Below, piece after piece: positions 1 through 64,000 of a DNA stretch of 64,000 bases. The DNA is from Chitinolyticbacter albus (GTDB taxonomy: Bacteria; Pseudomonadota; Gammaproteobacteria; Burkholderiales; Chitinibacteraceae). Numbering within the stretch: position 1 is the first letter of the stretch; each line of letters opens with the position of its first letter. Made by a program: the position numbers and the translations under genes. A model generated the notes under the pieces. It was not told the origin of the DNA, did no database searches, and saw only the letters and a program-made list of their open reading frames with translations. The stretch lies in NCBI RefSeq assembly GCF_024437655.1, contig NZ_JANBVF010000009.1, positions 1 through 64,000 of the forward strand. Reading direction: 5' to 3'.

Positions 1-84
1 GAAATCTCGGCCGGCAACCATCCCGAGCAAGGCGCCATCTTCACGCTGCGGCTGCCGACCGAACCCGCACGCACCAAACGCTGA
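1..84 (+). CDS. C-terminal end of a sensor histidine kinase (partial)
   Basis: Only the last 27 codons are in the window, read in frame 1 and ending at TGA. The peptide contains QGAIFTLRLP, which resembles the end of a HATPase_c domain (the G-x-F-x-L-x-LP strand found at the C-terminus of two-component sensor kinases). The rest of the gene lies upstream, so substrate and partner cannot be told. The next gene, prfC, begins 63 bases later. Confidence 0.55.
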   Translation, partial: EISAGNHPEQGAIFTLRLPTEPARTKR

Positions 85-147
85 CGCCCTCGCCCGGGGG
101 CGGCGCTTGCCGTACAATCACGCGTTTTTCCAAGCGCAATCAATACC

Positions 148-1737
148 ATGACCGAGATCGCCCGCGAAGTCGCGCAGCGCCGCACCTTCGCCATCATCTC
201 CCACCCCGATGCGGGCAAGACCACGCTGACCGAGAAGCTGCTGTACTTCTCGGGCGCGATCCAGGCCGCCGGCACCGTCAAGGGCAAGAAGGGCGGCAAA
301 TTCGCCACCTCCGACTGGATGGAGATCGAAAAGCAGCGCGGCATTTCGGTGGCCTCCTCCGTGATGCAGTTCGATTACCGCGAGCACACGGTCAACCTGC
401 TCGACACCCCCGGCCACCAGGACTTCTCGGAAGACACCTACCGCGTGCTCACCGCCGTCGATTCGGCGCTGATGGTGATCGATGCCGCCAAGGGCGTGGA
501 AGCGCAGACGATCAAGCTTTTGAACGTGTGCCGGTTACGCAGCACGCCCATCGTCACCTTCATGAACAAGTACGACCGCGAGGTGCGCGACAACCTGGAG
601 CTCTTGGACGAGGTCGAGAGCGTGCTCAAGATCCGCTGCGCGCCGATCACCTGGCCGGTGGGCATGGGCAAGACCTTCCGCGGCGTGTACCACATTCTCA
701 GGGACCAAGTGATCCTGTTCCGCGCGGGCCAAGGCCCGCTCGACGAAGTGGAAGTGATCGACGGCATAGCCAACCCGCGTCTGGATGAATTGTTCCCATT
801 GGAAATCGGCCAGACCCGGATGGAGCTGGAACTGGTGCAGGGTGCCAGCCACCCCTTCGTGCTGGAGGAATTCCTCGCCGGCGACCTGACCCCGGTGTTC
901 TTCGGCTCGGCGATCAACAACTTCGGCGTGCGCGAGATCCTCGATTCGCTGGTCGACTGGGCGCCGCCACCGTCGAGCCGCGATGCCACCGTGCGCACCG
1001 TGGCCCCCAATGAGGAGAAATTCTCCGCCTTCGTGTTCAAAATCCAGGCCAATATGGATCCGCGCCACCGCGACCGCATCGCCTTCCTGCGCATCTGCTC
1101 GGGCCGGTTCGAGCGTGGCATGAAATTCAAGCACTTGCGCCTGGGCCGCGATATCGCCGCCAATTCGGTGGTGACTTTCATGGCGCAAGGCCGCGAGCAG
1201 GTCGAAGAGGCCTATGCCGGCGATATCATCGGCCTGCCCAATCACGGCAATATCCAGATCGGCGATTCGTTCTCCGAAGGCGAAATGCTGGCTTTTACCG
1301 GCATTCCTTACTTCGCGCCCGAATTGTTCCGCGTGGTGCGCATCAAGAACCCGCTGAAACTGAAGCAGCTGCAAAAAGGCCTGCAGCAATTGGGCGAGGA
1401 AGGCGCGGTGCAGGTGTTCAAGCCGCTCAACGGTTCGGACCTGATCCTGGGCGCCGTCGGCGTGCTGCAGTTCGAAGTCGTCGCCAGTCGCCTGGCCAAC
1501 GAATATGGCGTCGATGCGGTATTCGAATCATCCAGTATCTATACCGCGCGCTGGGTCACCTGCGACGACGCACGCATGCTGAGCGACTTCGAGAGGCAGC
1601 TGGAAAACAACCTGGCGCGCGACGCCGCGGACAGCCTCGCTTACCTCGCGACCAGCCGCGTCAACCTGGAGCTGATCCAGGAGCGCTGGCCCAAGCTACG
1701 TTTTCACGCGACACGCGAGCACGCGGTCACGCTGTAA
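148..1737 (+). CDS. prfC: Peptide chain release factor 3 (RF3)
   Basis: Translational GTPase of 529 residues, the usual RF3 length. It removes RF1/RF2 from the ribosome after peptide release. The G1 loop HPDAGKTT is at about residues 19-26, the G3 motif DTPGHQDF at about 86 and the G4 motif NKYD at 140-143. The C-terminal part keeps the EF-G/RF3 domain II and III pattern (for example [13 protein letters not shown]). A TACAAT sequence about 30 bases upstream could be a -10 element. The gene stands alone and is followed at once by an intrinsic terminator. Identification is secure from full-length family similarity. Confidence 0.97.
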
Positions 1738-1742
1738 CAATA

Positions 1743-1767
1743 AGCCGGCGCAAGCGCCGGCTTTTTT
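1743..1767 (+). terminator. Rho-independent terminator of prfC
   Basis: An 8-bp G+C-rich perfect stem (AGCCGGCG/CGCCGGCT) with a 4-base loop is followed by TTTTT, starting six bases after the prfC stop codon. Confidence 0.85.
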
Positions 1768-1879
1768 ACAGACATCCTAGCGCCCAGGCTCGCCCGGATC
1801 GGGACGGCGGTGGCGAGGCAGCCGCCTTCCCATCCCGGCGCCCCGAGCGGCTACACGCCTGCCACTGCCGCCAACTGTA

Positions 1880-2953
1880 TCAGCGATGCGTCCACAGGGT
1901 ATTGAGCAGCGTATCGGTACCGTCTTCCGTGTACTCCCAAAAGAAGGTTCCCGCCAAGCCCTGCTCCTTCGCATAGCTTGCCTTGTGGCGCAATGATTCG
2001 GCGTCTTCGTAAGTCACGAATTCGTCACCGTCGACCAGCAGCCAGGGGGCCTTGGCAAGCGCGTCCCAGTGGCGGGCTGCACGGCCCGTGGCGATCAGCG
2101 TGCAGATTTCGGTGTAGCTGTAGCCGCCATTGCTCTTAGGGGTACCCTGCGCGCCAAGGCCAGCGCTACCCACGCCCTTGAGGCTGCGCCCGTAGAAGGC
2201 GCAGCCCAGCACCAATTTTTCCCGCGGCAGACCGTTGGCGACGAACAGTGCCACCGATTTTTCGCAACTGTCGCCTTCCGGGTCGACGGGCGTGTTGTAG
2301 AGGTTGGTATGGTGCCCGGCACGGGTCGCCCAGCCGTTGTAGAAATCGTAGGTCATCAGGTTGACGAAATCGCACAGCCGCGCGACTTCAGCCATTTCGA
2401 CCCCATCGAGGTAGTACTGACCGGCACCTGCAGCGATGGTCAGCAGATAACGGTCGTCGCCCTGGCGGCTTTCGGCATCCGAGAGCGCGTCGAGCCGTTC
2501 ACGCAGGTCCGCCAGCATCAGCGTGAAGTTGCGCTTGTCCTCGGGGCGCGCCTTGATGCTCGCCATGTCGTTGCTTGGGTATTCCCAATCGAGATCGATG
2601 CCGTCGAGCCGCCTTTCCTGCATAAAGGCGATGGCGGCCTTGGAGAAGCGCTCGCGCGTGCCCGCGTCGAGCGCCGCGTCGGAGAAGCCATCGGCAGCCC
2701 AACCTCCGATCGAGATCAACAGCTTGAGCTTGGGATTGATCTCGCGCAGCCGATGCAGCGTGGCGAAGTGGGTCTGGGCCCTGGCCTGCTTGTCGGAATC
2801 ACCTTCGGCAAAGAGCGCCAGTTCGCCGTCGCCGCGGATATTGGCAAAGGCGAAACAGATATGGGTCAGGCGCGTTGCGTCACGCTCGAGCGGCAGGCCG
2901 CTCCAGTCTTTCCAACCGGCGAAGTAGGCAAGCAGGATGGGGTTGCTGGACAT
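1880..2953 (-). CDS. Glycoside hydrolase family 18 chitinase, no signal peptide
   Basis: GH18 enzyme of 357 residues that would cleave chitin or chito-oligosaccharides. It has the SIGGW strand at about 81-85, the catalytic DGIDLDWE (DxxDxDxE; D117, D120, D122, E124 as proton donor), MTYDF at about 200-204 and a C-terminal FFWEYTEDG strand. The ATG at 2953 is preferred because an AAGGA sits six bases upstream; a GTG lies one codon earlier. The N-terminus (SSNPILLAYFAGW) goes straight into the first barrel strand with no signal peptide and there is no chitin-binding domain. It may therefore act inside the cell on imported oligomers or leave by a non-Sec route; that is inference. The downstream neighbour on the same strand is unrelated. 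Confidence 0.92.
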   Translation of the reverse strand: MSSNPILLAYFAGWKDWSGLPLERDATRLTHICFAFANIRGDGELALFAEGDSDKQARAQTHFATLHRLREINPKLKLLISIGGWAADGFSDAALDAGTRERFSKAAIAFMQERRLDGIDLDWEYPSNDMASIKARPEDKRNFTLMLADLRERLDALSDAESRQGDDRYLLTIAAGAGQYYLDGVEMAEVARLCDFVNLMTYDFYNGWATRAGHHTNLYNTPVDPEGDSCEKSVALFVANGLPREKLVLGCAFYGRSLKGVGSAGLGAQGTPKSNGGYSYTEICTLIATGRAARHWDALAKAPWLLVDGDEFVTYEDAESLRHKASYAKEQGLAGTFFWEYTEDGTDTLLNTLWTHR

Positions 2954-2989
2954 CACGATTCCTTCAAACGGTTAGAAGATCAACGACGA

Positions 2990-3343
2990 TCACAGGGCGG
3001 CGATCACCGACATTTCGACACGGTAGCGCGGGTCGGCCAGGCGCGCCTCAACCGTTGCGCGCGCCGGAGTCTGGCCATGCACCACCCACCCGGACCAGAC
3101 TTCGTTCATCGCGTCGTAATCGGCCATGTCGGTAAGGTAGATGGTGACCGAGAGCAGCTTTTGCTTGTCCGAACCCACTTCGCCCAGCAGGCGATCGATC
3201 GCGGCCAGCACTTCCTCGGTCTGGCCACGCGCGTCTTTGTCCAGCGTATCGGCAATCTGGCCGGCGAGGTAGACCGTGTTGTTGTGGACGACGATTTCGG
3301 CGAGGCGTGGCCCGATGTGGTAACGCTGGATGGCTGCGGACAC
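2990..3343 (-). CDS. RidA/YjgF/YER057c family protein
   Basis: 117 residues, typical of RidA-type enamine/imine deaminases. The family pattern is clear: NNTVYLAGQIAD, then TEEVLAAIDRLL, KLLSVTIYLTDMADYDAMN, and a C-terminal PARATVEARLADPRYRVEMSV that carries the Arg-Glu/Asp active-site region. I chose the GTG start because AAGGAG lies seven bases upstream and the peptide then begins in the usual way (SAAIQRYHIG). A longer reading from 3442 would add 33 residues unlike the family. It lies 36 bases upstream of the chitinase on the same strand, so the two may be co-transcribed. Confidence 0.88.
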   Translation of the reverse strand: MSAAIQRYHIGPRLAEIVVHNNTVYLAGQIADTLDKDARGQTEEVLAAIDRLLGEVGSDKQKLLSVTIYLTDMADYDAMNEVWSGWVVHGQTPARATVEARLADPRYRVEMSVIAAL

Positions 3344-3488
3344 GGCAAGGCTCCTTGAGTCGGGGGAAATAATAAGGCGAACCTCGTAAGGTTCGCCTTG
3401 CTCAAATTGCGCTTCGCCGGCGATACGGTACGGGTAAGCCATGTGGACACTCCATCATGGCCGCCGTATCGCGTCCGTGCAATCAGGA

Positions 3489-4682
3489 TCAGTGCACGGC
3501 AGCGACCGAGCGCAAACGCAGCGAGAACTCCTGCAGCGCGGCGATGCCGCTCGCTTCGGCGCGGGAACACCAGTCCTGCAGATGCTTCACCAGCTCGCTG
3601 CGGGTCAGCGAGGAGCGCTCCCACAGCCGGGTGAGTTCCTGACGCATCTGGTAGACCTGAGCCAGCGTCTTGCTCTCAGCGAGCAACTGATCCAGGCGCT
3701 GCTTGTCGTTCTCGGGCGTGTCCTTGGCATCCTGCTTCAGCCACACCTTCATCTGGCGGGCCGGATTGGCTTCCAGTTGCGGCAGGCGGGCGTTGGCGCG
3801 CAGCTTGTCGAGCTCCTCGGCGACGATGGCCTTGAAGCTGCGGGCGTACTGCGCCGCGATGGCGTAGCGGTTGGCGATCACCACGGCGAGTGCATGCTCG
3901 TCGATTTCCGGACGGACCTCAGCGCGCTTGAACTTGGGTGCCACGCGGCGCACCTTGGCCATGCGCAGGAGTTCCAGCGTGCGGATATAGCCCCAGCCGA
4001 TGTCGAACTCGAACCACTTGTACGAGAACTTGGCCGAGGTACCGAAGGTGTGGTGGTTGTTGTGCAGCTCTTCACCGCCGACGATGATGCCCCACGGCAC
4101 GAGGTTGGTCGACGCGTCCTCGCACTCGAAGTTGCGGTAACCCACATAGTGGCCCAGGCCATTGATCACGCCAGCGGCCCAGAACGGAATCCACGCCATC
4201 TGGATCGCCCAGATCCAGATGCCGTTCGGTCCGAACAGCATCAGGTTGATGATCATCATCGTGGTCGGGCCCTTGGCGCTGTGCTTGCTGTACAGATTGC
4301 GCTCCAGCCAGTCATCCGGCGTGCCATGGCCGAACTTTTCCATCGTTTCGGCATTCTTGGATTCGGCGCGATAGAGCTCGGCGCCTTCCCACATCACCTT
4401 GTTGATGCCCAGCACCTGCGGGCTATGCGGATCTTCCGCCGTCTCGCAACGCGCGTGGTGCTTGCGGTGGATCGCCGCCCACTGCTTGGTGACCATGCCC
4501 GTGGTCAGCCACAGCCAGAAACGGAAGAAGTGGCTGGGAACCGGGCCCAGATCGATGGCGCGGTGCGCCTGGTGACGGTGCAGGTAAATCGTGACCGATG
4601 CGATGGTGATATGGGTGAGCACCAGCGTCACCACGATATAGCCCCACCAGGGCAGGTCGATCAGGCCATTGAGCCAAGTCAT
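3489..4682 (-). CDS. Membrane acyl-CoA/fatty acid desaturase
   Basis: About 397 residues. It carries the three histidine boxes of membrane-bound diiron desaturases: HRHQAHR at about 35-41, HRKHHARCE some 35 residues later, and HNNHH after the second membrane pair. Hydrophobic segments flank the boxes (WWGYIVVTLVLTHITIASVTIYL; IWIWAIQMAWIPFWAAGVING). The enzyme would introduce a double bond into acyl chains, probably Delta-9, using ferredoxin or a similar donor. The C-terminal third (about 130 residues) is soluble, charged and helical, longer than minimal desaturases. The ATG at 4682 is chosen over an upstream start because the peptide begins MTWLNGLIDLPWWGY as in homologues; a GGAG is 11 bases upstream. 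Confidence 0.9.
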   Translation of the reverse strand: MTWLNGLIDLPWWGYIVVTLVLTHITIASVTIYLHRHQAHRAIDLGPVPSHFFRFWLWLTTGMVTKQWAAIHRKHHARCETAEDPHSPQVLGINKVMWEGAELYRAESKNAETMEKFGHGTPDDWLERNLYSKHSAKGPTTMMIINLMLFGPNGIWIWAIQMAWIPFWAAGVINGLGHYVGYRNFECEDASTNLVPWGIIVGGEELHNNHHTFGTSAKFSYKWFEFDIGWGYIRTLELLRMAKVRRVAPKFKRAEVRPEIDEHALAVVIANRYAIAAQYARSFKAIVAEELDKLRANARLPQLEANPARQMKVWLKQDAKDTPENDKQRLDQLLAESKTLAQVYQMRQELTRLWERSSLTRSELVKHLQDWCSRAEASGIAALQEFSLRLRSVAAVH

Positions 4683-4795
4683 GCTTTGTGTATCTCCGTA
4701 GGTACAATGCGCGCGCACCCTAACACGGGATTCACTCGCAGGGCGCTGATATTAATCAAATTTTCATCTGATTGCATGGGTGATTATACCGGCGG

Positions 4796-6145
4796 CTACC
4801 GCTCGTTGCCTGGAACCGGGTCGCCCGAGTCCAATCCCTGCAAGTTGCCATCGCCCGCTTGCCGGCTGGCCGGGCGAAAATGCACCACATCGACCCGATT
4901 GAAGGGGATGCTGATTCGGTGCGTCCGGAATGCTTGCCAGATGCGCTGGTTAATGTCTGACCGCAACGCCAGCGTTCCGTTCTCGGGATCTTTCACCCAG
5001 AAGCCCAGCGACATGTCGACGCCGCTGGCGGCAAAGTTCTCGAGAAAGGCGCGCGGCGCCGGATCGCGCTTGATGCGATCGAATCCGGCGGTGGCATCGA
5101 CCAGCAATTTCATCACCAGGTCCAGATCCGACTCGTAAGCGACGGACACCGGCATCTTGATCCAGACATCGCGCGCGTTGTACGACTGGTTGACCACGGT
5201 GGACGTGATCAGGGATTCGTTCGGTACCAGCGCCTCGGTGCCATCGGAGCCCTTCACCACCACGTAGCGCGACGTGAGGCCCGTGATCACGCCCTGGCGA
5301 TTGTCCACCTGGATCAGGTCACCGAGCTTCACCGAGCGATCGAGCAGGATGATGAAGCCCGATACATAGTTGGACGCGATCTTCTGCAGGCCAAAACCCA
5401 GGCCGACGCCCAAGGCGCCGCCGAATACCGACAGCACGGTGAGATCGATCCCGACCAGCGACAACGCCACGATCACCGCCAGCACCACCAGCAAAGACTG
5501 GGCGATCTTGACCGAGACCACGCGCAGGTTCATGTCGATCAGGCTCGCGGCCATCATGCGCGCTTCGAACAAGCGCCCCAGCCACATCGCCACCACCAGC
5601 GTACCGGCCACCGACAGCACGCCATTGATCACACTCAACAGTGAGATCGAGGTCTTGCCGATCGCAAAGTGCACCTCGTTCAGCGCTTCGGCAAGCTCGG
5701 GCAGGATGCCAACCACGTGCAACGCATACAGCAGCCAGATCAAGCCGGCGATGTAGCGCTCGGTGCGTTGCAGCCAGGCCGCATTGTTGAACGCATTGCG
5801 CAGCACGTAGACCAGCACGCGGATATTGACCATGGCCATCAGCAGCACGATGGCCACGTCGATCAATTTGTGCGGCGGCGCCCAGGCAAAGCGCAACAGG
5901 AAATTGAACAGCCACAGCAACAGCAGCGCGTTGAGCGGGAAGAAGATCCGCATCAATCCTTCGCCGCCGTGCTTCCAGCGGCTGTTCTCCAGCCCGAGCC
6001 TCGGCTTGAGATAATGGTTGCCCAAGGCGGCCAGCAACAGCGCCAGCAGCAGCAAGCCTGCCTGGACCAGCAGATGCGGATGCCCCAGCCCGAGCCGGTT
6101 GATATCCGCGATCAGTGAAACGACGAGATTCTGGCGTTCGGTCAT
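4796..6145 (-). CDS. MscS-family mechanosensitive ion channel
   Basis: About 449 residues with five or six N-terminal hydrophobic segments followed by the MscS pore and beta domain. The pore helix region reads LSVFGGALGVGLGFGLQKIASNYVSGFIILLDRS, with the small-residue pattern of TM3. The beta domain has KLGDLIQVDNRQGVITGLTSRYVVVKGSDGTEALVPNE. It would release solutes on hypo-osmotic shock. The extra N-terminal helices make it an MscM/YbdG-like rather than minimal MscS protein. The chosen ATG at 6145 lies 13 bases after the end of the upstream adenylyltransferase gene; a GTG four codons earlier is also possible. Confidence 0.9.
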   Translation of the reverse strand: MTERQNLVVSLIADINRLGLGHPHLLVQAGLLLLALLLAALGNHYLKPRLGLENSRWKHGGEGLMRIFFPLNALLLLWLFNFLLRFAWAPPHKLIDVAIVLLMAMVNIRVLVYVLRNAFNNAAWLQRTERYIAGLIWLLYALHVVGILPELAEALNEVHFAIGKTSISLLSVINGVLSVAGTLVVAMWLGRLFEARMMAASLIDMNLRVVSVKIAQSLLVVLAVIVALSLVGIDLTVLSVFGGALGVGLGFGLQKIASNYVSGFIILLDRSVKLGDLIQVDNRQGVITGLTSRYVVVKGSDGTEALVPNESLITSTVVNQSYNARDVWIKMPVSVAYESDLDLVMKLLVDATAGFDRIKRDPAPRAFLENFAASGVDMSLGFWVKDPENGTLALRSDINQRIWQAFRTHRISIPFNRVDVVHFRPASRQAGDGNLQGLDSGDPVPGNER

Positions 6146-6157
6146 GGTTGCTCGCAC

Positions 6158-6649
6158 CTAACCCAGCGCACGGATTTTCTGCAACATTTGCGTGGTCGAG
6201 GTCTGATGCAGGAACGGAATCGAATGCACCTGGCCGCCCCACTCCAGCACCTCGCGACTGCCGACGATGCGCTCGATCGACCAATCCCCCCCCTTGACCA
6301 GCACATCGGGCCGGCAGGCCAGGATCAGCTCGTGCGGCGTATCGGCGTCGAACCAGGTGACAAGATCGACACTGGCAAGCGAGGCCATCACTGCCGCGCG
6401 GTTGGCAAGCGGATTGATCGGCCTGTCATCGCCCTTGCCCTGGCGCTTTACCGACGCGTCGGTATTGAGCGCCACGATCAGCGACGCGCCCAGCGCGCGC
6501 GCCTGCGCAAGATAAGTGACATGGCCGCGATGCAGGATATCGAAGCAGCCGTTGGTGAACACCAGCGGGCGCGGCAAGGCCGCAACGCGCTCGGCCAGTT
6601 GCTCCGGCGGGCAGCAATACGCTTCGAAATCGGGTAAGGGGTAGTCCAT
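6158..6649 (-). CDS. rfaE2: D-glycero-beta-D-manno-heptose 1-phosphate adenylyltransferase
   Basis: 163 residues, the nucleotidyltransferase half of HldE found as a separate protein. It transfers AMP to heptose-1-phosphate in ADP-heptose synthesis for lipopolysaccharide inner core. The cytidylyltransferase signature TNGCFDILHRGHVTYL carries the HxGH motif, and VKGGDW and SIPFLHQTSTTQML near the end are typical of RfaE2. The ATG at 6649 is preferred over a TTG nine codons upstream. The mscS-type gene starts 13 bases downstream on the same strand. Confidence 0.92.
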   Translation of the reverse strand: MDYPLPDFEAYCCPPEQLAERVAALPRPLVFTNGCFDILHRGHVTYLAQARALGASLIVALNTDASVKRQGKGDDRPINPLANRAAVMASLASVDLVTWFDADTPHELILACRPDVLVKGGDWSIERIVGSREVLEWGGQVHSIPFLHQTSTTQMLQKIRALG

Positions 6650-6740
6650 GCGATCGGCTCGGCTAGTCTCGGGCAATATCGGGTTTTAGCATGGCAGGCT
6701 CATCACGCCAAACCCCCCGTCACCCGGTGTGGAAATGACT

Positions 6741-6772
6741 GCGGCGCTACGGCAATACAGCCGCAGCGCCGC
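6741..6772. terminator. Hairpin between convergent or tandem genes, possible terminator
   Basis: Inverted repeat with arms GCGGCGCT-x-CGG and CCG-x-AGCGCCGC and an 8-base loop, one mismatch in the stem. It lies just beyond the stop of the ferritin-like gene on the minus strand. There is no T-run, so it may only be a 3'-end stabilising stem. Confidence 0.35.
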
Positions 6773-6792
6773 AAGGGAACAAAGAAGGCGAA

Positions 6793-7620
6793 TCAGGCGA
6801 CGACCAGCTGCTTGCGATAACGGTTCAGGTCCGAGATCGATTCGAGCGCCACGCCGAACAGACTGGACAGGTTGCGCAGGATGCCGCCGACCACGCGTGC
6901 CTCCCACTCCTTGCCGAACTGGATCTGGCCGTCGAGCCAGTGCTCCAGCCATTCCGGATCCGGCAGGCGGCTTTGCACGGTGTCGTTCGGATACAGCTCC
7001 TTGTTCACGTGCAGATTGGTCGGATGCAGCGGCTTGCCCGAGCGGCCGCTCGACGCCATCAGAAAACCAATCTTGGCAAAGGCGGTGCGCGCCTCGTTGC
7101 CACAGCGCTCAATCGCGCGCTTCATGTATTTGAGGTAGGCGCCGCCATGGCGGGCCTCGTCGGTCGACAGCGTCTTGTAGATCGCCTTGATCACCGGCTC
7201 GGTGTGCCACTCGGAAGCACGGCGATACCACTGGGTCAGGCGCACTTCGCCGCAGAAATGCAGCATCAGCGTTTCCAGCGGCGGCGCCGGATCGAAGTCG
7301 AAGCGCACCGCGTGCAGCTCTTCCTCGGTGGGTACAAGTTCCGGGCGGAAGCGGCGCAGGTATTCCATCAGCACCAGCGAGTGCTTCTGCTCCTCGTAGA
7401 ACCAGATCGACATAAAGGCCGAGAAATCGGAATCGTCGCGGTTGTCACGCAGGAACATCTCGGTGGCGGGCAAGGCCGACCATTCGGTGATGGCGTTCAT
7501 CTTGATCGTCATCGCCTGTTCATCGGTGAGCAGGCTGGCATCGAACTCCCCCCAGGGAATATCGTTGGCCATATTCCAGCGTGCCTTTTCCAGGTCGGCG
7601 AACAATTGGGGGTACAACAT
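6793..7620 (-). CDS. Ferritin-like diiron protein, acyl-ACP-desaturase-like
   Basis: 275 residues. All six ligands of a four-helix-bundle diiron centre are visible in the order E, ExxH, E, ExxH: E46 (ITEW), E77-xx-H80 (YEEQKH), E125 (CGEVRL), E155-xx-H158 (DEARHG). This is the arrangement of soluble acyl-ACP desaturases and related ferritin-like oxidases. The substrate is not evident from sequence. The ATG at 7620 is set by an AAGGAG eight bases upstream. The gene stands alone, with a CinA-like gene divergent to it. I would call it a ferritin-like domain protein rather than assert desaturase activity. Confidence 0.75.
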   Translation of the reverse strand: MLYPQLFADLEKARWNMANDIPWGEFDASLLTDEQAMTIKMNAITEWSALPATEMFLRDNRDDSDFSAFMSIWFYEEQKHSLVLMEYLRRFRPELVPTEEELHAVRFDFDPAPPLETLMLHFCGEVRLTQWYRRASEWHTEPVIKAIYKTLSTDEARHGGAYLKYMKRAIERCGNEARTAFAKIGFLMASSGRSGKPLHPTNLHVNKELYPNDTVQSRLPDPEWLEHWLDGQIQFGKEWEARVVGGILRNLSSLFGVALESISDLNRYRKQLVVA

Positions 7621-7746
7621 CGATGCAGCTCCTTCGGCTTCGAGGTTTATCATAGAAGCCGGGACGTAGGCTTGAAAGTGCCCGTATTAGAACCGTTGTC
7701 ATATCGCGCGGCAAGCCAAAAACTTGCGTTTCATGGAGATGTCACA

Positions 7747-8481
7747 ATGGACTTCCATTTGTGTATCGTTGGCGACGAGATTCTGGAAGGTCGGCGTCAG
7801 GACAAGCACTATGCCGCTGTGCTGGAACGGCTCACTGCGCGGGGTCATCGGCTGGCCGCCGCTTACTATCTGCCGGACGACCGGGATGAACTCGTCGAGG
7901 TCTTTGCCCGCACGCTCGCCCGTGGCGCCCACGTGATTTCCTGCGGCGGCATCGGCGCCACGCCGGACGACCATACCCGACAGGCGCTGGCGCTCGCGGC
8001 CAACGTGGCGCTGGAACTGCACAGCGAGGCGGCCGCCTTCATCGTCGCGCGCAGCGGCGATGCCGCGTACCCGCACCGCATCCGCATGGCCGAATTTCCG
8101 CTCGGCGCCCAACTGATCCCCAACCCGGTGAACCAGGTGGCCGGCTGCAGTTATCGCCATCACCACCTGCTGCCAGGCTTTCCCGATATGGCCTGGCCCA
8201 TGCTGGAATGGGTGCTCGATACCCACTACCAGGTTGGCACCACTGAACAACGGTACAGCCTCTTGGTGCCCGATGCCCGCGAGGGCGACCTGATCGCCGA
8301 GATGGAACAACTGGTCGAAGCGCATCCTGGCCTGCGCTTTTCCTGCCTGCCCTCGTTCGGCAATGCACGCCATCCCGGACCGCACCTGGAATTCACGCTG
8401 GCCGGCGCCGATTCCGCCACCGCAGCCGCCTGGCTGAACGATGCGCTGCGCACCCGCGGCTACCACGTGGAGCAACCGTGA
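7747..8481 (+). CDS. CinA/MoaB-like molybdopterin-binding-domain protein
   Basis: 244 residues. The N-terminal part reads as a MoCF-biosynthesis fold: IVGDEILEGRRQDKH, then ARGAHVISCGGIGATPDDHTRQALA and LLPGFPDMAWPML, matching the CinA N-terminal domain motifs (GDELL-G, T-GGLGPT-DD-T, LPGVP-M). The C-terminal 70 residues are a less conserved alpha/beta tail; the nicotinamide-nucleotide amidase domain of full CinA is missing. The ATG at 7747 has GGAG eight bases upstream. It may handle nucleotide or pyrazine derivatives, but the reaction is not known for these stand-alone proteins. Confidence 0.8.
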   Translation: MDFHLCIVGDEILEGRRQDKHYAAVLERLTARGHRLAAAYYLPDDRDELVEVFARTLARGAHVISCGGIGATPDDHTRQALALAANVALELHSEAAAFIVARSGDAAYPHRIRMAEFPLGAQLIPNPVNQVAGCSYRHHHLLPGFPDMAWPMLEWVLDTHYQVGTTEQRYSLLVPDAREGDLIAEMEQLVEAHPGLRFSCLPSFGNARHPGPHLEFTLAGADSATAAAWLNDALRTRGYHVEQP

Positions 8482-8579
8482 CCTGGCTTTCAGCCGCATC
8501 GAACCCGGCGGCGGCGTTGCCGCTTTCCACGCCCTGCCCGCTCCACTAGACTGCCGCCCTTCGCGCTCACACCCACTCC

Positions 8580-11500
8580 ATGTCCGGCACCCCGCCCATC
8601 ACTCCCGGCCTGATGATCGTCCACGGCAACCGGCTGGAAGCGCTGCGCGCGCTCACGGTGGCCTGGCTGCGCGCCTATCCACTGGCGCCGCTGGAGAACG
8701 AGGTGGTGCTGGTGTTCAGCAACGGCATCGCGCAATGGCTCAAGCTCGCGCTGGCCGAAGACCCGCAAGGCATTGAGGGCGGCTGCGGCATCGCCGCGGC
8801 GCTCGATATCCAGCTGCCATCACGCTTTTTGTGGCAGGCCTATCGCACCGTGTTGGGTGCCGCGGCCGTGCCCGAATCGTCGCCGCTCGACAAGGCACCC
8901 CTCACCTGGCGGCTGATGCGGCTGTTGCCCGCCTTGCTCGATCGTCCCGAATTCGCCGCGCTGGCGCTGTTCCTCGCCGATGACGCCGATCTGCGCCATC
9001 GCCACCAGCTGGCCGAACGGCTGGCCGACCTGTTTGATCAGTACCAGGTCTACCGCGCCGACTGGCTGGCTGGTTGGGCCGAGGGCCGCGACGAGATCAC
9101 CACCCGCGCCGGCATCCGGCCGCTGACGGAGGACGAGCGCTGGCAGGCCGCGCTATGGCGCGCGCTGCTCGCAGACACCGGCGCGAGCGGCAACAGCCGA
9201 GCCGGCGTACACCAGGCCTTCGTGGCCGCACTGGCGGACCATACCCCGCCCCCGCCCGGCCTGCCGCGCCGCGTGGTGGTGTTCGGCCTCTCTTCCCTGC
9301 CCGCGCAGGCGGTCGAGGCACTGGCTGCGCTGTCGCGCCATAGCCAGGTGCTGCTGGCGGTGCACAACCCCTGCCGCTACTACTGGGGCGACATCGTCGA
9401 AGACAAGGCGTTGCTGCGCGCCCGGCATCGCCACGCCGCCAAGCCGGGGTTGCCCGGCGTGCTCAGCGAAGCGCTCGCGCACCAGCACGCCCAACCGCTG
9501 CTGGCCGCCTGGGGCAAGCAGGGGCGCGACTATATCAACCTGCTCGACCAGTTTGACGACACCGCCGCCCACCTGCCGTTGTTCCGCCCGATCTCGAACG
9601 AGCGCATCGATCTCTTTACCGAGCCCGCTACCGGCACGCTGCTTGGCCAGCTGCAGCACGACATCCTGGAATTGCGCCCGCTTGCCGAGACGCGCGCACG
9701 CTGGCCCGCGGTCGATCCTGGGTGTGACGACTCAATCCGCTTCCACATCGCGCACAGCGCGCAACGTGAAGTGGAAATCCTGCACGACCAGCTGCTTGCC
9801 CGCTTTTCCGCCGACCCGACGCTGCGGCCGCGTGACGTGATCGTGATGGTGCCGGACATCAACGCCTACGCGCCGCATATCGCGGCGGTGTTCGGCCAGA
9901 TCGCGGCCAGCGACGCGCGCTACATTCCCTACACCTTGGCCGATCAGGGCCGGCGGGGCCGCGCGCCACCGCTGATCGCGCTCGAACACCTGCTGAGCCT
10001 GCCCGAGCGCCGCTTTACCGCCAGCGAAATCCTCGACCTGCTCGACGTGCCAGCCCTGCGCCAGCGCTTCGGCATCTCCGAGGCCGACCTGCCCACGCTG
10101 CGACGCTGGATAGCCGGCGCCGGCATCCGCTGGGGGCTCGATGCCGAACAGCGGGCCAGCCTTGGCCTGCCCGGCGAGCTGACGCAGAACAGCTGGCTGT
10201 TTGGCCTGGCGCGCATGCTGCTGGGCTACGCGGTTGGCAGCGGCGAGCCGCTGTCGGGCATCGCACCGTATGACGAGATCGCCGGGCTCGACGCGGCGCT
10301 GGTCGGCCCGCTCGCCCGGCTGATCGAACTCTTGGCGCTCAGCCGGGACGAGCTCGCCACGCCTGCGGCGCCGGCGCAGTGGGGCGAGCGGCTGATGGCG
10401 CTGTTGCCGCTGTTTTTTGACGCCAGCAGCGACGAGGATCTCGCGCTGATCACTCAGTTGCAGCAGTTGCTCGACGACTGGCTGGCGCTGTGCGAGGGCG
10501 CGCGCCTGACCGCGCCACTGCCGCTGACGGTGGTACGCGAGGCGTGGCTGGCCGGGCTCGATGCCGGCGGCTTGTCGCAGCGTTTCCTCGCCGGTGCGGT
10601 CAATTGCTGCACGTTGATGCCGATGCGCGCGATTCCGTTCAAGGTGGTGTGCCTGCTCGGCATGAACGATGGCGACTACCCGCGCATCCAGCCACCGCTC
10701 GATTTCGATTTGATGGCGCGCGACTACCGCCCCGGGGATCGTTCGCGGCGCGACGACGATCGCTACCTGCTGCTCGAAGCGCTGCTGTCGGCGCGCGACG
10801 CGCTCTATATCAGCTGGGTGGGCCGCAGCGCGCGCGACAACAGCGAGCGCGCCGCTTCGGTGCTGGTGGGGCAATTGCGCGACCACCTCGCCAGCGGCTG
10901 GACCCATGCCGCAGGGCACGACCTGCTGGCCGCGCTCACCACCGAACACCCGCTGCAGCCGTTCAGCCCACGCTATTTCGACGGCCAGCACGACCTGTTC
11001 AGCTACGCGCACGAATGGCTGGCCGCGCACGAACGCGTGACACTGCCCGCGGCCCAGCCCTTGCCCTCATTCGTTCCCGATGCCGCGCTCAACCTGGAAA
11101 CGCTGCGCCGCTTCCTGCGCGACCCGGTCGCCAGTTTTTTCAGCGATCGCCTCAAGGTGAGCCTCGATCAACGCGACGATGAGCTCGATGATGACGAGCC
11201 GTTCGCGCTCGATGGCCTGGCGCGCCATCAACTGGCCGAAGCGCTGCTGACCGAAGCGCTGGCAGCCGACAATAGCGCCGCCGCGATCGAGCGTACCGCC
11301 AACCGGCTGCAACTCGCCGGCGCGCTGCCGCTGGCGGGCTTTGGCGAGCTGGCACGCGCGGCGCTTACCGATCCGCTGAATGACCAGATCGCGCGCTATC
11401 GCGCGCTGTGCGCACGCTGGCCGGAACCCTTGGCGTCGCCGCTGGCGCTGCAGTTTGCATATGGCGATATCTTGCTCGAAGCCTGGCAGGGCAGCGTACG

Positions 11501-12029
11501 CACCGATCCGGCCGGCGAGCTGGCGCTGCTCTTGCCCATGGCTGGCACGCTGCTGGGCAGTGGCAAACCGCCGCAGCGCAAATGGCACCGGCTGCTCGAC
11601 GCGTGGCTGATCCGGCTGATGGCGAGCGCCTGCGCCACGCCGCTGACCGTCATCGCTGTCGGTGCCGATACCAGCCTGCGCTTAGCTCCACTGTCGCAAG
11701 CCGAGGCCGAGACCATGCTGCAAGGCCTGCTCGATGGCTGGTTGAGCGGCATGCAGCGGCCGCTGCCGGTGGCGTTGCGCACCGCGCTGGCTTGGCTGGA
11801 AACGCGCGACAAGAGCCCGGAAGCCGCGCACGACAAGGCGCAACTCGCCTTCGAGGGTAACGAGCGCAGCATCGGTGAGGTGACGCAAAGTGCCGCCCTC
11901 GCCCGCCAGTACCCGGATTACGCCACGCTCAGCGCCGACGGCGAGTTCGAGCGCTGGGCCGAGGCGCTGTACCAGCCGCTGCTCGATCATCCGCCGCAGG
12001 TGGAATCGCCCTCGCAGGTGCAGCCATGA
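8580..12029 (+). CDS. recC: Exodeoxyribonuclease V gamma subunit
   Basis: 1149 residues, close to the usual RecC length. It is the Chi-recognising, helicase-like but inactive subunit of RecBCD. It begins MIVHGNRLEALRALTVAWLRAYPLAPLENEVVLVFSNGIAQWLKLALA, the classic RecC start after a short leader, and keeps the conserved CGIAAALDIQLPSRFLWQAYR, FSAHP-like VFGLSSLPAQAVEALAAL and VVCLLGMNDGDYPR segments. The stop overlaps the recB start by four bases (ATGA). The order recC-recB-recD resembles E. coli, but there is no ptrA between recC and recB. Confidence 0.96.
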   Translation: MSGTPPITPGLMIVHGNRLEALRALTVAWLRAYPLAPLENEVVLVFSNGIAQWLKLALAEDPQGIEGGCGIAAALDIQLPSRFLWQAYRTVLGAAAVPESSPLDKAPLTWRLMRLLPALLDRPEFAALALFLADDADLRHRHQLAERLADLFDQYQVYRADWLAGWAEGRDEITTRAGIRPLTEDERWQAALWRALLADTGASGNSRAGVHQAFVAALADHTPPPPGLPRRVVVFGLSSLPAQAVEALAALSRHSQVLLAVHNPCRYYWGDIVEDKALLRARHRHAAKPGLPGVLSEALAHQHAQPLLAAWGKQGRDYINLLDQFDDTAAHLPLFRPISNERIDLFTEPATGTLLGQLQHDILELRPLAETRARWPAVDPGCDDSIRFHIAHSAQREVEILHDQLLARFSADPTLRPRDVIVMVPDINAYAPHIAAVFGQIAASDARYIPYTLADQGRRGRAPPLIALEHLLSLPERRFTASEILDLLDVPALRQRFGISEADLPTLRRWIAGAGIRWGLDAEQRASLGLPGELTQNSWLFGLARMLLGYAVGSGEPLSGIAPYDEIAGLDAALVGPLARLIELLALSRDELATPAAPAQWGERLMALLPLFFDASSDEDLALITQLQQLLDDWLALCEGARLTAPLPLTVVREAWLAGLDAGGLSQRFLAGAVNCCTLMPMRAIPFKVVCLLGMNDGDYPRIQPPLDFDLMARDYRPGDRSRRDDDRYLLLEALLSARDALYISWVGRSARDNSERAASVLVGQLRDHLASGWTHAAGHDLLAALTTEHPLQPFSPRYFDGQHDLFSYAHEWLAAHERVTLPAAQPLPSFVPDAALNLETLRRFLRDPVASFFSDRLKVSLDQRDDELDDDEPFALDGLARHQLAEALLTEALAADNSAAAIERTANRLQLAGALPLAGFGELARAALTDPLNDQIARYRALCARWPEPLASPLALQFAYGDILLEAWQGSVRTDPAGELALLLPMAGTLLGSGKPPQRKWHRLLDAWLIRLMASACATPLTVIAVGADTSLRLAPLSQAEAETMLQGLLDGWLSGMQRPLPVALRTALAWLETRDKSPEAAHDKAQLAFEGNERSIGEVTQSAALARQYPDYATLSADGEFERWAEALYQPLLDHPPQVESPSQVQP

Positions 12030-15000
12030 GCCGGCCGCTCGCGCTCACCCTGCCGCTGTCGGGCAGCCGGCTGATCGAGGCCAGCGCCGGCACCGGCAAG
12101 ACCTACACCATTTCGGCGCTCTACCTGCGGCTGGTGCTGGGCCACGGCGGCGAGCACGCATTCGGACGGGCGCTGCTGCCGCCCGACATCCTGGTCGTCA
12201 CCTTCACCGAAGCGGCGACGCAAGAGCTGCGCGACCGCATCCGCACACGCCTGGTGGAGGCCGCGCACGTATTCCGCAGCGAAACCGAGCCGGACCCGCT
12301 GCTGGAACAGCTGCGCAGCGATTACCCGGAACACGCGTGGCCGCAATGCGCGCGCCAGCTCGATATCGCTGCGCAATGGATGGACGAAGCCGCTGTCTCC
12401 ACCATCCATGGCTGGTGCCAGCGCATGCTGCGCGAGCACGCCTTCGACAGCGGCAGCCTGTTCGAGCAGACGCTGCAGACCGACCAGCGCGTGCTGCAGG
12501 CCGAGGTGGTGCGCGACTACTGGCGCACGCACTGCTACCCGCTCACCGGCGGGCCGCTCAACTGGGTGGCCGAGCACTGGCGCGATCCCGATACCCTGGC
12601 CGGGCAGCTCGTCGCCGGCACGGATGCCGTGGCCGCCAATCCCGATCAGCCGCTGTCGGTGTTGCTGGGCGCACCACTGGCGCAACGCGCCGACACACTG
12701 ACGACCTTGAAAGCACCGTGGCCGGCATGGTGCGACGAGCTGCAACAGCAGCTCGAAGCCGCCTACGAAAACAAGCAGTTCGATCGACAAAAACTGAATC
12801 AGAAGCGACTGAAGGACTGGTTTGACGACCTTCGAGACTGGGCCGCCGACGACTCCGTGTCCTTCCCCTTGAGTGACGCCGCCTACAACAGGCTCAGCCC
12901 CCAGGGCTTGAGCGAGATCTGGAAAGCAGGAAGTCCACCCAACCACCCGGCGCTGGACGTGCTGGCTGCGCTTCCCGCTGCGCTCGCCACCCTGCCCGAT
13001 CCGGCCTCCGATGCGTTGCTGCATGCGTCCGCCTGGGTGTCCGCTCGGCTGGAGCGCGAAAAGCTGCGCCGTGCCGAGATGGGCTTTGACGACATGCTGA
13101 CGCGGCTCGACGCCGCGCTGCAGCGCAATCCGCAGCTCGCGGCTGTGATTCGCCGCCAGTTCCCGGTGGCGCTGATCGACGAGTTCCAGGATACCGATCC
13201 GCTGCAGTACCGCATCTTCGATACCGTCTATCGCGTAGTCGAGAACCGGCCGGACACCGCGCTGCTGCTGATCGGCGATCCCAAGCAGGCCATCTACGGC
13301 TTTCGCGGTGCCGACATCCACACCTATCTGGCCGCGCGCGCCGCAACCGCCGGCCGGCATGCGAGCCTCGGCACCAATTTCCGCTCCAGCCATGCCATGG
13401 TCGCGGCGGTGAACCGGGTATTCGCCAGCGCAGAGGCCCATCCGCGCGGCGCCTTCTTGTTCCAGCGAGGGGGTGACAACCCGTTGCCTTTCGTGCCGGT
13501 CGCAGCGCAGGGCCGTCCGGAGCGCTGGACCATCGCCGGCAAACCCGCGCCGGCGTTGACGCTGTGGCAGCTCGACAGTGAAGCCCCACTCGCCGGGGAG
13601 CGCTACACGGCACTATATGCCGACACCTGCGCCAGCGAGATCGTGCGGCTGCTGCAGCTCGCTCAGCACGACAAGGCGGGCTTCGCGCGCAACGGCAAGC
13701 CCACGCCGCTGCAAGCGGCCGATATCGCCGTGCTGGTGCGCAACGGCCGTGAGGCATCGGCGATTCGCGGTGCGCTGGCCGCGCGCGGCGTGAAGAGCGT
13801 CTACCTCTCGGACAAGGACAGCGTGTACGCGAGCCAGGAGGCGCGCGATCTGCTGCTGCTGCTGCGCGCCTGCGCCGAGCCGGGCCAGGATCGCGCGCTG
13901 CGCGCTGCGCTGGCCTGCCGCACGCTGGCGCTGCCGCTATCCGACCTCGCTCGCCTCAACGACGACGAGCGCCATTGGGAAGCGCGGGTGCTGCAGTTCC
14001 GCGACTACCACGCGCGCTGGCAATCCGCGGGCGTGCTCGCCATGCTACGCAGCCTGATGGGCGAGTTTGCGCTGCCACAGCGGCTGCGCGAGCGCGCCGA
14101 TGGCGAGCGGGCGCTGACCAATCTGTTGCACCTGTCCGAGCTGCTGCAACAGGCGGCCGCGGCGCTCGATGGCGAGCTCGCGCTGGTTCGCCATCTGGCC
14201 GACTGCATCGCGGGCGGCAGCGACGCAGCGGACGAACAGGTATTGCGGCTGGAAAGCGACGAAGGCCTGCTGCGCGTGATCACCGTGCACAAGTCCAAGG
14301 GGCTGGAATACCCGCTGGTGTTCCTGCCCTTCGCCTGCACCTTCCGTCCGGAGGAAGGCAAAAGGCCGTTGTATGCGCGCGAAGCCGGCCGACGCGTGCT
14401 GCGGCTCAAGCCCACGCCGCAGGAAATCGACGCCGCCGACGACGAGCGCCTGGCGGAGGATCTGCGGCTGATGTACGTGGCGCTCACCCGCGCGCGGCAT
14501 GGCTGCTGGCTGGGGCTGGCCGACATCAAGCGCGGCAACAACAAGGCATCGCAATTGCACCGCTCGGCCATCGGCTACCTGCTCACCGGCGGCGCGGCGC
14601 TGGCCGACACTGGGGAATTGGCCGCGCAGCTGGCGCGCTGGGATGAGCCCGGCGTGATCGCGATCGAGCCCGCCCCCCAGTCGGACCGCACTCCCCTGCA
14701 GATGGCGCTCACCTTCACCCCCGCGCTGACCGCAAAGCAACCAGCGCGGCGCGCGCGCGAACACTGGTGGATTGCCAGCTACTCCGCCTTGCGCCTGGCC
14801 GATGCGTTGCCCGATGACGAGCACGCGCCGCCTGAGCCGGCCGACGCGCTCAGCGCACGGCTGGGCGAGGATGGCCGCCATGCCCACGGCAGCGCGCAGC
14901 CGGCGGAGGATAGCCGCTTGCACCGCTTCGCCCGCGGCCCCGGCCCCGGCAGCTTTCTGCACGGCCTGCTCGAATGGGCCGGCCGCGAGGGCTTTGCCCG

Positions 15001-15631
15001 CATCGCCCAGCAACCCGCGCTGGCGCGCGATCTGATCGCCCGCCGCGCCGCACCGCGCGGCTGGCAGGCCTGGATAGACCCGCTGAACCAGGCATTGTCC
15101 AGCTGGCTGACGCTGCCGCTGTTGGCCGACGGCACGGCGCTTTCAGGACTGCGGTGCTATCAGGTCGAGCTGGAGTTCTGGTTTGCCGCGCACGCAGTCG
15201 ACGTCACCCGGCTCGATGCCCTCGTCAGCGCGCATACCGAGGATGGCGCCCCCCGGCCGCGCTGCGGCGCCCAGCAACTCAATGGCATGTTCAAGGGCTT
15301 TATCGACCTTACGTTCGAGCACGGCGGGCGCTATTACGTGGCCGACTACAAATCCAACTGGCTGGGTGAGCACGACGATGCCTATAGCGCAGAGGCGATG
15401 CAGAGCGCCATGCTGGAGCACCGGTACGATCTGCAGTACACGCTGTACGCGCTGGCGCTGCACCGCCAGCTGCGCGCCCGGCTATCCGATTACGATTACG
15501 AACGCCATTTCGGCGGCGTCGTCTATCTGTTCCTGCGCGGCCAGCATGCCGATGGCCACGGCATCCACCGCGCCCGCCCAAGCCGGGAACTGATCGATGC
15601 GCTCGACGCGCTATTCCGGGGGCAATCATGA
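12026..15631 (+). CDS. recB: Exodeoxyribonuclease V beta subunit
   Basis: 1201 residues: an SF1A 3'-5' helicase joined to a C-terminal nuclease. Walker A EASAGTGKTYTI has K25; the DEFQDTDP Walker B is at about 385; GDPKQAIYGFRGADIHTYL follows; motif VI-like LRLMYVALTRARHGC is at about 810-825. The nuclease domain has FIDLTFEHGGRYYVADYKSNWLG with catalytic D and K near 1106-1108 and a downstream QYTLYALALHR. It unwinds and degrades double-strand ends and loads RecA after Chi. It overlaps recC and recD by four bases each, so the three are translationally coupled. Confidence 0.97.
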   Translation: MSRPLALTLPLSGSRLIEASAGTGKTYTISALYLRLVLGHGGEHAFGRALLPPDILVVTFTEAATQELRDRIRTRLVEAAHVFRSETEPDPLLEQLRSDYPEHAWPQCARQLDIAAQWMDEAAVSTIHGWCQRMLREHAFDSGSLFEQTLQTDQRVLQAEVVRDYWRTHCYPLTGGPLNWVAEHWRDPDTLAGQLVAGTDAVAANPDQPLSVLLGAPLAQRADTLTTLKAPWPAWCDELQQQLEAAYENKQFDRQKLNQKRLKDWFDDLRDWAADDSVSFPLSDAAYNRLSPQGLSEIWKAGSPPNHPALDVLAALPAALATLPDPASDALLHASAWVSARLEREKLRRAEMGFDDMLTRLDAALQRNPQLAAVIRRQFPVALIDEFQDTDPLQYRIFDTVYRVVENRPDTALLLIGDPKQAIYGFRGADIHTYLAARAATAGRHASLGTNFRSSHAMVAAVNRVFASAEAHPRGAFLFQRGGDNPLPFVPVAAQGRPERWTIAGKPAPALTLWQLDSEAPLAGERYTALYADTCASEIVRLLQLAQHDKAGFARNGKPTPLQAADIAVLVRNGREASAIRGALAARGVKSVYLSDKDSVYASQEARDLLLLLRACAEPGQDRALRAALACRTLALPLSDLARLNDDERHWEARVLQFRDYHARWQSAGVLAMLRSLMGEFALPQRLRERADGERALTNLLHLSELLQQAAAALDGELALVRHLADCIAGGSDAADEQVLRLESDEGLLRVITVHKSKGLEYPLVFLPFACTFRPEEGKRPLYAREAGRRVLRLKPTPQEIDAADDERLAEDLRLMYVALTRARHGCWLGLADIKRGNNKASQLHRSAIGYLLTGGAALADTGELAAQLARWDEPGVIAIEPAPQSDRTPLQMALTFTPALTAKQPARRAREHWWIASYSALRLADALPDDEHAPPEPADALSARLGEDGRHAHGSAQPAEDSRLHRFARGPGPGSFLHGLLEWAGREGFARIAQQPALARDLIARRAAPRGWQAWIDPLNQALSSWLTLPLLADGTALSGLRCYQVELEFWFAAHAVDVTRLDALVSAHTEDGAPRPRCGAQQLNGMFKGFIDLTFEHGGRYYVADYKSNWLGEHDDAYSAEAMQSAMLEHRYDLQYTLYALALHRQLRARLSDYDYERHFGGVVYLFLRGQHADGHGIHRARPSRELIDALDALFRGQS

Positions 15632-17661
15632 GCCGGCTTGCCGACAAGCTGAATGCGCCGCAGGCGCCGCTGCCGCAACCCTTCATGCCACTCGACGATG
15701 CCGCCCACCTCGCCCGGCTGCTGGATGCCTGGGTCGAGCGCGGCTGGCTGCGCGCGCTCGATGCCGCGCTGGTCGGGCAGTGCGCAACCCTTGCCCCCGA
15801 TGCGCCGGCGCTGGTGCTGCTGGCCGTGGCCCTCACCAGCCACCAGCTCGGCCATGGTCATGCCTGCCTCGACCTTGCGCAGGCGCTGGCGAGCCCGGAC
15901 GACACGCTCTCGCTGCCGCCCGATGGCGAGGAAGACACACCCACGCTGCGACCGTCGCAACTGCTCGCGCCGGTGGCACTGGCGCAATGGCGCGCGCTGC
16001 TCGCCGGCTGCACCCTGGTCGACGCCGCCGGCCCCGGCGAGCGGCCCTTGGTGCTGGCAGGCGAACGCCTCTACCTGCGCCGCTACTGGCAATACGAGCA
16101 CCAGGTCGCCCAGGCGCTGCGGCAGCGGCTGGCGCAGGCTACCTGCGTGCCGGACGACCTCGCCGCGCGCTTGGAACGGCTGTTTCCCGATCAGCCCATC
16201 CGGCCGGACTGGCAGATGCTGGCCTGCGCGCTGGCGGTGCGCGGCCATTTCACGTTGATCACCGGCGGGCCCGGCACCGGCAAGACGACCACCGTGGTGC
16301 GGCTGCTGGCGCTGCTGCAGGGCAAGGCGGTCGACGACGGCGCGCCGTTGCGCATCCGCCTCGCCGCGCCCACCGGCAAAGCCGCGGCGCGGCTGTCGGC
16401 ATCGATCGCCGCACAGGTGAGCGCGCTGGCGGTGGATGAGGCCGTGCGCGCGGCCATCCCCACCCAGGTGGGCACCGTGCACAAGCTACTGGGCAGCCGG
16501 CCCGACACCCGCCGTTTCCGCCACCACGCCGGCAATCCGCTGCCGCTCGACGTGCTGGTGGTCGACGAAGCGTCGATGATCGACCTGGAAACGATGGCGT
16601 GCGTGCTCGCCGCCCTGCCCGCTCACGCCCGGCTGGTGCTCTTGGGCGACAAGGACCAGCTCGCCTCGGTCGAGGCCGGCGCGGTGCTCGGCGAGCTGTG
16701 TCGTGATGCCGAGGCGGGGCACTACAGCGCAGCGACGCAAGCGTGGCTGGAACAGTTCGCCGGTGCTCCCTTGGCGGATTTGACTGCCGGCGATGCAGAG
16801 CGCCACCCGCTGGCGCAGCAGACCGCCATGCTGCGCCACTCGCGGCGCTTCGGCGCCGACAGCGGCATCGGCGCGCTGGCACGGCTCGTCAACACACAGC
16901 AGGCCGCCCAGGCTCGCCGCCTGCTGCAGGCGCCGCCGGCCGACCTTGGCCTGTTGACGCTGGGCTACGGCGATACCGAGTCGCTGATCGCACTGGCGAT
17001 CAACGGGCGCGGACCTGCCGCAGGCTACCGCCACTACCTGGCGCTGCTGCAACAGCAGCGGCCGCAAACCAGCGAGCTGGCAGCCCACTTGGCCTGGGCA
17101 CAAACGGTGCTGCAGGCCTTCGACGCCTTCCGCCTGCTGTGCGCGGTCCGGCGCGGCCGCTGGGGCGTGGACACGCTCAACCAAGAGATCGCGCAGGCAC
17201 TGCACGCCGCCGCGCTGTTGCCGGCGTTTGATGGCTGGTATGAGGGCCGTCCGGTGATGGTGACGCGCAACGACTACGGCCTGGGCTTGATGAATGGCGA
17301 CATCGGCATCGCGCTCAAGCTGCCCCATGAAACCGGCGCGCTGCAACTACGCGTCGCCTTCGCCCGCAACGACGGCTCGGGCGAATTGCACCTGGTGCTG
17401 CCCAGTCGCCTCACCGACATCGAAACGGTGTTCGCGATGACGGTCCACAAATCGCAGGGCTCGGAATTCGCCCACACCGCGCTGGTGCTGCCGGCCACCG
17501 CCAGCCCCATCGTTACCAAGGAGCTGGTCTACACCGGCATCACCCGTGCCAGCCGCGATTTCACGCTGATCGAGGCAAGGGCCGGCGTGCTGGAGGAAGC
17601 GATCGCGCGGCGGGTGCAGCGCGCCAGCGGCTTGCTGGAGCAGATCGCGCCAACGGCGTAG
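15628..17661 (+). CDS. recD: Exodeoxyribonuclease V alpha subunit
   Basis: 677 residues, the 5'-3' SF1B helicase of RecBCD. Walker A GGPGTGKTTT is at about 213-222, Walker B VVDEASMIDL at about 312-321, LLGDKDQLASVEAGAVLGEL follows, and the C-terminal UvrD-like fold carries AMTVHKSQGSEF at about 602 and LVYTGITRASRDFTLIEA. The N-terminal 170 residues are the RecD-specific alpha domain that contacts RecC. ATGA overlap with recB. No obvious terminator follows. Confidence 0.97.
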   Translation: MSRLADKLNAPQAPLPQPFMPLDDAAHLARLLDAWVERGWLRALDAALVGQCATLAPDAPALVLLAVALTSHQLGHGHACLDLAQALASPDDTLSLPPDGEEDTPTLRPSQLLAPVALAQWRALLAGCTLVDAAGPGERPLVLAGERLYLRRYWQYEHQVAQALRQRLAQATCVPDDLAARLERLFPDQPIRPDWQMLACALAVRGHFTLITGGPGTGKTTTVVRLLALLQGKAVDDGAPLRIRLAAPTGKAAARLSASIAAQVSALAVDEAVRAAIPTQVGTVHKLLGSRPDTRRFRHHAGNPLPLDVLVVDEASMIDLETMACVLAALPAHARLVLLGDKDQLASVEAGAVLGELCRDAEAGHYSAATQAWLEQFAGAPLADLTAGDAERHPLAQQTAMLRHSRRFGADSGIGALARLVNTQQAAQARRLLQAPPADLGLLTLGYGDTESLIALAINGRGPAAGYRHYLALLQQQRPQTSELAAHLAWAQTVLQAFDAFRLLCAVRRGRWGVDTLNQEIAQALHAAALLPAFDGWYEGRPVMVTRNDYGLGLMNGDIGIALKLPHETGALQLRVAFARNDGSGELHLVLPSRLTDIETVFAMTVHKSQGSEFAHTALVLPATASPIVTKELVYTGITRASRDFTLIEARAGVLEEAIARRVQRASGLLEQIAPTA

Positions 17662-18002
17662 GTCTCGGTGCCTGCAACGTGGCAAGCTCTGCGTGGCCCC
17701 TCCCTTTCGGCCTGCAGCACGGCCAGGGCCATTTCTGCAATGCCGTATCGTTCGCCGCTGGCCAGCTGCAGCGAGTGGGTAGCATCTTCACAACACCCGC
17801 CTACAGTAGCCGGCGCCGGGCCTACGCCGGCAACAGCGCGGCTAGGCCGCACCCGGAGGTGCCGCATAACAGGACGTGCAAACGCTATTCAAGATTGACC
17901 CGCTCGCTGACTTGCACTGACCACGACGCAGCTGGTGATTCCCCGGTCGCCTGCTCTACAGACTGGATTCAACTAATCGAATGCGTGCACCCTGAGGTTG
18001 TA
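17662..18002. other. Gene-free stretch after recD
   Basis: 341 bases without a convincing coding frame. Its recD-proximal half has host-like composition; the distal half becomes more A+T-rich, marking the edge of the foreign-looking gene that follows. I see no tRNA, repeat or clear terminator. Confidence 0.4.
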
Positions 18003-18875
18003 CTAGTTGGAAATGGCTGCCGAGGTTACTAGATCAACAAACATCGACGATAGGATATGGTCGCTGGCCACTAAGCACCCGAACGATTGAAAGTCAGGAC
18101 AATAAAAGTACTCACCACCGACAGCCACATCAGCGTGGTTGCAGGGCCCGTCATAATTCGCGATTCGCGCCATAACCGCTGAATTGTTTGCGTCTCGCAT
18201 GTCGAGATGAAACTTAAGCGTCAATTCGTTCTGGTCGGCCACAAGAAATGCCCGCACTTGTCCCAAATCCGAACCCAGGCACGCGGCGACTCGTCCGACC
18301 TCCAAGATCGCCACAGATTTCGACCGCCAGCGTGTGACCTCCTTATACGCCCGTTCGCGAATGGCGGTTCCATACACCACTGCGCGGCCATGAGCCAAAA
18401 TCTCCCAAAGTGGCTCTGCATCGGGGTATGGTTTGCCTGACCAATAATCAGTGATCCATTCTGTTGCGACTAGTTGGTCGTTTGTATCCTTGGGAGCGTA
18501 GGTAATCCAGTTCGAATCCAACCGCGCGACCTGCGCAGTTTCAAGGAGTTCGAGTTCGGCGAGGTACTCGTCTTCGAAATAGTGGCCGCCCCAGCCTGCG
18601 CCTGGGACACGGCGTGCTTGAGCTTCATCCTCAAAAAAGTACATTGCACTCAATCTAGAAGGAAGGTGCGGGCAGATTCCCTGTCGTACGAGTTCTATCT
18701 GCAGCTCGTTGTGAATTCGAGAAACGTCGCGATCAAGAAGCATCTGAGCGACCATCATCGAAACAGCGCACGAGTTTGGGGGAGTTTCGGCATATGCCGA
18801 TACCAGAACTCCTCTGTAGACGGCCCATGCGACTGCAGGGTGGCTAACGTCCAGATACGCAAAGACAGTGGTCAT
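18003..18875 (-). CDS. Hypothetical protein, A+T-rich orphan
   Basis: 290 residues, not confidently recognised. The start at 18875 is supported by AAGGAG five bases upstream. The middle carries LSRLSAMYFFEDEAQARR...GHYFEDEYLAELELLETAQVARLDSNWI and ITDYWSGKPYP, a pattern that recalls the DUF2441/ADP-ribosyltransferase-like families ('R..A.YFFE..E.A', then 'YW.G'); this is only a resemblance. The last 90 residues (LTLKFHLDMRDANNSAV...GGEYFYCPDFQSFGCLVASDHI) form a separate unknown part. No signal peptide or membrane segment. Base composition and codon use are more A+T-rich than recBCD next door, which suggests horizontal gain. Confidence 0.7.
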   Translation of the reverse strand: MTTVFAYLDVSHPAVAWAVYRGVLVSAYAETPPNSCAVSMMVAQMLLDRDVSRIHNELQIELVRQGICPHLPSRLSAMYFFEDEAQARRVPGAGWGGHYFEDEYLAELELLETAQVARLDSNWITYAPKDTNDQLVATEWITDYWSGKPYPDAEPLWEILAHGRAVVYGTAIRERAYKEVTRWRSKSVAILEVGRVAACLGSDLGQVRAFLVADQNELTLKFHLDMRDANNSAVMARIANYDGPCNHADVAVGGEYFYCPDFQSFGCLVASDHILSSMFVDLVTSAAISN

Positions 18876-19020
18876 AGGCACTCCTTCAGGAATCACCTGC
18901 CGAAGTTTACTGACTATCAAGTTTGCGGCCGCGTTTAAAAATCGACCAATTGCGGTCGGCCGTTACCCCGCCCTACCGATTTCGGGGATGCGATCCATGC
19001 TTCGGCGTTCCAGTGAAACC

Positions 19021-19040
19021 CTCGCGATAAGGATCGCGAG
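19021..19040. repeat. Perfect 8-bp hairpin
   Basis: CTCGCGAT-AAGG-ATCGCGAG forms a perfect stem-loop between the orphan gene and the LysR gene. There is no T-run, so it is not a standard terminator; it may be a small palindromic repeat. Confidence 0.45.
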
Positions 19041-19133
19041 TGCGAAGCAGCGGTAAGTCGGCCGTAACATCGATCAACAGCTCCGGCACCGGGATGGTCC
19101 TAGTCGATGCACAACCGCAGCTGCCCTAGGCCT

Positions 19134-20060
19134 TCAGGCCGCAACCGACGCGAGGTTCAGCCCCCTGTCCCACGGCGGTGCATCGCCCCAGGCCTCGACC
19201 AGGAAATCGATCATGCTGCGCACCTTGGCGGTGACATGGCGGCGGCTGGGATAGACCGCCCAGGCGTAGAGCTCGGGCTGCCCATGCTCGGCGAGCAGCG
19301 GTATCACTTCGCCACTACGCAGCGCATCGGCGATCAGAAAGGTCGGTTGGCGCACGATACCTTCGCCCGCGATCGCCGCCGCGCACAGCATGTCGCCGTT
19401 GTTGGCCCTGAAGTTGCCTTTCACCTTCACCTTTTCGCTGCCATCGATGCCGAAGGTCCAGTCGTCGCCCGTGCTGGCGTAGGTGTAGGCGAGGCAATTG
19501 TGCGTGACGAGATCCTGCGGCGTGGAGGGCATACCGTGCCGCGCGAGGTAATCGGGCGAGGCGCAGATCACCAGCCGGATCGGGCACAACCGGCGAGCGA
19601 TCAGGTTGCCCGGCAATTGCGGCGAGATGCGCAGTGCCAGATCGAAGCCCTCGTCAACGAGATCGACCGCGCGGTCGGCCAGTTCCAGATCCAGCGCCAC
19701 GTCCGGGTAGCGCTGGCGGTATTCGGCCAGCAAAGGCGATAGGTGGCGGATGCCCAGCGACAGCGGCGCGGAGATGCGCAGCGTGCCGCGCGGCCGCTGC
19801 GTGGCGCTGGACAATGCCGCCTCGGCCTCTTCGATATCGCCAAGGATCTGCTGACAGCGCTCGTAGTAGGCGAAGCCCGATTCGGTGGGGCTGAGCTTGC
19901 GCGTGGTGCGGTTCAAAAGCCGCGTACCCAAGTGGTTTTCCAGATCGGCCACGAGGCGCGACGCCGCCGTGGTTGAGATCTGCAAACGCTCGGCCGCACG
20001 CACGAAGCTGCCCGCTTCCATCACCTTGGCAAACACCTGCATCGCCACCAGTCTGTCCAT
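19134..20060 (-). CDS. LysR-family transcriptional regulator
   Basis: 308 residues, standard LTTR length. The N-terminal winged helix reads FAKVMEAGSFVRAAERLQISTTAASRLVADLENHLGTRLLNRTTRKLSPTESG (about 10-62), followed by a linker and a periplasmic-binding-like effector domain beginning GTLRISAPLSLG. It is of the DsdC/YafC-AaeR type (helix 1 MDRLVAMQVFAKV). The effector is unknown. Usually such a regulator faces its target gene, but the divergent neighbour here is alaS 430 bases away, so the target may lie elsewhere or have been lost. Confidence 0.93.
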   Translation of the reverse strand: MDRLVAMQVFAKVMEAGSFVRAAERLQISTTAASRLVADLENHLGTRLLNRTTRKLSPTESGFAYYERCQQILGDIEEAEAALSSATQRPRGTLRISAPLSLGIRHLSPLLAEYRQRYPDVALDLELADRAVDLVDEGFDLALRISPQLPGNLIARRLCPIRLVICASPDYLARHGMPSTPQDLVTHNCLAYTYASTGDDWTFGIDGSEKVKVKGNFRANNGDMLCAAAIAGEGIVRQPTFLIADALRSGEVIPLLAEHGQPELYAWAVYPSRRHVTAKVRSMIDFLVEAWGDAPPWDRGLNLASVAA

Positions 20061-20491
20061 GATTTATCCCGGATATCGATATATATCGCACCTATCCAGC
20101 CAGTTTATTTCATCCTGAGCCGGGACCAAACCATCGCTACACCGTTTGTCACGGCTTGCCGACTCCAGCCCGCGCACCCGGCGCCCGGACGATTGGCCTG
20201 CCCCTGGCTGACGCGTCTGTCTGGCTCGTCCTGCCCGTCGCGCGCAGGCAGGATCAGACAGGCTGAATGGCACCAGCGCCACGCGGGTGGTGATCGCCGA
20301 GTAAACGCGGCTGCCAGGCTGCCCGCCCCCCGGTTGCCAGCACGCCTACACATCGTTCTTTGCACTGCCAGTGGGCCGGCGCGGTCTCGTTGCGCGTGCC
20401 GCAGTGCACGGCCACGCCCCTGCCGCCTGCGGCGCTTTTCCTTTAGAATCGAAAGCTTTGTTATTCCCACGCCTTCGTGCGCGAGCGCTCA
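20061..20491. other. Long intergenic region between lysR and alaS with an extended hairpin
   Basis: 431 bases with no convincing gene. A two-part stem-loop at 20217-20261 pairs CTGTCTG with CAGACAG and, inside it, TCCTGCC with GGCAGGA. Close to alaS there is a TAGAAT that could be a -10 hexamer for the synthetase gene. The palindromic ATCGATATATATCG-like run just upstream of the LysR start is a plausible operator. Confidence 0.35.
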
Positions 20492-23125
20492 ATGAAAACC
20501 GCCGAGATACGCCAGCAATTCCTTAGCTTTTTTGCTTCCAAGCAGCATCAGGTCGTCGCCTCCGCCCCACTGGTGCCGGGCAACGATCCGACCATCATGT
20601 TCACGGTGGCCGGCATGGTGCAGTTCAAGGACTGCTTCCTCGGCAAGGAAAAGCGCAATTACACCCGCGCCACCACCAGCCAGAAATGCCTGCGCGCCGG
20701 CGGCAAGCACAACGATCTGGAGAACGTCGGCTACACCGCGCGCCATCACACCTTCTTCGAGATGCTGGGCAACTTCAGCTTTGGCGACTATTTCAAGCGC
20801 GACGCCATCGCCTACGCCTGGGAATTCCTGACCAGCCCGCAATGGCTCGCGATCCCGGCCGAGAAGCTGATGGTCACCGTCTACGCCTCGGACGATGAAG
20901 CGTTCGACATCTGGCACAAGGATGTCGGCCTGCCCGTCGAGCGCATCGTGCGCATCGGCGACAACAAGGGCTCGCCGTACGCGTCGGACAATTTCTGGAC
21001 CATGGGCGACACGGGGCCGTGCGGCCCTTGCACCGAGATCTTCTACGACCACGGCCCGTCCGTGGCCGGCGGCCCGCCCGGATCGGCCGATGAAGATGGC
21101 GATCGCTTCATGGAAATCTGGAACAACGTGTTCATGCAGTTCAACCGGGACGAAACCGGCACGCTGCATCCGCTGCCCAAGCCCTCGGTCGACACCGGCA
21201 TGGGCCTGGAGCGCATCTCCACCGTGCTGCAGGGCGTGAAGTCCAACTACGAGACCGACATCCTCGCCGAGCTCGTGAAGGGCGCCGCGCGCGAGACCGG
21301 TGTGGCCTACAGCCAGGACCAGCCCTCGCTCAAGGTGATCGCCGACCACATCCGCGCCTGTGCCTTCCTGGTTGCCGACGGCGTGCTGCCATCCAACGAA
21401 GGCCGCGGCTACGTGCTACGTCGCATCATCCGCCGCGCGGTGCGTCACGGCTACAAACTCGGTCAGAAGGGCCTGTTCTTCCACAAGCTGGTGGCCGATC
21501 TTGCCCGCGTGATGGGCGACGCCTACCCGCAGCTGGTCGATGGCCAGCAACGCATCACCGAGACGCTCAAGGCCGAAGAAGAGCAGTTCGCCCGCACGCT
21601 CGACATCGGCATGGCGCTGCTCGAAAAATCGCTTGAAGGCGGCAAGACCACGCTCGATGGCAAGACCGCGTTCACGCTGCACAGCACCTATGGCTTTCCG
21701 ATCGACCTCACCGCCGATATCTGCCGCGAGCGCAACCTTGAGCTCGACATGGCCGGCTACGAGCGTGAGCTCGCCGCCGAGCAAGAGCGCGGCCGCGCCG
21801 CCGGCAGCTTCAAGATGACCGCCGGCCTCGCCTACGACGGCGATGCCTCGCATTTCCACGGCTATAGCGAAGTGAGCCGCGATGCCACCGTGCTGGCGCT
21901 CTACAAAGGCAACGAGCAGGTAGAAACGCTCGCGGCTGGCGAAGAAGGCGTGGTCGTGCTCGATCACACGCCGTTCTACGCCGAATCGGGCGGCCAGGTA
22001 GGCGACGTCGGCACCATTTCCGCCACCGGCGGCCTCGATGCGCTGTTTGACGTGACCGACACGCAGAAGGTGAAATCCGACGTGTTCGGCCACCAGGGGC
22101 GTCTTGCCAGTGGCACGCTGAAGGTCGGCGACGCGGTTGCCGCCACCATCGATCTGCACAAGCGCCACGCTACCCAGCGCAACCACAGCGCCACCCACTT
22201 GTTGCACTCGGCGCTGCGCGAGGTGCTGGGCAAGCACGTCGAGCAGAAGGGCTCGCTGGTCACGCCGGAACGCACCCGTTTCGACTTCAGCCACCCCAAG
22301 CCGCTGACCGCCGCGGAACTGGCGCGCATCGAGTCGCTGGTCAACCACGCCGTCCTTGCCAATACCGCCGTCGATGTTGCGCACATGAGCTACGACGACG
22401 CGATCAAGGCAGGCGCCATGGCGCTGTTTGGCGAGAAGTATGGCGACGACGTGCGTGTGCTGAAGATGGGCGAGTTTTCCACCGAACTGTGCGGCGGCAC
22501 CCACGTCGGCCGCACTGGTGACATTGGCCTGTTCAAGATCATCGGCGAAGGCGGCGTTGCCGCCGGCATCCGCCGCGTCGAAGCCAACACTGGCGAGGGC
22601 GCGCTGGCGCTGGTGCAATCGCACGAAGCCGAACTGAAGGCCGCGGCCGAGATCGTGCAGGCGCAGCCGGGTGAGTTGCTAGCCAAGCTGGAGCGGCTGC
22701 AGGCGGAGCTGAAGGCCGCGCAGAAGGAAGCGCAGGCGCTCAAGGGTCAAATGGCGTTTGGGCAGCTCGACCACTTGCTGGGCGCGGGGCTGCGCACCAT
22801 CAACGGCGTGAAGTGTGTCGGCAGCCATGTCGAGGGCGTCGACGCCGGCACGCTGCGCGAGATGAGCGACAAGCTGATGGACCGCCTGGAAAGCGGCATC
22901 GCGCTACTCGCCGCCACCGGCGACGGCAAGGTGAGCCTGATCGCACGCGTTTCCAAGGATCTGACCGGCAAGGTCAAGGCGGGCGAGCTCGTCAACGTCG
23001 CGGCGCAGCAGGTCGGCGGAAAGGGCGGCGGCCGCCCGGACATGGCGCAGGCCGGCGGCACCCAACCGGAAAACCTCAAGGCCGCACTGGATGCGGCGAC
23101 CGAGTGGCTGAGCAGCAAGCTATAA
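20492..23125 (+). CDS. alaS: Alanyl-tRNA synthetase
   Basis: 877 residues, the normal AlaRS length. The N-terminal class II catalytic core has [41 protein letters not shown] and the motif 3 region [32 protein letters not shown]. The editing domain carries the zinc-binding NHSATHLLH at about 563 and [13 protein letters not shown] at about 666. The C-terminal DHHA1/oligomerisation domain ends [18 protein letters not shown] at 20492 ([14 protein letters not shown]) is the conserved start; an in-frame GTG five codons earlier is less likely. Confidence 0.98.
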
Positions 23126-23143
23126 CGCAGCGACACACTCCAG

Positions 23144-23166
23144 GCCGGCCCACGGGCCGGCTTTTT
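23144..23166 (+). terminator. Rho-independent terminator of alaS
   Basis: GCCGGCC-CACG-GGCCGGC stem-loop followed by TTTTT, 18 bases after the alaS stop. The following small gene starts 15 bases beyond it. Confidence 0.85.
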
Positions 23167-23181
23167 CATTGGAATCCTTGC

Positions 23182-23412
23182 ATGACCGATCTCACCAAAC
23201 CGACGTTGCCGACCGGCCGCTACCGTCACTACAAGGGCAAGGACTACGAGGTGCTGGACCTCGTTCGGCACAGCGAAACCGAGGAGTGGCTGGTGCTGTA
23301 TCGCACGCTGTACGGCGACTTCAGCCTGTGGGTGCGCCCTTATGCGATGTTCGTCGAGCTCATCGAGATCGATGGCGTGCAGCGACCGCGCTTTTCGCGG
23401 ATTGCGCAGTGA
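23182..23412 (+). CDS. DUF1653 domain protein
   Basis: 76 residues covering the DUF1653 domain: LPTGRYRHYKGKDYEVLDLVRHSETEEWLVLYRTLYGDFSLWVRPYAMF. These are small SH3-like beta proteins of unknown function, often near housekeeping genes. It starts just after the alaS terminator, so it needs its own promoter or read-through. Confidence 0.85.
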   Translation: MTDLTKPTLPTGRYRHYKGKDYEVLDLVRHSETEEWLVLYRTLYGDFSLWVRPYAMFVELIEIDGVQRPRFSRIAQ

Positions 23413-23518
23413 CCCGGCCCACAGACCACGTCGTGGCAACGCCCGTCGGCGATGCATGGCGCGCCCGTTGCCGCGAGAATCCGGGCTATGCTCAGGCTAT
23501 CCTCATCGAGCGCCATCC

Positions 23519-23818
23519 ATGAGCCTGCCTTATCCCACCGTACTGACCCCGGTCGATGAAATCGGCGGCATTCCCTTCTCGGTCGAGCTCGAAGACGGCC
23601 GCATCGTCGATTGCTTCATCAGCATCGATGCGCTGTCGAGCAACTTCACCGCCTGCGACACCAAGGAAGGCCGCATCCGCACGCTGCAAGGCCGCACGCT
23701 GTTCACCCGCTTGGTGCGCGAGCGCATGGCCGCCGGTGAAGAGGAGCCGGTCTACCTCACCTACGCCGTCGTGTTCGGCTATCTGTCGCGCAATCCCACG
23801 CTGCCTAGAACCGAATAG
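23519..23818 (+). CDS. Hypothetical small cytoplasmic protein
   Basis: 99 residues; I do not recognise the family. It is acidic and lacks a signal peptide: VDEIGGIPFSVELEDGRIVDCFISIDALSSNFTACDTKEGRI, then LFTRLVRERMAAGEEEPVYLTYAVVFGYLSRNP. The first half resembles a small beta-sheet domain of the DUF1488 type, which is only a weak resemblance. Codon use fits the chromosome. It lies between two conserved DUF proteins on the same strand and may be co-expressed with them. Confidence 0.65.
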   Translation: MSLPYPTVLTPVDEIGGIPFSVELEDGRIVDCFISIDALSSNFTACDTKEGRIRTLQGRTLFTRLVRERMAAGEEEPVYLTYAVVFGYLSRNPTLPRTE

Positions 23819-23866
23819 CGCCACCCGCAGTATCATGGCGACCGTGTACTTCGCTATCGCCCTCGC

Positions 23867-24415
23867 ATGACCGCCGACCTCGTCATTGTCCGCACCCGCA
23901 ACTGGCTGGAAAAGGCCGTGATCGGGCTCAACCTGTGCCCGTTCGCCAAGGCGGTGTATGTGAAGGAGCAGGTGCGCTATGTGGTCAGCAGCGCCCGGCA
24001 TCTGGACGCCTTTCTCGACGAGCTGGAGCACGAACTGGTGCTGCTGCGCGATGCAGACCCCAAGGCCATCGACACCACGCTCTTGATCCATCCCACGCTG
24101 TTTGCCGAGTTCGACGATTTCGTCGATGTCATTGCCGCTGGCGAGCGCGTCGTGGCGGATCTGGCGCTGGAGGGCGTGTTGCAGCTGGCGCACTTTCACC
24201 CGCACTACCAGTTCGAGGGTAGTACCCCCGACGATATCGCCAACTACACCAATCGCGCGCCCTACCCCACGCTACACCTGCTGCGCGAGGACAGCATCGC
24301 GCGCGCCGCCGCTGCGTTTCCCGACCCGGCCGCCATCTTCGAGCGCAACATCGCCGTACTGCAGGAGCTGGGCCCGGAAGGCTGGCGACGGCTATTCCCC
24401 GACACCGACCGATAA
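23867..24415 (+). CDS. DUF1415 domain protein
   Basis: 182 residues that match the DUF1415 family across their length: RNWLEKAVIGLNLCPFAKAVY near the start, ALEGVLQLAHFHPHYQFEGS in the middle, and APYPTLHLLREDSIARAAAAFPDPAAIFERNI towards the end. The conserved Cys in NLCPFA and the HFHPHYQF histidines look like an active or metal site, but no reaction is known. No signal peptide. Confidence 0.88.
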   Translation: MTADLVIVRTRNWLEKAVIGLNLCPFAKAVYVKEQVRYVVSSARHLDAFLDELEHELVLLRDADPKAIDTTLLIHPTLFAEFDDFVDVIAAGERVVADLALEGVLQLAHFHPHYQFEGSTPDDIANYTNRAPYPTLHLLREDSIARAAAAFPDPAAIFERNIAVLQELGPEGWRRLFPDTDR

Positions 24416-24426
24416 ACGGGCTGCAA

Positions 24427-24467
24427 ATATACCCCCACGGGGTTTAATATACCCCTATAAGGTATAT
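24427..24467 (+). promoter_or_regulatory. Two CsoR-like operator repeats upstream of copA
   Basis: Two copies of a TATACCCC-type half-site with G-rich partners: ATACCCCCACGGGGTTTA and, directly after it, ATATACCCC-x-AAGGTATAT, an imperfect palindrome. Known CsoR-family operators are G/C-tract palindromes of this kind flanked by TA. The sites end one base before the GGAG ribosome-binding site of copA, so a bound CsoR would block initiation. The csoR gene closes the same operon. Confidence 0.7.
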
Positions 24468-24478
24468 GGAGTCCTGTC

Positions 24479-26833
24479 ATGCGCCAGACCCTCACGCTGC
24501 CTATCGCCGGCATGACCTGCGCCGCGTGCGCCACCCGCATCGAAAAGGTGCTAAACCGCCAACCCGGCGTGACTGCCACGGTGAACTTCGCCACTGAATC
24601 GGCACAGGTCGAGCTGAGCGACGCCGCCACCGTCGACACCGCCGTTGCCACCATCCGCAAGGCCGGCTACGACGTGCCGGAATCGACGCTGACCCTGGCG
24701 CTGGAAGGCATGAGCTGCGCCGCCTGCGCCACCCGCATCGAAAAAGTGTTGAACCGCCTTCCCGGCATCACCGCCAGCGTGAACTTCGCCAGCGAAACGG
24801 CGCAGCTGCGCGCCAGCGGGACGATCGATGAAGCCGCGGCCATCGCCGCTGTGGTCAAGGCCGGCTACAGCGCCCGCGCAATCACCCCGGATACCCCCAC
24901 CGGGCATCATGAAGCGGCATTGCGCCGTACCCGGCTCGCCTTCGCGGCGGCCGCCATCCTCACGGCGCCGCTGCTGATCGAGATGGTGACGATGTTCGCG
25001 GGCTGGCATGAGCTGGTGCCGCGCTCGCTGCAATGGCTGCTCGCCACGCTGGTGCAGTTCACGGTCGGACTGCGCTTCTATCGCGGCGCCTGGCACGCGC
25101 TGCGCGGCGGCGCCGCCAATATGGACGTGCTGATCGCGCTCGGCACCACCATGGCCTGGGGCTACAGCAGCGTGGTCACCGCGCTGGATCTGCATCACCA
25201 GCACGTGTATTTCGAAGCCAGCGCCGCGGTGATCACGCTGGTCCTGCTCGGCAAGTGGCTGGAGGCGCGCGCCAAGGGCAAGACCGCCGGGGCGATCGCT
25301 GAACTGCTGGCACTGCAGCCCAAGACCGCCCGCGTGCTGCGCGACGGCCATCCGGTGGAGGTGCCGATCAGTGCGCTCAAGGTGGGTGATACCGTGATCG
25401 TGCGCCACGGCGAGCTGTTGCCAGTGGACGGTACGGTGCTGGATGGCCGTGCCGCGGTGAACGAAGCCATGCTGTCCGGCGAATCGCTGCCGCTTGCCAA
25501 GATCGCCGGCGACAAGGTCTATGCCGGCACCCACGCGGTGGAAGGCATGCTCACGCTGCGCGCCGATGGCGTTGGTAGCGCCACGCAGCTCGCCGAGATC
25601 GTCCGCCTGGTGAGCGAGGCGCAGGGCTCGAAGGCGCCGATCCAGCAGCTGGCCGATCGCATCTCCGCCGTGTTCGTGCCGGTGGTGGTCGCCATCGCCG
25701 TGCTCACCTTTGTGGCCACCTGGTGGTGGAGCGACGATTTCGCCACCGCGCTGATCCATGCCGTCGCCGTGCTGGTGATCGCCTGCCCCTGCGCGCTGGG
25801 TCTGGCCACCCCCACGGCGGTGATGGTCGGTGTCGGCCTGGGGGCAAAGCGCGGCATCCTGTTCCGCAACGCCACGGCGCTGGAAACGGCCAGCGAGATC
25901 GGCGTGCTGATCGTCGACAAGACCGGCACCTTGACCGAAGGCCAGCCCGGTATTGCCGCCATAGCGCCGTCGCCAGGCTGGAACGACGCGCAAGTGCTAC
26001 AACTGGCCGCCAGTGCCGAGGCCGGCTCGGAGCATCCGCTGGCGCGCGCGCTGCTGACCCGCGCGCAGCAACACGGCGTCGCGCTACTGCCAGCGACCGA
26101 TTTCGCGGTCGAGGCCGGGTCGGGCGTGGCCGCCAGCATCGAGGGTCAGGCGGTGCGGGTCGGCGTGCCCGGCTGGGCGACGACGCTGGCCGACGCGCAG
26201 CAGGCACAGGTGGCCGCGCTATCCACACACGGCCATACGGTGATCGCGCTGGCGATCGACGGAGTGCTAGCCGGGCTGATCGCCATCGCCGATACCGTCC
26301 GTCCCAGCAGTAAGGCCGCGGTGGCCGCGCTGCAGGCGCAAGGCGTGCGCGTGGTGATGCTTACCGGTGACAATGCGCAGACGGCCGCCGCCGTGGCGCG
26401 GGAAGTCGGCATTTCTGAATACCGGGCGGGGGTAAAGCCGGGCGACAAGGCCGCGGCCATCGCCGAATTCAAGCAGGATGGACGTCGCATCGCCATGGCG
26501 GGCGATGGCGTGAACGACGCGCCGGCGCTGGCCGCCGCCGACGTGGGTTTTGCCATGCGCTCGGGCTCGGATGTGGCGATCGAGGCGGCGGACATCACGC
26601 TGATGCACAACGATCTGGCGCACGTCGCCGAGGCCATCTCGTTGTCGCGCGCCACGCTCGCCAAGATCCGGCAGAACCTGTTTTTCGCCTTCTTCTATAA
26701 CGTGCTGGGCATCCCGCTGGCCGCGCTCGGCCTGTTGAGCCCAGTGATTGCCGGCGCAGCGATGGCGGCGAGTTCCTTGTCGGTGGTCGGCAATGCGCTG
26801 CTGCTGCGTCGTTGGAGGGCGCGCCGTGACTGA
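24479..26833 (+). CDS. copA: Copper-exporting P1B-type ATPase
   Basis: 784 residues. Two N-terminal heavy-metal-associated domains carry MTCAAC (C14/C17) and MSCAAC (C80/C83). The membrane region has the CPC ion-binding motif (ACPCALGLATP, C436-P-C438), phosphorylation D480 in DKTGT, the ATP-binding SEHPLA histidine motif, MLTGDN and GDGVNDAPALAAADVG. The C-terminal helix pair carries the conserved FAFFYNVLGIPLAA. CPC plus the CAAC domains indicate Cu(I)/Ag(I) export from the cytoplasm. First gene of the copper operon, GGAG eight bases upstream. Confidence 0.96.
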   Translation: MRQTLTLPIAGMTCAACATRIEKVLNRQPGVTATVNFATESAQVELSDAATVDTAVATIRKAGYDVPESTLTLALEGMSCAACATRIEKVLNRLPGITASVNFASETAQLRASGTIDEAAAIAAVVKAGYSARAITPDTPTGHHEAALRRTRLAFAAAAILTAPLLIEMVTMFAGWHELVPRSLQWLLATLVQFTVGLRFYRGAWHALRGGAANMDVLIALGTTMAWGYSSVVTALDLHHQHVYFEASAAVITLVLLGKWLEARAKGKTAGAIAELLALQPKTARVLRDGHPVEVPISALKVGDTVIVRHGELLPVDGTVLDGRAAVNEAMLSGESLPLAKIAGDKVYAGTHAVEGMLTLRADGVGSATQLAEIVRLVSEAQGSKAPIQQLADRISAVFVPVVVAIAVLTFVATWWWSDDFATALIHAVAVLVIACPCALGLATPTAVMVGVGLGAKRGILFRNATALETASEIGVLIVDKTGTLTEGQPGIAAIAPSPGWNDAQVLQLAASAEAGSEHPLARALLTRAQQHGVALLPATDFAVEAGSGVAASIEGQAVRVGVPGWATTLADAQQAQVAALSTHGHTVIALAIDGVLAGLIAIADTVRPSSKAAVAALQAQGVRVVMLTGDNAQTAAAVAREVGISEYRAGVKPGDKAAAIAEFKQDGRRIAMAGDGVNDAPALAAADVGFAMRSGSDVAIEAADITLMHNDLAHVAEAISLSRATLAKIRQNLFFAFFYNVLGIPLAALGLLSPVIAGAAMAASSLSVVGNALLLRRWRARRD

Positions 26834-27125
26834 CTGGCTCAAATCGCTGGCGCGGATTCCGCGATTCGCCATGGTGTTCGTCTGGCCCAGCGCGCAGGTA
26901 TGGCGCCAGCGCGGGCTCGATCCCTATCGCTGCGGCAGTGACGACGAAGCCAACGCGCTGCTCGGCCGCAGCGACCGGGCAAGCTTGGTCAGCCTCTCGC
27001 TGCCGGGCGGCCTGCAAGCCCGGCTCGGTGCCTGGCCGCGCACCAGCGGGATAGCATCCGCGCTCGGCATGCACTGGGGCCAGCCCTATGCCGAATCCCG
27101 GCAGCGCGTGCCGCGCTGGCGGTAA
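26826..27125 (+). CDS. Hypothetical small protein between copA and copZ
   Basis: 99 residues from a GTG start that overlaps the last codons of copA by eight bases; GGAGG sits upstream at a workable distance. Sequence begins MTDWLKSLARIPRFAMVFVWPSAQVWRQRGLDPYRCGSDDEANALL and ends in a basic tail. There are no metal-binding CxxC or His clusters and only one Cys, so a direct copper role is not evident. I do not recognise it. Its place inside a copper operon and translational coupling suggest a function in the same response. Confidence 0.6.
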   Translation: MTDWLKSLARIPRFAMVFVWPSAQVWRQRGLDPYRCGSDDEANALLGRSDRASLVSLSLPGGLQARLGAWPRTSGIASALGMHWGQPYAESRQRVPRWR

Positions 27126-27156
27126 CCCGTTTCACTACAACCCAAGGAGCACCATC

Positions 27157-27369
27157 ATGAGCGAACTGACCCTCACCATTTCCGGCATGAGCTGCGGCGG
27201 CTGCGTCGCCAGCGTGACCCGCGCGCTGCAGGCGCAGGACGGCGTGGCTGCTGTGACCGTGACCTTGGCCCCGCCGCAGGCCCACATCCGCTACGACGCC
27301 GCCGTGATCGGCGCGCAGCAACTGGAAAACGCCATCGAGGATGCCGGCTATGACATCGTCCGCGGATGA
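27157..27369 (+). CDS. copZ: Copper chaperone, HMA-domain protein
   Basis: 70 residues, one ferredoxin-like heavy-metal-associated domain: [27 protein letters not shown], with the metal-binding MSCGGC, then a C-terminal [17 protein letters not shown]. It would carry Cu(I) to CopA or CsoR. AAGGAG is seven bases upstream. Its 3' end overlaps the csoR start by 20 bases. Confidence 0.93.
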
Positions 27370-27652
27370 TTGCTGCGACCACCAGCGCGTGGTGCGGGAG
27401 AACAAGGCGGCGCTGGTCTCCCGGCTGAACCGCATCGAAGGCCAGGTGCGCGGCATCAACAAGATGGTGGCGGAAGACCGTTACTGCATTGATATCCTGA
27501 CACAGGTGGCGGCCGCCAAGTCGGCGCTCGACAGCCTGGCGATGCAGCTCCTGGAAGCGCACGCACGCGGCTGCGTGAGCGGCGCCATCAGGGAAGGCGA
27601 TGGCGAAGCGGCCATTGCCGAGCTGATGCAGGTGATCCGCAAGCTCGGCTAA
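27350..27652 (+). CDS. csoR: CsoR-family copper-sensing repressor
   Basis: 100 residues, an all-helical tetrameric repressor. The DNA-binding/first helix reads [60 protein letters not shown]. The ligand set Cys46, His71 and Cys75 is the C-H-C set of Cu(I)-sensing CsoR rather than the H-C-H-H set of RcnR. The ATG at 27350 is preferred, with GAGG nine bases upstream. It overlaps copZ and most likely represses its own operon through the repeats at 24427-24467. Confidence 0.92.
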
Positions 27653-27740
27653 CAACAGTCGCGACCTGCCCACTTTGCTTACAGTGTGGAAAAGCCATTA
27701 CACTGGCGCGACAACGATAAGTCGTATCAGGGAGCACACA

Positions 27741-28904
27741 ATGGACGATCACATCAGCGCGCCGCACAACGGCGCCGAAGCGGCCTTGCCGCCTACCGCC
27801 GCAGCACCGGCAATCCCGCCAGCGCCGACCGAGCCACCACTGCTGCGCTGGCCGCTGGCCTTCCACGGCCAGGGCAGCGAGTATTTCCGCATCTGGATCG
27901 TGAACCTGGCGCTCAGCATCGTCACACTGGGCATCTACTCGGCTTGGGCCAAGGTACGCCGGCTGAAGTATTTTTACGGCAACACCGAGCTTGCCGGAGC
28001 GCGTTTCGACTACACCGCCGATCCGCTGAAGATACTCAAGGGCCGGGCGATCGCCTTCGTGTTCTTTGCCGCCTATGTCGCGCTGTCAAATATACATCCG
28101 CTTACCGGCATCATTGCCGTGCTGCTGCTGTGGCTGGCGCTGCCCTGGATGATTGTGCGCTCACTGGCCTTCAACTTGCGCCATACGCGTTACCGCAACG
28201 TGTCGTTCGGCTTTGCCGGCACGGCAGGCGGTGGTTACAAGCACTTCTTGCTACTGCCGCTGTTGCTGATCCCGTCGCTCGGCATGGCCCTCCCCTACGT
28301 GCAGCACCAGCAGCGCCAGTTTCTGATCAACAACCTGCGCTTTGGCAACCAGCAGTTCGACATGAAGCCGGTGATCGGGCCGTATTTCCTGATTTATCTC
28401 GCCGCCATGGGGATTGCCAGCGGCGTCGTGATGCTGCTGATCCTGATGGTCGTCGTGATCGGCCTCGTTGCCGCCGCCGCCGGGATCGCATTCGATTGGG
28501 GCAACTCGTCTGACGCCCTGGGCGTGCTGGCCGTGCTCGGCATTGGCGGCATTTTCCTCGCCTACGCAGGAATGGGCATGTTCTACTCCATCGTGATGCA
28601 GACCATGCATGTGGCGCTGCTCAACGTGACCTGGAGCAACACGCGGGTGGCCGATTGCCAGATCGAGAGCAAGATCGGGCTGCCCGGCTACGTGAAGCTG
28701 CTGTGCACCCGCATTCCGCTGTTGGTGATTACGCTGGGCCTTGCCACGCCCTGGGTCGTGATCACGTTGATGCGCTATCGATTGCAGCACACGGCCATTC
28801 ATGCACCCAATGATCTGGGCAAGTTCGAAGCAGCCATCGCCAGCTATGGCAATGTCACCGGCAGCGAGGCCGGCGAGCTGTTCGACCTCGACCTCGCACT
28901 GTGA
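27741..28904 (+). CDS. DUF898 (YjgN-family) integral membrane protein
   Basis: 387 residues. After a Pro/Ala-rich N-terminal tail of about 35 residues come the YjgN hallmarks: FHGQGSEYFRIWIVNLALSIVTLGIYSAWAKVRRLKYFYGNTEL, GARFDYTADPLKILKGR, RSLAFNLRHTRYRNVSFGF, and later TRVADCQIESK. About six to seven transmembrane segments. Function unknown. GGGAG is five bases before the ATG. The downstream M48 protease gene overlaps it (GTGA), so the pair are coupled; DUF898 and M48 genes often occur together. Confidence 0.9.
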   Translation: MDDHISAPHNGAEAALPPTAAAPAIPPAPTEPPLLRWPLAFHGQGSEYFRIWIVNLALSIVTLGIYSAWAKVRRLKYFYGNTELAGARFDYTADPLKILKGRAIAFVFFAAYVALSNIHPLTGIIAVLLLWLALPWMIVRSLAFNLRHTRYRNVSFGFAGTAGGGYKHFLLLPLLLIPSLGMALPYVQHQQRQFLINNLRFGNQQFDMKPVIGPYFLIYLAAMGIASGVVMLLILMVVVIGLVAAAAGIAFDWGNSSDALGVLAVLGIGGIFLAYAGMGMFYSIVMQTMHVALLNVTWSNTRVADCQIESKIGLPGYVKLLCTRIPLLVITLGLATPWVVITLMRYRLQHTAIHAPNDLGKFEAAIASYGNVTGSEAGELFDLDLAL

Positions 28905-29905
28905 GCACGCCGCAAGCGAACGCCACCTTCTACGATGGCGCCACCTCCGGGGCATGGCCAGTCACGTTGACGCGTGAGGGCCAGCAGCTGCAGGTGAACG
29001 GCCTCGCCGAGGCACGCAGCTATGCCTTGGCCGAGGTGAAGCTGGAGCCGCGGCTCGGGTCGCAGCCACGCCGGATGGCGCTGCCGGGCGGCGCGATCTG
29101 CGAAAGCCACGACCACGACGGCATCGCCGCAGTGTTCGGCCAAGGCGACGGCTTGCTGCACCACCTGGAAAGTCGATGGCGCTGGGTGGGCTACGCGGCG
29201 CTGCTGCTTGCCGGCTTCGGCGTGGCATTCTACCTGTGGGGCCTGCCCCTCTTGGCCAGCAGCGCCACGCTGATGACTCCGCCCGTCGTCGAGCGCGTGA
29301 TCGGCGACAAGGCGTTCGAGCATCTGGCCACGCTGGATCTCGATCTGAAACCGACTGCGCTGCCGGCCAAGCGCCAGGCAGCCCTACGCCAGCGCTTCGC
29401 CCAGCTGGTCCCTTCCGATAGTCGCTACCAGTACCGGCTGCACTTTCGCGCGGCACCAACGATCGGCGCCAACGCCTTCGCCCTGCCCGGCGGCGTGGTC
29501 GTGCTGACCGATGAGCTCGCCGCCATCGTCAGCGACGACGAGGTGATTGCCGTGCTGGCGCACGAAATCGGCCACGTGGAGCTGCGTCACGGCCTGCGCA
29601 TGATCTACCAGAGTACCGGCATGGGCGTGGCCGTTTCCGCCGTGCTGGGTGACGCCCCCAGCGCCGCAGCGCAGGTTGCAAGCTTCGGCGCGCTGGTGCT
29701 GCAACTGGGCTATTCGCGCGAGCTGGAGAGCGAGGCCGATCGCTACGCCCAGGAGCGCCTGACCGCACTGGGCCAAGACCGCCGTAAGCTCGGCAGCGCG
29801 CTTGCCAAGCTGATGAAGGCGCACAAGGAGAGCGAGTTGAAAGTGCCGGCCCTGCTGTCGTCGCATCCGGATACGGCAGAGCGGATCAAGACCTTGTCCC
29901 GATAA
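28901..29905 (+). CDS. M48-family membrane metalloprotease
   Basis: 334 residues from a GTG start overlapping the DUF898 stop. An N-terminal cytoplasmic domain of about 90 residues is followed by a membrane segment (WVGYAALLLAGFGVAFYLWGLPLL, about 90-115), then a peptidase domain with zinc site HEIGH (H221, E222, H225) and the third ligand in RELESEADRYA. FRAAPTIGANAFALPGGVVVLTDEL is the usual M48 lead-in. The catalytic domain would face the periplasm if the N-terminus is inside. Probably acts with the DUF898 protein in membrane or envelope quality control; that is inference. Confidence 0.9.
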   Translation: MSTPQANATFYDGATSGAWPVTLTREGQQLQVNGLAEARSYALAEVKLEPRLGSQPRRMALPGGAICESHDHDGIAAVFGQGDGLLHHLESRWRWVGYAALLLAGFGVAFYLWGLPLLASSATLMTPPVVERVIGDKAFEHLATLDLDLKPTALPAKRQAALRQRFAQLVPSDSRYQYRLHFRAAPTIGANAFALPGGVVVLTDELAAIVSDDEVIAVLAHEIGHVELRHGLRMIYQSTGMGVAVSAVLGDAPSAAAQVASFGALVLQLGYSRELESEADRYAQERLTALGQDRRKLGSALAKLMKAHKESELKVPALLSSHPDTAERIKTLSR

Positions 29906-29949
29906 GGCATAAGCCGCCTCCGGAAGGCGGGTAGCCTGGAGCGGGCAAC

Positions 29950-29994
29950 CGCCAAGACTCGCCCCGTTGATTTTCAACGGGGCGAGTCTTGGCG
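29950..29994. repeat. 21-bp perfect inverted repeat
   Basis: Arms CGCCAAGACTCGCCCCGTTGA and its exact complement are separated by TTT, giving a 21-bp perfect stem. It lies 44 bases after the M48 gene. There is no T-run on either side, so it is not a canonical terminator, although it could act as a bidirectional one. It also marks the border between core genes and the accessory region. Confidence 0.75.
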
Positions 29995-30064
29995 TCGGCG
30001 GGAGCAGCACCCCGAGCCGAACCCCAGGAAGTCAGCGCCGCTGGTTGGGCGATGCGGCAAGAGG

Positions 30065-30196
30065 TCAACGCTCGATGCCCTCGCCGTCAGACTGCTGGAT
30101 GTTGAGCAGCAGCACGGCGTAGACGTCCACATCGAGGTGCTGCCATGCGGCGTGCATCGCTCGACCCAGGTCGTCGGCTTGGCGGCCTGGTTTAAG
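30065..30196 (-). pseudogene. Possible 3' fragment of an unidentified gene
   Basis: A minus-strand frame ending in TGA at 30065 reads ADDLGRAMHAAWQHLDVDVYAVLLLNIQQSDGEGIER with G/C-rich third positions, as in real genes here. It has no good start, and upstream the frame degenerates into Arg/Pro-rich peptide. It lies directly downstream of the serine hydrolase gene. It could be a truncated relic; I do not recognise the parent family. Confidence 0.3.
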
Positions 30197-30263
30197 GCGG
30201 CTTGCAGCGGGGCGCCGAGCTGGAGGCCGTCCTCGACAGGCTGCAGTGGCATGGCGCGTGGGT

Positions 30264-31403
30264 TCAGTCCAGGAGTCGCGTCAGGGCGTCGGCCAGGCGC
30301 TCTTCCGCATGCGCGGCGTAGCCGTTCGCCAGAACCACCGCGGCACGGTCGCGCTCCGGCGCGATGGCCATCATGGCATAGAAGCTGTATTCGTCGCTGC
30401 CTGCGCTGAAGGCGATCGGGCGCGACTTGAAGTCGGCCGTCTGCATCCAGCCGGGTGATTGCAGGTCGCCGACCACCTCGTGCATCTGCCGGGCCGTTGC
30501 TGGGCTGATGAGCAGGCCCTCGGTGCCGCGCAAGGCCCGCAGGTGCAGTTGCAGGAAGGCGGCAACCTCCGTCAGCCGCATGCTCAGGCCGCCTGCCGGA
30601 TTCACGACCGGCGGGAACGCGATCAACGGTGTGTCGGGATCGATAGCCACCCACTGGCCCGAGCCGTCCAGCAGGTGCGGCCAGGGCTGAGCGCGATCGG
30701 AGCGCGCAGCGGGCGACACGAACTGGGGCGAGATGCCCAGCGGCCGGAACAGCCGCGCCTGCATCAGTTCCTCGTAGTCCTGCTGGCCGACCTCTTCGAG
30801 GACTGCGCCCATCGCCATGTAGCCGCCGTTCGAGTAGACGAAGGTCCCGGGCGGCGTGGCGGGCGGCTGGGCTACCGCCCAACGCAGGAACTGCATGCGC
30901 TGCTCGCGCGGGGTCCCACTCATCGGCGGGAGCGCAAGAAACTCGTCCAGCGACACGAGGGCATAGAGGCCGCTGCGATGCGTTAGCAGGTCGCGCACGG
31001 TGACTTGGGCGTACTCCGGCAGGCCGATTGCAGCCAGCTCGGGAATCGCCTCGTACAGGCGCATGTCCCAACGCAGCCGTCCGGCCTGGACCTCGACGCC
31101 TGCGAGGGTGGCGGTAAAGGCCTTCGTCATCGAGCCGATCGAGAAGCGGTCGAATGCCGACACCGCGTTCGCGCCGGTGCCCCCGACGCGGCGAAGGCCG
31201 GCGGCGCCAAATCGCATTGCGTGCGAGTCGGCCGCCAGGACGGCAACGCCAGGCATTCCATTGGAAGCGATCGTCTCGCGCGCGACCGTATTGGCGTCAG
31301 CCAGCTCGGAGGTAGAGTCCCCGCCGCCGCAAGCCACCAGCATGGCGGCGGCAACCCAGGTGGCGATGAATCGGGAATAGAGGGGCAGGCGTCGTTTGTA
31401 CAT
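30264..31403 (-). CDS. Serine hydrolase lipoprotein, beta-lactamase/class C fold
   Basis: 379 residues. A lipoprotein signal with lipobox LVAC (C25) precedes a class C beta-lactamase/DD-peptidase-like domain: SMTK (S91, K94), YSN (Y190, N192), VRDLLTHRSGL and a C-terminal strand. The domain (Pfam Beta-lactamase) includes esterases, D-aminopeptidases and penicillin-binding-like enzymes; which one this is cannot be said. The start at 31403 has AAGGA upstream. It lies 92 bases downstream of the aspartyl protease gene on the same strand, so they may form a unit. Confidence 0.88.
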   Translation of the reverse strand: MYKRRLPLYSRFIATWVAAAMLVACGGGDSTSELADANTVARETIASNGMPGVAVLAADSHAMRFGAAGLRRVGGTGANAVSAFDRFSIGSMTKAFTATLAGVEVQAGRLRWDMRLYEAIPELAAIGLPEYAQVTVRDLLTHRSGLYALVSLDEFLALPPMSGTPREQRMQFLRWAVAQPPATPPGTFVYSNGGYMAMGAVLEEVGQQDYEELMQARLFRPLGISPQFVSPAARSDRAQPWPHLLDGSGQWVAIDPDTPLIAFPPVVNPAGGLSMRLTEVAAFLQLHLRALRGTEGLLISPATARQMHEVVGDLQSPGWMQTADFKSRPIAFSAGSDEYSFYAMMAIAPERDRAAVVLANGYAAHAEERLADALTRLLD

Positions 31404-31495
31404 GGCAGTCCTTCGGGTGTATTGCACATAGGTTTAGGGGTTTAGAGTCCTGACCGGGTGGCCTGGCCCGCTTTTGCCGCGCTGCACGCGGCCGA

Positions 31496-32692
31496 TCAGA
31501 TCAGTTCGCGCAGGCGCAGCGTGACCTCGCGCTCGGCGGCGGCGCCGTCGCGCAGGCGCAGCTGCGGCGACCCGCCCGGTGTCGCCAGAGCCCGCCGCAA
31601 CATGCGGGCATCGCCGGCCAGCGGCAGGCCGTCGAGCGCAAGCAATTCGTCGTCGAGTTGCACGCCCGCGTCGGCGGCCGGGCTGCCAGGCACCACGTCG
31701 GCAACGACAAAGCGACCGTCGCGCAGCGGCGCTGCCAGCCCGGCGCACGGCGCAACGAACGGCTGCGACCGCGCGGCGCCGGGCTCGAGGTGCAGGCGCC
31801 GGCCCGCGCTGTCCAGCGTGACGGCGAAGCGGTGCCACAGCTCGCCGCCGAGGTTGCCCATCCACCCGTCGCTGCCGAACAGCCCGTCGTTCTCCAGCGA
31901 CAGCTCCACGACCACGCCGCGGAAGAGCTGGTCGCCGAGGCCGAGTTCGCCCACACGCACGATGTCGCCGCGTGTCACCCCGTTTGTGCCGATACCGGTC
32001 ACCATGCGCACCGCGGGCTGCAGGCGCCGGCGCAGGTCCAGGCGTTCGACCGACGGCGTGAACACCGTGACCGCATTGAAGGCCCCGGTGTCGATCGAGA
32101 ACCAGCCGATTTCGCCGGCGACGCGGGCTTGCACCAGCAGCTTGCCGCTGGGGCTGCGCTGCAGCGGCAGTATCGTCGCGCCGGGCGGCGGCGCCGGCAG
32201 GCCGGCGGCGGACGCGGTCAGCCGCAGGCGGCCAGCGGCGTAGTCCAGCCGGGGCACGAAGCGCTCGAAGAATCCCATACCGAGCACGCCGTCGTACGTG
32301 AACTCCTCTGGCATCGGGATGACGTAGGCGACGCTATCGCGCACGACGGCGTCGCCGACCGCCAGCCTGTCGAGCTGCACCCAGTGCCGGGGCACGCTCG
32401 GGCCGCCGGCTCCCGAGCCGGGTACCGTGCCCTCGGACAGCTTCAGGCCGAGCCGCGCCGCGGTCCTTGCGCTGACCACATCGCGGTCGGCGCCGCTGTC
32501 GAGCAGGAAGTGTAGCGCCTGTCCGTTGACGCTGACCTCGACCGACGCATACACGCCGTCGAGAGCCATCGGCAGCTCGACCACTTCGACCGGCGCATCG
32601 CCGCTCCCCCCGCTCCCGCCACCTCCACAGCCCGCCAGGCTGGCCGCGAGCGGCGCCACGAGCGACGCCTGCAGGAACCTCCTCCGATCCAT
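31496..32692 (-). CDS. Retropepsin-like aspartyl protease with C-terminal PDZ domain, exported
   Basis: 398 residues. The N-terminus MDRRRFLQASLVAPLAASLAGC has a twin-arginine motif (RRRFLQ) and a lipobox ending at C22, followed by a Gly/Ser linker. Two aspartyl-protease half-sites are visible: LDSGAD (D65) and SIDTGAFN (D201), each followed by hydrophobic strands, so the chain could form an active site within one molecule. The last 80 residues read as a PDZ domain (FVVADVVPGSPAADAGVQLDDELLALDG). AGGAGG lies just upstream of the ATG. Probably a membrane-anchored periplasmic protease. Confidence 0.85.
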   Translation of the reverse strand: MDRRRFLQASLVAPLAASLAGCGGGGSGGSGDAPVEVVELPMALDGVYASVEVSVNGQALHFLLDSGADRDVVSARTAARLGLKLSEGTVPGSGAGGPSVPRHWVQLDRLAVGDAVVRDSVAYVIPMPEEFTYDGVLGMGFFERFVPRLDYAAGRLRLTASAAGLPAPPPGATILPLQRSPSGKLLVQARVAGEIGWFSIDTGAFNAVTVFTPSVERLDLRRRLQPAVRMVTGIGTNGVTRGDIVRVGELGLGDQLFRGVVVELSLENDGLFGSDGWMGNLGGELWHRFAVTLDSAGRRLHLEPGAARSQPFVAPCAGLAAPLRDGRFVVADVVPGSPAADAGVQLDDELLALDGLPLAGDARMLRRALATPGGSPQLRLRDGAAAEREVTLRLRELI

Positions 32693-32748
32693 ATTGCCTC
32701 CTATGGCGCAGACGAAATAACTGTATTGCATATTTTTTTGTTATCAAG

Positions 32749-32930
32749 CGTTCATTCTGGGCAGCGCAGGCTGTGTGGGCGCGCGCGAGGCGCTCGGCCG
32801 CCAAGCCGCACCACAGCGCGTCGTCGCTGGAGCGCCGCGCGATCTCGAGCAGCGTCAGGCGGATCAGGTTTCGCTGCACGAGGCTGCCGCCGAAGCGGTG
32901 CGTCCGCGGGCTATCAACGGCACACCTGCA
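32749..32930 (-). pseudogene. Remnant resembling the C-terminus of a TTC38-like TPR protein
   Basis: The minus strand reads HRFGGSLVQRNLIRLTLLEIARR then SSDDALWCGLAAERLARAHTA. It ends abutting the aspartyl protease start region. The 'GGS-x2-QR-(D/N)-...-TLL' pattern followed by a helix is how bacterial tetratricopeptide repeat protein 38 homologues end. No start or upstream TPR region is left. The frame runs on into the protease gene without a proper stop, so it is a decayed fragment. Confidence 0.35.
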
Positions 32931-33284
32931 CCAAGGAGATAGCCCGCCTTATCCATGGCGTCTGTTCAGGGCACGAAGACGACTTCTGGAAACTGCGTCG
33001 ATACTCCGTTCAGCAGCGCGTTACAGCTGGCTCCGCGCAGGTGACAATCGAAAAATGCCACGGCGTGGCACGTTGGATCGAGGCGGCGCGAATCGGGTCG
33101 ACCGTGCCAATGGTGTCGGCCGCATCCTCCGGTAGCAGGCCCAAGACTGATGCGACTTGCGCAAGGATCAGGACGAAGTCGCTATAGGTGGCGAGCAGTT
33201 CATTACATCTACACCTCTTGAAAAACCAGACTGTCTTCGCTTTATTGGGTACTCTCACTGTGAATCGCCTGACTTTCTGCCACC
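32931..33284. other. Gene-poor spacer of mixed composition
   Basis: About 350 bases with no reliable gene. A minus-strand frame (about 33010-33210) encodes NELLATYSDFVLILAQVASVLGLL and a short tail, which looks mildly protein-like and may be another relic. Composition shifts from G+C-rich to A+T-rich towards the attC-like site that follows. Confidence 0.3.
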
Positions 33285-33383
33285 GGGCTAACCTTTCAGT
33301 CAACTGGACAGCCTAAAGCTACGCTTTGGGTTCCCTTCGCTGCTGTGCGGCTCCGGCTGCCAGTTACTTCCAACGTTATGCCC
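33285..33383 (+). repeat. attC-like integron recombination site (copy A)
   Basis: A 99-bp imperfect palindrome with all attC parts. Outer boxes are GGGCTAAC (33285-33292) and GTTATGCCC (33375-33383). Inner boxes are AACTGGACAGCC (33302-33313) and GGCTGCCAGTT (33355-33365), which pair perfectly except for one extra A at 33308, the extrahelical base typical of attC. The apical part has a further AAAGC/GCTTT stem. The right end, GTTATGC, matches cassette ends of chromosomal integrons. Confidence 0.7.
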
Positions 33384-33622
33384 AATACGCCCATGACCCT
33401 GGCCGACCTTGATAACGCATTGATACAGAGCGTGATTGCGGCCATGTACGGCTGTTTGAGGTCTATTGCTCGGCCACATATAACAAGACCAACTGGCCAT
33501 CTGACAAATTGTCAATTCATGCATTGAAAACATCAATGTATTTTGATCAAGCCGCGAAACCGGGGACAAAGGAACATTTTGCCTCCCAATGGCGCACAAC
33601 ATGGCTTGCGGCATTGATTTGA
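33378..33622 (+). pseudogene. Frameshifted cassette open reading frame
   Basis: Just after attC copy A an ATG (33378, or 33393) opens the frame PMTLADLDNALIQSVIAAMYGC. It then loses sense, while the frame displaced by two bases continues as LFEVYCSATYNKTNWPSDKL then SIHALKTSMYFDQAAKPGTK and EHFASQWRTTWLAALI to a TGA at 33622. Together they would make one protein of about 80 residues with a single frameshift near 33448. I do not recognise it. Alternatively both pieces are chance open frames. Confidence 0.35.
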
Positions 33623-33817
33623 TAAAAACGGAAAGAGCGCAGTTATTTTGGAATGCAATTATGGCTAGACTAACTGGGCCTATATGCTCTTGACCCACAC
33701 AAAAGACATACACAAAACAACTGGGCAGGCTCTTACGATCCCGCAACAACTGCAACCGTTGATAGTTGCTTGGCTCTGAAAAAAATTACTCACTATGGCC
33801 ATAGAAGATGAATATTA
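33623..33817. other. A+T-rich non-coding part of cassette 1
   Basis: 195 bases without a convincing gene between the broken ORF and attC copy B; clearly more A+T-rich than the chromosome. Confidence 0.35.
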
Positions 33818-33915
33818 GGTATAGCCTTCCGATCAATGTGACAGCCCAAAGTTGCGCTTTGGATTCCCTCCGCCGCAAGCGGCTCCAGCTGCCCGGTTAC
33901 CTCCAACATTGGGCC
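33818..33915 (+). repeat. attC-like site (copy B), degenerate
   Basis: 98 bp that align with copy A along their whole length, almost without gaps, at roughly three quarters identity. Shared blocks include GACAGCC, GCGCTTTGG, GCGGCTCC, AGCTGCC/GGCTGCC and TCCAAC. The left outer box has drifted to GGTATAGC and the right reads ATTGGGCC instead of GTTRRRY. The apical stem CCAAAG/CTTTGG is perfect. Because the outer boxes are poor it may no longer recombine. Confidence 0.55.
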
Positions 33916-33929
33916 ATGAGGATCGCGTA

Positions 33930-34406
33930 GTGAAACAGATCTTGGTCATCCTGATAGTAGCGGTAACTTTTGGCTGCACGCCCACTCCTAAAGTAGAAGA
34001 GACGGTAGATAAAGAGAGAGCCAACCTCACCACGCTGGTCATGGAGTCCATGATTGAAATCCAGCGCAAGGATCGCGAACACGTTCACTTCAAGGCAGAG
34101 CAACTTTTTGTTTCAGAGCGAGCGACTTCTGGAAATCCAAGAGAATTTGATTTGGCGGTTGGCCAAGTGTTCTTTCACCCCGACCACCACTATCGAATCG
34201 TTTTTACCGTCCGTGAAATCGACGATTCAATTGTGGTGCTAGACTACGAATCAGTTTTCTCACACGAATCTTTCGGAAAGAATTTGATCACAAAGGACAG
34301 GGGCACAATTAATGTGCCCTACAAGCAACCGGTAGCGGCCCACCAAAGCGCTCCAGCGGACAGTTCACCAACTGCGCGGCCACCGGCGCTGATTTTCATT
34401 CGTTAG
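33930..34406 (+). CDS. Cassette-encoded small lipoprotein
   Basis: 158 residues from a GTG start with AGGA seven bases upstream. The N-terminus KQILVILIVAVTFGC is a short lipoprotein signal with Cys in the lipobox. Then follow a charged helix (TVDKERANLTTLVMESMIEI) and a likely beta-rich part (FDLAVGQVFFHPDHHYRIVFTVREIDDSIVVLDYESVF). It is A+T-rich. The stop codon TAG lies inside the right box GTTAGGC of the next attC site, as is common for integron cassette genes. No family recognised; location would be the inner face of an envelope membrane. Confidence 0.7.
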   Translation: MKQILVILIVAVTFGCTPTPKVEETVDKERANLTTLVMESMIEIQRKDREHVHFKAEQLFVSERATSGNPREFDLAVGQVFFHPDHHYRIVFTVREIDDSIVVLDYESVFSHESFGKNLITKDRGTINVPYKQPVAAHQSAPADSSPTARPPALIFIR

Positions 34407-34408
34407 GC
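34338..34408 (+). repeat. attC-like site (copy C), short 59-base-element type
   Basis: About 71 bp. The right box is an exact GTTAGGC (34402-34408). The left box GCCCACC (34338-34344) fits RYYYAAC at six of seven positions. Inner arms share AGCGC/GCGCT, and the apex is a perfect CAGTT-CACC-AACTG hairpin. This is the length of classical cassette 59-base elements, unlike the 99-bp copies A and B, so the cassettes have different origins. Confidence 0.6.
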
Positions 34409-34425
34409 CTCGTGGAGCACGCATC

Positions 34426-34827
34426 GTGAACCGAACACCCGCAGTCCTCTTATTTGGCATCTGTGCCACTCTCCACGCCGCAGAACCGGCTTTCAAGTCA
34501 TGGGACGGCAATTACCTTCCTATTTTTCAGCTTCCACGGGAGAAGCACGCTGAGTCCTTTGAGACGCTTCTGGCGAGTTCCATCCCCTCTCCTTCGACGG
34601 CCGAAGATTTGGCTACGCGCTACTGGTTTAGCAATCATGGTCTCCTCGCTGAGGAGGGGCTCCGCGTTTCTGGCTTGTTCCGTATCGGGCGCGACATCAA
34701 GGGATTTGCGGCGAAAGGAGAGTGGGTTTGGGAGGTTCGCGTTACGCATCTTGGTTTCAGTCTTGACGGGGTCATTTGGATCAACGCGCACTCAAAAAAG
34801 ATTCATGCTTTCGGCCCGAAATCGTAA
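34426..34827 (+). CDS. Cassette-encoded exported hypothetical protein
   Basis: 133 residues from a GTG start 18 bases after the attC copy C right box, with GTGGAG upstream. The signal peptide MNRTPAVLLFGICATLHAAEP has a clear AxA-type site. The mature part (FETLLASSIPSPSTAEDLATRYWF, GLLAEEGLRVSGLFRIGRDI, GEWVWEVRVTHLGFSLDGVIWIN) looks like a compact alpha+beta periplasmic protein ending GPKS. No family recognised. Position directly behind an attC and A+T-rich codon use support cassette origin. Confidence 0.7.
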   Translation: MNRTPAVLLFGICATLHAAEPAFKSWDGNYLPIFQLPREKHAESFETLLASSIPSPSTAEDLATRYWFSNHGLLAEEGLRVSGLFRIGRDIKGFAAKGEWVWEVRVTHLGFSLDGVIWINAHSKKIHAFGPKS

Positions 34828-34830
34828 GTC

Positions 34831-34837
34831 GGCTAAC
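34831..34837 (+). repeat. Possible left box of a fourth, truncated attC
   Basis: GGCTAAC lies three bases after the stop of the exported protein gene, where a cassette's attC should begin. No matching GTTAGCC is found in the next 150 bases, so the site seems truncated or rearranged. Confidence 0.3.
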
Positions 34838-35417
34838 TCTCCTTGCGTTGCAATGCCCATGCTGACCCAGCGCCCCTCTGTCCCCCACCACCCCGAGGCT
34901 CTGCCTGGGCTGCCTATCATTCGGCGGCCAGCGAACCCAGCTGCTGCGCATCGGTGCTGCTTGGTACGTTTAGGTCGCATTCCCGGACACTGGCGACCTG
35001 AATACGAAGGCGAGGCGCTCTGTTAGTGAAACAGCCGTGCAGCAATGAACACGCAAGCGCAGCGTCTGTCAAAATGCCCACCTCATCCTTCGAACGGATG
35101 TCTTGAAGCAGGCTTCCCCACTGGAAGGCGCTGCCCAAGTGAAACGCTAGAGTCTGCAATGCGATGCTCAGCCGACACTGACCAACTTGTTCATGAACTT
35201 CTGCTTCGGCCGAGAACCGGCCGTTGGATTCTTGCTGCGGTTGACCAGAGCAGATCGAGGGCGGACATCCTACGTTTGACTTATGTAGAAATCGTCGTTT
35301 GCCTTAGCGCTCTTGTCCGGTATTGACTCACGCAAGTTCGCTGAGAAGGATCAGATGTGATCGATCGGCACATGCTACGCTGAGCGACTCTTTTGAAGCA
35401 TAGTTGTGGAGCTCCTC
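34838..35417. other. Gene-poor tail of the cassette region
   Basis: 580 bases with no well-supported gene. A frame at 35045-35326 (93 codons, MNTQAQRLSKCPPHP...) is open but lacks a ribosome-binding site and reads unlike a protein. A GTTAGTG at about 35022 resembles an attC right box without a visible partner. Confidence 0.35.
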
Positions 35418-35606
35418 ATGTTTACCTGTCTTAATCAGTCTTGCGATGCACGCTGGAAACAGGAAGAAGTAGTAATCAAGAACGAAGGACAGGGTGAGCT
35501 GTTTCGCTGCCCGCTGTGTGGTGCTAGAAACCGGGTGGTCCGCAGTGTAAAGCCCAATGGCCGCGTCACTTACAAGCAGATATATCCCAGTCAGCGAACT
35601 GAATAA
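35418..35606 (+). CDS. Small zinc-ribbon protein
   Basis: 62 residues with two metal-binding knuckles: C-x4-C at the start (FTCLNQSCDARW) and CPLC in the middle (FRCPLCGARNRVVRSV), followed by a basic tail (NGRVTYKQIYPSQRTE). This is a single zinc ribbon, perhaps nucleic-acid binding. The ATG has GGAG seven bases upstream. It is A+T-richer than the chromosome and sits between the cassette region and ssrA. I do not recognise a named family. Confidence 0.65.
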   Translation: MFTCLNQSCDARWKQEEVVIKNEGQGELFRCPLCGARNRVVRSVKPNGRVTYKQIYPSQRTE

Positions 35607-35728
35607 TGCATCGCCCCTGCTTGCGCAGGTTCTGATGGGTTGCCTCGACAGGTTGAATCCACAGTCAAATGGCCATATCACTTCAAGCGCCTTGCCTCCC
35701 AGTGTTGACGATCACCCCAAATAGTCCC

Positions 35729-35761
35729 AAAAAAAAGCCACCAAGCTTTCGCTAAGTGGCT
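35729..35761 (-). terminator. Rho-independent terminator of ssrA
   Basis: On the minus strand AGCCACTTAGC-GAAA-GCTTGGTGGCT forms a stem with a GNRA tetraloop followed by eight T, 19 bases beyond the tmRNA 3' CCA. Confidence 0.9.
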
Positions 35762-35779
35762 GATTTTTAACAGAAATAG

Positions 35780-36143
35780 TGGTGGAGCCGGCGGGAGTCG
35801 AACCCGCGTCCGGAAGCCCTCTACGAAGAGTTCTACATGCTTAGTGTGGTCTACTGGATTTAACCCTTAACACGCCGGCCCACAGGCTTGTTACGGGCGA
35901 GTCACCTTGGATTTAACCCCGGGCCAAGTAACCCGATCCGAGGCGATCCCATCTGAATGACTCTGCTGTCGTTTTTAGGCGACCTACCCGGTGGGCAAAG
36001 TAGCGCAGAGTCTGGCGCGATTAAGCAGCCAGAGCGTAAGTTTCGTCGTTTGCGACTAAATGAATTCAGCGTTTAACGGGGTGACTGAGATCCCGGCATG
36101 CCCTCACCCGCTTTGCAACCCCCGTCGAAACCATGGCGGCCCC
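35780..36143 (-). ncRNA. ssrA: Transfer-messenger RNA (tmRNA)
   Basis: 364 nt. The 5' end GGGGCCG pairs with CGGCTCC next to the 3' CCA, making the tRNA-like acceptor stem; TTCGACTCCCGC gives the T-arm. Near the 5' end ATGGTTTCGACGGGGG is the conserved D-loop-like segment. The tag reading frame (36053-36021, resume codon GCA) encodes ANDETYALAA and ends in TAA; this is the tag I know from Neisseria-type betaproteobacteria. With SmpB it frees stalled ribosomes. Its 3' end faces the accessory region, a common integration target. Confidence 0.97.
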
Positions 36144-36157
36144 AGTGAAGAACTAAC

Positions 36158-36163
36158 ATTGTA
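36158..36163 (-). promoter_or_regulatory. Candidate -10 element of ssrA
   Basis: TACAAT on the minus strand 15 bases before the mature 5' end. Precursor tmRNA is trimmed by RNase P, so initiation several bases upstream of the mature end is expected. No clear -35 box at the ideal spacing. Confidence 0.4.
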
Positions 36164-36221
36164 CCCGCTTTACCTCCCGCGCGCGACCGGCAAAGCCAGC
36201 AGCGCCTCAAGCTGAGCGGAT

Positions 36222-36623
36222 TCAATCACCGCTGCCAACCTTACCGCGTAGCGCCTTGACCTGTCCGCGGCCGGATTTGGCATCCAGTCGACGCCGTTGC
36301 GAGCCGCGGGTGGGTTTGGTGGCGACGCGCGGCTTGGCCACGACCATCGCCTGCGTCAACAGCTGCTGCAGCCGGGCCAACGCATCGAGCCGGTTCTGCT
36401 CCTGGGTCCGGTAGCTTTGCGCCTTGATCACCACCACGCCGTCACGCGTGATGCGGCCGTCATTCAGTTGCAGCAGGCGTGTCTTGCAATAGTCCGGCAG
36501 GGATGATGCGCGGATGTCGAAGCGCAGATGGATGGCACTCGCCACTTTGTTCACGTTCTGGCCACCGGCGCCCTGGGCGCGGATCGCCTCCCACTGCACC
36601 TCGGCCGGGTTGATCTGGATCAT
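36222..36623 (-). CDS. arfB: Alternative ribosome-rescue factor, peptidyl-tRNA hydrolase ArfB
   Basis: 133 residues, the length of ArfB/YaeJ. The catalytic GGQ is at G20-G21-Q22 within AIRAQGAGGQNVNKVASAIHLRFD; there is no codon-recognition domain as in RF1/RF2. The C-terminal tail is strongly basic (KPRVATKPTRGSQRRRLDAK) and enters the empty mRNA channel of stalled ribosomes. It lies 78 bases upstream of ssrA on the same strand, pairing two rescue systems. Confidence 0.93.
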   Translation of the reverse strand: MIQINPAEVQWEAIRAQGAGGQNVNKVASAIHLRFDIRASSLPDYCKTRLLQLNDGRITRDGVVVIKAQSYRTQEQNRLDALARLQQLLTQAMVVAKPRVATKPTRGSQRRRLDAKSGRGQVKALRGKVGSGD

Positions 36624-36649
36624 CGTCTCGGTCGCACGCTAGCGACAGC

Positions 36650-37471
36650 TCACACGGCCACCGGGGCCTTGATCGCCGGCCAGGATTCGTAACCCACCAG
36701 TTCGAAATCGGCAAACTCGAAATCGAACACGCTGGTCCGCGCCGGGTTGAGCTGCATCCGCGGCAGCGGCTTGGATTCGCGCGCGAGCTGGGTGTGAACC
36801 TGCTCCAGGTGATTGGTGTAGATATGGCAATCGCCACCGGTCCAGACGAAGTCGCCAGGCTGCAGATCGCAAGCCTGCGCCAGCATCAACACCAAGAGCG
36901 AGTAGGACGCGATATTGAACGGTACGCCCAGGAACAGGTCGGCGCTGCGCTGGTAGAGCTGGCAGGAGAGCTTGCCGCGCTGGTCGGCCTCGCCCGGCTG
37001 GGCCGGCGCGACATAGAACTGGAAGAACGCGTGGCAAGGCGGCAGCGCCATGTTTTCGATCTCACCGACGTTCCAGGCCGAGACGATGATGCGGCGCGAA
37101 TCGGGATTGTGCTTGAGCTGCTGCACCACCTGGGCGATCTGGTCGATATGGCGACCGTCCGCGGTCGGCCAGCTCCGCCACTGATAGCCGTAGATGGGCC
37201 CCAGCTCGCCGCCCTCGCGCTCCCATTCGTTCCAGATCGAAACGCCGCGCTCCTTCAGCCAGTTGTTGTTGGTTTCACCGCGCAAAAACCACAGCAACTC
37301 ATAGATGATGGATTTGAGGTGGACCTTCTTGGTGGTGACCAGCGGAAAACCCTCGGCCAGATTGAAGCGCATCTGATGGCCAAATACCGATAGCGTGCCG
37401 GTGCCGGTGCGGTCTTCCTTCTTCACCCCGTGGTCAAGAACGTGCTGGAGAAGGTCGAGGTACTGCCGCAT
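36650..37471 (-). CDS. thyA: Thymidylate synthase
   Basis: 273 residues. It methylates dUMP to dTMP with methylene-tetrahydrofolate. Active-site Cys146 lies in [12 protein letters not shown]; other conserved segments are [49 protein letters not shown] and [20 protein letters not shown]. The C-terminus ends in APVAV, so the conserved terminal valine is kept. ATG at 37471 follows CGGAG. arfB lies 26 bases downstream on the same strand. Confidence 0.97.
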
Positions 37472-37494
37472 ATGGCGCTCCGAAGGCAAAAAGT

Positions 37495-37518
37495 AAAACG
37501 GCCACCGAGCGGTGGCCG
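37495..37518 (-). terminator. Terminator downstream of the sensor kinase gene
   Basis: Minus strand CGGCCACC-GCTC-GGTGGCCG stem followed by TTTT, between the kinase stop (37566) and the thyA start. Confidence 0.75.
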
Positions 37519-37565
37519 ACCAATTTTACGCGAAGCAGTGGCGCTTGGGCGCTGCGCGTTTGCAA

Positions 37566-39641
37566 TCAGCCTGGCACTTTGTCACCTGCGATCGGCAGAT
37601 CCACGTAGAAGGTCGCACCGTGCCCCAGCACACTCTCACAACCCACCTTGCCATCCATGGCCTCGGCCAGCCGCTTGACGATCGATAGACCCAGGCCGGT
37701 GGTGTGCTCACCGCCGGTCGGCACAGCCGAGAGCCGGCTGAATTTGCGGAACAGGCGCTCCATCTCGTGCGTGGCGATCCCCGGCCCCTGGTCGGATACG
37801 CGAACTTGCACCCGCTCACCGATGGCAACCGCCTCCAGCCGGATCGTGGTCTGGTGCGGCGCATACTTGGAGGCGTTCGAGATCAGGTTATCGAGCACCT
37901 GCCACATGGCCTGGCGATCGGCCGTGACTTCCAGGCCGTTGGGGGTGTAGATGCAGTACTGCTGTTTTTCCGCGAGCCGCGTTTCCCAGCTGGCCACGAG
38001 CTCCGGGCATAGCACATCCAGCGACAGCCGTTCCGGTTGCAGCTGATAGAGGCCCGCCTCCAGCGCGTTGATATCGAGCAGGTTGCCCAGGATGCGTTGC
38101 ATGCGCTCGGACAACTTGACGATGCCAAGCAGGCGGTCTTCGATCCGCTCGCTCGACCACTCGCCAAGCTTGCCGACGATCAGTTTGGTCATGCCCTGGA
38201 TGCTGGCCACCGGGTTCTTCAAGTCGTGCGCGGCAATGGTCAAGAGTTCGTTCTTTTCCTCGTTGAGCTGGATCAGCCGCAGGTTGGCCGCTTCCAGCTC
38301 CATATTGCGTACCGCGAGCTCCTCGGTGCGCTGCTCCACCAGCTCCTCCAGCTTGTGCCGGTGCAGCTCGATGGTGGTGGCCATGCCGTCGAAGGTGCGC
38401 GCCAGTTCGCCCAGTTCGTCATCACGGTGCGTATCAAGGTTGTCCGAGCGCTTGCCGGCGGCCAGCGCGAGGATGGCGCCCTTCAGGCGCGATAGTGGCT
38501 GCGCCACATCGTGCCGCAGCGTCCAGGCCATCACCGCCAGTTCCAGCACCAGCGCGATCAGGCCCAACAGCAGCACCATGCTCGCCGCAAGCGCCGCCTT
38601 TTCCTGCAGCATGCGCTTCGGATACACCGAGACGAACAGCCAGTTCGCGCCCTTGATCGGCGCAACGCCCAGCCATGCGCTGCCGTCGAGCGACTCGACA
38701 AAGGGGCGTGTCGGCGTCGCCTTGAGCACCGACTCGTACAAGCCACGCAGCTCCGCATCGTCCATGTCGGTCACGCGATACGCCCCGCCGGCGTCGCGGA
38801 TCTGGTTCATCCGCCCCGGATGGGCCACCAGGTCGCCATCGCGGGTGATGATGAAATTGTGCGTGCCGGGAATGCTGATGCTGTTGGTGCGCTCTATCAG
38901 CTCGTCGAGCAACACGTCCTGGCCAGCGCCGCCGACAAAGCGCCCCAGGTAGTCGATGGGGGTGACCACCGATACCATCCACTGGATGGCCTGCTTGTCG
39001 AAGTAGATGCCGGTCCAAAACGTCTTGCGTTCCGGATTGCGCGCCGGTGTCGCGCCGATTTCGGTCGGCAACTCAGCGGCAAAGTCGGCTACCGAACCAT
39101 TGCGCGCATAGTTCAAATCCGGCAGGAAGATCACGCTGCCGTCCGATACGTTCAGATCGATGAAGGTGTCGTAATAACGGCTGCGGTGTGCCGGGCCGTA
39201 CTGGCTGGTCAGATCGAAGCCGACCAGCACCTCGCGCATGAACTCGGGCGTGAGCTTCACATTGGGCAGCAGCGCGACCGTGGCCTGATGCTCGAAATCG
39301 TCGAGTTCCAGCCGCACCCGCCAGACGCCATCACGCTCCTGATTGAACAACTGGTGAAAGCGTGGCGCCGGATCGGTATCGCCATAGAGCGCCATGCGGC
39401 GCACGAACTCGTCGCGCAAGCGCTTGGTGTTGATTTCGGCTTGCAGGAAAGGCTCGGATTCGAGCTGGCTGCGCGCGGCGATGTATTTGCCGAGGTTGAC
39501 CAGCGCCTCTTCCTGAAAGCGCCAGTAGCTGTAGTAATACGAGACGGCGGTGAGCACCAGCGCCACGATGCCGATACGCAGCGCGATATTGCGCAGCACT
39601 CGGCGGGATAGCGTGGGCGTGGGTTTGACAGGCTCGGTCAT
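37566..39641 (-). CDS. Orphan sensor histidine kinase with Cache-like periplasmic domain
   Basis: 691 residues. TM1 is at about 19-38, then a large periplasmic region (about 40-345) of double-Cache type (for example WTGIYFDKQAIQWMVSVVTPI and FIITRDGDLVAHP), TM2 at about 350-374, a HAMP linker, a coiled coil (420-460), HisKA with H472 (TIAAHDLKNPVASIQGM) and HATPase_c with N-box DNLISNASKYAP (585-593), DQGPGI and TGLGLSIVKRLAEAMDG. The 'HDLKNP' H-box places it among HPK1-type kinases. No response regulator is adjacent, so the partner is unknown; the Cache domain suggests a small organic ligand. Confidence 0.92.
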   Translation of the reverse strand: MTEPVKPTPTLSRRVLRNIALRIGIVALVLTAVSYYYSYWRFQEEALVNLGKYIAARSQLESEPFLQAEINTKRLRDEFVRRMALYGDTDPAPRFHQLFNQERDGVWRVRLELDDFEHQATVALLPNVKLTPEFMREVLVGFDLTSQYGPAHRSRYYDTFIDLNVSDGSVIFLPDLNYARNGSVADFAAELPTEIGATPARNPERKTFWTGIYFDKQAIQWMVSVVTPIDYLGRFVGGAGQDVLLDELIERTNSISIPGTHNFIITRDGDLVAHPGRMNQIRDAGGAYRVTDMDDAELRGLYESVLKATPTRPFVESLDGSAWLGVAPIKGANWLFVSVYPKRMLQEKAALAASMVLLLGLIALVLELAVMAWTLRHDVAQPLSRLKGAILALAAGKRSDNLDTHRDDELGELARTFDGMATTIELHRHKLEELVEQRTEELAVRNMELEAANLRLIQLNEEKNELLTIAAHDLKNPVASIQGMTKLIVGKLGEWSSERIEDRLLGIVKLSERMQRILGNLLDINALEAGLYQLQPERLSLDVLCPELVASWETRLAEKQQYCIYTPNGLEVTADRQAMWQVLDNLISNASKYAPHQTTIRLEAVAIGERVQVRVSDQGPGIATHEMERLFRKFSRLSAVPTGGEHTTGLGLSIVKRLAEAMDGKVGCESVLGHGATFYVDLPIAGDKVPG

Positions 39642-39752
39642 GGCACGAGCATAACGGAGCCAGTTATCAGCGCCAAGCGGACAGCTCGCTACTGTCGCCT
39701 ATGCAGCGAATCGGGCAGTAAATCATGACAATGGGTTGAATATCCAAGGCTT

Positions 39753-40334
39753 TCAGTCCTGCCTGGCCGGATCGGGCGGCCCATCGAGCCTGCGATAGAC
39801 CACGGTGAGAATTTCCAGCTCTTCGATGCCGGCCGGGGTGCGCAATTGCACCACATCGCCTTCGCGCGCCTTCAATAGCGCCCGCGCCACCGGGCTGGTC
39901 CAGCTGATGTGGTTGCGCTTGAAGTCGGTTTCGTCGACGCCGACGATGGATACGGTTTCCTCACTGCCATCTTCGCGCAAATAGCTGACCGTGGCGCTGA
40001 AGAATATCTGGTCGGTGACTTCACGCGTTTCCGGGTCGACCACCTCGGCGTGTTCCAGCCGCTTTTGCAGGAAGCGGATGCGCCGGTCGATTTCGCGCAG
40101 GCGGCGCTTGCCATACTGGTAATCGGCATTTTCGGAGCGATCCCCATTGCTCGCGGCCCAGTTCACCACCTGGGTCACGTGCGGGCGCTCCTTGTGCACC
40201 AGATCGTAGAGCTCGGTGCGCAGCCGGTGCCAGCCGCCCGGCGTCATGTAGTTCTTGCTGCCTGCGGGCACCTTGAGCTCGGGCGGCAGCTCGTCGTCCG
40301 CATCCTCGCTCTCGCGGGTGAAGGCCTTGCTCAT
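39753..40334 (-). CDS. greB: Transcription elongation factor GreB
   Basis: 193 residues. GreA/GreB family: an N-terminal coiled coil (MTPGGWHRLRTELYDLVHKERPHV, NGDRSENADYQYGKRRLREIDRRIRFLQKRLE) with the acidic tip DRSENADY, then a C-terminal FKBP-like domain (SWTSPVARALLKAREGDVVQLRTPAG). The YGKRRLREIDRRIRFL variant of the second helix is the GreB type. It restarts arrested RNA polymerase by stimulating transcript cleavage. The N-terminal 25 residues are an acidic extension. rluB is immediately upstream (6 bases) on the same strand. Confidence 0.93.
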   Translation of the reverse strand: MSKAFTRESEDADDELPPELKVPAGSKNYMTPGGWHRLRTELYDLVHKERPHVTQVVNWAASNGDRSENADYQYGKRRLREIDRRIRFLQKRLEHAEVVDPETREVTDQIFFSATVSYLREDGSEETVSIVGVDETDFKRNHISWTSPVARALLKAREGDVVQLRTPAGIEELEILTVVYRRLDGPPDPARQD

Positions 40335-40340
40335 GCCGCC

Positions 40341-41438
40341 TCAGTCCTTGGCCTCGCCGTTGAGCTTGAGGTCGGCCCATTTCATCACCGCCAGCACCTC
40401 GGTCTCGTTCAGCTCGTAGAACTGGCCGCGCTTGAGCCGGGGCGGCAGGCCGAACATGCCAAAGCGTACCCGCATCAGGCGACTGACCTGCATCTCGTAA
40501 TGCTCGAACATGCGGCGTACCTCGCGGTTACGGCCCTCCTTCAGCACCACGTTGTACCAGTGGTTCATGCCCTCGCCACCCGAGGCATTGATATGGTCGA
40601 ACTTGGCCGGACCATCGTCGAGCTCGATGCCTTTCTTCAGCTCGGCGATCTGCGCGTCGGTCAATTCGCCCAGCACGCGCACCGCGTATTCGCGCTCGAT
40701 CTCGAAGCGCGGGTGCGTCATGCGGTTGGCCAGATCGCCCGAGGTGGTGAATACCAGGAGGCCCGAGGTATTGAAGTCGAGGCGACCGATGGCGATCCAC
40801 TTGCTCGAAGCGAGCTTGGGCAGGCGCTCGAACACGGTCACCCGGCCTTGCGGATCATCGCGGGTGACGAGTTCGCCTTCCTGCTTGTGATAGAGCACCA
40901 CACGCGGCAGGCGGTCCGGCCAACGCAGCGCCACGCGCTTGCCGCTCACGCGCACATCGTCGCCCGGTTTGACCTTGGCGCCGAGTTCGGCGATGCGGCC
41001 ATTCACACTGACTTTGCCTTCGGCGATCCAGGTTTCCACCTCGCGGCGCGAACCCCAGCCGGAGAACGCCAGCGCCTTCTGCAGGCGTTCCTCGCCGATC
41101 TGGTCGGCGGCAATGCGTTTCTCGCGCAGCTGTTTCTGCTTGGCCACCTGCACTTGCGAGCCGGCGCGCACCCGCAGTTTCTTGGCACGTTTCACCGGCG
41201 CGCGGCGCTCGGTCACCGGCTGGGCGACTTCCTCGCCGGATCGCGCCGTGGCGGCGGCTCTTGGCATTGCCGACTTCGCCGCGGGCTTGCGCCGCTTGCC
41301 ATCGCCCAGCGCCGACTTGCTGCTGACCCAGTCGCCGCCAGGGCTACTCTTGGCCTGTGCGACCTGAGCGCGCCGTTGCTGACCGGCCTTCTGTTCACTG
41401 ATCGCCGGCTGCGGGCGACGTGCTCGGTTGTTTTTCAT
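40341..41438 (-). CDS. rluB: 23S rRNA pseudouridine 2605 synthase
   Basis: 365 residues. A basic, low-complexity N-terminal extension of about 115 residues precedes an S4 RNA-binding domain (ERLQKALAFSGWGSRREVETWIAEGKVSVNGR) and the RsuA/RluB catalytic domain with IGRLDFNTSGLLVFTTSGDLANRMTHP (catalytic Asp in GRLD) and NHWYNVVLKEGRNREVRRMFEHYEMQVSRLMRVRFG. RluB is favoured over RluE/RluF by that last motif and the long tail region; the long basic extension is at the front rather than the end, which is seen in many betaproteobacteria. Confidence 0.9.
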   Translation of the reverse strand: MKNNRARRPQPAISEQKAGQQRRAQVAQAKSSPGGDWVSSKSALGDGKRRKPAAKSAMPRAAATARSGEEVAQPVTERRAPVKRAKKLRVRAGSQVQVAKQKQLREKRIAADQIGEERLQKALAFSGWGSRREVETWIAEGKVSVNGRIAELGAKVKPGDDVRVSGKRVALRWPDRLPRVVLYHKQEGELVTRDDPQGRVTVFERLPKLASSKWIAIGRLDFNTSGLLVFTTSGDLANRMTHPRFEIEREYAVRVLGELTDAQIAELKKGIELDDGPAKFDHINASGGEGMNHWYNVVLKEGRNREVRRMFEHYEMQVSRLMRVRFGMFGLPPRLKRGQFYELNETEVLAVMKWADLKLNGEAKD

Positions 41439-41501
41439 GCGGAATGTTTCCAGTTCAAACCGGGATTATACCTTGGAGCTCCAATGCGCCGCGCCAAAGA
41501 A

Positions 41502-41524
41502 CAAAGGCCGCCATCAAGGCGGCC
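41502..41524 (-). terminator. Terminator of the gene at 41547
   Basis: Minus strand GGCCGCC-TTGAT-GGCGGCC stem followed by a T-rich TTTGTTCTTT tract. Confidence 0.65.
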
Positions 41525-41546
41525 CTGTCGGCAGCGCGCATCGGCA

Positions 41547-41981
41547 TCATCCCTCGGCAAAAAAGGCAATGCTGCCTATGCTGGTGAGCCCCAGATTGAA
41601 ATGCTGGCGGGCAAACTCTTCGCTGCGTCCGGACAATTCCGCACGACGCATGATTTCGTGCAGCACTTCGACTTCCTTGAACCACTTCAAGAGCCGGGTA
41701 TCGTTGTTGACAAAGGTTTCGATCGTATTCTTGGCCGGGTGATCGCCCAGCACGGCGACGAGCCCTCCCTCGGTGCTGGCGAGCTGAATAGCCGGCGGAA
41801 CGGTAACGCCCAGCCCATCCAGATGCCCCATCAGGTCGTCGCCGTAGCGCTTGAGCTCGTTGGCCGCCTTGCTGCGAATGTCCGACAGCCTGACAGGCCC
41901 TTCGCCTCCTTCGGCGCCGAGGAACCGCGCTATGCCGCCGTCGAGTGCGGCGCCCTCTTCCACATCGCTTACCATGTTCAC
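41547..41981 (-). CDS. Hypothetical acidic protein downstream of mutS
   Basis: 144 residues, unknown family. GTG at 41981 has GGAAG six bases upstream; an ATG two codons later is also possible. No signal peptide or membrane segment. Sequence: VRLSDIRSKAANELKRYGDDLMGHLDGLGV, then GGLVAVLGDHPAKNTIETFVNNDTRLLKWFKEVEVLHEIMRRAELS, ending in a small hydrophobic segment GLTSIGSIAFFAEG. The pattern 'N(D/N)..LL..FKE.E.LHE' looks like a helical domain. It has its own terminator; upstream mutS ends 95 bases away. Confidence 0.65.
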   Translation of the reverse strand: MNMVSDVEEGAALDGGIARFLGAEGGEGPVRLSDIRSKAANELKRYGDDLMGHLDGLGVTVPPAIQLASTEGGLVAVLGDHPAKNTIETFVNNDTRLLKWFKEVEVLHEIMRRAELSGRSEEFARQHFNLGLTSIGSIAFFAEG

Positions 41982-42075
41982 GGTGTTCTTCCTTGTCAGT
42001 TTAGGTATCAGTTGATCCACCACATCCTAGCAAACCGAATTTTGGATTTTCGGGGCAATGTGACAGACGGTTGAC

Positions 42076-44637
42076 CTAAAGCAAGGAACGGAGTTCATAG
42101 AGCATTTCCAATGCCTGGCGCGGGCTGAGCGCATCTGGATCAAGTTCGGCCAGACGCTCCATCGCAGCATGGCTCACCGGTTCCGGTTCGGGCACAGCCT
42201 GAGGCGCAAACAAGTCTCCTTGTAAGCCATTTGCCACGCCAACCTGTTCAAGATCCGTAAGCTTACGTTTTGCCTGTCGGATCACCTCCCGCGGCACGCC
42301 GGCGAGCTGGGCCACCGCCACACCGTAGCTTTGCGAAGCGGGGCCTTCCTGCACCGCGTGCAGGAACACGATCTTGTCCTTGTGCTCGATTGCATCGAGA
42401 TGGACATTGGCCACCACCGGATAATCCTGAGCCAGGCGCGTCAATTCGAAATAGTGCGTGGCGAAGAGCGTGTAGGCGCGGTTCTTCTCGATCAGAGCCC
42501 GCGCGATTGCCCACGCCAGCGCCAGCCCGTCGAAGGTCGAGGTTCCCCGTCCGACTTCATCCATCAGCACCAGGCTCTCGGCGGTAGCATTGTTGAGGAT
42601 ATTGGCGGTCTCGGTCATTTCGACCATGAAGGTCGAGCGCCCGCCCGCCAGATCGTCGCTCGCGCCGATCCGGGTAAAGATGCGGTCGACCCGGCCGATC
42701 GTGGCGCGCGTCGCCGGCACCAGGCTACCCACATGCGCCAGCAGCACGATCAGTGCCACCTGGCGCATATAGGTCGACTTACCGCCCATGTTCGGGCCGG
42801 TGATCAACAGCAGCTTGCGGGTGGCCGCCAGCGCCAGATCGTTGGGAATGAAGTCTGCGATCTGTGCCTCGACCACCGGGTGGCGGCCGGCCTCGATATC
42901 GAGCAAGCTGTCGTCGACAAACTCCGGCGCCACATAGCGACCGGTGACCGCGCGCTCGGCCAGGCACGCCAGCACATCGACCGTCGCTACCGCTTGCGCC
43001 GCCAGACGCAGCTCCGCAAGTTGGGGTTGCAGGCTTTCCAGCAGCTGCTCGTATAGCTGCTTTTCCAGCGCCAGTGCCCGTTCCTGCGCCGACAAGGCCT
43101 TGTCTTCGAACTGCTTGAGTTCCGGCGTGATGAAGCGCTCGGCGTTCTTCATCGTCTGGCGACGGCGATAATCGGGCGGCACCTGGCCGAGGAAGGAATT
43201 GGTGATCTCGATGAAGTAGCCGGCAACGCGGTTGTACTCGACGCGCAAGGTGGCAATGCCGGTGCGCTCACGTTCGCGCACTTCCATCTGTGCCAGGAAC
43301 TCGCCGCCGTGGGTCTGGATCTGGCGCAGCTCGTCGAGCTCGGCCGAGTAGCCATCGGCGATCACCCCGCCCTCGCGCAGCACCACGGCGGGCTCAGGCA
43401 GGATGGCGGCAGCCAGCTGCGCCTGGATCGCCGCATCGGGCGCCAGTGCCTGGGCCAGGCCGGTGAACAAGCCGCTTTGCGGCAACGCGGCGATCAGCCG
43501 CGGCAGCTGCGCCAGGCTATCGCGCAGGCTGGACAGATCGCGTGGCCGCGCCGAGCGCAAGGCGATGCGTCCGGCGATGCGTTCGATATCGGCGATTTCG
43601 GCCAGCACCCGCTGCAGATCGACATAGCTGCCGGCATCGATCAGCGCGGCGATCGCGTCCTGCCGCTCCAGTATGCGCGACTGATTGCGCAGCGGATGGT
43701 GCAGCCAATGCGCCAAGAGGCGCGAGCCCATGCTGGTCGCGCATTGATCGAGCAGCGAGAACAGCGTGGGTGCGGCCTCGCCGCGTATCGTTTCGGTGAG
43801 CTCCAGATTGCGGCGCGTGGCGGCATCGAGTTCGATGTACTGGCTGGCATACTCGACGCGCAGCCCGGCCAGTGCCGGTAGCGCACCGCCCTGCGTGCTC
43901 TTCACGTATTCGAGCAGCGCGCCGGCCGCGCCCAGCGCCAGCATCGGCTCGTTGATGCCGAAACCGGCCAGATCATGCACGGCAAAATGGCGCGCCAGAT
44001 TGCGATTGGCCGCGTCGGCATCGAACTGCCACGGCGCGAGGCGCCGCACCGGAATCTGCAGCTGATCGAGCAAAGCGAGCTCGGTATCGTCGCCGACCAG
44101 CAACTCGGCGGCGCGCAAGCGCTCAAGCTCGGACGGCAGCTTGTCGACTTCGGTATCCATCAGCGCGAAATCACCCGAGGCCAGCGACAGCCAGGCGAGA
44201 CCCAGCCGGCCCTTGTGCGCGACCATGGCCAGCAGGCGGTTCTCGCGCTTGTCGTCGAGCAGCGCCGCATCGGTCAGCGTGCCGGGCGTCACCACCTTGA
44301 CCACCTTGCGCTCGACCGGCCCCTTGGCCGTCGCGATGTCGCCCACCTGCTCGGCAATCGCCACCGATTCGCCCAGCTTCACCAGCTTGGCCAGATACCC
44401 CTCGCAGGCATGGTAGGGTATGCCCGCCATGCGGATTGGTATGCCGGCGCTCTGGCCGCGCGTGGTAAGCGTGATGTCGAGCAGCTTGGCCGCCTTCACC
44501 GCATCGTCGTAGAACAGCTCGTAAAAGTCGCCCATGCGATAGAACAGCAACTTATCCGGGTGCTCGGCCTTGAGCCCCAGATACTGCTGCATCATGGGGG
44601 TGTGGCTTAACTCGTTACTTTCTTTTTTCTGCTTCAT
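42076..44637 (-). CDS. mutS: DNA mismatch repair protein MutS
   Basis: 853 residues, the same length as in E. coli. The mismatch-binding domain begins [35 protein letters not shown] with the Phe-x-Glu mismatch wedge (FYELF). The ATPase has Walker [18 protein letters not shown] near residue 615, then [15 protein letters not shown] and the signature [21 protein letters not shown] at 44637 ([18 protein letters not shown]) is preferred; an open frame extends further upstream without homology. The ribosome-binding site is weak. Confidence 0.97.
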
Positions 44638-44810
44638 CGAGGCGCTGTCGAATACTATGTGGGCTACACGGTAAGGCCGGCATTTTAGCAAGGCCATCGC
44701 CTCAGGCGCGCTTATTTGGTGTGCGACTTCGGTGCATGTTCGAGTAGCTTGCGCCGTTGCAGGCAAAGCAGCCGTGTGCAACCAGGCTTTACCCAAACCA
44801 AGACCTGTTT

Positions 44811-45287
44811 ATGAATCACGTCATCGTCGCCCTGGTGCTGGCCCTCATCGCTGGTGCAGCACCCGCCGATGCCACGGCGGAATCACGCAACATGGACATT
44901 GCGCAGCCCGAGCACGCGTCAGCCATCCTCAGCAAGGTGAATCTGGACCGGGTAAAACGCCATATCATCGTGGCGGGTTCGCGCTGCACCTATGCCAACA
45001 AGTACAACCACAACCCCTGCCTTGCGACCTCCGACTTCCATCTTTACCTGAACCCCGACCCAGGCCCTGACGGACATCCGCAGTGGAATATCGATTGCGA
45101 TGTGACGCGCGGCGATTTCAACACACTGGTAGTTCAGGAAAAACATGACCAGAACGACTGGCACATGGTCGCTTTCATGGGGATCGACAAGCCGGTACAC
45201 GTTCGTTCAGGGTCGCGCCGGGTGCTGGAGCAGGCAGTACGACAGGTACTGGATCAGCTCAGCGCCAGCGACACAAGCGGGCAATAG
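44811..45287 (+). CDS. Exported hypothetical protein
   Basis: 158 residues. A signal peptide (NHVIVALVLALIAGAAPADA, cleavage near residue 22-24) is followed by a polar, Cys-containing domain (IIVAGSRCTYANKYNHNPCL, QWNIDCDVTRGDFNTLVVQEKHD). Three cysteines suggest a periplasmic disulfide-bonded protein. No family recognised. The ribosome-binding site is poor. It is convergent with the DUF3293 gene, nine bases apart. Confidence 0.6.
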   Translation: MNHVIVALVLALIAGAAPADATAESRNMDIAQPEHASAILSKVNLDRVKRHIIVAGSRCTYANKYNHNPCLATSDFHLYLNPDPGPDGHPQWNIDCDVTRGDFNTLVVQEKHDQNDWHMVAFMGIDKPVHVRSGSRRVLEQAVRQVLDQLSASDTSGQ

Positions 45288-45296
45288 CACTGCCGC

Positions 45297-45722
45297 TTAG
45301 CGACACCACACCAGCTGCACAGGCTCGCCAAGGCGGCCAACTACCACGGCGTTCTGCTCGAAGCGCTGACCCCATGCGCGTGCCGCCGCAAGTTCAAATC
45401 CCGGCACCCAGAGGGAGGGTTCGGATTGCCAGCCGGCTTCGTCAGGCTCGCCGAGCGCTTCAACCAGCGTAAAACCCGCCGCACTCAGCGCATCGATCAG
45501 GTTCTGATGCCGAGCCAGGTTTTCATGCGCGCAGAGTTGGGCGGCTGAATAAGGATTGCAGGCCGAGATCAACAGCCAGCTCGTTTCGCCCAGTCGCGCC
45601 AGCTCCGCGTCGACCTCGGGGTGGCGCTGCCCCACGCGTATGCAGAAGCCGAGCGATGGCACCCGATAGCGGGTGGCGCGGTAGGCCGCGCCAAACTGCG
45701 CCTCGAGCTCGGCCTCGGTCAT
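45297..45722 (-). CDS. DUF3293 domain protein
   Basis: 141 residues. The DUF3293 pattern is clear: FCIRVGQRHPEVDAEL, SWLLISACNPYSAAQLCAHENLARHQNLIDALSAAG, W-x-EPSLWVPGFELAAARAWGQRFEQNAVVVG. Function unknown; cytoplasmic. ATG lies two bases after the suhB stop, so the two are co-transcribed. Confidence 0.85.
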   Translation of the reverse strand: MTEAELEAQFGAAYRATRYRVPSLGFCIRVGQRHPEVDAELARLGETSWLLISACNPYSAAQLCAHENLARHQNLIDALSAAGFTLVEALGEPDEAGWQSEPSLWVPGFELAAARAWGQRFEQNAVVVGRLGEPVQLVWCR

Positions 45723-45724
45723 GC

Positions 45725-46507
45725 TTAGCGGATATGCTGCTTGATCAGGTGCAGCATCTGGCCGAACACGCGCGGTGTGCCACACAGCACGTCGCCCGAC
45801 TGCAGGTAGTGTTCCTCGCCCTTCATGTCGGTGACAAGGCCACCCGCTTCCTGCACCAGGAGGATGCCGGCGGCGATATCGACCAGCTTGAGATCGAATT
45901 CGAAGAAACCATCGAAACGGCCGCAGGCCACGTAGGCCAGATCCAGCGCCGCAGCGCCCGGGCGGCGCACGCCGGCGGCCTGCTGCGCCATATCGCGGAA
46001 GATCGCCATATAGGCTTCGAGGTTATCGAACTTGGTATAGGGAAAGCCGGTGCCGACGAGCGCATCGGACAGATCACGTACCTTGGAGACACGGATGCGG
46101 CGATCGTTCAGGAAGGCGCCGACGCCGCGGGTCGCGGTAAAGAGGTCGTTGCGGTTCGGGTCGTACACCACCGCCTGGGTGATCACGCCCTTGTGTTCGA
46201 GCGCGATCGAGATCGCGTATTGCGGAAAGCCGTGCAGGAAATTGGTGGTGCCATCGAGCGGATCGATGATCCAGGTAAATTCGGATTGACCGCGATTGCC
46301 CGATTCCTCGGCATGGATGGCGTGGGTGGGATACGCCTCGAGGATGGTCTCGATGATGGCCGCCTCGGCGGCACGGTCAACTTCAGAGACAAAGTCGTTG
46401 TGGCCCTTCTTCTCTGCCGCGATCAGATCGAGGTTGTTGGAGGCGCGCTGAATGACGGAGGCAGCGCGGCGGGCGGCACGAACGGCCGTGTTGAGCATCG
46501 GATGCAT
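45725..46507 (-). CDS. suhB: Inositol-1-monophosphatase
   Basis: 260 residues. Metal-binding motifs are E67-E68 (HAEESG), [12 protein letters not shown] (D82, D85) and [20 protein letters not shown] with a late Asp (KLVDIAAG). It hydrolyses inositol or related sugar monophosphates and in proteobacteria also joins the rRNA antitermination complex. AGGAAA lies upstream of the ATG. A TACAAT in the opposite intergenic region near 46658 could be its -10 element. Confidence 0.95.
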
Positions 46508-46728
46508 GGCGGGTTTCCTAGTTTTGCGAGAAGCGGTCGACCACGCTGCATTGCCGCAAATGCGGCAGTGACAGGAACCCGCCGCGCCAGGCGCGGCATC
46601 GATGCGGATTGTGGGGTCACCCGAGGCAACCGGCTTCTAAAGATCGAAAAAATCGCGGCTATTGTACCGCGACTCTTCAGATTGCGCTAAGCCCCTGTTC
46701 ACACGGGTATTTGTGCCTGCCTCACGCT

Positions 46729-47379
46729 TCAGGACGCCTTGGGTGGGCGACGCTTCGCAGTCTTGGTCTCGTCGTCGCCATCCTTGCCAGCCAGCGGCGG
46801 CTCGGACGGCTGAGGCTCGCCGGGGCCCGGCTCGTTCTTGGCATACCCTGGCATGCCAAAGCCGGTGAACAGGTGCTTGGCCCGGTCCTGCAGCTGTTGC
46901 TGCATCTCGACGAACAGGCTGGTGCTGCTTTCCAGGTAGTTGCTCATCATGTTCTGCAGCGCCGGGCCCTGGAACTTCATGAAGTCGCCCCACAGGTTGG
47001 CGTTATTGAGCAGCGGGTTGTCGGTGCTGATGGCAGACTGCGCCTGGTCCTGCAGCCGGTGCTGCATCTCGGCGAACAGTTGCATGTTCTTCTCGAGATA
47101 GTTGCCCATCAGCCCCTGCATCGCGTGGCCATAGAAGCGGATGATCTGCGTCAGCACGTCATAGGTGAACAGCGGCATGCCGCCCGCCTCTTCTTCCATG
47201 ATGATCTGCAGCAGCACGCTGCGGGTGATGTCGTCGCCGGACTTGGCGTCGAGCACCTGGATGTCGGTGTTGTCGAGTACCAGTTGCTTCACGTCCGCGA
47301 GGGTGATGTAGGAACTGGTCGCGGTGTCATACAGCCGCCGATTCGGGTACTTCTTGATCACGCGTCTAGCGGCACTCAT
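46729..47379 (-). CDS. phaR: Polyhydroxyalkanoate synthesis repressor PhaR
   Basis: 216 residues. The N-terminal PHB/PHA accumulation regulator DNA-binding domain reads RRVIKKYPNRRLYDTATSSYITLADVKQLVLDNTDIQVLDAKSGDDITRSVLLQII. Two copies of the PhaR C-terminal motif follow (AMQGLMGNYLEKNMQLFAEMQ and ALQNMMSNYLESSTSLFVEMQ), then a Pro/charged tail. It binds PHA granules and represses phasin and synthesis genes when polymer is absent. The phasin gene is divergent, 224 bases away, consistent with direct control. Confidence 0.93.
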   Translation of the reverse strand: MSAARRVIKKYPNRRLYDTATSSYITLADVKQLVLDNTDIQVLDAKSGDDITRSVLLQIIMEEEAGGMPLFTYDVLTQIIRFYGHAMQGLMGNYLEKNMQLFAEMQHRLQDQAQSAISTDNPLLNNANLWGDFMKFQGPALQNMMSNYLESSTSLFVEMQQQLQDRAKHLFTGFGMPGYAKNEPGPGEPQPSEPPLAGKDGDDETKTAKRRPPKAS

Positions 47380-47603
47380 GCCTTCTCCCTGCTTGTAGTC
47401 ATTGTTCGTCCAAGTACAGAAAGATAGCTTGCGTTCATCGTTTTATGCAACCGCTCATGCTGCACCGCACAAATAAAGGTTGACATGGGAAGCCCCCATC
47501 GCCAGAATGACCCTCGTATTGTGCAAAGCAACATGGCAATTGCATGCTGCGTTCGGCACAACAAGTAGATCGAACCCATCCTCTGAAAGACAGGAGTGCA
47601 ATC
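47380..47603. promoter_or_regulatory. Divergent phaR-phaP control region
   Basis: 224 bases between the two divergent starts. It holds a TGC-rich tract at about 47520-47550 including the palindrome GCAATTGC followed by TGCTGC. Reported PhaR sites are TGC/GCA-rich, so this is a candidate operator. AGGAG stands eight bases before the phasin ATG. Confidence 0.45.
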
Positions 47604-48170
47604 ATGAGCCAAGCCCAGCAACAATTCATCGACTTCGCTACCGACTACGTCGAGTCTTCCCTGCGTTTCGCCCGCATCTCGCTCGATTCCGTCGAACGCG
47701 TGACCAAACTGAACCTCGAGACTGCCAAGAGCTCGCTCGAAGACAGCGCCAAGAATGCCAAGGCCCTCGCCTCGGTGAAGGATGTACAGGAAGGCCTGGT
47801 TCTGCGCCAGAAGCTGGGTGAAGCCGGCGTCGAGCAGTTCTCCGCCTACTCCAAGAGCCTGTACGACATTGCCTCGCAAGCCCAGGCTGAAATCGCCAAG
47901 CTGATCGAAGAGCGCACCACCGTGTTCAACAAGGACGTGGTGTCGGGCCTTGATCGCTTCGTGAAGTCGGCCCCGGCCGGTACCGATGTCGCCGTCGCCG
48001 CCGTCAAGTCCACCGTGCAGGCGACCGCCGCCGCCGTCGACAGCCTCACCAAGGCCGCCAAGCAGGTTGCCGATTTCACCGATGCCTCGGTGAAGGCCGC
48101 TACCACCGCGACCGCCGACGCAGTCAAGGCCGCCACCAAGCGCGCCGCCAACAGCAGCACTGCTGCCTGA
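47604..48170 (+). CDS. phaP: Phasin family protein
   Basis: 188 residues, almost entirely helical and amphipathic: QQQFIDFATDYVESSLRFARISLDSVERVTKLNLETAKSSLEDSAKNAKALASVKD, then an Ala/Lys-rich C-terminal tail with repeated KAATxATADAVKAATKRAA, similar to PhaF/PhaP-type DNA-binding or coiled tails. Phasins coat polyhydroxyalkanoate granules. The ATG at 47604 follows AGGAG. Divergent from phaR. Confidence 0.92.
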   Translation: MSQAQQQFIDFATDYVESSLRFARISLDSVERVTKLNLETAKSSLEDSAKNAKALASVKDVQEGLVLRQKLGEAGVEQFSAYSKSLYDIASQAQAEIAKLIEERTTVFNKDVVSGLDRFVKSAPAGTDVAVAAVKSTVQATAAAVDSLTKAAKQVADFTDASVKAATTATADAVKAATKRAANSSTAA

Positions 48171-48192
48171 TCTGCCGCGTTGCAGCCATAAA

Positions 48193-48220
48193 CAAAGGGC
48201 GCCCTCGGGCGCCCTTTGTT
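48193..48220. terminator. Bidirectional terminator between phaP and the esterase gene
   Basis: ACAAAGGGCGCC-CTCG-GGCGCCCTTTGT is a perfect 12-bp stem with A-run/T-run flanks in both senses, between two convergent genes. Confidence 0.85.
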
Positions 48221-48233
48221 GTTTCTACTAAGA

Positions 48234-49289
48234 TCACTTCCAGATGCCCAGGCCATCCACCAACGCGGTCAGCCTGTCTGCAATGGCTTGGTGATCCCTG
48301 ATCGACGGATGCCACTGGCAACCCAGATTGTCGAGGCCGTCGTAGTAGAAATAAGCGACACGAAGGTCGCCTGCCGCCCTCGCTTCGGTCACGATCTCTT
48401 GCGCCACCTCGCGCAAGGTGTTTTCCGGCCACAGCGCGGTAGCGCTCACCACCACGTAGGGCCGACCGTAGCGTTGCCGCAACTGCGCGATCAGATCGCG
48501 ATACGCGGCCTTGTACGCCGTGCGCAATGTTTCCCGGGTAAAGGCCTCGCCATCCTTGGGTGGCACCGAGAAATCGTTGATGCCTAGCCCGACCACCACC
48601 AGTTGCGGTTTCCACGCCGGGTCGACCCAGGCGGTGTCGATCGCCGGCACAGCCCGATCGTAGTAGTCGCGATAGTCCACCGTGGGCAAGGCACCGGCGT
48701 AGTTGCGCACCAGGCCCAGCCCGGAATACCCGTTCAGCTGGTAGTCCGCAGCGAAACGTTTCGCGGTCAGCGCGCCGAAGGTGATGTCGGCATTGCTGCT
48801 CGCCACGAGCTCGGCATCGCTGCAATCGCGCTTGCCCGATTCGGCACCCAGCCCCGCAGTATACGAATCTCCGATGAACTCGATCTGCCGGGTAGAGGCT
48901 GCGGGCGGCGGCAACAACTTGCCGCCTTCGCCTGCGACAAAACCAAGGAATCGGCCACTGCCCTCGGCAAGCTCGGTGCGTTTGACGACGCGGATGGTGT
49001 GGCTGCCCTGTGGCAAATCCCTGACCCAGTGCGTCGTTCGGTCGGGTCTGGCGACGATGCCGGCCGGCTTGCCATCGACTTCGATCGCGTAGTGGTTGGT
49101 GTCGTCGTCGAACCTGATGCCGACGCTGCGGCCCTCGAAGCGGGCATTGAAATACACACCAGGCCAGCCGACACGGACACTGCCATCTGCTTGGCGCAGC
49201 ACGCGGCCGCCAACCTCGTAATCGCGGGTCGCGGCCGGCGACGACACCGCCAACGTAGCGAGCGTGGCGGCAATGATGGACAGCTGCAT
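48234..49289 (-). CDS. Secreted CE2-like SGNH esterase
   Basis: 351 residues. Signal peptide QLSIIAATLATLAVSSPAA (cut near 20). An N-terminal jelly-roll (about 25-130: VRVGWPGVYFNARFEGRSVGIRFDDDTNHYAIEVDG) precedes an SGNH hydrolase with IEFIGDSYTAG (Ser142), the Gly-Asn block GLGINDFSVPP and C-terminal WHPS-x2-DH with catalytic His. This layout is that of carbohydrate esterase family 2, which removes acetyl groups from sugars. In a chitin user it might act on acetylated saccharides, but that is inference. AGGAGGAG precedes the ATG at 49289; upstream open frame is unlikely. Confidence 0.85.
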   Translation of the reverse strand: MQLSIIAATLATLAVSSPAATRDYEVGGRVLRQADGSVRVGWPGVYFNARFEGRSVGIRFDDDTNHYAIEVDGKPAGIVARPDRTTHWVRDLPQGSHTIRVVKRTELAEGSGRFLGFVAGEGGKLLPPPAASTRQIEFIGDSYTAGLGAESGKRDCSDAELVASSNADITFGALTAKRFAADYQLNGYSGLGLVRNYAGALPTVDYRDYYDRAVPAIDTAWVDPAWKPQLVVVGLGINDFSVPPKDGEAFTRETLRTAYKAAYRDLIAQLRQRYGRPYVVVSATALWPENTLREVAQEIVTEARAAGDLRVAYFYYDGLDNLGCQWHPSIRDHQAIADRLTALVDGLGIWK

Positions 49290-49435
49290 GACTCCTCCTG
49301 TTCGCTGATGCGACTCTCTGCCGGTTGAGGGCACGGCGCTAAGCCCAGCCGATGGTGCTGGTCTGGCGAATTCCCAGCAAGCACTCCCAGGCAGTCGCGC
49401 GAGCGCGGTCATGCAAGTGCACAAGCGCTGCAAAG

Positions 49436-49462
49436 AAAAACGCCACGCTAGGCGTGGCGTTT
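49436..49462 (-). terminator. Terminator of pnp
   Basis: Minus strand CGCCACGC-CTA-GCGTGGCG stem-loop followed by TTTTT, 23 bases after the pnp stop. Confidence 0.85.
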
Positions 49463-49484
49463 CTCAGGCGGAGCCAGTTGCCGA

Positions 49485-51638
49485 TTATTCGGCAGCAGGT
49501 GCCTCGACAGCCGGCGCGACGGCCGGAGCCTGCGCCACGGCTTCGTCGTTCAGTACGGCCTTGATCGACAGACGAACGCGACCCTTCTCGTCCTGCTCCA
49601 GCGCCTTCACGCGCACGACCTGGCCTTCCTTCAGGTAGTCGCTCACGTTCTTGATACGCTCGTTGGCGATCTGGCTGATGTGCACCAGGCCATCGCGACC
49701 CGGCATGATCGAGACGATGGCGCCGACGTTGTTGTCGAGGATCTTCACCACCGGGCCTTCGTAGATCTTGCCGATCTCGACTTCGGCGGTGATTTCGCCG
49801 ATGCGACGCTTGGCTTCATCCGCGCCCTCGGCCGAAACCGAAGCGATGGTGATGGTGCCGTCTTCCTGGATGTCGATCTGGGTACCGGTTTCCTCGGTCA
49901 GCGCACGGATCACCGAGCCCCCCTTGCCGATCACGTCGCGGATTTTCTCCGGGTTGATCTTCATGGTGTAAAGACGCGGTGCGTGCTGCGACACTTCGGT
50001 ATTCGCGCCGGCGACTTCAGCCTTCATGATGCCCAGGATGTGGATACGGCCAGCCTTGGCCTGATCCAGCGCCACCTTCATGATTTCCTTGGTGATGCCG
50101 TTGATCTTGATATCCATCTGCAGCGCGGTGATGCCGTTGTCGGTACCGGCCACCTTGAAGTCCATGTCACCGAGGTGATCTTCATCGCCCAGGATGTCGG
50201 TCAGCACCGCGAAGCGGTTGCCTTCCTTGATCAGGCCCATGGCGATACCGGCCACGTGGCTCTTCAGCGGAACGCCGGCATCCATCAGCGCCAGGCAACC
50301 GCCGCAGACCGAAGCCATCGAAGACGAACCGTTCGATTCGGTGATTTCGGAAACGACGCGCATCGAGTAGGCGAACTCTTCCGGCGTCGGCAGCACGGCC
50401 ACCAGGGCGCGCTTGGCCAGACGGCCGTGGCCGATTTCGCGGCGCTTCGGGCTGCCGACGCGGCCGGTTTCACCGGTCGAGTACGGCGGGAAGTTGTAAT
50501 GCAGCATGAAGCGGTCGGTGTACTCGCCGGCCAGCGCATCGATCTTCTGCTCGTCCAGCTTGGTACCCAGCGTGGCAACGACCAGGCCCTGGGTTTCACC
50601 GCGGGTGAACAGCGAGGAGCCATGGGTGCGCGGCAGCACGCCGTTGCGCACGACGATAGGACGCACGGTGCGGGTATCGCGGCCGTCGATACGCGGGTAG
50701 CCATCGAGGATCTGGTTGCGGACGATCTTGGCTTCCATGTCGTGGAAAATGCCGCGGATCTTGTTGGCTTGCAGCGTATCGGTGTCTTCGGTGATCAGCG
50801 CAGCCTTCACCTTGGCCCAGGCTTCGTTCAGCTTGACCGTGCGAGCCTGCTTTTGCGCAATGCGGAAGGCTTGGGCAATGTCGTCACCGGCGATGCCGGC
50901 GATTTGCGCTTCCAGTGCCTCGTCGCGGCTCGGCTCTTCCCAGTCGAACAGCTCCGGATTCACTTCGTCGGCGAGTTCGTTGATCGCGTTGATCGCGGCC
51001 TGCAGCTGCTCGTGGCCGAACACCACGGCGCCCAGCATCACGTCTTCCGGCAACTCCTTCGCTTCGGATTCGACCATCAACACCGCTTGTTCGGTGCCGG
51101 CGACGACCAGATCCAGCTGGCTGGCCTTGAGTTCGTCCTTGGTCGGGTTCAGCAGGTACTGGCCATTGGCGTAACCGACGCGCGCGGCGCCGATCGGGCC
51201 CTGGAACGGCACGCCGGCGATCGCCAGTGCGGCCGAGGCGCCGATCATGGCAGGGATGTCAGAATCGATCTGCGGATCGAGCGAGATCACGGTGGCGACG
51301 ATCTGCACTTCGTTGAAGAAGCCTTCCGGGAACAGCGGGCGGATCGGGCGATCGATCAGGCGGCTCGTCAGGATTTCCTTCTCGGACGGACGACCTTCAC
51401 GCTTGAAGAAACCGCCGGGGATCTTGCCGGCGGCGTAGGTACGTTCTTGGTAATCGACGGTCAGCGGAAAGAAATCCTGACCGGGTTTGACGCCCTTGGC
51501 GGCGACGACGGTGACCAGCACCACGGTGTCGTCCATGGAGACGACGACGGCGCCGGAGGCCTGGCGGGCGATTTCGCCCGTTTCCAGCTTCACGGTGTGC
51601 TTGCCGTACTGGAACGATTTCACGATTTTATTGAACAC
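49485..51638 (-). CDS. pnp: Polyribonucleotide nucleotidyltransferase
   Basis: 717 residues. Two RNase PH-like halves ([74 protein letters not shown]), then KH ([25 protein letters not shown]) and S1 ([40 protein letters not shown]) domains and an Ala/Pro-rich end. It degrades RNA 3'-5' by phosphorolysis in the degradosome. It starts with GTG (51638) after AAGGAAAA. Last gene of the rimP-to-pnp cluster; an rpsO terminator lies in between. Confidence 0.98.
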
Positions 51639-51822
51639 GGATTTTCCTTTTCTCTACAGTGCACCCTCGGCCCTGGGCGTAGCGGCAATGGCAATCGGGC
51701 CGATGCAATACAAGCTGCGCGGGGAGCGCGGGGTTGAGTAATGCGACGATTGCCGGTTCCGACACAACCTGCCGGTCTATCCGCCGTCGGAACCACGGTT
51801 GAGCGGGTAGACCGTTTGAAAC

Positions 51823-51856
51823 AAAAAAGTCGCAGTCTTGAGAGACTGCGACTTTT
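51823..51856 (-). terminator. Terminator/attenuator between rpsO and pnp
   Basis: Minus strand AAGTCGCAGTCT-CTCA-AGACTGCGACTT, a perfect 12-bp stem, followed by a T-run. It ends the rpsO message and probably lets part of the transcripts through to pnp. Confidence 0.85.
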
Positions 51857-51864
51857 GGCCGGGA

Positions 51865-52134
51865 TTACTTGCGCAGACCCAGCTTGGCGATCAGTTCGCG
51901 GTAGCTGTCTACGTTGGTGCGCTTGAGGTAGTCCAGCAGACGGCGGCGACGCGACACCATCTTCAGCAGACCACGACGCGAGTGGTGATCCTTGGCATTG
52001 GCCTTGAAGTGGGGGGTCAGGTCATTGATGCGCGCGGTCAAGAGGGCCACTTGCACTTCCGGGGAACCGGTATCGCCTTGTGCACGTTGGAACGACTTGA
52101 CGATATCGGCCTTCTGTTCGACGGTAACTGTCAT
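51865..52134 (-). CDS. rpsO: 30S ribosomal protein S15
   Basis: 89 residues, the exact family length, with the S15 signature ([70 protein letters not shown]). It binds 16S rRNA in the platform. Lies between truB and pnp as in most proteobacteria. Confidence 0.98.
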
Positions 52135-52230
52135 TTATTCATTACTCCAAAGTTGAGGGGTCAATGCCCCGACAAGCGCGGCGAGCCCCTCTCCTGTGGT
52201 GGATCCGGACCCTTCCGCGCTTCCCCGCGC

Positions 52231-53133
52231 TCACGCTGTGGAAAGCAGTCGTTTGGACCTCAGCACCCTATCGGCACCGACCTCGCCCAAACCGAGGAAC
52301 CGCGCATTATCCGCATTTTGCGAGCCAGCGTAAAGTATGAATTCGCCCGGTTGCTGGCCGTCCAGCCGTACGGTCATGCCATGACAGATGCGTTCGGCCT
52401 GCTCCGCATCGAGCGTCAGCGCGGGCAGCTCCGCGACCAGCGCTTCGGCCGGCATCAGCAACGCCTCGCGCGCCGGCATCTCCAGCTCGGCCAAGGCGTC
52501 GAGCGAAATCGCATCCTGCAGCACGAAGCCTGCGGTGCGGGTACGGATCAGGCCGGCCAGATAGGCGCCGCAGCCGAGCGCCTTGCCCAGGTCGTCGGCC
52601 AGCACGCGGATATAGGTGCCCTTGGAACACAGCACGTCGAGCACCAGCGTGATGCCGTCAAAGCTGACCACATCGAGCGCATAGAAGGTGATGCGCCGCG
52701 CCTTGCGCTCGATCTCCACGCCCTGGCGCGCGTATTCATACAGCGCCTTGCCCTGGAACTTGAGCGCCGAATGCATGGGCGGCACCTGGTCGTACTCGCC
52801 AAGGAAGGAGGCCAGCACGGCGCGCACCGCCGTCTCGTCGCACGTGACTTCGCCGCTCTGGGTGATCTCGCCTTCGCCATCGAGCGTAGTCGAGACTTCA
52901 CCGAGCCGGATCGTCGCGCGGTAGCCCTTGTCGGCGTCGAGCATGCGCTGCGAGAACTTGGTCGCCTCGCCGAAACACAGCGGCAAGAGGCCGGTCGCGT
53001 ACGGGTCGAGCACACCGGTGTGGCCGGCCTTCTCGGCCTGGAACAGCCAGCGGGCCTTTTGTAGCGCACCGGTGCTGGAAAAGCCGAACGGCTTGTCGAG
53101 CAACAGCACCCCATCGATTTTTCGTTTTGCCAT
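52231..53133 (-). CDS. truB: tRNA pseudouridine-55 synthase
   Basis: 300 residues. Catalytic Asp43 is in GHTGVLDPYATGLLPLCFGEATKFSQ; other TruB marks are DGVLLLDKPFGFSSTGALQKARWLF, QVPPMHSALKFQGKALYEYARQGVEIERKARRI and CSKGTYIRVLADDLGKALGCGAYL. The ATG at 53133 (MAKRKIDGVLLLDK) is the conserved start; an extended frame upstream runs into the rbfA 3' end. Makes pseudouridine in the T-loop of tRNAs. Confidence 0.97.
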   Translation of the reverse strand: MAKRKIDGVLLLDKPFGFSSTGALQKARWLFQAEKAGHTGVLDPYATGLLPLCFGEATKFSQRMLDADKGYRATIRLGEVSTTLDGEGEITQSGEVTCDETAVRAVLASFLGEYDQVPPMHSALKFQGKALYEYARQGVEIERKARRITFYALDVVSFDGITLVLDVLCSKGTYIRVLADDLGKALGCGAYLAGLIRTRTAGFVLQDAISLDALAELEMPAREALLMPAEALVAELPALTLDAEQAERICHGMTVRLDGQQPGEFILYAGSQNADNARFLGLGEVGADRVLRSKRLLSTA

Positions 53134-53189
53134 GAGACAGACAGGAAAGCGGAAGGATTTGGGGCAAGGCGATCTTGCCCCCTGGTACA

Positions 53190-53561
53190 TCAGTTGTCGT
53201 CCGGCGCCTTGGGCAGACTGGACGCCTGGGCGATCAGGCTGTCGAGCTGCATGCCGCGTTCGATCGAATGATCGTAGTGGAAATGCAGTTCCGGCATCTT
53301 GAACAGCTTGAAGCCGCGCGCGAGCTGGCTACGCAGGAAACCCTTGGCGGCTTCCAGCTTTTCGGCGATCGCCGCCGCATCCTCGGCAGTGCCGAGGAAG
53401 GTGTAGAAAATCTTGGCGTGCGAGTAGTCGCGCGTCACTTCGACATCGGTGATGGTGATCAGCGATGCCTTGGGGTGATCGAGTTCCGCGCGGATCAGCT
53501 CGGCGATATCGCGCTGCAGCTGCTGCTGGATACGATCGGATCGGGTGAAATTCTTGGCCAT
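53190..53561 (-). CDS. rbfA: Ribosome-binding factor A
   Basis: 123 residues, a single KH-like domain: RSDRIQQQLQRDIAELIRAELDHPKASLITITDVEVTRDYSHAKIFYTFLG, then RSQLARGFKLFKMPELHFHYDHSIERGMQLDSLI. It assists 30S maturation at the 16S 5' helix. Separated from infB by a terminator-like structure. Confidence 0.97.
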   Translation of the reverse strand: MAKNFTRSDRIQQQLQRDIAELIRAELDHPKASLITITDVEVTRDYSHAKIFYTFLGTAEDAAAIAEKLEAAKGFLRSQLARGFKLFKMPELHFHYDHSIERGMQLDSLIAQASSLPKAPDDN

Positions 53562-53567
53562 GGTCGG

Positions 53568-53713
53568 TGAGGAGTGAGGCGTGAGAGGCAGAGGTGTGAA
53601 ACCCGCTCACGGCCGGTTCAAAAGCAAAAGGCGCAAGAGGAAAACCCCTTGCGCCGGTGTGAATGCGGGGTGGGCTGTTACACCTCTCGCCTCACCCCTC
53701 ACACCTCACGGTT
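53568..53713. repeat. Imperfect inverted repeat flanking the infB terminator
   Basis: The sequence GGTGAGGAGTGAGGCGTGAG followed by AGGCAGAGGTGTGAA near 53568-53600 is matched, reversed and complemented with a few changes, by the segment near 53678-53713 (TTACACCTCTCGCCTCACCC followed by CTCACACCTCAC). The terminator hairpin sits between the arms. Confidence 0.6.
53625..53655 (-). terminator. Terminator/attenuator between infB and rbfA
   Basis: Minus strand GGCGCAAGGGG-TTTT-CCTCTTGCGCC stem (one G·T pair) followed by TTTTG. It could end the rimP-nusA-infB transcript before rbfA-truB-rpsO. Confidence 0.75.
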
Positions 53714-56408
53714 ACAGCGTCCGTGCCACTTCGACGATTTCAAAGACTTCCAGCACATCGCCTTCCTGGATGTCGTTGTAGTTTCTGAGCTGCAAGCCGC
53801 ACTCGTAGCCGGCGCGCACTTCCTTGACGTCGTCCTTGAAGCGCTTGAGGCTTTCGAGCTCGCCCTGGTGGATGACCACATGGTTGCGCAGCAGACGCAC
53901 GCCAGCGTGGCGCTTGACGATACCATCCTGCACGTAGCAACCGGCGATCGAGCCGACCTTGGACACCACGAACACCTGACGGATCTCGACCTGGCCGATG
54001 ATCTGCTCGCGCTTCTCTGGGGCCAGCATGCCCGACAGCGCTGCCTTCACGTCATCCACAGCGTCGTAGATGATGTTGTAGTAGCGCAGGTCGACGCCTT
54101 CGGATTCGGCAAGCTTGCGCGCTGCCGCATCGGCGCGGACGTTGAAGCCGACCACCACCGCCTTGGACGCGAGCGCCAGATTGACGTCGGATTCGCTGAT
54201 GCCGCCAACGCCCGAGTGCAGGATCTGCACGCGCACTTCGGTGGTCGACAGCTTTTGCAGGCTGCCAGCCAGCGCTTCGGACGAACCTTGCACATCGGCC
54301 TTGATGATGATGGGCAGCGTCTGCACTTCGCCTTCGGCCATCTGCGCGAACATGTTCTCGAGCTTGGCGGCCTGCTGCTTGGCAAACTTGACGTCGCGGA
54401 ACTTGCCCTGACGGAACAGCGCGATTTCGCGCGCCTTCTTCTCGTCAGCCAGCACCATCGCGTCCTCACCTGCGGCCGGTACTTCGGATAGGCCGAGGAT
54501 TTCGACCGGGATCGAAGGACCGGCTTCGTTGATCTGCTTGCCGTTCTCGTCGAGCATGGCGCGCACACGGCCCCATACCTGACCGGCCAGCACCACGTCC
54601 CCCTTCTTCAGGGTACCGGACTGCACCAGCATCGATGCCACCGCGCCACGCCCCTTGTCTAGACGAGCTTCGATGATGATGCCCTTGGCCGGCGTGTCGA
54701 TTGCGGAAGTCAGTTCCAGCACTTCGGCCTGCAGCAGGATGGCGTCGAGCAGCGCGTCGATGTTCGTGCCCTGCTTGGCCGACACTTCGACGAACTGGGT
54801 ATCGCCACCCCAGTCTTCCGGCACCACCTCGTGCGCCACCAGTTCCTGGCGGATACGCTCGACGTTGGCACCTTGCTTGTCGATCTTGTTCACCGCCACC
54901 ACGATAGGCACCTTGGCTGCCTTGGCATGGTGGATGGCTTCGATCGTCTGCGGCATCACGCCGTCGTCGGCCGCCACCACCAGCACCACGATGTCGGTCG
55001 CGCTGGCACCGCGAGCACGCATGGCGGTAAACGCCTCGTGACCCGGGGTGTCAAGGAAGGTGACCATGCCCTTCTCGGTTTCGACGTGGTAGGCACCGAT
55101 GTGCTGGGTAATGCCACCGGCTTCGCCCGCCGCCACCTTGGCGCGACGGATGTAATCCAGCAAGGACGTTTTGCCATGGTCGACGTGACCCATGACGGTG
55201 ACGACCGGGGCGCGATGCAGTTGTGCGTGCTCGCCCTTGTCGGCTTCGTCCAAATAGGTATCCGGATCATCGAGCTTGGCAGCGACCGGGTTGTGGCCCA
55301 TTTCCTCGACCACGATCATCGCGGTTTCCTGGTCCAGCACCTGGTTGATGGTCACCATCATGCCCATCTTCATCAGCGCCTTGACCACTTCGACGCCCTT
55401 CACGGCCATCTTGTGCGCGAGGTCAGCCACCGAAATGGTTTCCGGCACATCGACGGTGTGAATGATTGGGTCGGTCGGCGCCTGGAAGGCGTGGGCATTG
55501 TCAGCGTCAGACTGACCGCCCTTGTTGCGGCCACCGCCCTTCTTGGAGCGCCAGGCATTGCCGGAATCGGCACCACCGCGGGTCTTGAGGCCCGCGCCCT
55601 TCTTGCCGCGGCTATCGCGATCATCGCGATCGTCCTTGCGAACGCCAGTCGCCGGCTTCTTGTCGGCGGGCTTGGCAGCACCTGCCGCGGCCGGTGCCGC
55701 AGCGGCGGCCGGTTCGGGCTTGACCGGTTCGGGCGCACGCAGCGGCGTGTCCTTGGGCTTGCGCAGATCGACACGCATGCCGATACGCGGGCGATCGCCC
55801 AGCGTCGGCGGCGCAGCCGGCTTGGCTTCGGCCACCGGGGCCGGAGCGGGAACAGGCTCGGCAACCGGCGCCAGCGACGGGGCGGCTACCACCTCCACTG
55901 CCTCGGCTACGGCAACCGGCTCGGGGGCAACTTCGACTACCGGTTCATCCTTGCGCTCGGCGCGTTCCTGCTTGGCACGCATTTCGGCGGCCTGACGTTC
56001 ACGCAGCTCGGACTGGCGACGCGCCTCGGCTTCGCGCTGGGCAAGTTCGCCCGCATCGAGCGACGGCGCCGCGGCGGCCGGAGCGGATGCGGACACAGCG
56101 GCGAGCGGCGCCTCGGGGGCGACGATCACACGCTTCTTGCGCACCTCGACCTGGATGGTCTTGGCCTTGCCGGTCGCATCGGTCTTGCGGATTTCGCTGG
56201 TTTCCTTGCGGCCCAGCACGATCTTGGGCTTGTCCGCCCCACCGCCATGTTTCTGCTTCAGGTGGTTCAGCAAACGCGTCTTGTCGTCGGCAGTCACCGT
56301 ATCGCCAGCGCCGGACTTCGAGAGGCCGGCCGCGCGCAGCTGCTCCAGCAGCTCCTCGGGTGGCATCCTGAGCTCCGCAGCAAATTGACTGACTTTTATT
56401 TCACTCAT
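53712..56408 (-). CDS. infB: Translation initiation factor IF-2
   Basis: 898 residues. IF2_N domain at the start ([24 protein letters not shown]), a long Ala/Glu/Pro- and charge-rich linker (about 60-310), then the GTPase with G1 [14 protein letters not shown] at about 405, DTPGHEAF and NKIDK, domain II and the C-terminal fMet-tRNA binding part ([36 protein letters not shown]). Brings initiator tRNA to the 30S. 16 bases after nusA. Confidence 0.97.
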
Positions 56409-56424
56409 TCAAATTCCTCCGGGC

Positions 56425-57897
56425 TCAGGCGAACCAATGTTCGCGGGCCTTCATGATCAGTTGCTTGGCGGCTTCCTCATCGATACCGGTCAGTTCGGTG
56501 AGTTCATCCACCGCCAGTTCGGCGAGGTCGTCGCGGGTATGGATATCGCGCTCGGCCAGGGTAGCGGCAAGTTCAGCCGTCATGCCTTCGAGCGTCTTCA
56601 GGTCTTCGGACTGGTGTTCCAGCTTTTCCTCGCGGACTATGGCCTGCGTCAGCAAGGCATCGCGGGCACGGGCACGCAGCTCATTGACGGTTTCCTCGTC
56701 AAAGCCTTCGATTTCCAGCATTTCGGCCAGCGGCACGTAGGCCACTTCTTCCAGCGTGTTGAAGCCTTCCTGCACCAGCACGTCGGCGACGTCCTCGTCC
56801 ACATCGAGCGCACGCACGAAGAGTTCGCGCACCTTGGAGAACTCTTCCTCGTGCTTCTCCTCGGCTTCGGTCACCGTCATGATGTTGATCTTCCAGCCGG
56901 TGAGCTCGGAAGCCAGCTTCACGTTCTGGCCGCCACGGCCAATGGCCATCGCCAGGTTTTCCTCGGCGACCACCACGTCCATGGCATGGCTTTCCTCGTC
57001 GACGATGATGGAGCTGACGTCGGCGGGACTGAGCGCACCGATCACGAACTGCGCCGGATCGTGCGACCACAGAATGATGTCGACGCGCTCACCAGCCAGT
57101 TCGTTGGTCACGGCGTTGACGCGGGTGCCGCGCACGCCGATGCAGGTGCCTTGCGGATCGACACGCTGGTCGTTCGACTTGACGGCGATCTTGGCACGCA
57201 TGCCCGGATCACGTGCCACGCCCATCAGTTCGATCAGGCCGTTCTCGATTTCCGGCACTTCCATCTCGAACAGCTTTTCCATGAATTCCGGCGCGGTACG
57301 CGACAGCACCAGCTGCGGGCCGCGACCGCCACGGTCGATGCGCAGCAGGAAGGCGCGGGCGCGATCGCCGACGCGCAGGTTTTCCTTGGGGATCATCTGG
57401 TCACGCGGCAGGACGGCTTCGAGCTTGCCCAGCTCAATGATGGCGCTGCCACGCTCGATGCGCTTGATGGTGCCCGAGACGATATGTTCGCGACGCTCCA
57501 GGAAATCGTTCAGGTTCTGCTCGCGCTCGGCGTCGCGGATCTTCTGCAGGATGACCTGCTTGGCAGTCTGCGCACCGATGCGGCCGAACTCGATCGGCTC
57601 GAGCTCCTCTTCCCAGGTGTCGCCCAGCTTCAGGTCCTTGTCGTAATCGGGCGCATCGGTGATAGCGATCTGGCGGCTCGGTTCCTCGTGATCGTTGTCC
57701 TCGACCACGGTCCAGACGCGGAACGAGCGATAATCGCCACTGTCGCGGTTGATTTCGACGCGGATATCCACCTCGTCGTCGTAACGTTTCTTGGTGGCGG
57801 AAGCGAGCGCCATTTCCAGCGCGGTAAACACGACGTCTTTCTCAACGTTCTTTTCGCGGGCCAGTGCATCGACCAGCAACAGAATTTCACGGCTCAT
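56425..57897 (-). CDS. nusA: Transcription termination/antitermination factor NusA
   Basis: 490 residues. N-terminal RNA polymerase-binding domain ([35 protein letters not shown]), S1 domain ([35 protein letters not shown]), KH1/KH2 ([53 protein letters not shown]) and two C-terminal acidic helix-hairpin-helix repeats. Works in pausing, termination and rRNA antitermination (with SuhB). Confidence 0.98.
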
Positions 57898-57964
57898 TGT
57901 CGTTTAATCCTCGGGCACAGACAGCTATTCAAATAATTCGTATCGGTGGGATTTTGTTCAAAAC

Positions 57965-58399
57965 TCAAAACTGCGGCTCGATGCGCACCTTGTCGATCTG
58001 CGACAGCGGCAATGCCAGACGCTCACCATCGCACTCGACCAGCACCTGCTCATCTTCCAGACCAAGCAGCTTGCCAACGATGCGCTTGCGCTTGTCCGGC
58101 AAGGGCAGGCGCAGCTTGACCTTGACCATTTCACCGGCAAAACGCGCGAAGTCGGCCGGCTTCTTCACCACGCGATCGAGCCCCGGCGACGAGACCTCGA
58201 AGCGCTCGTATTCGATGTTCTCCACCATGAACAGGCGGGTGAAGTGGTTGCTCACGGTGACGCAATCATCGACCGTGATGCCGCCCGGTTTGTCGATAAA
58301 GAGACGCATCAGGCCACCGTGGCCTATCTCGAAATCGACCAGTTCGTACCCCATGCCATCCAGCGTGGTTTCCAGAAGTTCCTGCAGATTCACTGCCAC
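57965..58399 (-). CDS. rimP: Ribosome maturation factor RimP
   Basis: 144 residues. Family marks are LQELLETTLDGMGYELVDFEIGHGGLMRLFIDKPGGITVDDCVTVSNHFTRLF, then YERFEVSSPGLDRVVKKPADFARFAGEMVKVKL and a C-terminal SH3-like part. I chose the GTG at 58399 with AAGGA seven bases upstream; a GTG two codons later is also possible, and a longer frame reaching 58492 has no homology. First gene of the nusA-infB operon; 67 bases before nusA. Confidence 0.93.
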   Translation of the reverse strand: MAVNLQELLETTLDGMGYELVDFEIGHGGLMRLFIDKPGGITVDDCVTVSNHFTRLFMVENIEYERFEVSSPGLDRVVKKPADFARFAGEMVKVKLRLPLPDKRKRIVGKLLGLEDEQVLVECDGERLALPLSQIDKVRIEPQF

Positions 58400-58706
58400 T
58401 ACGTTTCCTTCGCTACAAACGAAAAATGGGCTGCAAACCTGCGCCCATTCAAAAAAGCACACCCACTGCTGGGAATCGCTTGCGGTCATCATCGCCTTGC
58501 AAGGCGGCGCAGACCGTTGTTTTCAAACGATCCCCTTGGGGATAGACCGGATTCTAACAGAAACAACCACTTGGCGAAACTGTCGTTGGCGGGTGCTTGT
58601 TGCACCCGGATTACGCCGCTAGAGTTGGTGCGCAATGCGGTGGCATAGCGCTTGGTCCATGCCCCGCTCCAGTGCACGCACGCTGGTCGCCACAAGGAGA
58701 AGAACG
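58400..58706. other. Divergent promoter region rimP/fadD
   Basis: 307 bases between divergent starts. It contains a short hairpin CGGGTGC-TTGTT-GCACCCG at 58590-58608. I see no clear -35/-10 pair and no gene. AAGGAG is eight bases before the fadD ATG. Confidence 0.4.
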
Positions 58707-60368
58707 ATGGAGCGCCCCTGGTTTCAAAGCTATCCCGAGCATGTTCCACATGAAATCGATGTCGAGGAGTTCAGCTCGGTACCCGATGTGTTCGCACAAA
58801 CGGTGCGCAAATATGCGCAACGCACTGCCTTCATCAACCTGGGGAAATCGCTGACTTACGCCGAGGCCGATGAACGCGCCACCGCCTTCGCGACCTTCTT
58901 GCAACAGGATCTGAAACTCGCCCCAGGCGCGCGCGTCGCGGTGATGATGCCCAACCTGCTGCAGTATCCGATCGCCATCTTCGGCATTCTCAAGGCCGGG
59001 ATGACGGTGGTGAACGTCAATCCGCTCTATACGCCGCGCGAGCTCGAACATCAGATGAAGGACTCGGGCGCCGAGGCCATCGTCATCGTCGCCAACTTTG
59101 CGCACACGCTGGAAAAGGTGGTCGCGCACACCCAGCTGAAGCATGTGATCGTGACCCAGTTGGGCGACCAGCTCGACTTTCCCAAGCGCCTGCTGGTCAA
59201 CCTCGTCGTCAAGCATGTGAAGAAGCTGGTGCCGGCCTATCGCCTGCCGGGCCACATCAAGTTCAACGACGCACTGGCGCGTGGCGCACAGCACGCTTTT
59301 TCGCCGGTCGACGTCAAGCTCGACGACCTCGCCTTTTTGCAATACACCGGCGGCACCACCGGCGTGGCCAAGGGTGCCATGCTGACCCACCGCAACATCG
59401 TGGCCAATATGCAGCAGGCCCACGCCTGGATACGCGGCGTTGTCGACGAAGGCGGTGAGATGATCGTGACCGCCTTGCCGCTCTACCATATCTTCTCGCT
59501 GACCGCGAACGGCATGGTGTTCACCAAGATCGGCGCGACCAACCTGTTGATCACCAATCCGCGCGACATCGCGGGTTTCGTCAAGGAGCTGGCCAAGTAC
59601 CCGGTCACCAGCATGACCGGCGTGAACACGCTGTTCAATGCGCTGACCAACAATGCCGAGTTCGCCAAGCTGGATTTCCGCCGCTGGAAGCTGGTGCTCG
59701 GTGGCGGCATGGCGGTGCAGCACGCGGTCGCGGAAAAGTGGAAGCACCTGACCGGCGTGCCGCTGATCGAAGCCTATGGCCTCACCGAAACATCGCCCGC
59801 CGCGGTGATCAACCCGATGACGCTCAAGGAATACAACGGGATGATCGGTCTGCCCATTCCGTCCACCGTTGCCGAAATCCGCGACGACGACGGCAACCCG
59901 GTCCCGGCCGGCGAGCGGGGTGAGCTGTGCATCAAGGGCCCGCAGGTAATGAAGGGCTACTGGAACCGTCCCGAAGAAACGGCCAAGGTCCTGGGCAGCG
60001 ATGGCTTCCTCGCGACCGGCGACATTGCCATCATGTCGCCCACCGGCTACTTCAAGATCGTCGATCGCAAGAAGGATATGATCCTGGTGTCGGGCTTCAA
60101 TGTGTACCCGAACGAGATCGAGGACGTGATTGCCGACCATCCGGGCGTGCTCGAAGTCGCCTGTGTCGGCGTGAATGACGAGCGGACCGGCGAAGCGATC
60201 AAGGTTTTCGTGGTGAAGAAGGATCCTAACCTCACCGCCGAGGCCATCATCGCCTATTGTCGGGAAAACCTGACCAATTATAAGGTACCCAAACAGGTGG
60301 AGTTTCGCAGCGAGCTTCCCAAGTCGAATGTCGGTAAGATTCTGCGCAGGGAGCTGCGCCAGAACTAA
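58707..60368 (+). CDS. fadD: Long-chain fatty acid-CoA ligase
   Basis: 553 residues, ANL superfamily. The AMP-binding P-loop [19 protein letters not shown] is at about 212; [10 protein letters not shown], then [21 protein letters not shown] and the hinge [29 protein letters not shown] and final [14 protein letters not shown] with the catalytic Lys. Sequence style ([29 protein letters not shown]) matches FadD. It activates fatty acids to acyl-CoA for beta-oxidation or lipid/PHA synthesis. Confidence 0.94.
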
Positions 60369-60392
60369 TTCTCATATCAAAAGACCGTCACC

Positions 60393-61547
60393 ATGAACCT
60401 GTTGCCCTTTTTCAAGCTGATGGCCGAACACAAGGCCTCGGATCTGTTCCTGTCGTCGCACTCGCCGGTGATCATCAAGATCAATGGCCACTGCCGGCCG
60501 GTGAACAACCAGGTGTTGCAGGGCGAGCACGTCAAGCAGCTGGTCTACCAGCTGATGAGCGACGAGCAGATCGCGGCCTTCGAAGCAGACTGGGAATCGA
60601 ACTTCGCGGTGCCGGTGCCGGGTGTCGGTCGCTTCCGCATCAATGTGTTCAAGGCGCGCGGCAGCGTGTCCATGGTGGCGCGCTACATCCGGGTCGACCC
60701 GCCCTCGCTGACCGAACTGCGCATCCCCGAAGTGCTGAACGAGCTGGTGATGCAAAAGCACGGCATCATCCTGGTCGTCGGCGCGACGGGCTCGGGCAAG
60801 AGCTCGACCATGGCGGCCATGCTCAACCATCGCAACGAGGAGCACGCCGGCCACATCCTCACCATCGAGGATCCGGTCGAGTTCATGCACCACCACAAGA
60901 AATCGCTGGTGAACCAGCGCGAGATCGGCTTTGACACCAAGAGCTACCACGAGGCGCTGAAGAACGCGATGCGCGAGGCGCCCAATGTGCTGATGATCGG
61001 CGAGATCCGCGATCAGGAAACGATGACCCACGCCATGCAGTACGCGCAGGCCGGTCACCTTTGCCTGTCCACGCTGCACGCCAACAACAGCTATCACTCG
61101 CTGTCGCGCATCGTGAACTTCTACCCGCAGGAAGCACGCGAAGCGCTGCTGTACGATCTTTCCACCTCGCTGCGCGCCGTCGTCTCCCAGCGCCTGATCC
61201 GCAACAAGCAAGGCGTGCTGGTGCCGGCAGTCGAGATCATGCTCAACACGCCGCGCATCGCCGAGCTGATTCGCAACGGCCAGCTCTCCGATATCAAGGA
61301 GGCGATGGAGCAATCGCTGACCGATGGCTCGGTCACTTTCGAGCAGGCCTTGTACAAACTGTACAAGGATGGCGAGATCGAGCTGGACGAAGCCTTGCGC
61401 AACGCCGATTCGGCGACCAACCTGTCGTGGATGGTGAACAACGCACAGAGCGTCACGGAGCAGGAGCAGGCCCGGCGCGCACCCGCCCAGACCCAAGCCT
61501 CCACCGCGCAGGACGTGGAAGTCAACTTCGATATCTCGCTACACTGA
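60393..61547 (+). CDS. pilU: Type IV pilus retraction ATPase PilU
   Basis: 384 residues. PilT/PilU family: Walker A VVGATGSGKSSTMAAML at about 128-143, Asp box TIEDPVEFMHHHKKSLVNQREIGFDT, Walker B NVLMIGEIRDQETM, His box HLCLSTLHANNSYHSLSRIVNF. 'KASDLFLS' at the N-terminus and the extended C-terminal tail ending DVEVNFDISLH separate PilU from PilT. It helps PilT depolymerise pili. pilT is not in the window. Confidence 0.93.
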   Translation: MNLLPFFKLMAEHKASDLFLSSHSPVIIKINGHCRPVNNQVLQGEHVKQLVYQLMSDEQIAAFEADWESNFAVPVPGVGRFRINVFKARGSVSMVARYIRVDPPSLTELRIPEVLNELVMQKHGIILVVGATGSGKSSTMAAMLNHRNEEHAGHILTIEDPVEFMHHHKKSLVNQREIGFDTKSYHEALKNAMREAPNVLMIGEIRDQETMTHAMQYAQAGHLCLSTLHANNSYHSLSRIVNFYPQEAREALLYDLSTSLRAVVSQRLIRNKQGVLVPAVEIMLNTPRIAELIRNGQLSDIKEAMEQSLTDGSVTFEQALYKLYKDGEIELDEALRNADSATNLSWMVNNAQSVTEQEQARRAPAQTQASTAQDVEVNFDISLH

Positions 61548-61568
61548 GTATCGCTCCCTCCCTTATCC

Positions 61569-61590
61569 GGGGCCGCGTCGCGGCCCCTTT
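61569..61590 (+). terminator. Terminator of pilU
   Basis: GGGGCCG-CGTCG-CGGCCCC hairpin followed by a short TTT, 21 bases after the stop; weak T-run. Confidence 0.55.
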
Positions 61591-61607
61591 GCTTTGCAGG
61601 AGCCCGC

Positions 61608-63115
<1,508 letters not shown>

Positions 63116-63121
63116 GCGACG

Positions 63122-63745
63122 ATGCGACGCGCGCTACCTCTCCTGTTTGCCCTGCTGGCCAGCTCGGCGAACGCTGAGCCCGCATCCTTGCTGATCCCCG
63201 GCGAATACCATGGCGGCGAGGCGCCGGCTGAGCCCGGCCCGGGCTGGCTGGCGCTGGTCGAGCGTGACGGGACCTGGTCGCTGCAAGCGACCCTGATCCT
63301 GGCCGAGCCGGTGTTCGATGTGCTGCTGGATCAGACCGGGGAGACGAGTGGCGTCCGCATCGCCACGCCGGCGCAGGACGCGCTTGCCCTGCTGCGCCAC
63401 CCGGCGCTGCGCGCCGGCGAGGTAAGCCAAAGCGGCGGCGACGGCGAAGTCCTGGACCAATCCGGCGTAGCGCTGTCGCTTGGCGCGCAGCACTACCAGC
63501 TGGCACGGACCGACTCCGGGCTGCTGCTAAGGCAAGGCAACACCGCCATGCCGCTGGCGGCGCTGGAGCCCGAGGACAGCGCCACGCTGCGCTGGGCTGG
63601 CGATCTCGATCGCGACGGCAGGCTGGACCTGCTGATCGAGTTCAGCGGCGACAACCGCCTTGCCCGCTGCGCCTATCTATCCAGCCTGAGTGGACGCTCC
63701 GGTGCCCCGTCCCTGCTGGCTTGCCATGAGGCAACCGGCTGCTGA
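63122..63745 (+). CDS. Secreted hypothetical protein with a calcium-loop-like motif
   Basis: 207 residues with a signal peptide (RRALPLLFALLASSANA). The mature part is beta-rich and acidic, and near residue 162 has DLDRDGRLDLLIEF, the DxDxDGxxD pattern of an FG-GAP/EF-like calcium loop. Ends with Cys-containing RCAYLSSLSG...LLACHEATGC. No family recognised. Lies six bases after dapE on the same strand. Confidence 0.6.
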   Translation: MRRALPLLFALLASSANAEPASLLIPGEYHGGEAPAEPGPGWLALVERDGTWSLQATLILAEPVFDVLLDQTGETSGVRIATPAQDALALLRHPALRAGEVSQSGGDGEVLDQSGVALSLGAQHYQLARTDSGLLLRQGNTAMPLAALEPEDSATLRWAGDLDRDGRLDLLIEFSGDNRLARCAYLSSLSGRSGAPSLLACHEATGC

Positions 63746-63842
63746 ACACGAGTGCATCGGTCGGCGGGCACGCTGGAAAAACGCGCAAAACCGATCAAGG
63801 CCGGCGGCCTATGCTGGGTGGATTCCCCAACAGGAGCCCACC

Positions 63843-64000
63843 ATGAACCACGACAACCCCAGCATCATGTCCCACGTATCCCTCGGCACCAACCGCTTTG
63901 CCGAGGCCGCCGCGTTCTACGACGCCGTGCTCGCCACCGTCGGCGCACGGCGCGTACTCGACTTCCCCGGTGCCATTGCCTACGGCAAGGCATACCCGGA
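63843..64000 (+). CDS. VOC-family (glyoxalase-like) protein, partial
   Basis: Only the first 52 codons are present; the gene runs off the window edge. It begins IMSHVSLGTNRFAEAAAFYDAVLATVGARRVLDFPGAIAYGK, the first beta-alpha-beta unit of a vicinal oxygen chelate domain (metal His in SHVSLGT). AGGAG is seven bases before the ATG. Many members are glutathione or antibiotic resistance-related, but function is open. Confidence 0.8.
   Translation, partial: MNHDNPSIMSHVSLGTNRFAEAAAFYDAVLATVGARRVLDFPGAIAYGKAYP

Follow-up and report, generated by a model that had tools for sequence, protein, structure and literature searches.

A small, largely decayed attC cluster without an adjacent integrase, very probably a CALIN, in Chitinolyticbacter albus

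Do the repeats found at positions 33285 to 34837 of a Chitinolyticbacter albus contig belong to an integron and, if so, how did they come to lie apart from any integrase gene? The window analysed here comprises positions 1 to 64,000 of contig C84, which is 154,697 bases long and belongs to a genome of 3.92 Mb in 84 contigs. A sequence-only reading of this DNA had described three attC-like sites (A, B and C) lying in the same orientation within 1.1 kb, with small plus-strand genes between them, and had interpreted the ensemble as a CALIN, that is, two or more nearby attC sites with no adjacent integrase. The alternative considered was that of a transposon or REP repeat family.

To score the sites, covariance models R1 and R2 stood in for IntegronFinder's own attC model. 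R1 was built from 18 attC sites of the same genome, none of them from the window, which was held out. Its rows were picked from BLAST and motif matches outside the window, poorer copies being omitted (for example, L029 17662-17761, L026 8853-8947, L026 6970-7045 and L030). RNAalifold analysis of the 18-sequence alignment yielded an L''/L' stem of 12 pairs, 9 of which showed at least one both-side change, and the R''/R' pairs were added to this stem before building the model. R1 was tested on 82 loci, of which 80 came from GTDB genomes and were seeded on an integrase, while two were integron regions of plasmids. All 151 matches obtained at E up to 1e-4, among them two sites from a class 1 integron, lay on the strand opposite to the integrase gene. 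This is the strand expected for attC sites when the array diverges from intI, and R1 thus behaves as an attC detector. R2 was built from 150 of the 151 matches and includes nothing from the C. albus genome. With filters off, the matches of R1 in the window ranking 1, 2, 3 and 5 all fell within 33284-35154 on one strand, and the best three of R2 fell within 1.13 kb, likewise on one strand. An isolated minus-strand match at 19750 scored 15.5 bits with R1 (E 0.063) and 16.5 bits with R2 (E 0.094). As a background for R2, the best score in 91.5 kb of ssrA regions from five relatives was 14.4 bits with filters off; under default filters, the ssrA regions of nine relatives (164.5 kb) gave no match at E up to 10. 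Two other search procedures were discarded: a finder combining attC motifs with folding gave too much noise (42 matches in 320 kb of Markov-shuffled sequence) and the pattern RYYYAACNNNTC occurred at chance level (4 found, 3.94 expected).

Site A (33285-33383, plus strand) is well formed. Its R'' box reads GGCTAAC (33286-33292) and its R' box GTTATGC (33375-33381). R1 placed it where it had been proposed to lie (33284-33383) with 87.0 bits and an E value of 8.2e-24; R2, made of foreign attC sites only, gave 59.4 bits (E 1.5e-12). The site is 92% identical over 91 bp to one attC of an integron on contig C11, and a DNA search of the genome with its sequence returned 11 matches, on C84, C11, C27, C14, C2 and C9. 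The bottom strand folds into an attC hairpin in which the R arms pair with one bulge and pairing of the L arms leaves two bases of L'', a T and a G, bulged out; we take these to be the classical extrahelical bases. The claim that the arms pair was thus borne out, except that two L bases are bulged rather than one. Folding had a z score of -2.18, with 7 of 200 shuffled sequences folding as well; the values for four other attC sites of the genome were -3.06, -3.07, -3.73 and -6.70. With complementary R''/R' and L''/L' arms, a bottom-strand fold and a GTT at the crossover point, site A is certainly a genuine attC of the family used by the C11 integron.

Site B (33817-33916, plus strand), separated from site A by 434 bp, does align with it as had been noted (77% identity over 90 bp). 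R1 recognised it with 48.2 bits (E 6.1e-12), R2 with 18.1 bits (E 0.036). Its R' box reads ATTGGGC and R'' is unrecognisable; both the GTT and the paired R arms are lost and the sequence folds no better than shuffles (z -0.15). Site B is a degenerate member of the same attC family, an assignment that is certain against the genome's own attC sites and marginal with the foreign model. Site C (34336-34410, plus strand) does contain the exact GTTAGGC at R' (34402-34408), and thus keeps the GTT, but its R'' box, GCCCACC (34338-34344), is mismatched, its fold is again no better than shuffles (z +0.11), and its only match in a DNA search of the genome was itself. The R1 score was non-significant (11.7 bits, E 0.87). 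The R2 score, marginal at 19.0 bits (E 0.022), exceeds both the 16.5 bits of the isolated match in the window and the 14.4 bits of the relatives. Site C is probably a decayed attC.

A probable fourth decayed attC, overlooked in the sequence-only reading, occupies positions 35074-35154 of the plus strand. Its R' box reads GCTAGAG (35146-35152); the GTT and the paired R arms are absent, folding equals that of shuffles (z -0.58), and the scores were 16.7 bits with R1 (E 0.027) and 13.4 bits with R2 (E 0.57), the latter within noise. This site gains weight from DNA shared with contig C14, which starts at the R' box. The shared stretch (35143-35214, plus strand; L027 8294-8224) has 78% identity across its 72 bp (E 6.7e-8); the alignment begins at the AAC preceding the R' box of an attC match at C14:34282-34387 (28.3 bits) and the homology continues into the DNA behind that attC. 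A looser alignment with C14, covering 35128-35336, scored 87, compared to 61 at most in 300 shuffles. Homology starting at an R' boundary may be read as the trace of a cassette exchange, with 35143-35214 as the presumptive start of a shared cassette. Finally, a GGCTAAC at 34831-34837 (plus strand), directly behind a stop codon and identical in letters to the R'' box of site A, could be an attC stump, a meaning that the sequence-only reading had likewise passed over; no second half was recognisable and neither R1 nor R2 called it. Site B, site C and the site at 35074 thus lack features of working attCs and were classed as decayed. Of the proposal of three sites in one orientation, the common plus strand and site A withstood scrutiny, while B turned out degenerate and C marginal.

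The genes of the cluster conform to the earlier description in part. ORF1 (33930-34406, plus strand, 158 aa from a chosen GTG start) follows site B and has a lipoprotein-like start; none of 1000 shuffles gave an ORF as long. Its 3' end coincides with site C, the TAG stop lying inside GTTAGGC. ORF2 (34426-34827, plus strand, 133 aa, matched in length by 2 of 1000 shuffles) follows site C, starts with a signal-peptide-like sequence and ends just before the GGCTAAC motif. By inspection, both begin like exported proteins, as had been stated. No gene is recognisable between A and B (33384-33816, plus strand), however, where the longest ORF has 44 aa and 496 of 1000 shuffles contain one as long. Neither ORF1 nor ORF2 scored above cut-off with any Pfam family, matched a plasmid or had a viral relative among viral contigs, and AlphaFold models computed without an alignment were unusable (mean pLDDT 39 and 47).

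Judging from the sequence, the cluster would extend from about 33285 to at least 35214 on the right, since the stretch shared with C14 ends there. The GC content of 500-base windows is 46-57% between 33250 and 35999 and 62-74% in the left flank (29000-33249). On the right, the chromosomal flank outside the cluster is formed by the tmRNA gene ssrA (35780-36143, minus strand; RF00023, 205.4 bits), the only feature found in an Rfam scan of the window. An island at the 3' end of the tmRNA gene was considered; a second copy of that end was absent from the window. The low-GC DNA that separates the cluster from ssrA contains a 66-aa plus-strand ORF (35406-35606) with zinc-ribbon-like cysteine pairs, for which Pfam scores were weak only and whose length is at chance level. 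The gene on the left (31496-32731, 411 aa) appears aspartyl-protease/PDZ-like by inspection and had no match at E <= 1e-20 among 42 other genomes of the family.

The absence of an integrase gene was confirmed. TIGR02249 found no match on contig C84 at E <= 0.001, and tblastn of the window with the two integrases of the genome gave a best E value of 0.56; an intact integrase was found on C11 instead. Similarity to seven attI regions of the genome revealed no attI in the window. Of the attI core patterns, none occurs near the cluster: one matched twice, each time with 3 mismatches, at positions 9763 and 57775, which are distant from the cluster and no more than chance would give, and the other two had no match in the window. 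The locus shows neither a detectable intI nor an attI heading the array, which together define a complete integron. With no integrase adjacent, and with sites A and B passing the held-out R1 model at E below 1e-11, the cluster is very probably a CALIN, small and mostly decayed, as had been proposed, and reaching to about 35214. Under R2, A is strong and C and B are marginal. Against the assignment, one may object that A is the sole C84 site found by R2 genome-wide, that B, C and the fourth site fold like shuffles, that the A-B interval has no gene and that no empty site was found in a relative.

The rest of the genome places these sites in context. Contig C11 carries a complete integron (L025, C11:24000-42000, positions 3764-8466) with an intact intI (TIGR02249 479 bits, no stop), an attI and small cassettes in an array, the contig having seven R1 matches. 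The integrase gene of C2 scores nearly as high (475 bits), likewise above the TIGR02249 cut-off, and contains one in-frame TAG (L026 11615-12589). Contigs C14 and C27 retain fragments of intI, and C36 a degenerate piece (L124, about 5719-6045). The C11 and C2 integrases are sisters (support 100/99) in two trees. The first covers the integrases from the 80 GTDB loci and both plasmid loci, limited to rows with 250 residues or more; the second covers 14 same-family integrases together with 12 outgroups selected from those loci (11 GTDB, one plasmid). The fragments from C14, C27 and C36 were excluded from both. Their sister position suggests either that the gene was duplicated within the lineage or that it was taken up repeatedly from one source.

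Genome-wide, R1 produced 43 matches at E up to 1, 18 of which are rows of the model itself. Of the 12 clusters that they form, five contain intI or remnants of it (C2, 6 matches; C11, 7; C14 left, 4; C27 left, 5; C36 left, 6) and seven do not (C1, C9, C27 right, C36 right and C84 with 2 each, C14 right with 4 and C35 with 1). With the same E limit, R2 produced 41 matches, distributed over these 12 places as well (C2 and C11, 7 each; C36 left, 6; C27 left, 5; C14 left and C14 right, 4 each; C1, 3; and one each in C84, where it is site A alone, C9, C27 right, C36 right and C35). In 11 of 11 multi-match clusters all matches share one orientation, and in 5 of 5 clusters with intI the attC sites oppose it. 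Comparison of the genome with itself and searches for attI showed that three of the seven clusters remaining have attI alone: C1, where attI without intI lies beside attC sites (L126 5476-5621); C14 right, which has a full and a partial copy (L028 4686-4864 and 3067-3131) together with cassettes and no adjacent intI; and C27 right, with an attI fragment and no intI (L029 16056-16126). These three are integrons that lost their integrase. Four clusters have neither; similarity to the genome's own attI regions detected none in the fetched loci of C9, C35 and C36 right. In all, attI occurs in at least seven places and, by alignment, as two sequence types, one in C11, C2, C36 and C1 and the other in C14 left, C27 left and C14 right. 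The single attC match of C35 (L127 6366-6429, 30.8 bits with R1 and 29.5 with R2), whose GC content of 31% is unusually low, is near a contig end, and its array may continue on another contig.

Similar sites are found in relatives. R1 matches at E up to 1e-3 were present in 12 of 21 genomes, including that of C. albus (39 matches, followed by 23 in G008 and 9 in G007); G001, from the same genus, had one. Under stricter filters, R2 matches at the same threshold occurred in 31 of 43 genomes of the family, again including the present one, with the counts 37 in G040, 34 in C. albus and 28 in G046. An integron integrase above cut-off was found in 16 of the 43; thus, genomes that have attC sites and lack a full intI are common in this family. 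No uninterrupted site was found in the one same-genus genome compared, G001, which conserves thyA and ssrA (84 and 88% identity). Directly behind ssrA, this genome has a tyrosine-integrase-like gene (L114 6950-8167), indicating another island at that spot.

Of the explanations for the cluster as a whole, we consider the best, and probably the correct one, to be a decaying CALIN laid down by the genome's own integron system and deprived of its platform. According to this scheme, integrase-catalysed cassette recombination by that system would have built the one-orientation run of cassettes; the cluster would then have lost its intI-attI platform and the sites would have decayed, leaving ORF1 and ORF2 as nearly frozen passenger genes. 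The involvement of the genome's own system is suggested by the intact C11 integrase with its attI and array, by the attC sites of the same family, by the low GC of the cluster and by the DNA shared with C14 that starts at R'. The specific step of platform loss, which we put forward with slightly less assurance and hold to be only somewhat favoured, has precedents in C1 and C14 right, where attI persists without intI, and in C27 right, where a fragment of it does; against it, no remnant of either element was detectable at this locus. Acting in trans, the integrase of C11 might even now add a cassette at site A, which alone keeps R arms, GTT and hairpin. Excision from A would hardly be possible because the partner site, B, has lost its GTT.

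The main rival holds that cassettes were inserted singly or as a short run, in trans, at a secondary, attG-like site, so that the cluster would never have had a platform. The enzyme would be that of C11 or one now dead, and the presence of an intact integrase and of same-family attC sites in the genome suits this idea. Such insertion at attG sites has been described in print, as other papers relate. The shared stretch begins at the R' boundary, as integrase recombination leaves it, and no trace of attI is seen here, in contrast to three of the other intI-less clusters, in which some is preserved. This last point loses force in that, with sites so heavily decayed, an attI might have disappeared in the same way. 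Moreover, no left border is apparent; A is the leftmost site and neither a recognisable cassette nor a single GTT joint precedes it; no empty site is known; and conserved CALIN places in Xanthomonas are read, in PMC12444791, as signs of ancestral integron activity. We regard insertion at an attG-like site as unlikely.

A chromosomal rearrangement could instead have moved a piece of a larger cassette array to this position, away from its platform, which would then still be present at another place in the genome. Synteny with G001 does break here: the window segment 24000-29904 matches, with a gap, at 2.78 Mb, and thyA-ssrA lies at 2.005 Mb, 0.78 Mb apart. The stretch common to C14 could likewise represent a split array. 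However, aside from the attC sites and the 72-bp stretch, the interval 32740-35780 shares nothing with the other fetched integron loci, and no insertion-sequence-like repeat was found in it. We judge such a relocation improbable. About equally doubtful appears a dispersed integron, in which one intact enzyme would serve attI and attC sites across the chromosome in trans, site A being a live outpost; if it were true, A would be a live part of a multi-locus cassette system and not debris. As for a REP-like or transposon-borne family of palindromic repeats, the occurrence of kin repeats at many places of the genome is what one would expect of it, but its likelihood is negligible and we reject it: these repeats adjoin integron integrases or form one-orientation attC clusters (11 of 11, and divergent from intI in 5 of 5), they do likewise at 82 other loci, with 151 of 151 matches opposite intI, their R boxes and L-stem covariation are attC-like, and a model made of foreign attC sites finds A (E 1.5e-12). 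The covariance-model search suggested along with the CALIN proposal thus yielded significant matches, for A and B with R1 and for A with R2, and the folding check gave a hairpin for A.

The cluster in itself is an ordinary element of a type already known; its setting is more remarkable, a genome with many platforms in graded decay. The series runs from a complete integron (C11) through a stop codon in intI (C2) and intI fragments (C14, C27, C36) to attI without intI (C1, C14 right, C27 right) and to clusters with neither (C84, C9, C36 right, C35). With this series and one intact integrase, the origin of CALINs by platform loss, attG insertion or rearrangement becomes testable in a single lineage.

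Comparison with known systems agrees with this placement. The IntegronFinder 2.0 paper (PMC9024848) defines a CALIN by at least two attC sites, gives an average of almost six, notes the proposal that CALINs are degraded integrons and states that 22% of IntI-bearing genomes encode more than one. The window cluster resembles these elements in having several one-orientation sites of an attC family, cassette-like ORFs and no adjacent intI, but it is smaller and more decayed than that average, with one well-formed site, one clearly degenerate and two probable. It shares with the C11 integron the attC family (92% identity for A) and small, low-GC cassettes, one of which in C11 is likewise lipoprotein-like by inspection; the C11 integron differs in its intact intI, its attI and its seven R1 matches, the first two of which have no detectable counterpart in the window cluster. 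In Xanthomonas, as reported in PMC12444791, about half of the genomes studied have CALINs apart from the main locus and integron activity has been lost progressively, and the C. albus genome resembles these in having an attC cluster apart from intI amid a loss of integron activity. A single platform, beside ilvD, is described there; the C. albus genome, in contrast, has attI in at least seven places and of two types.
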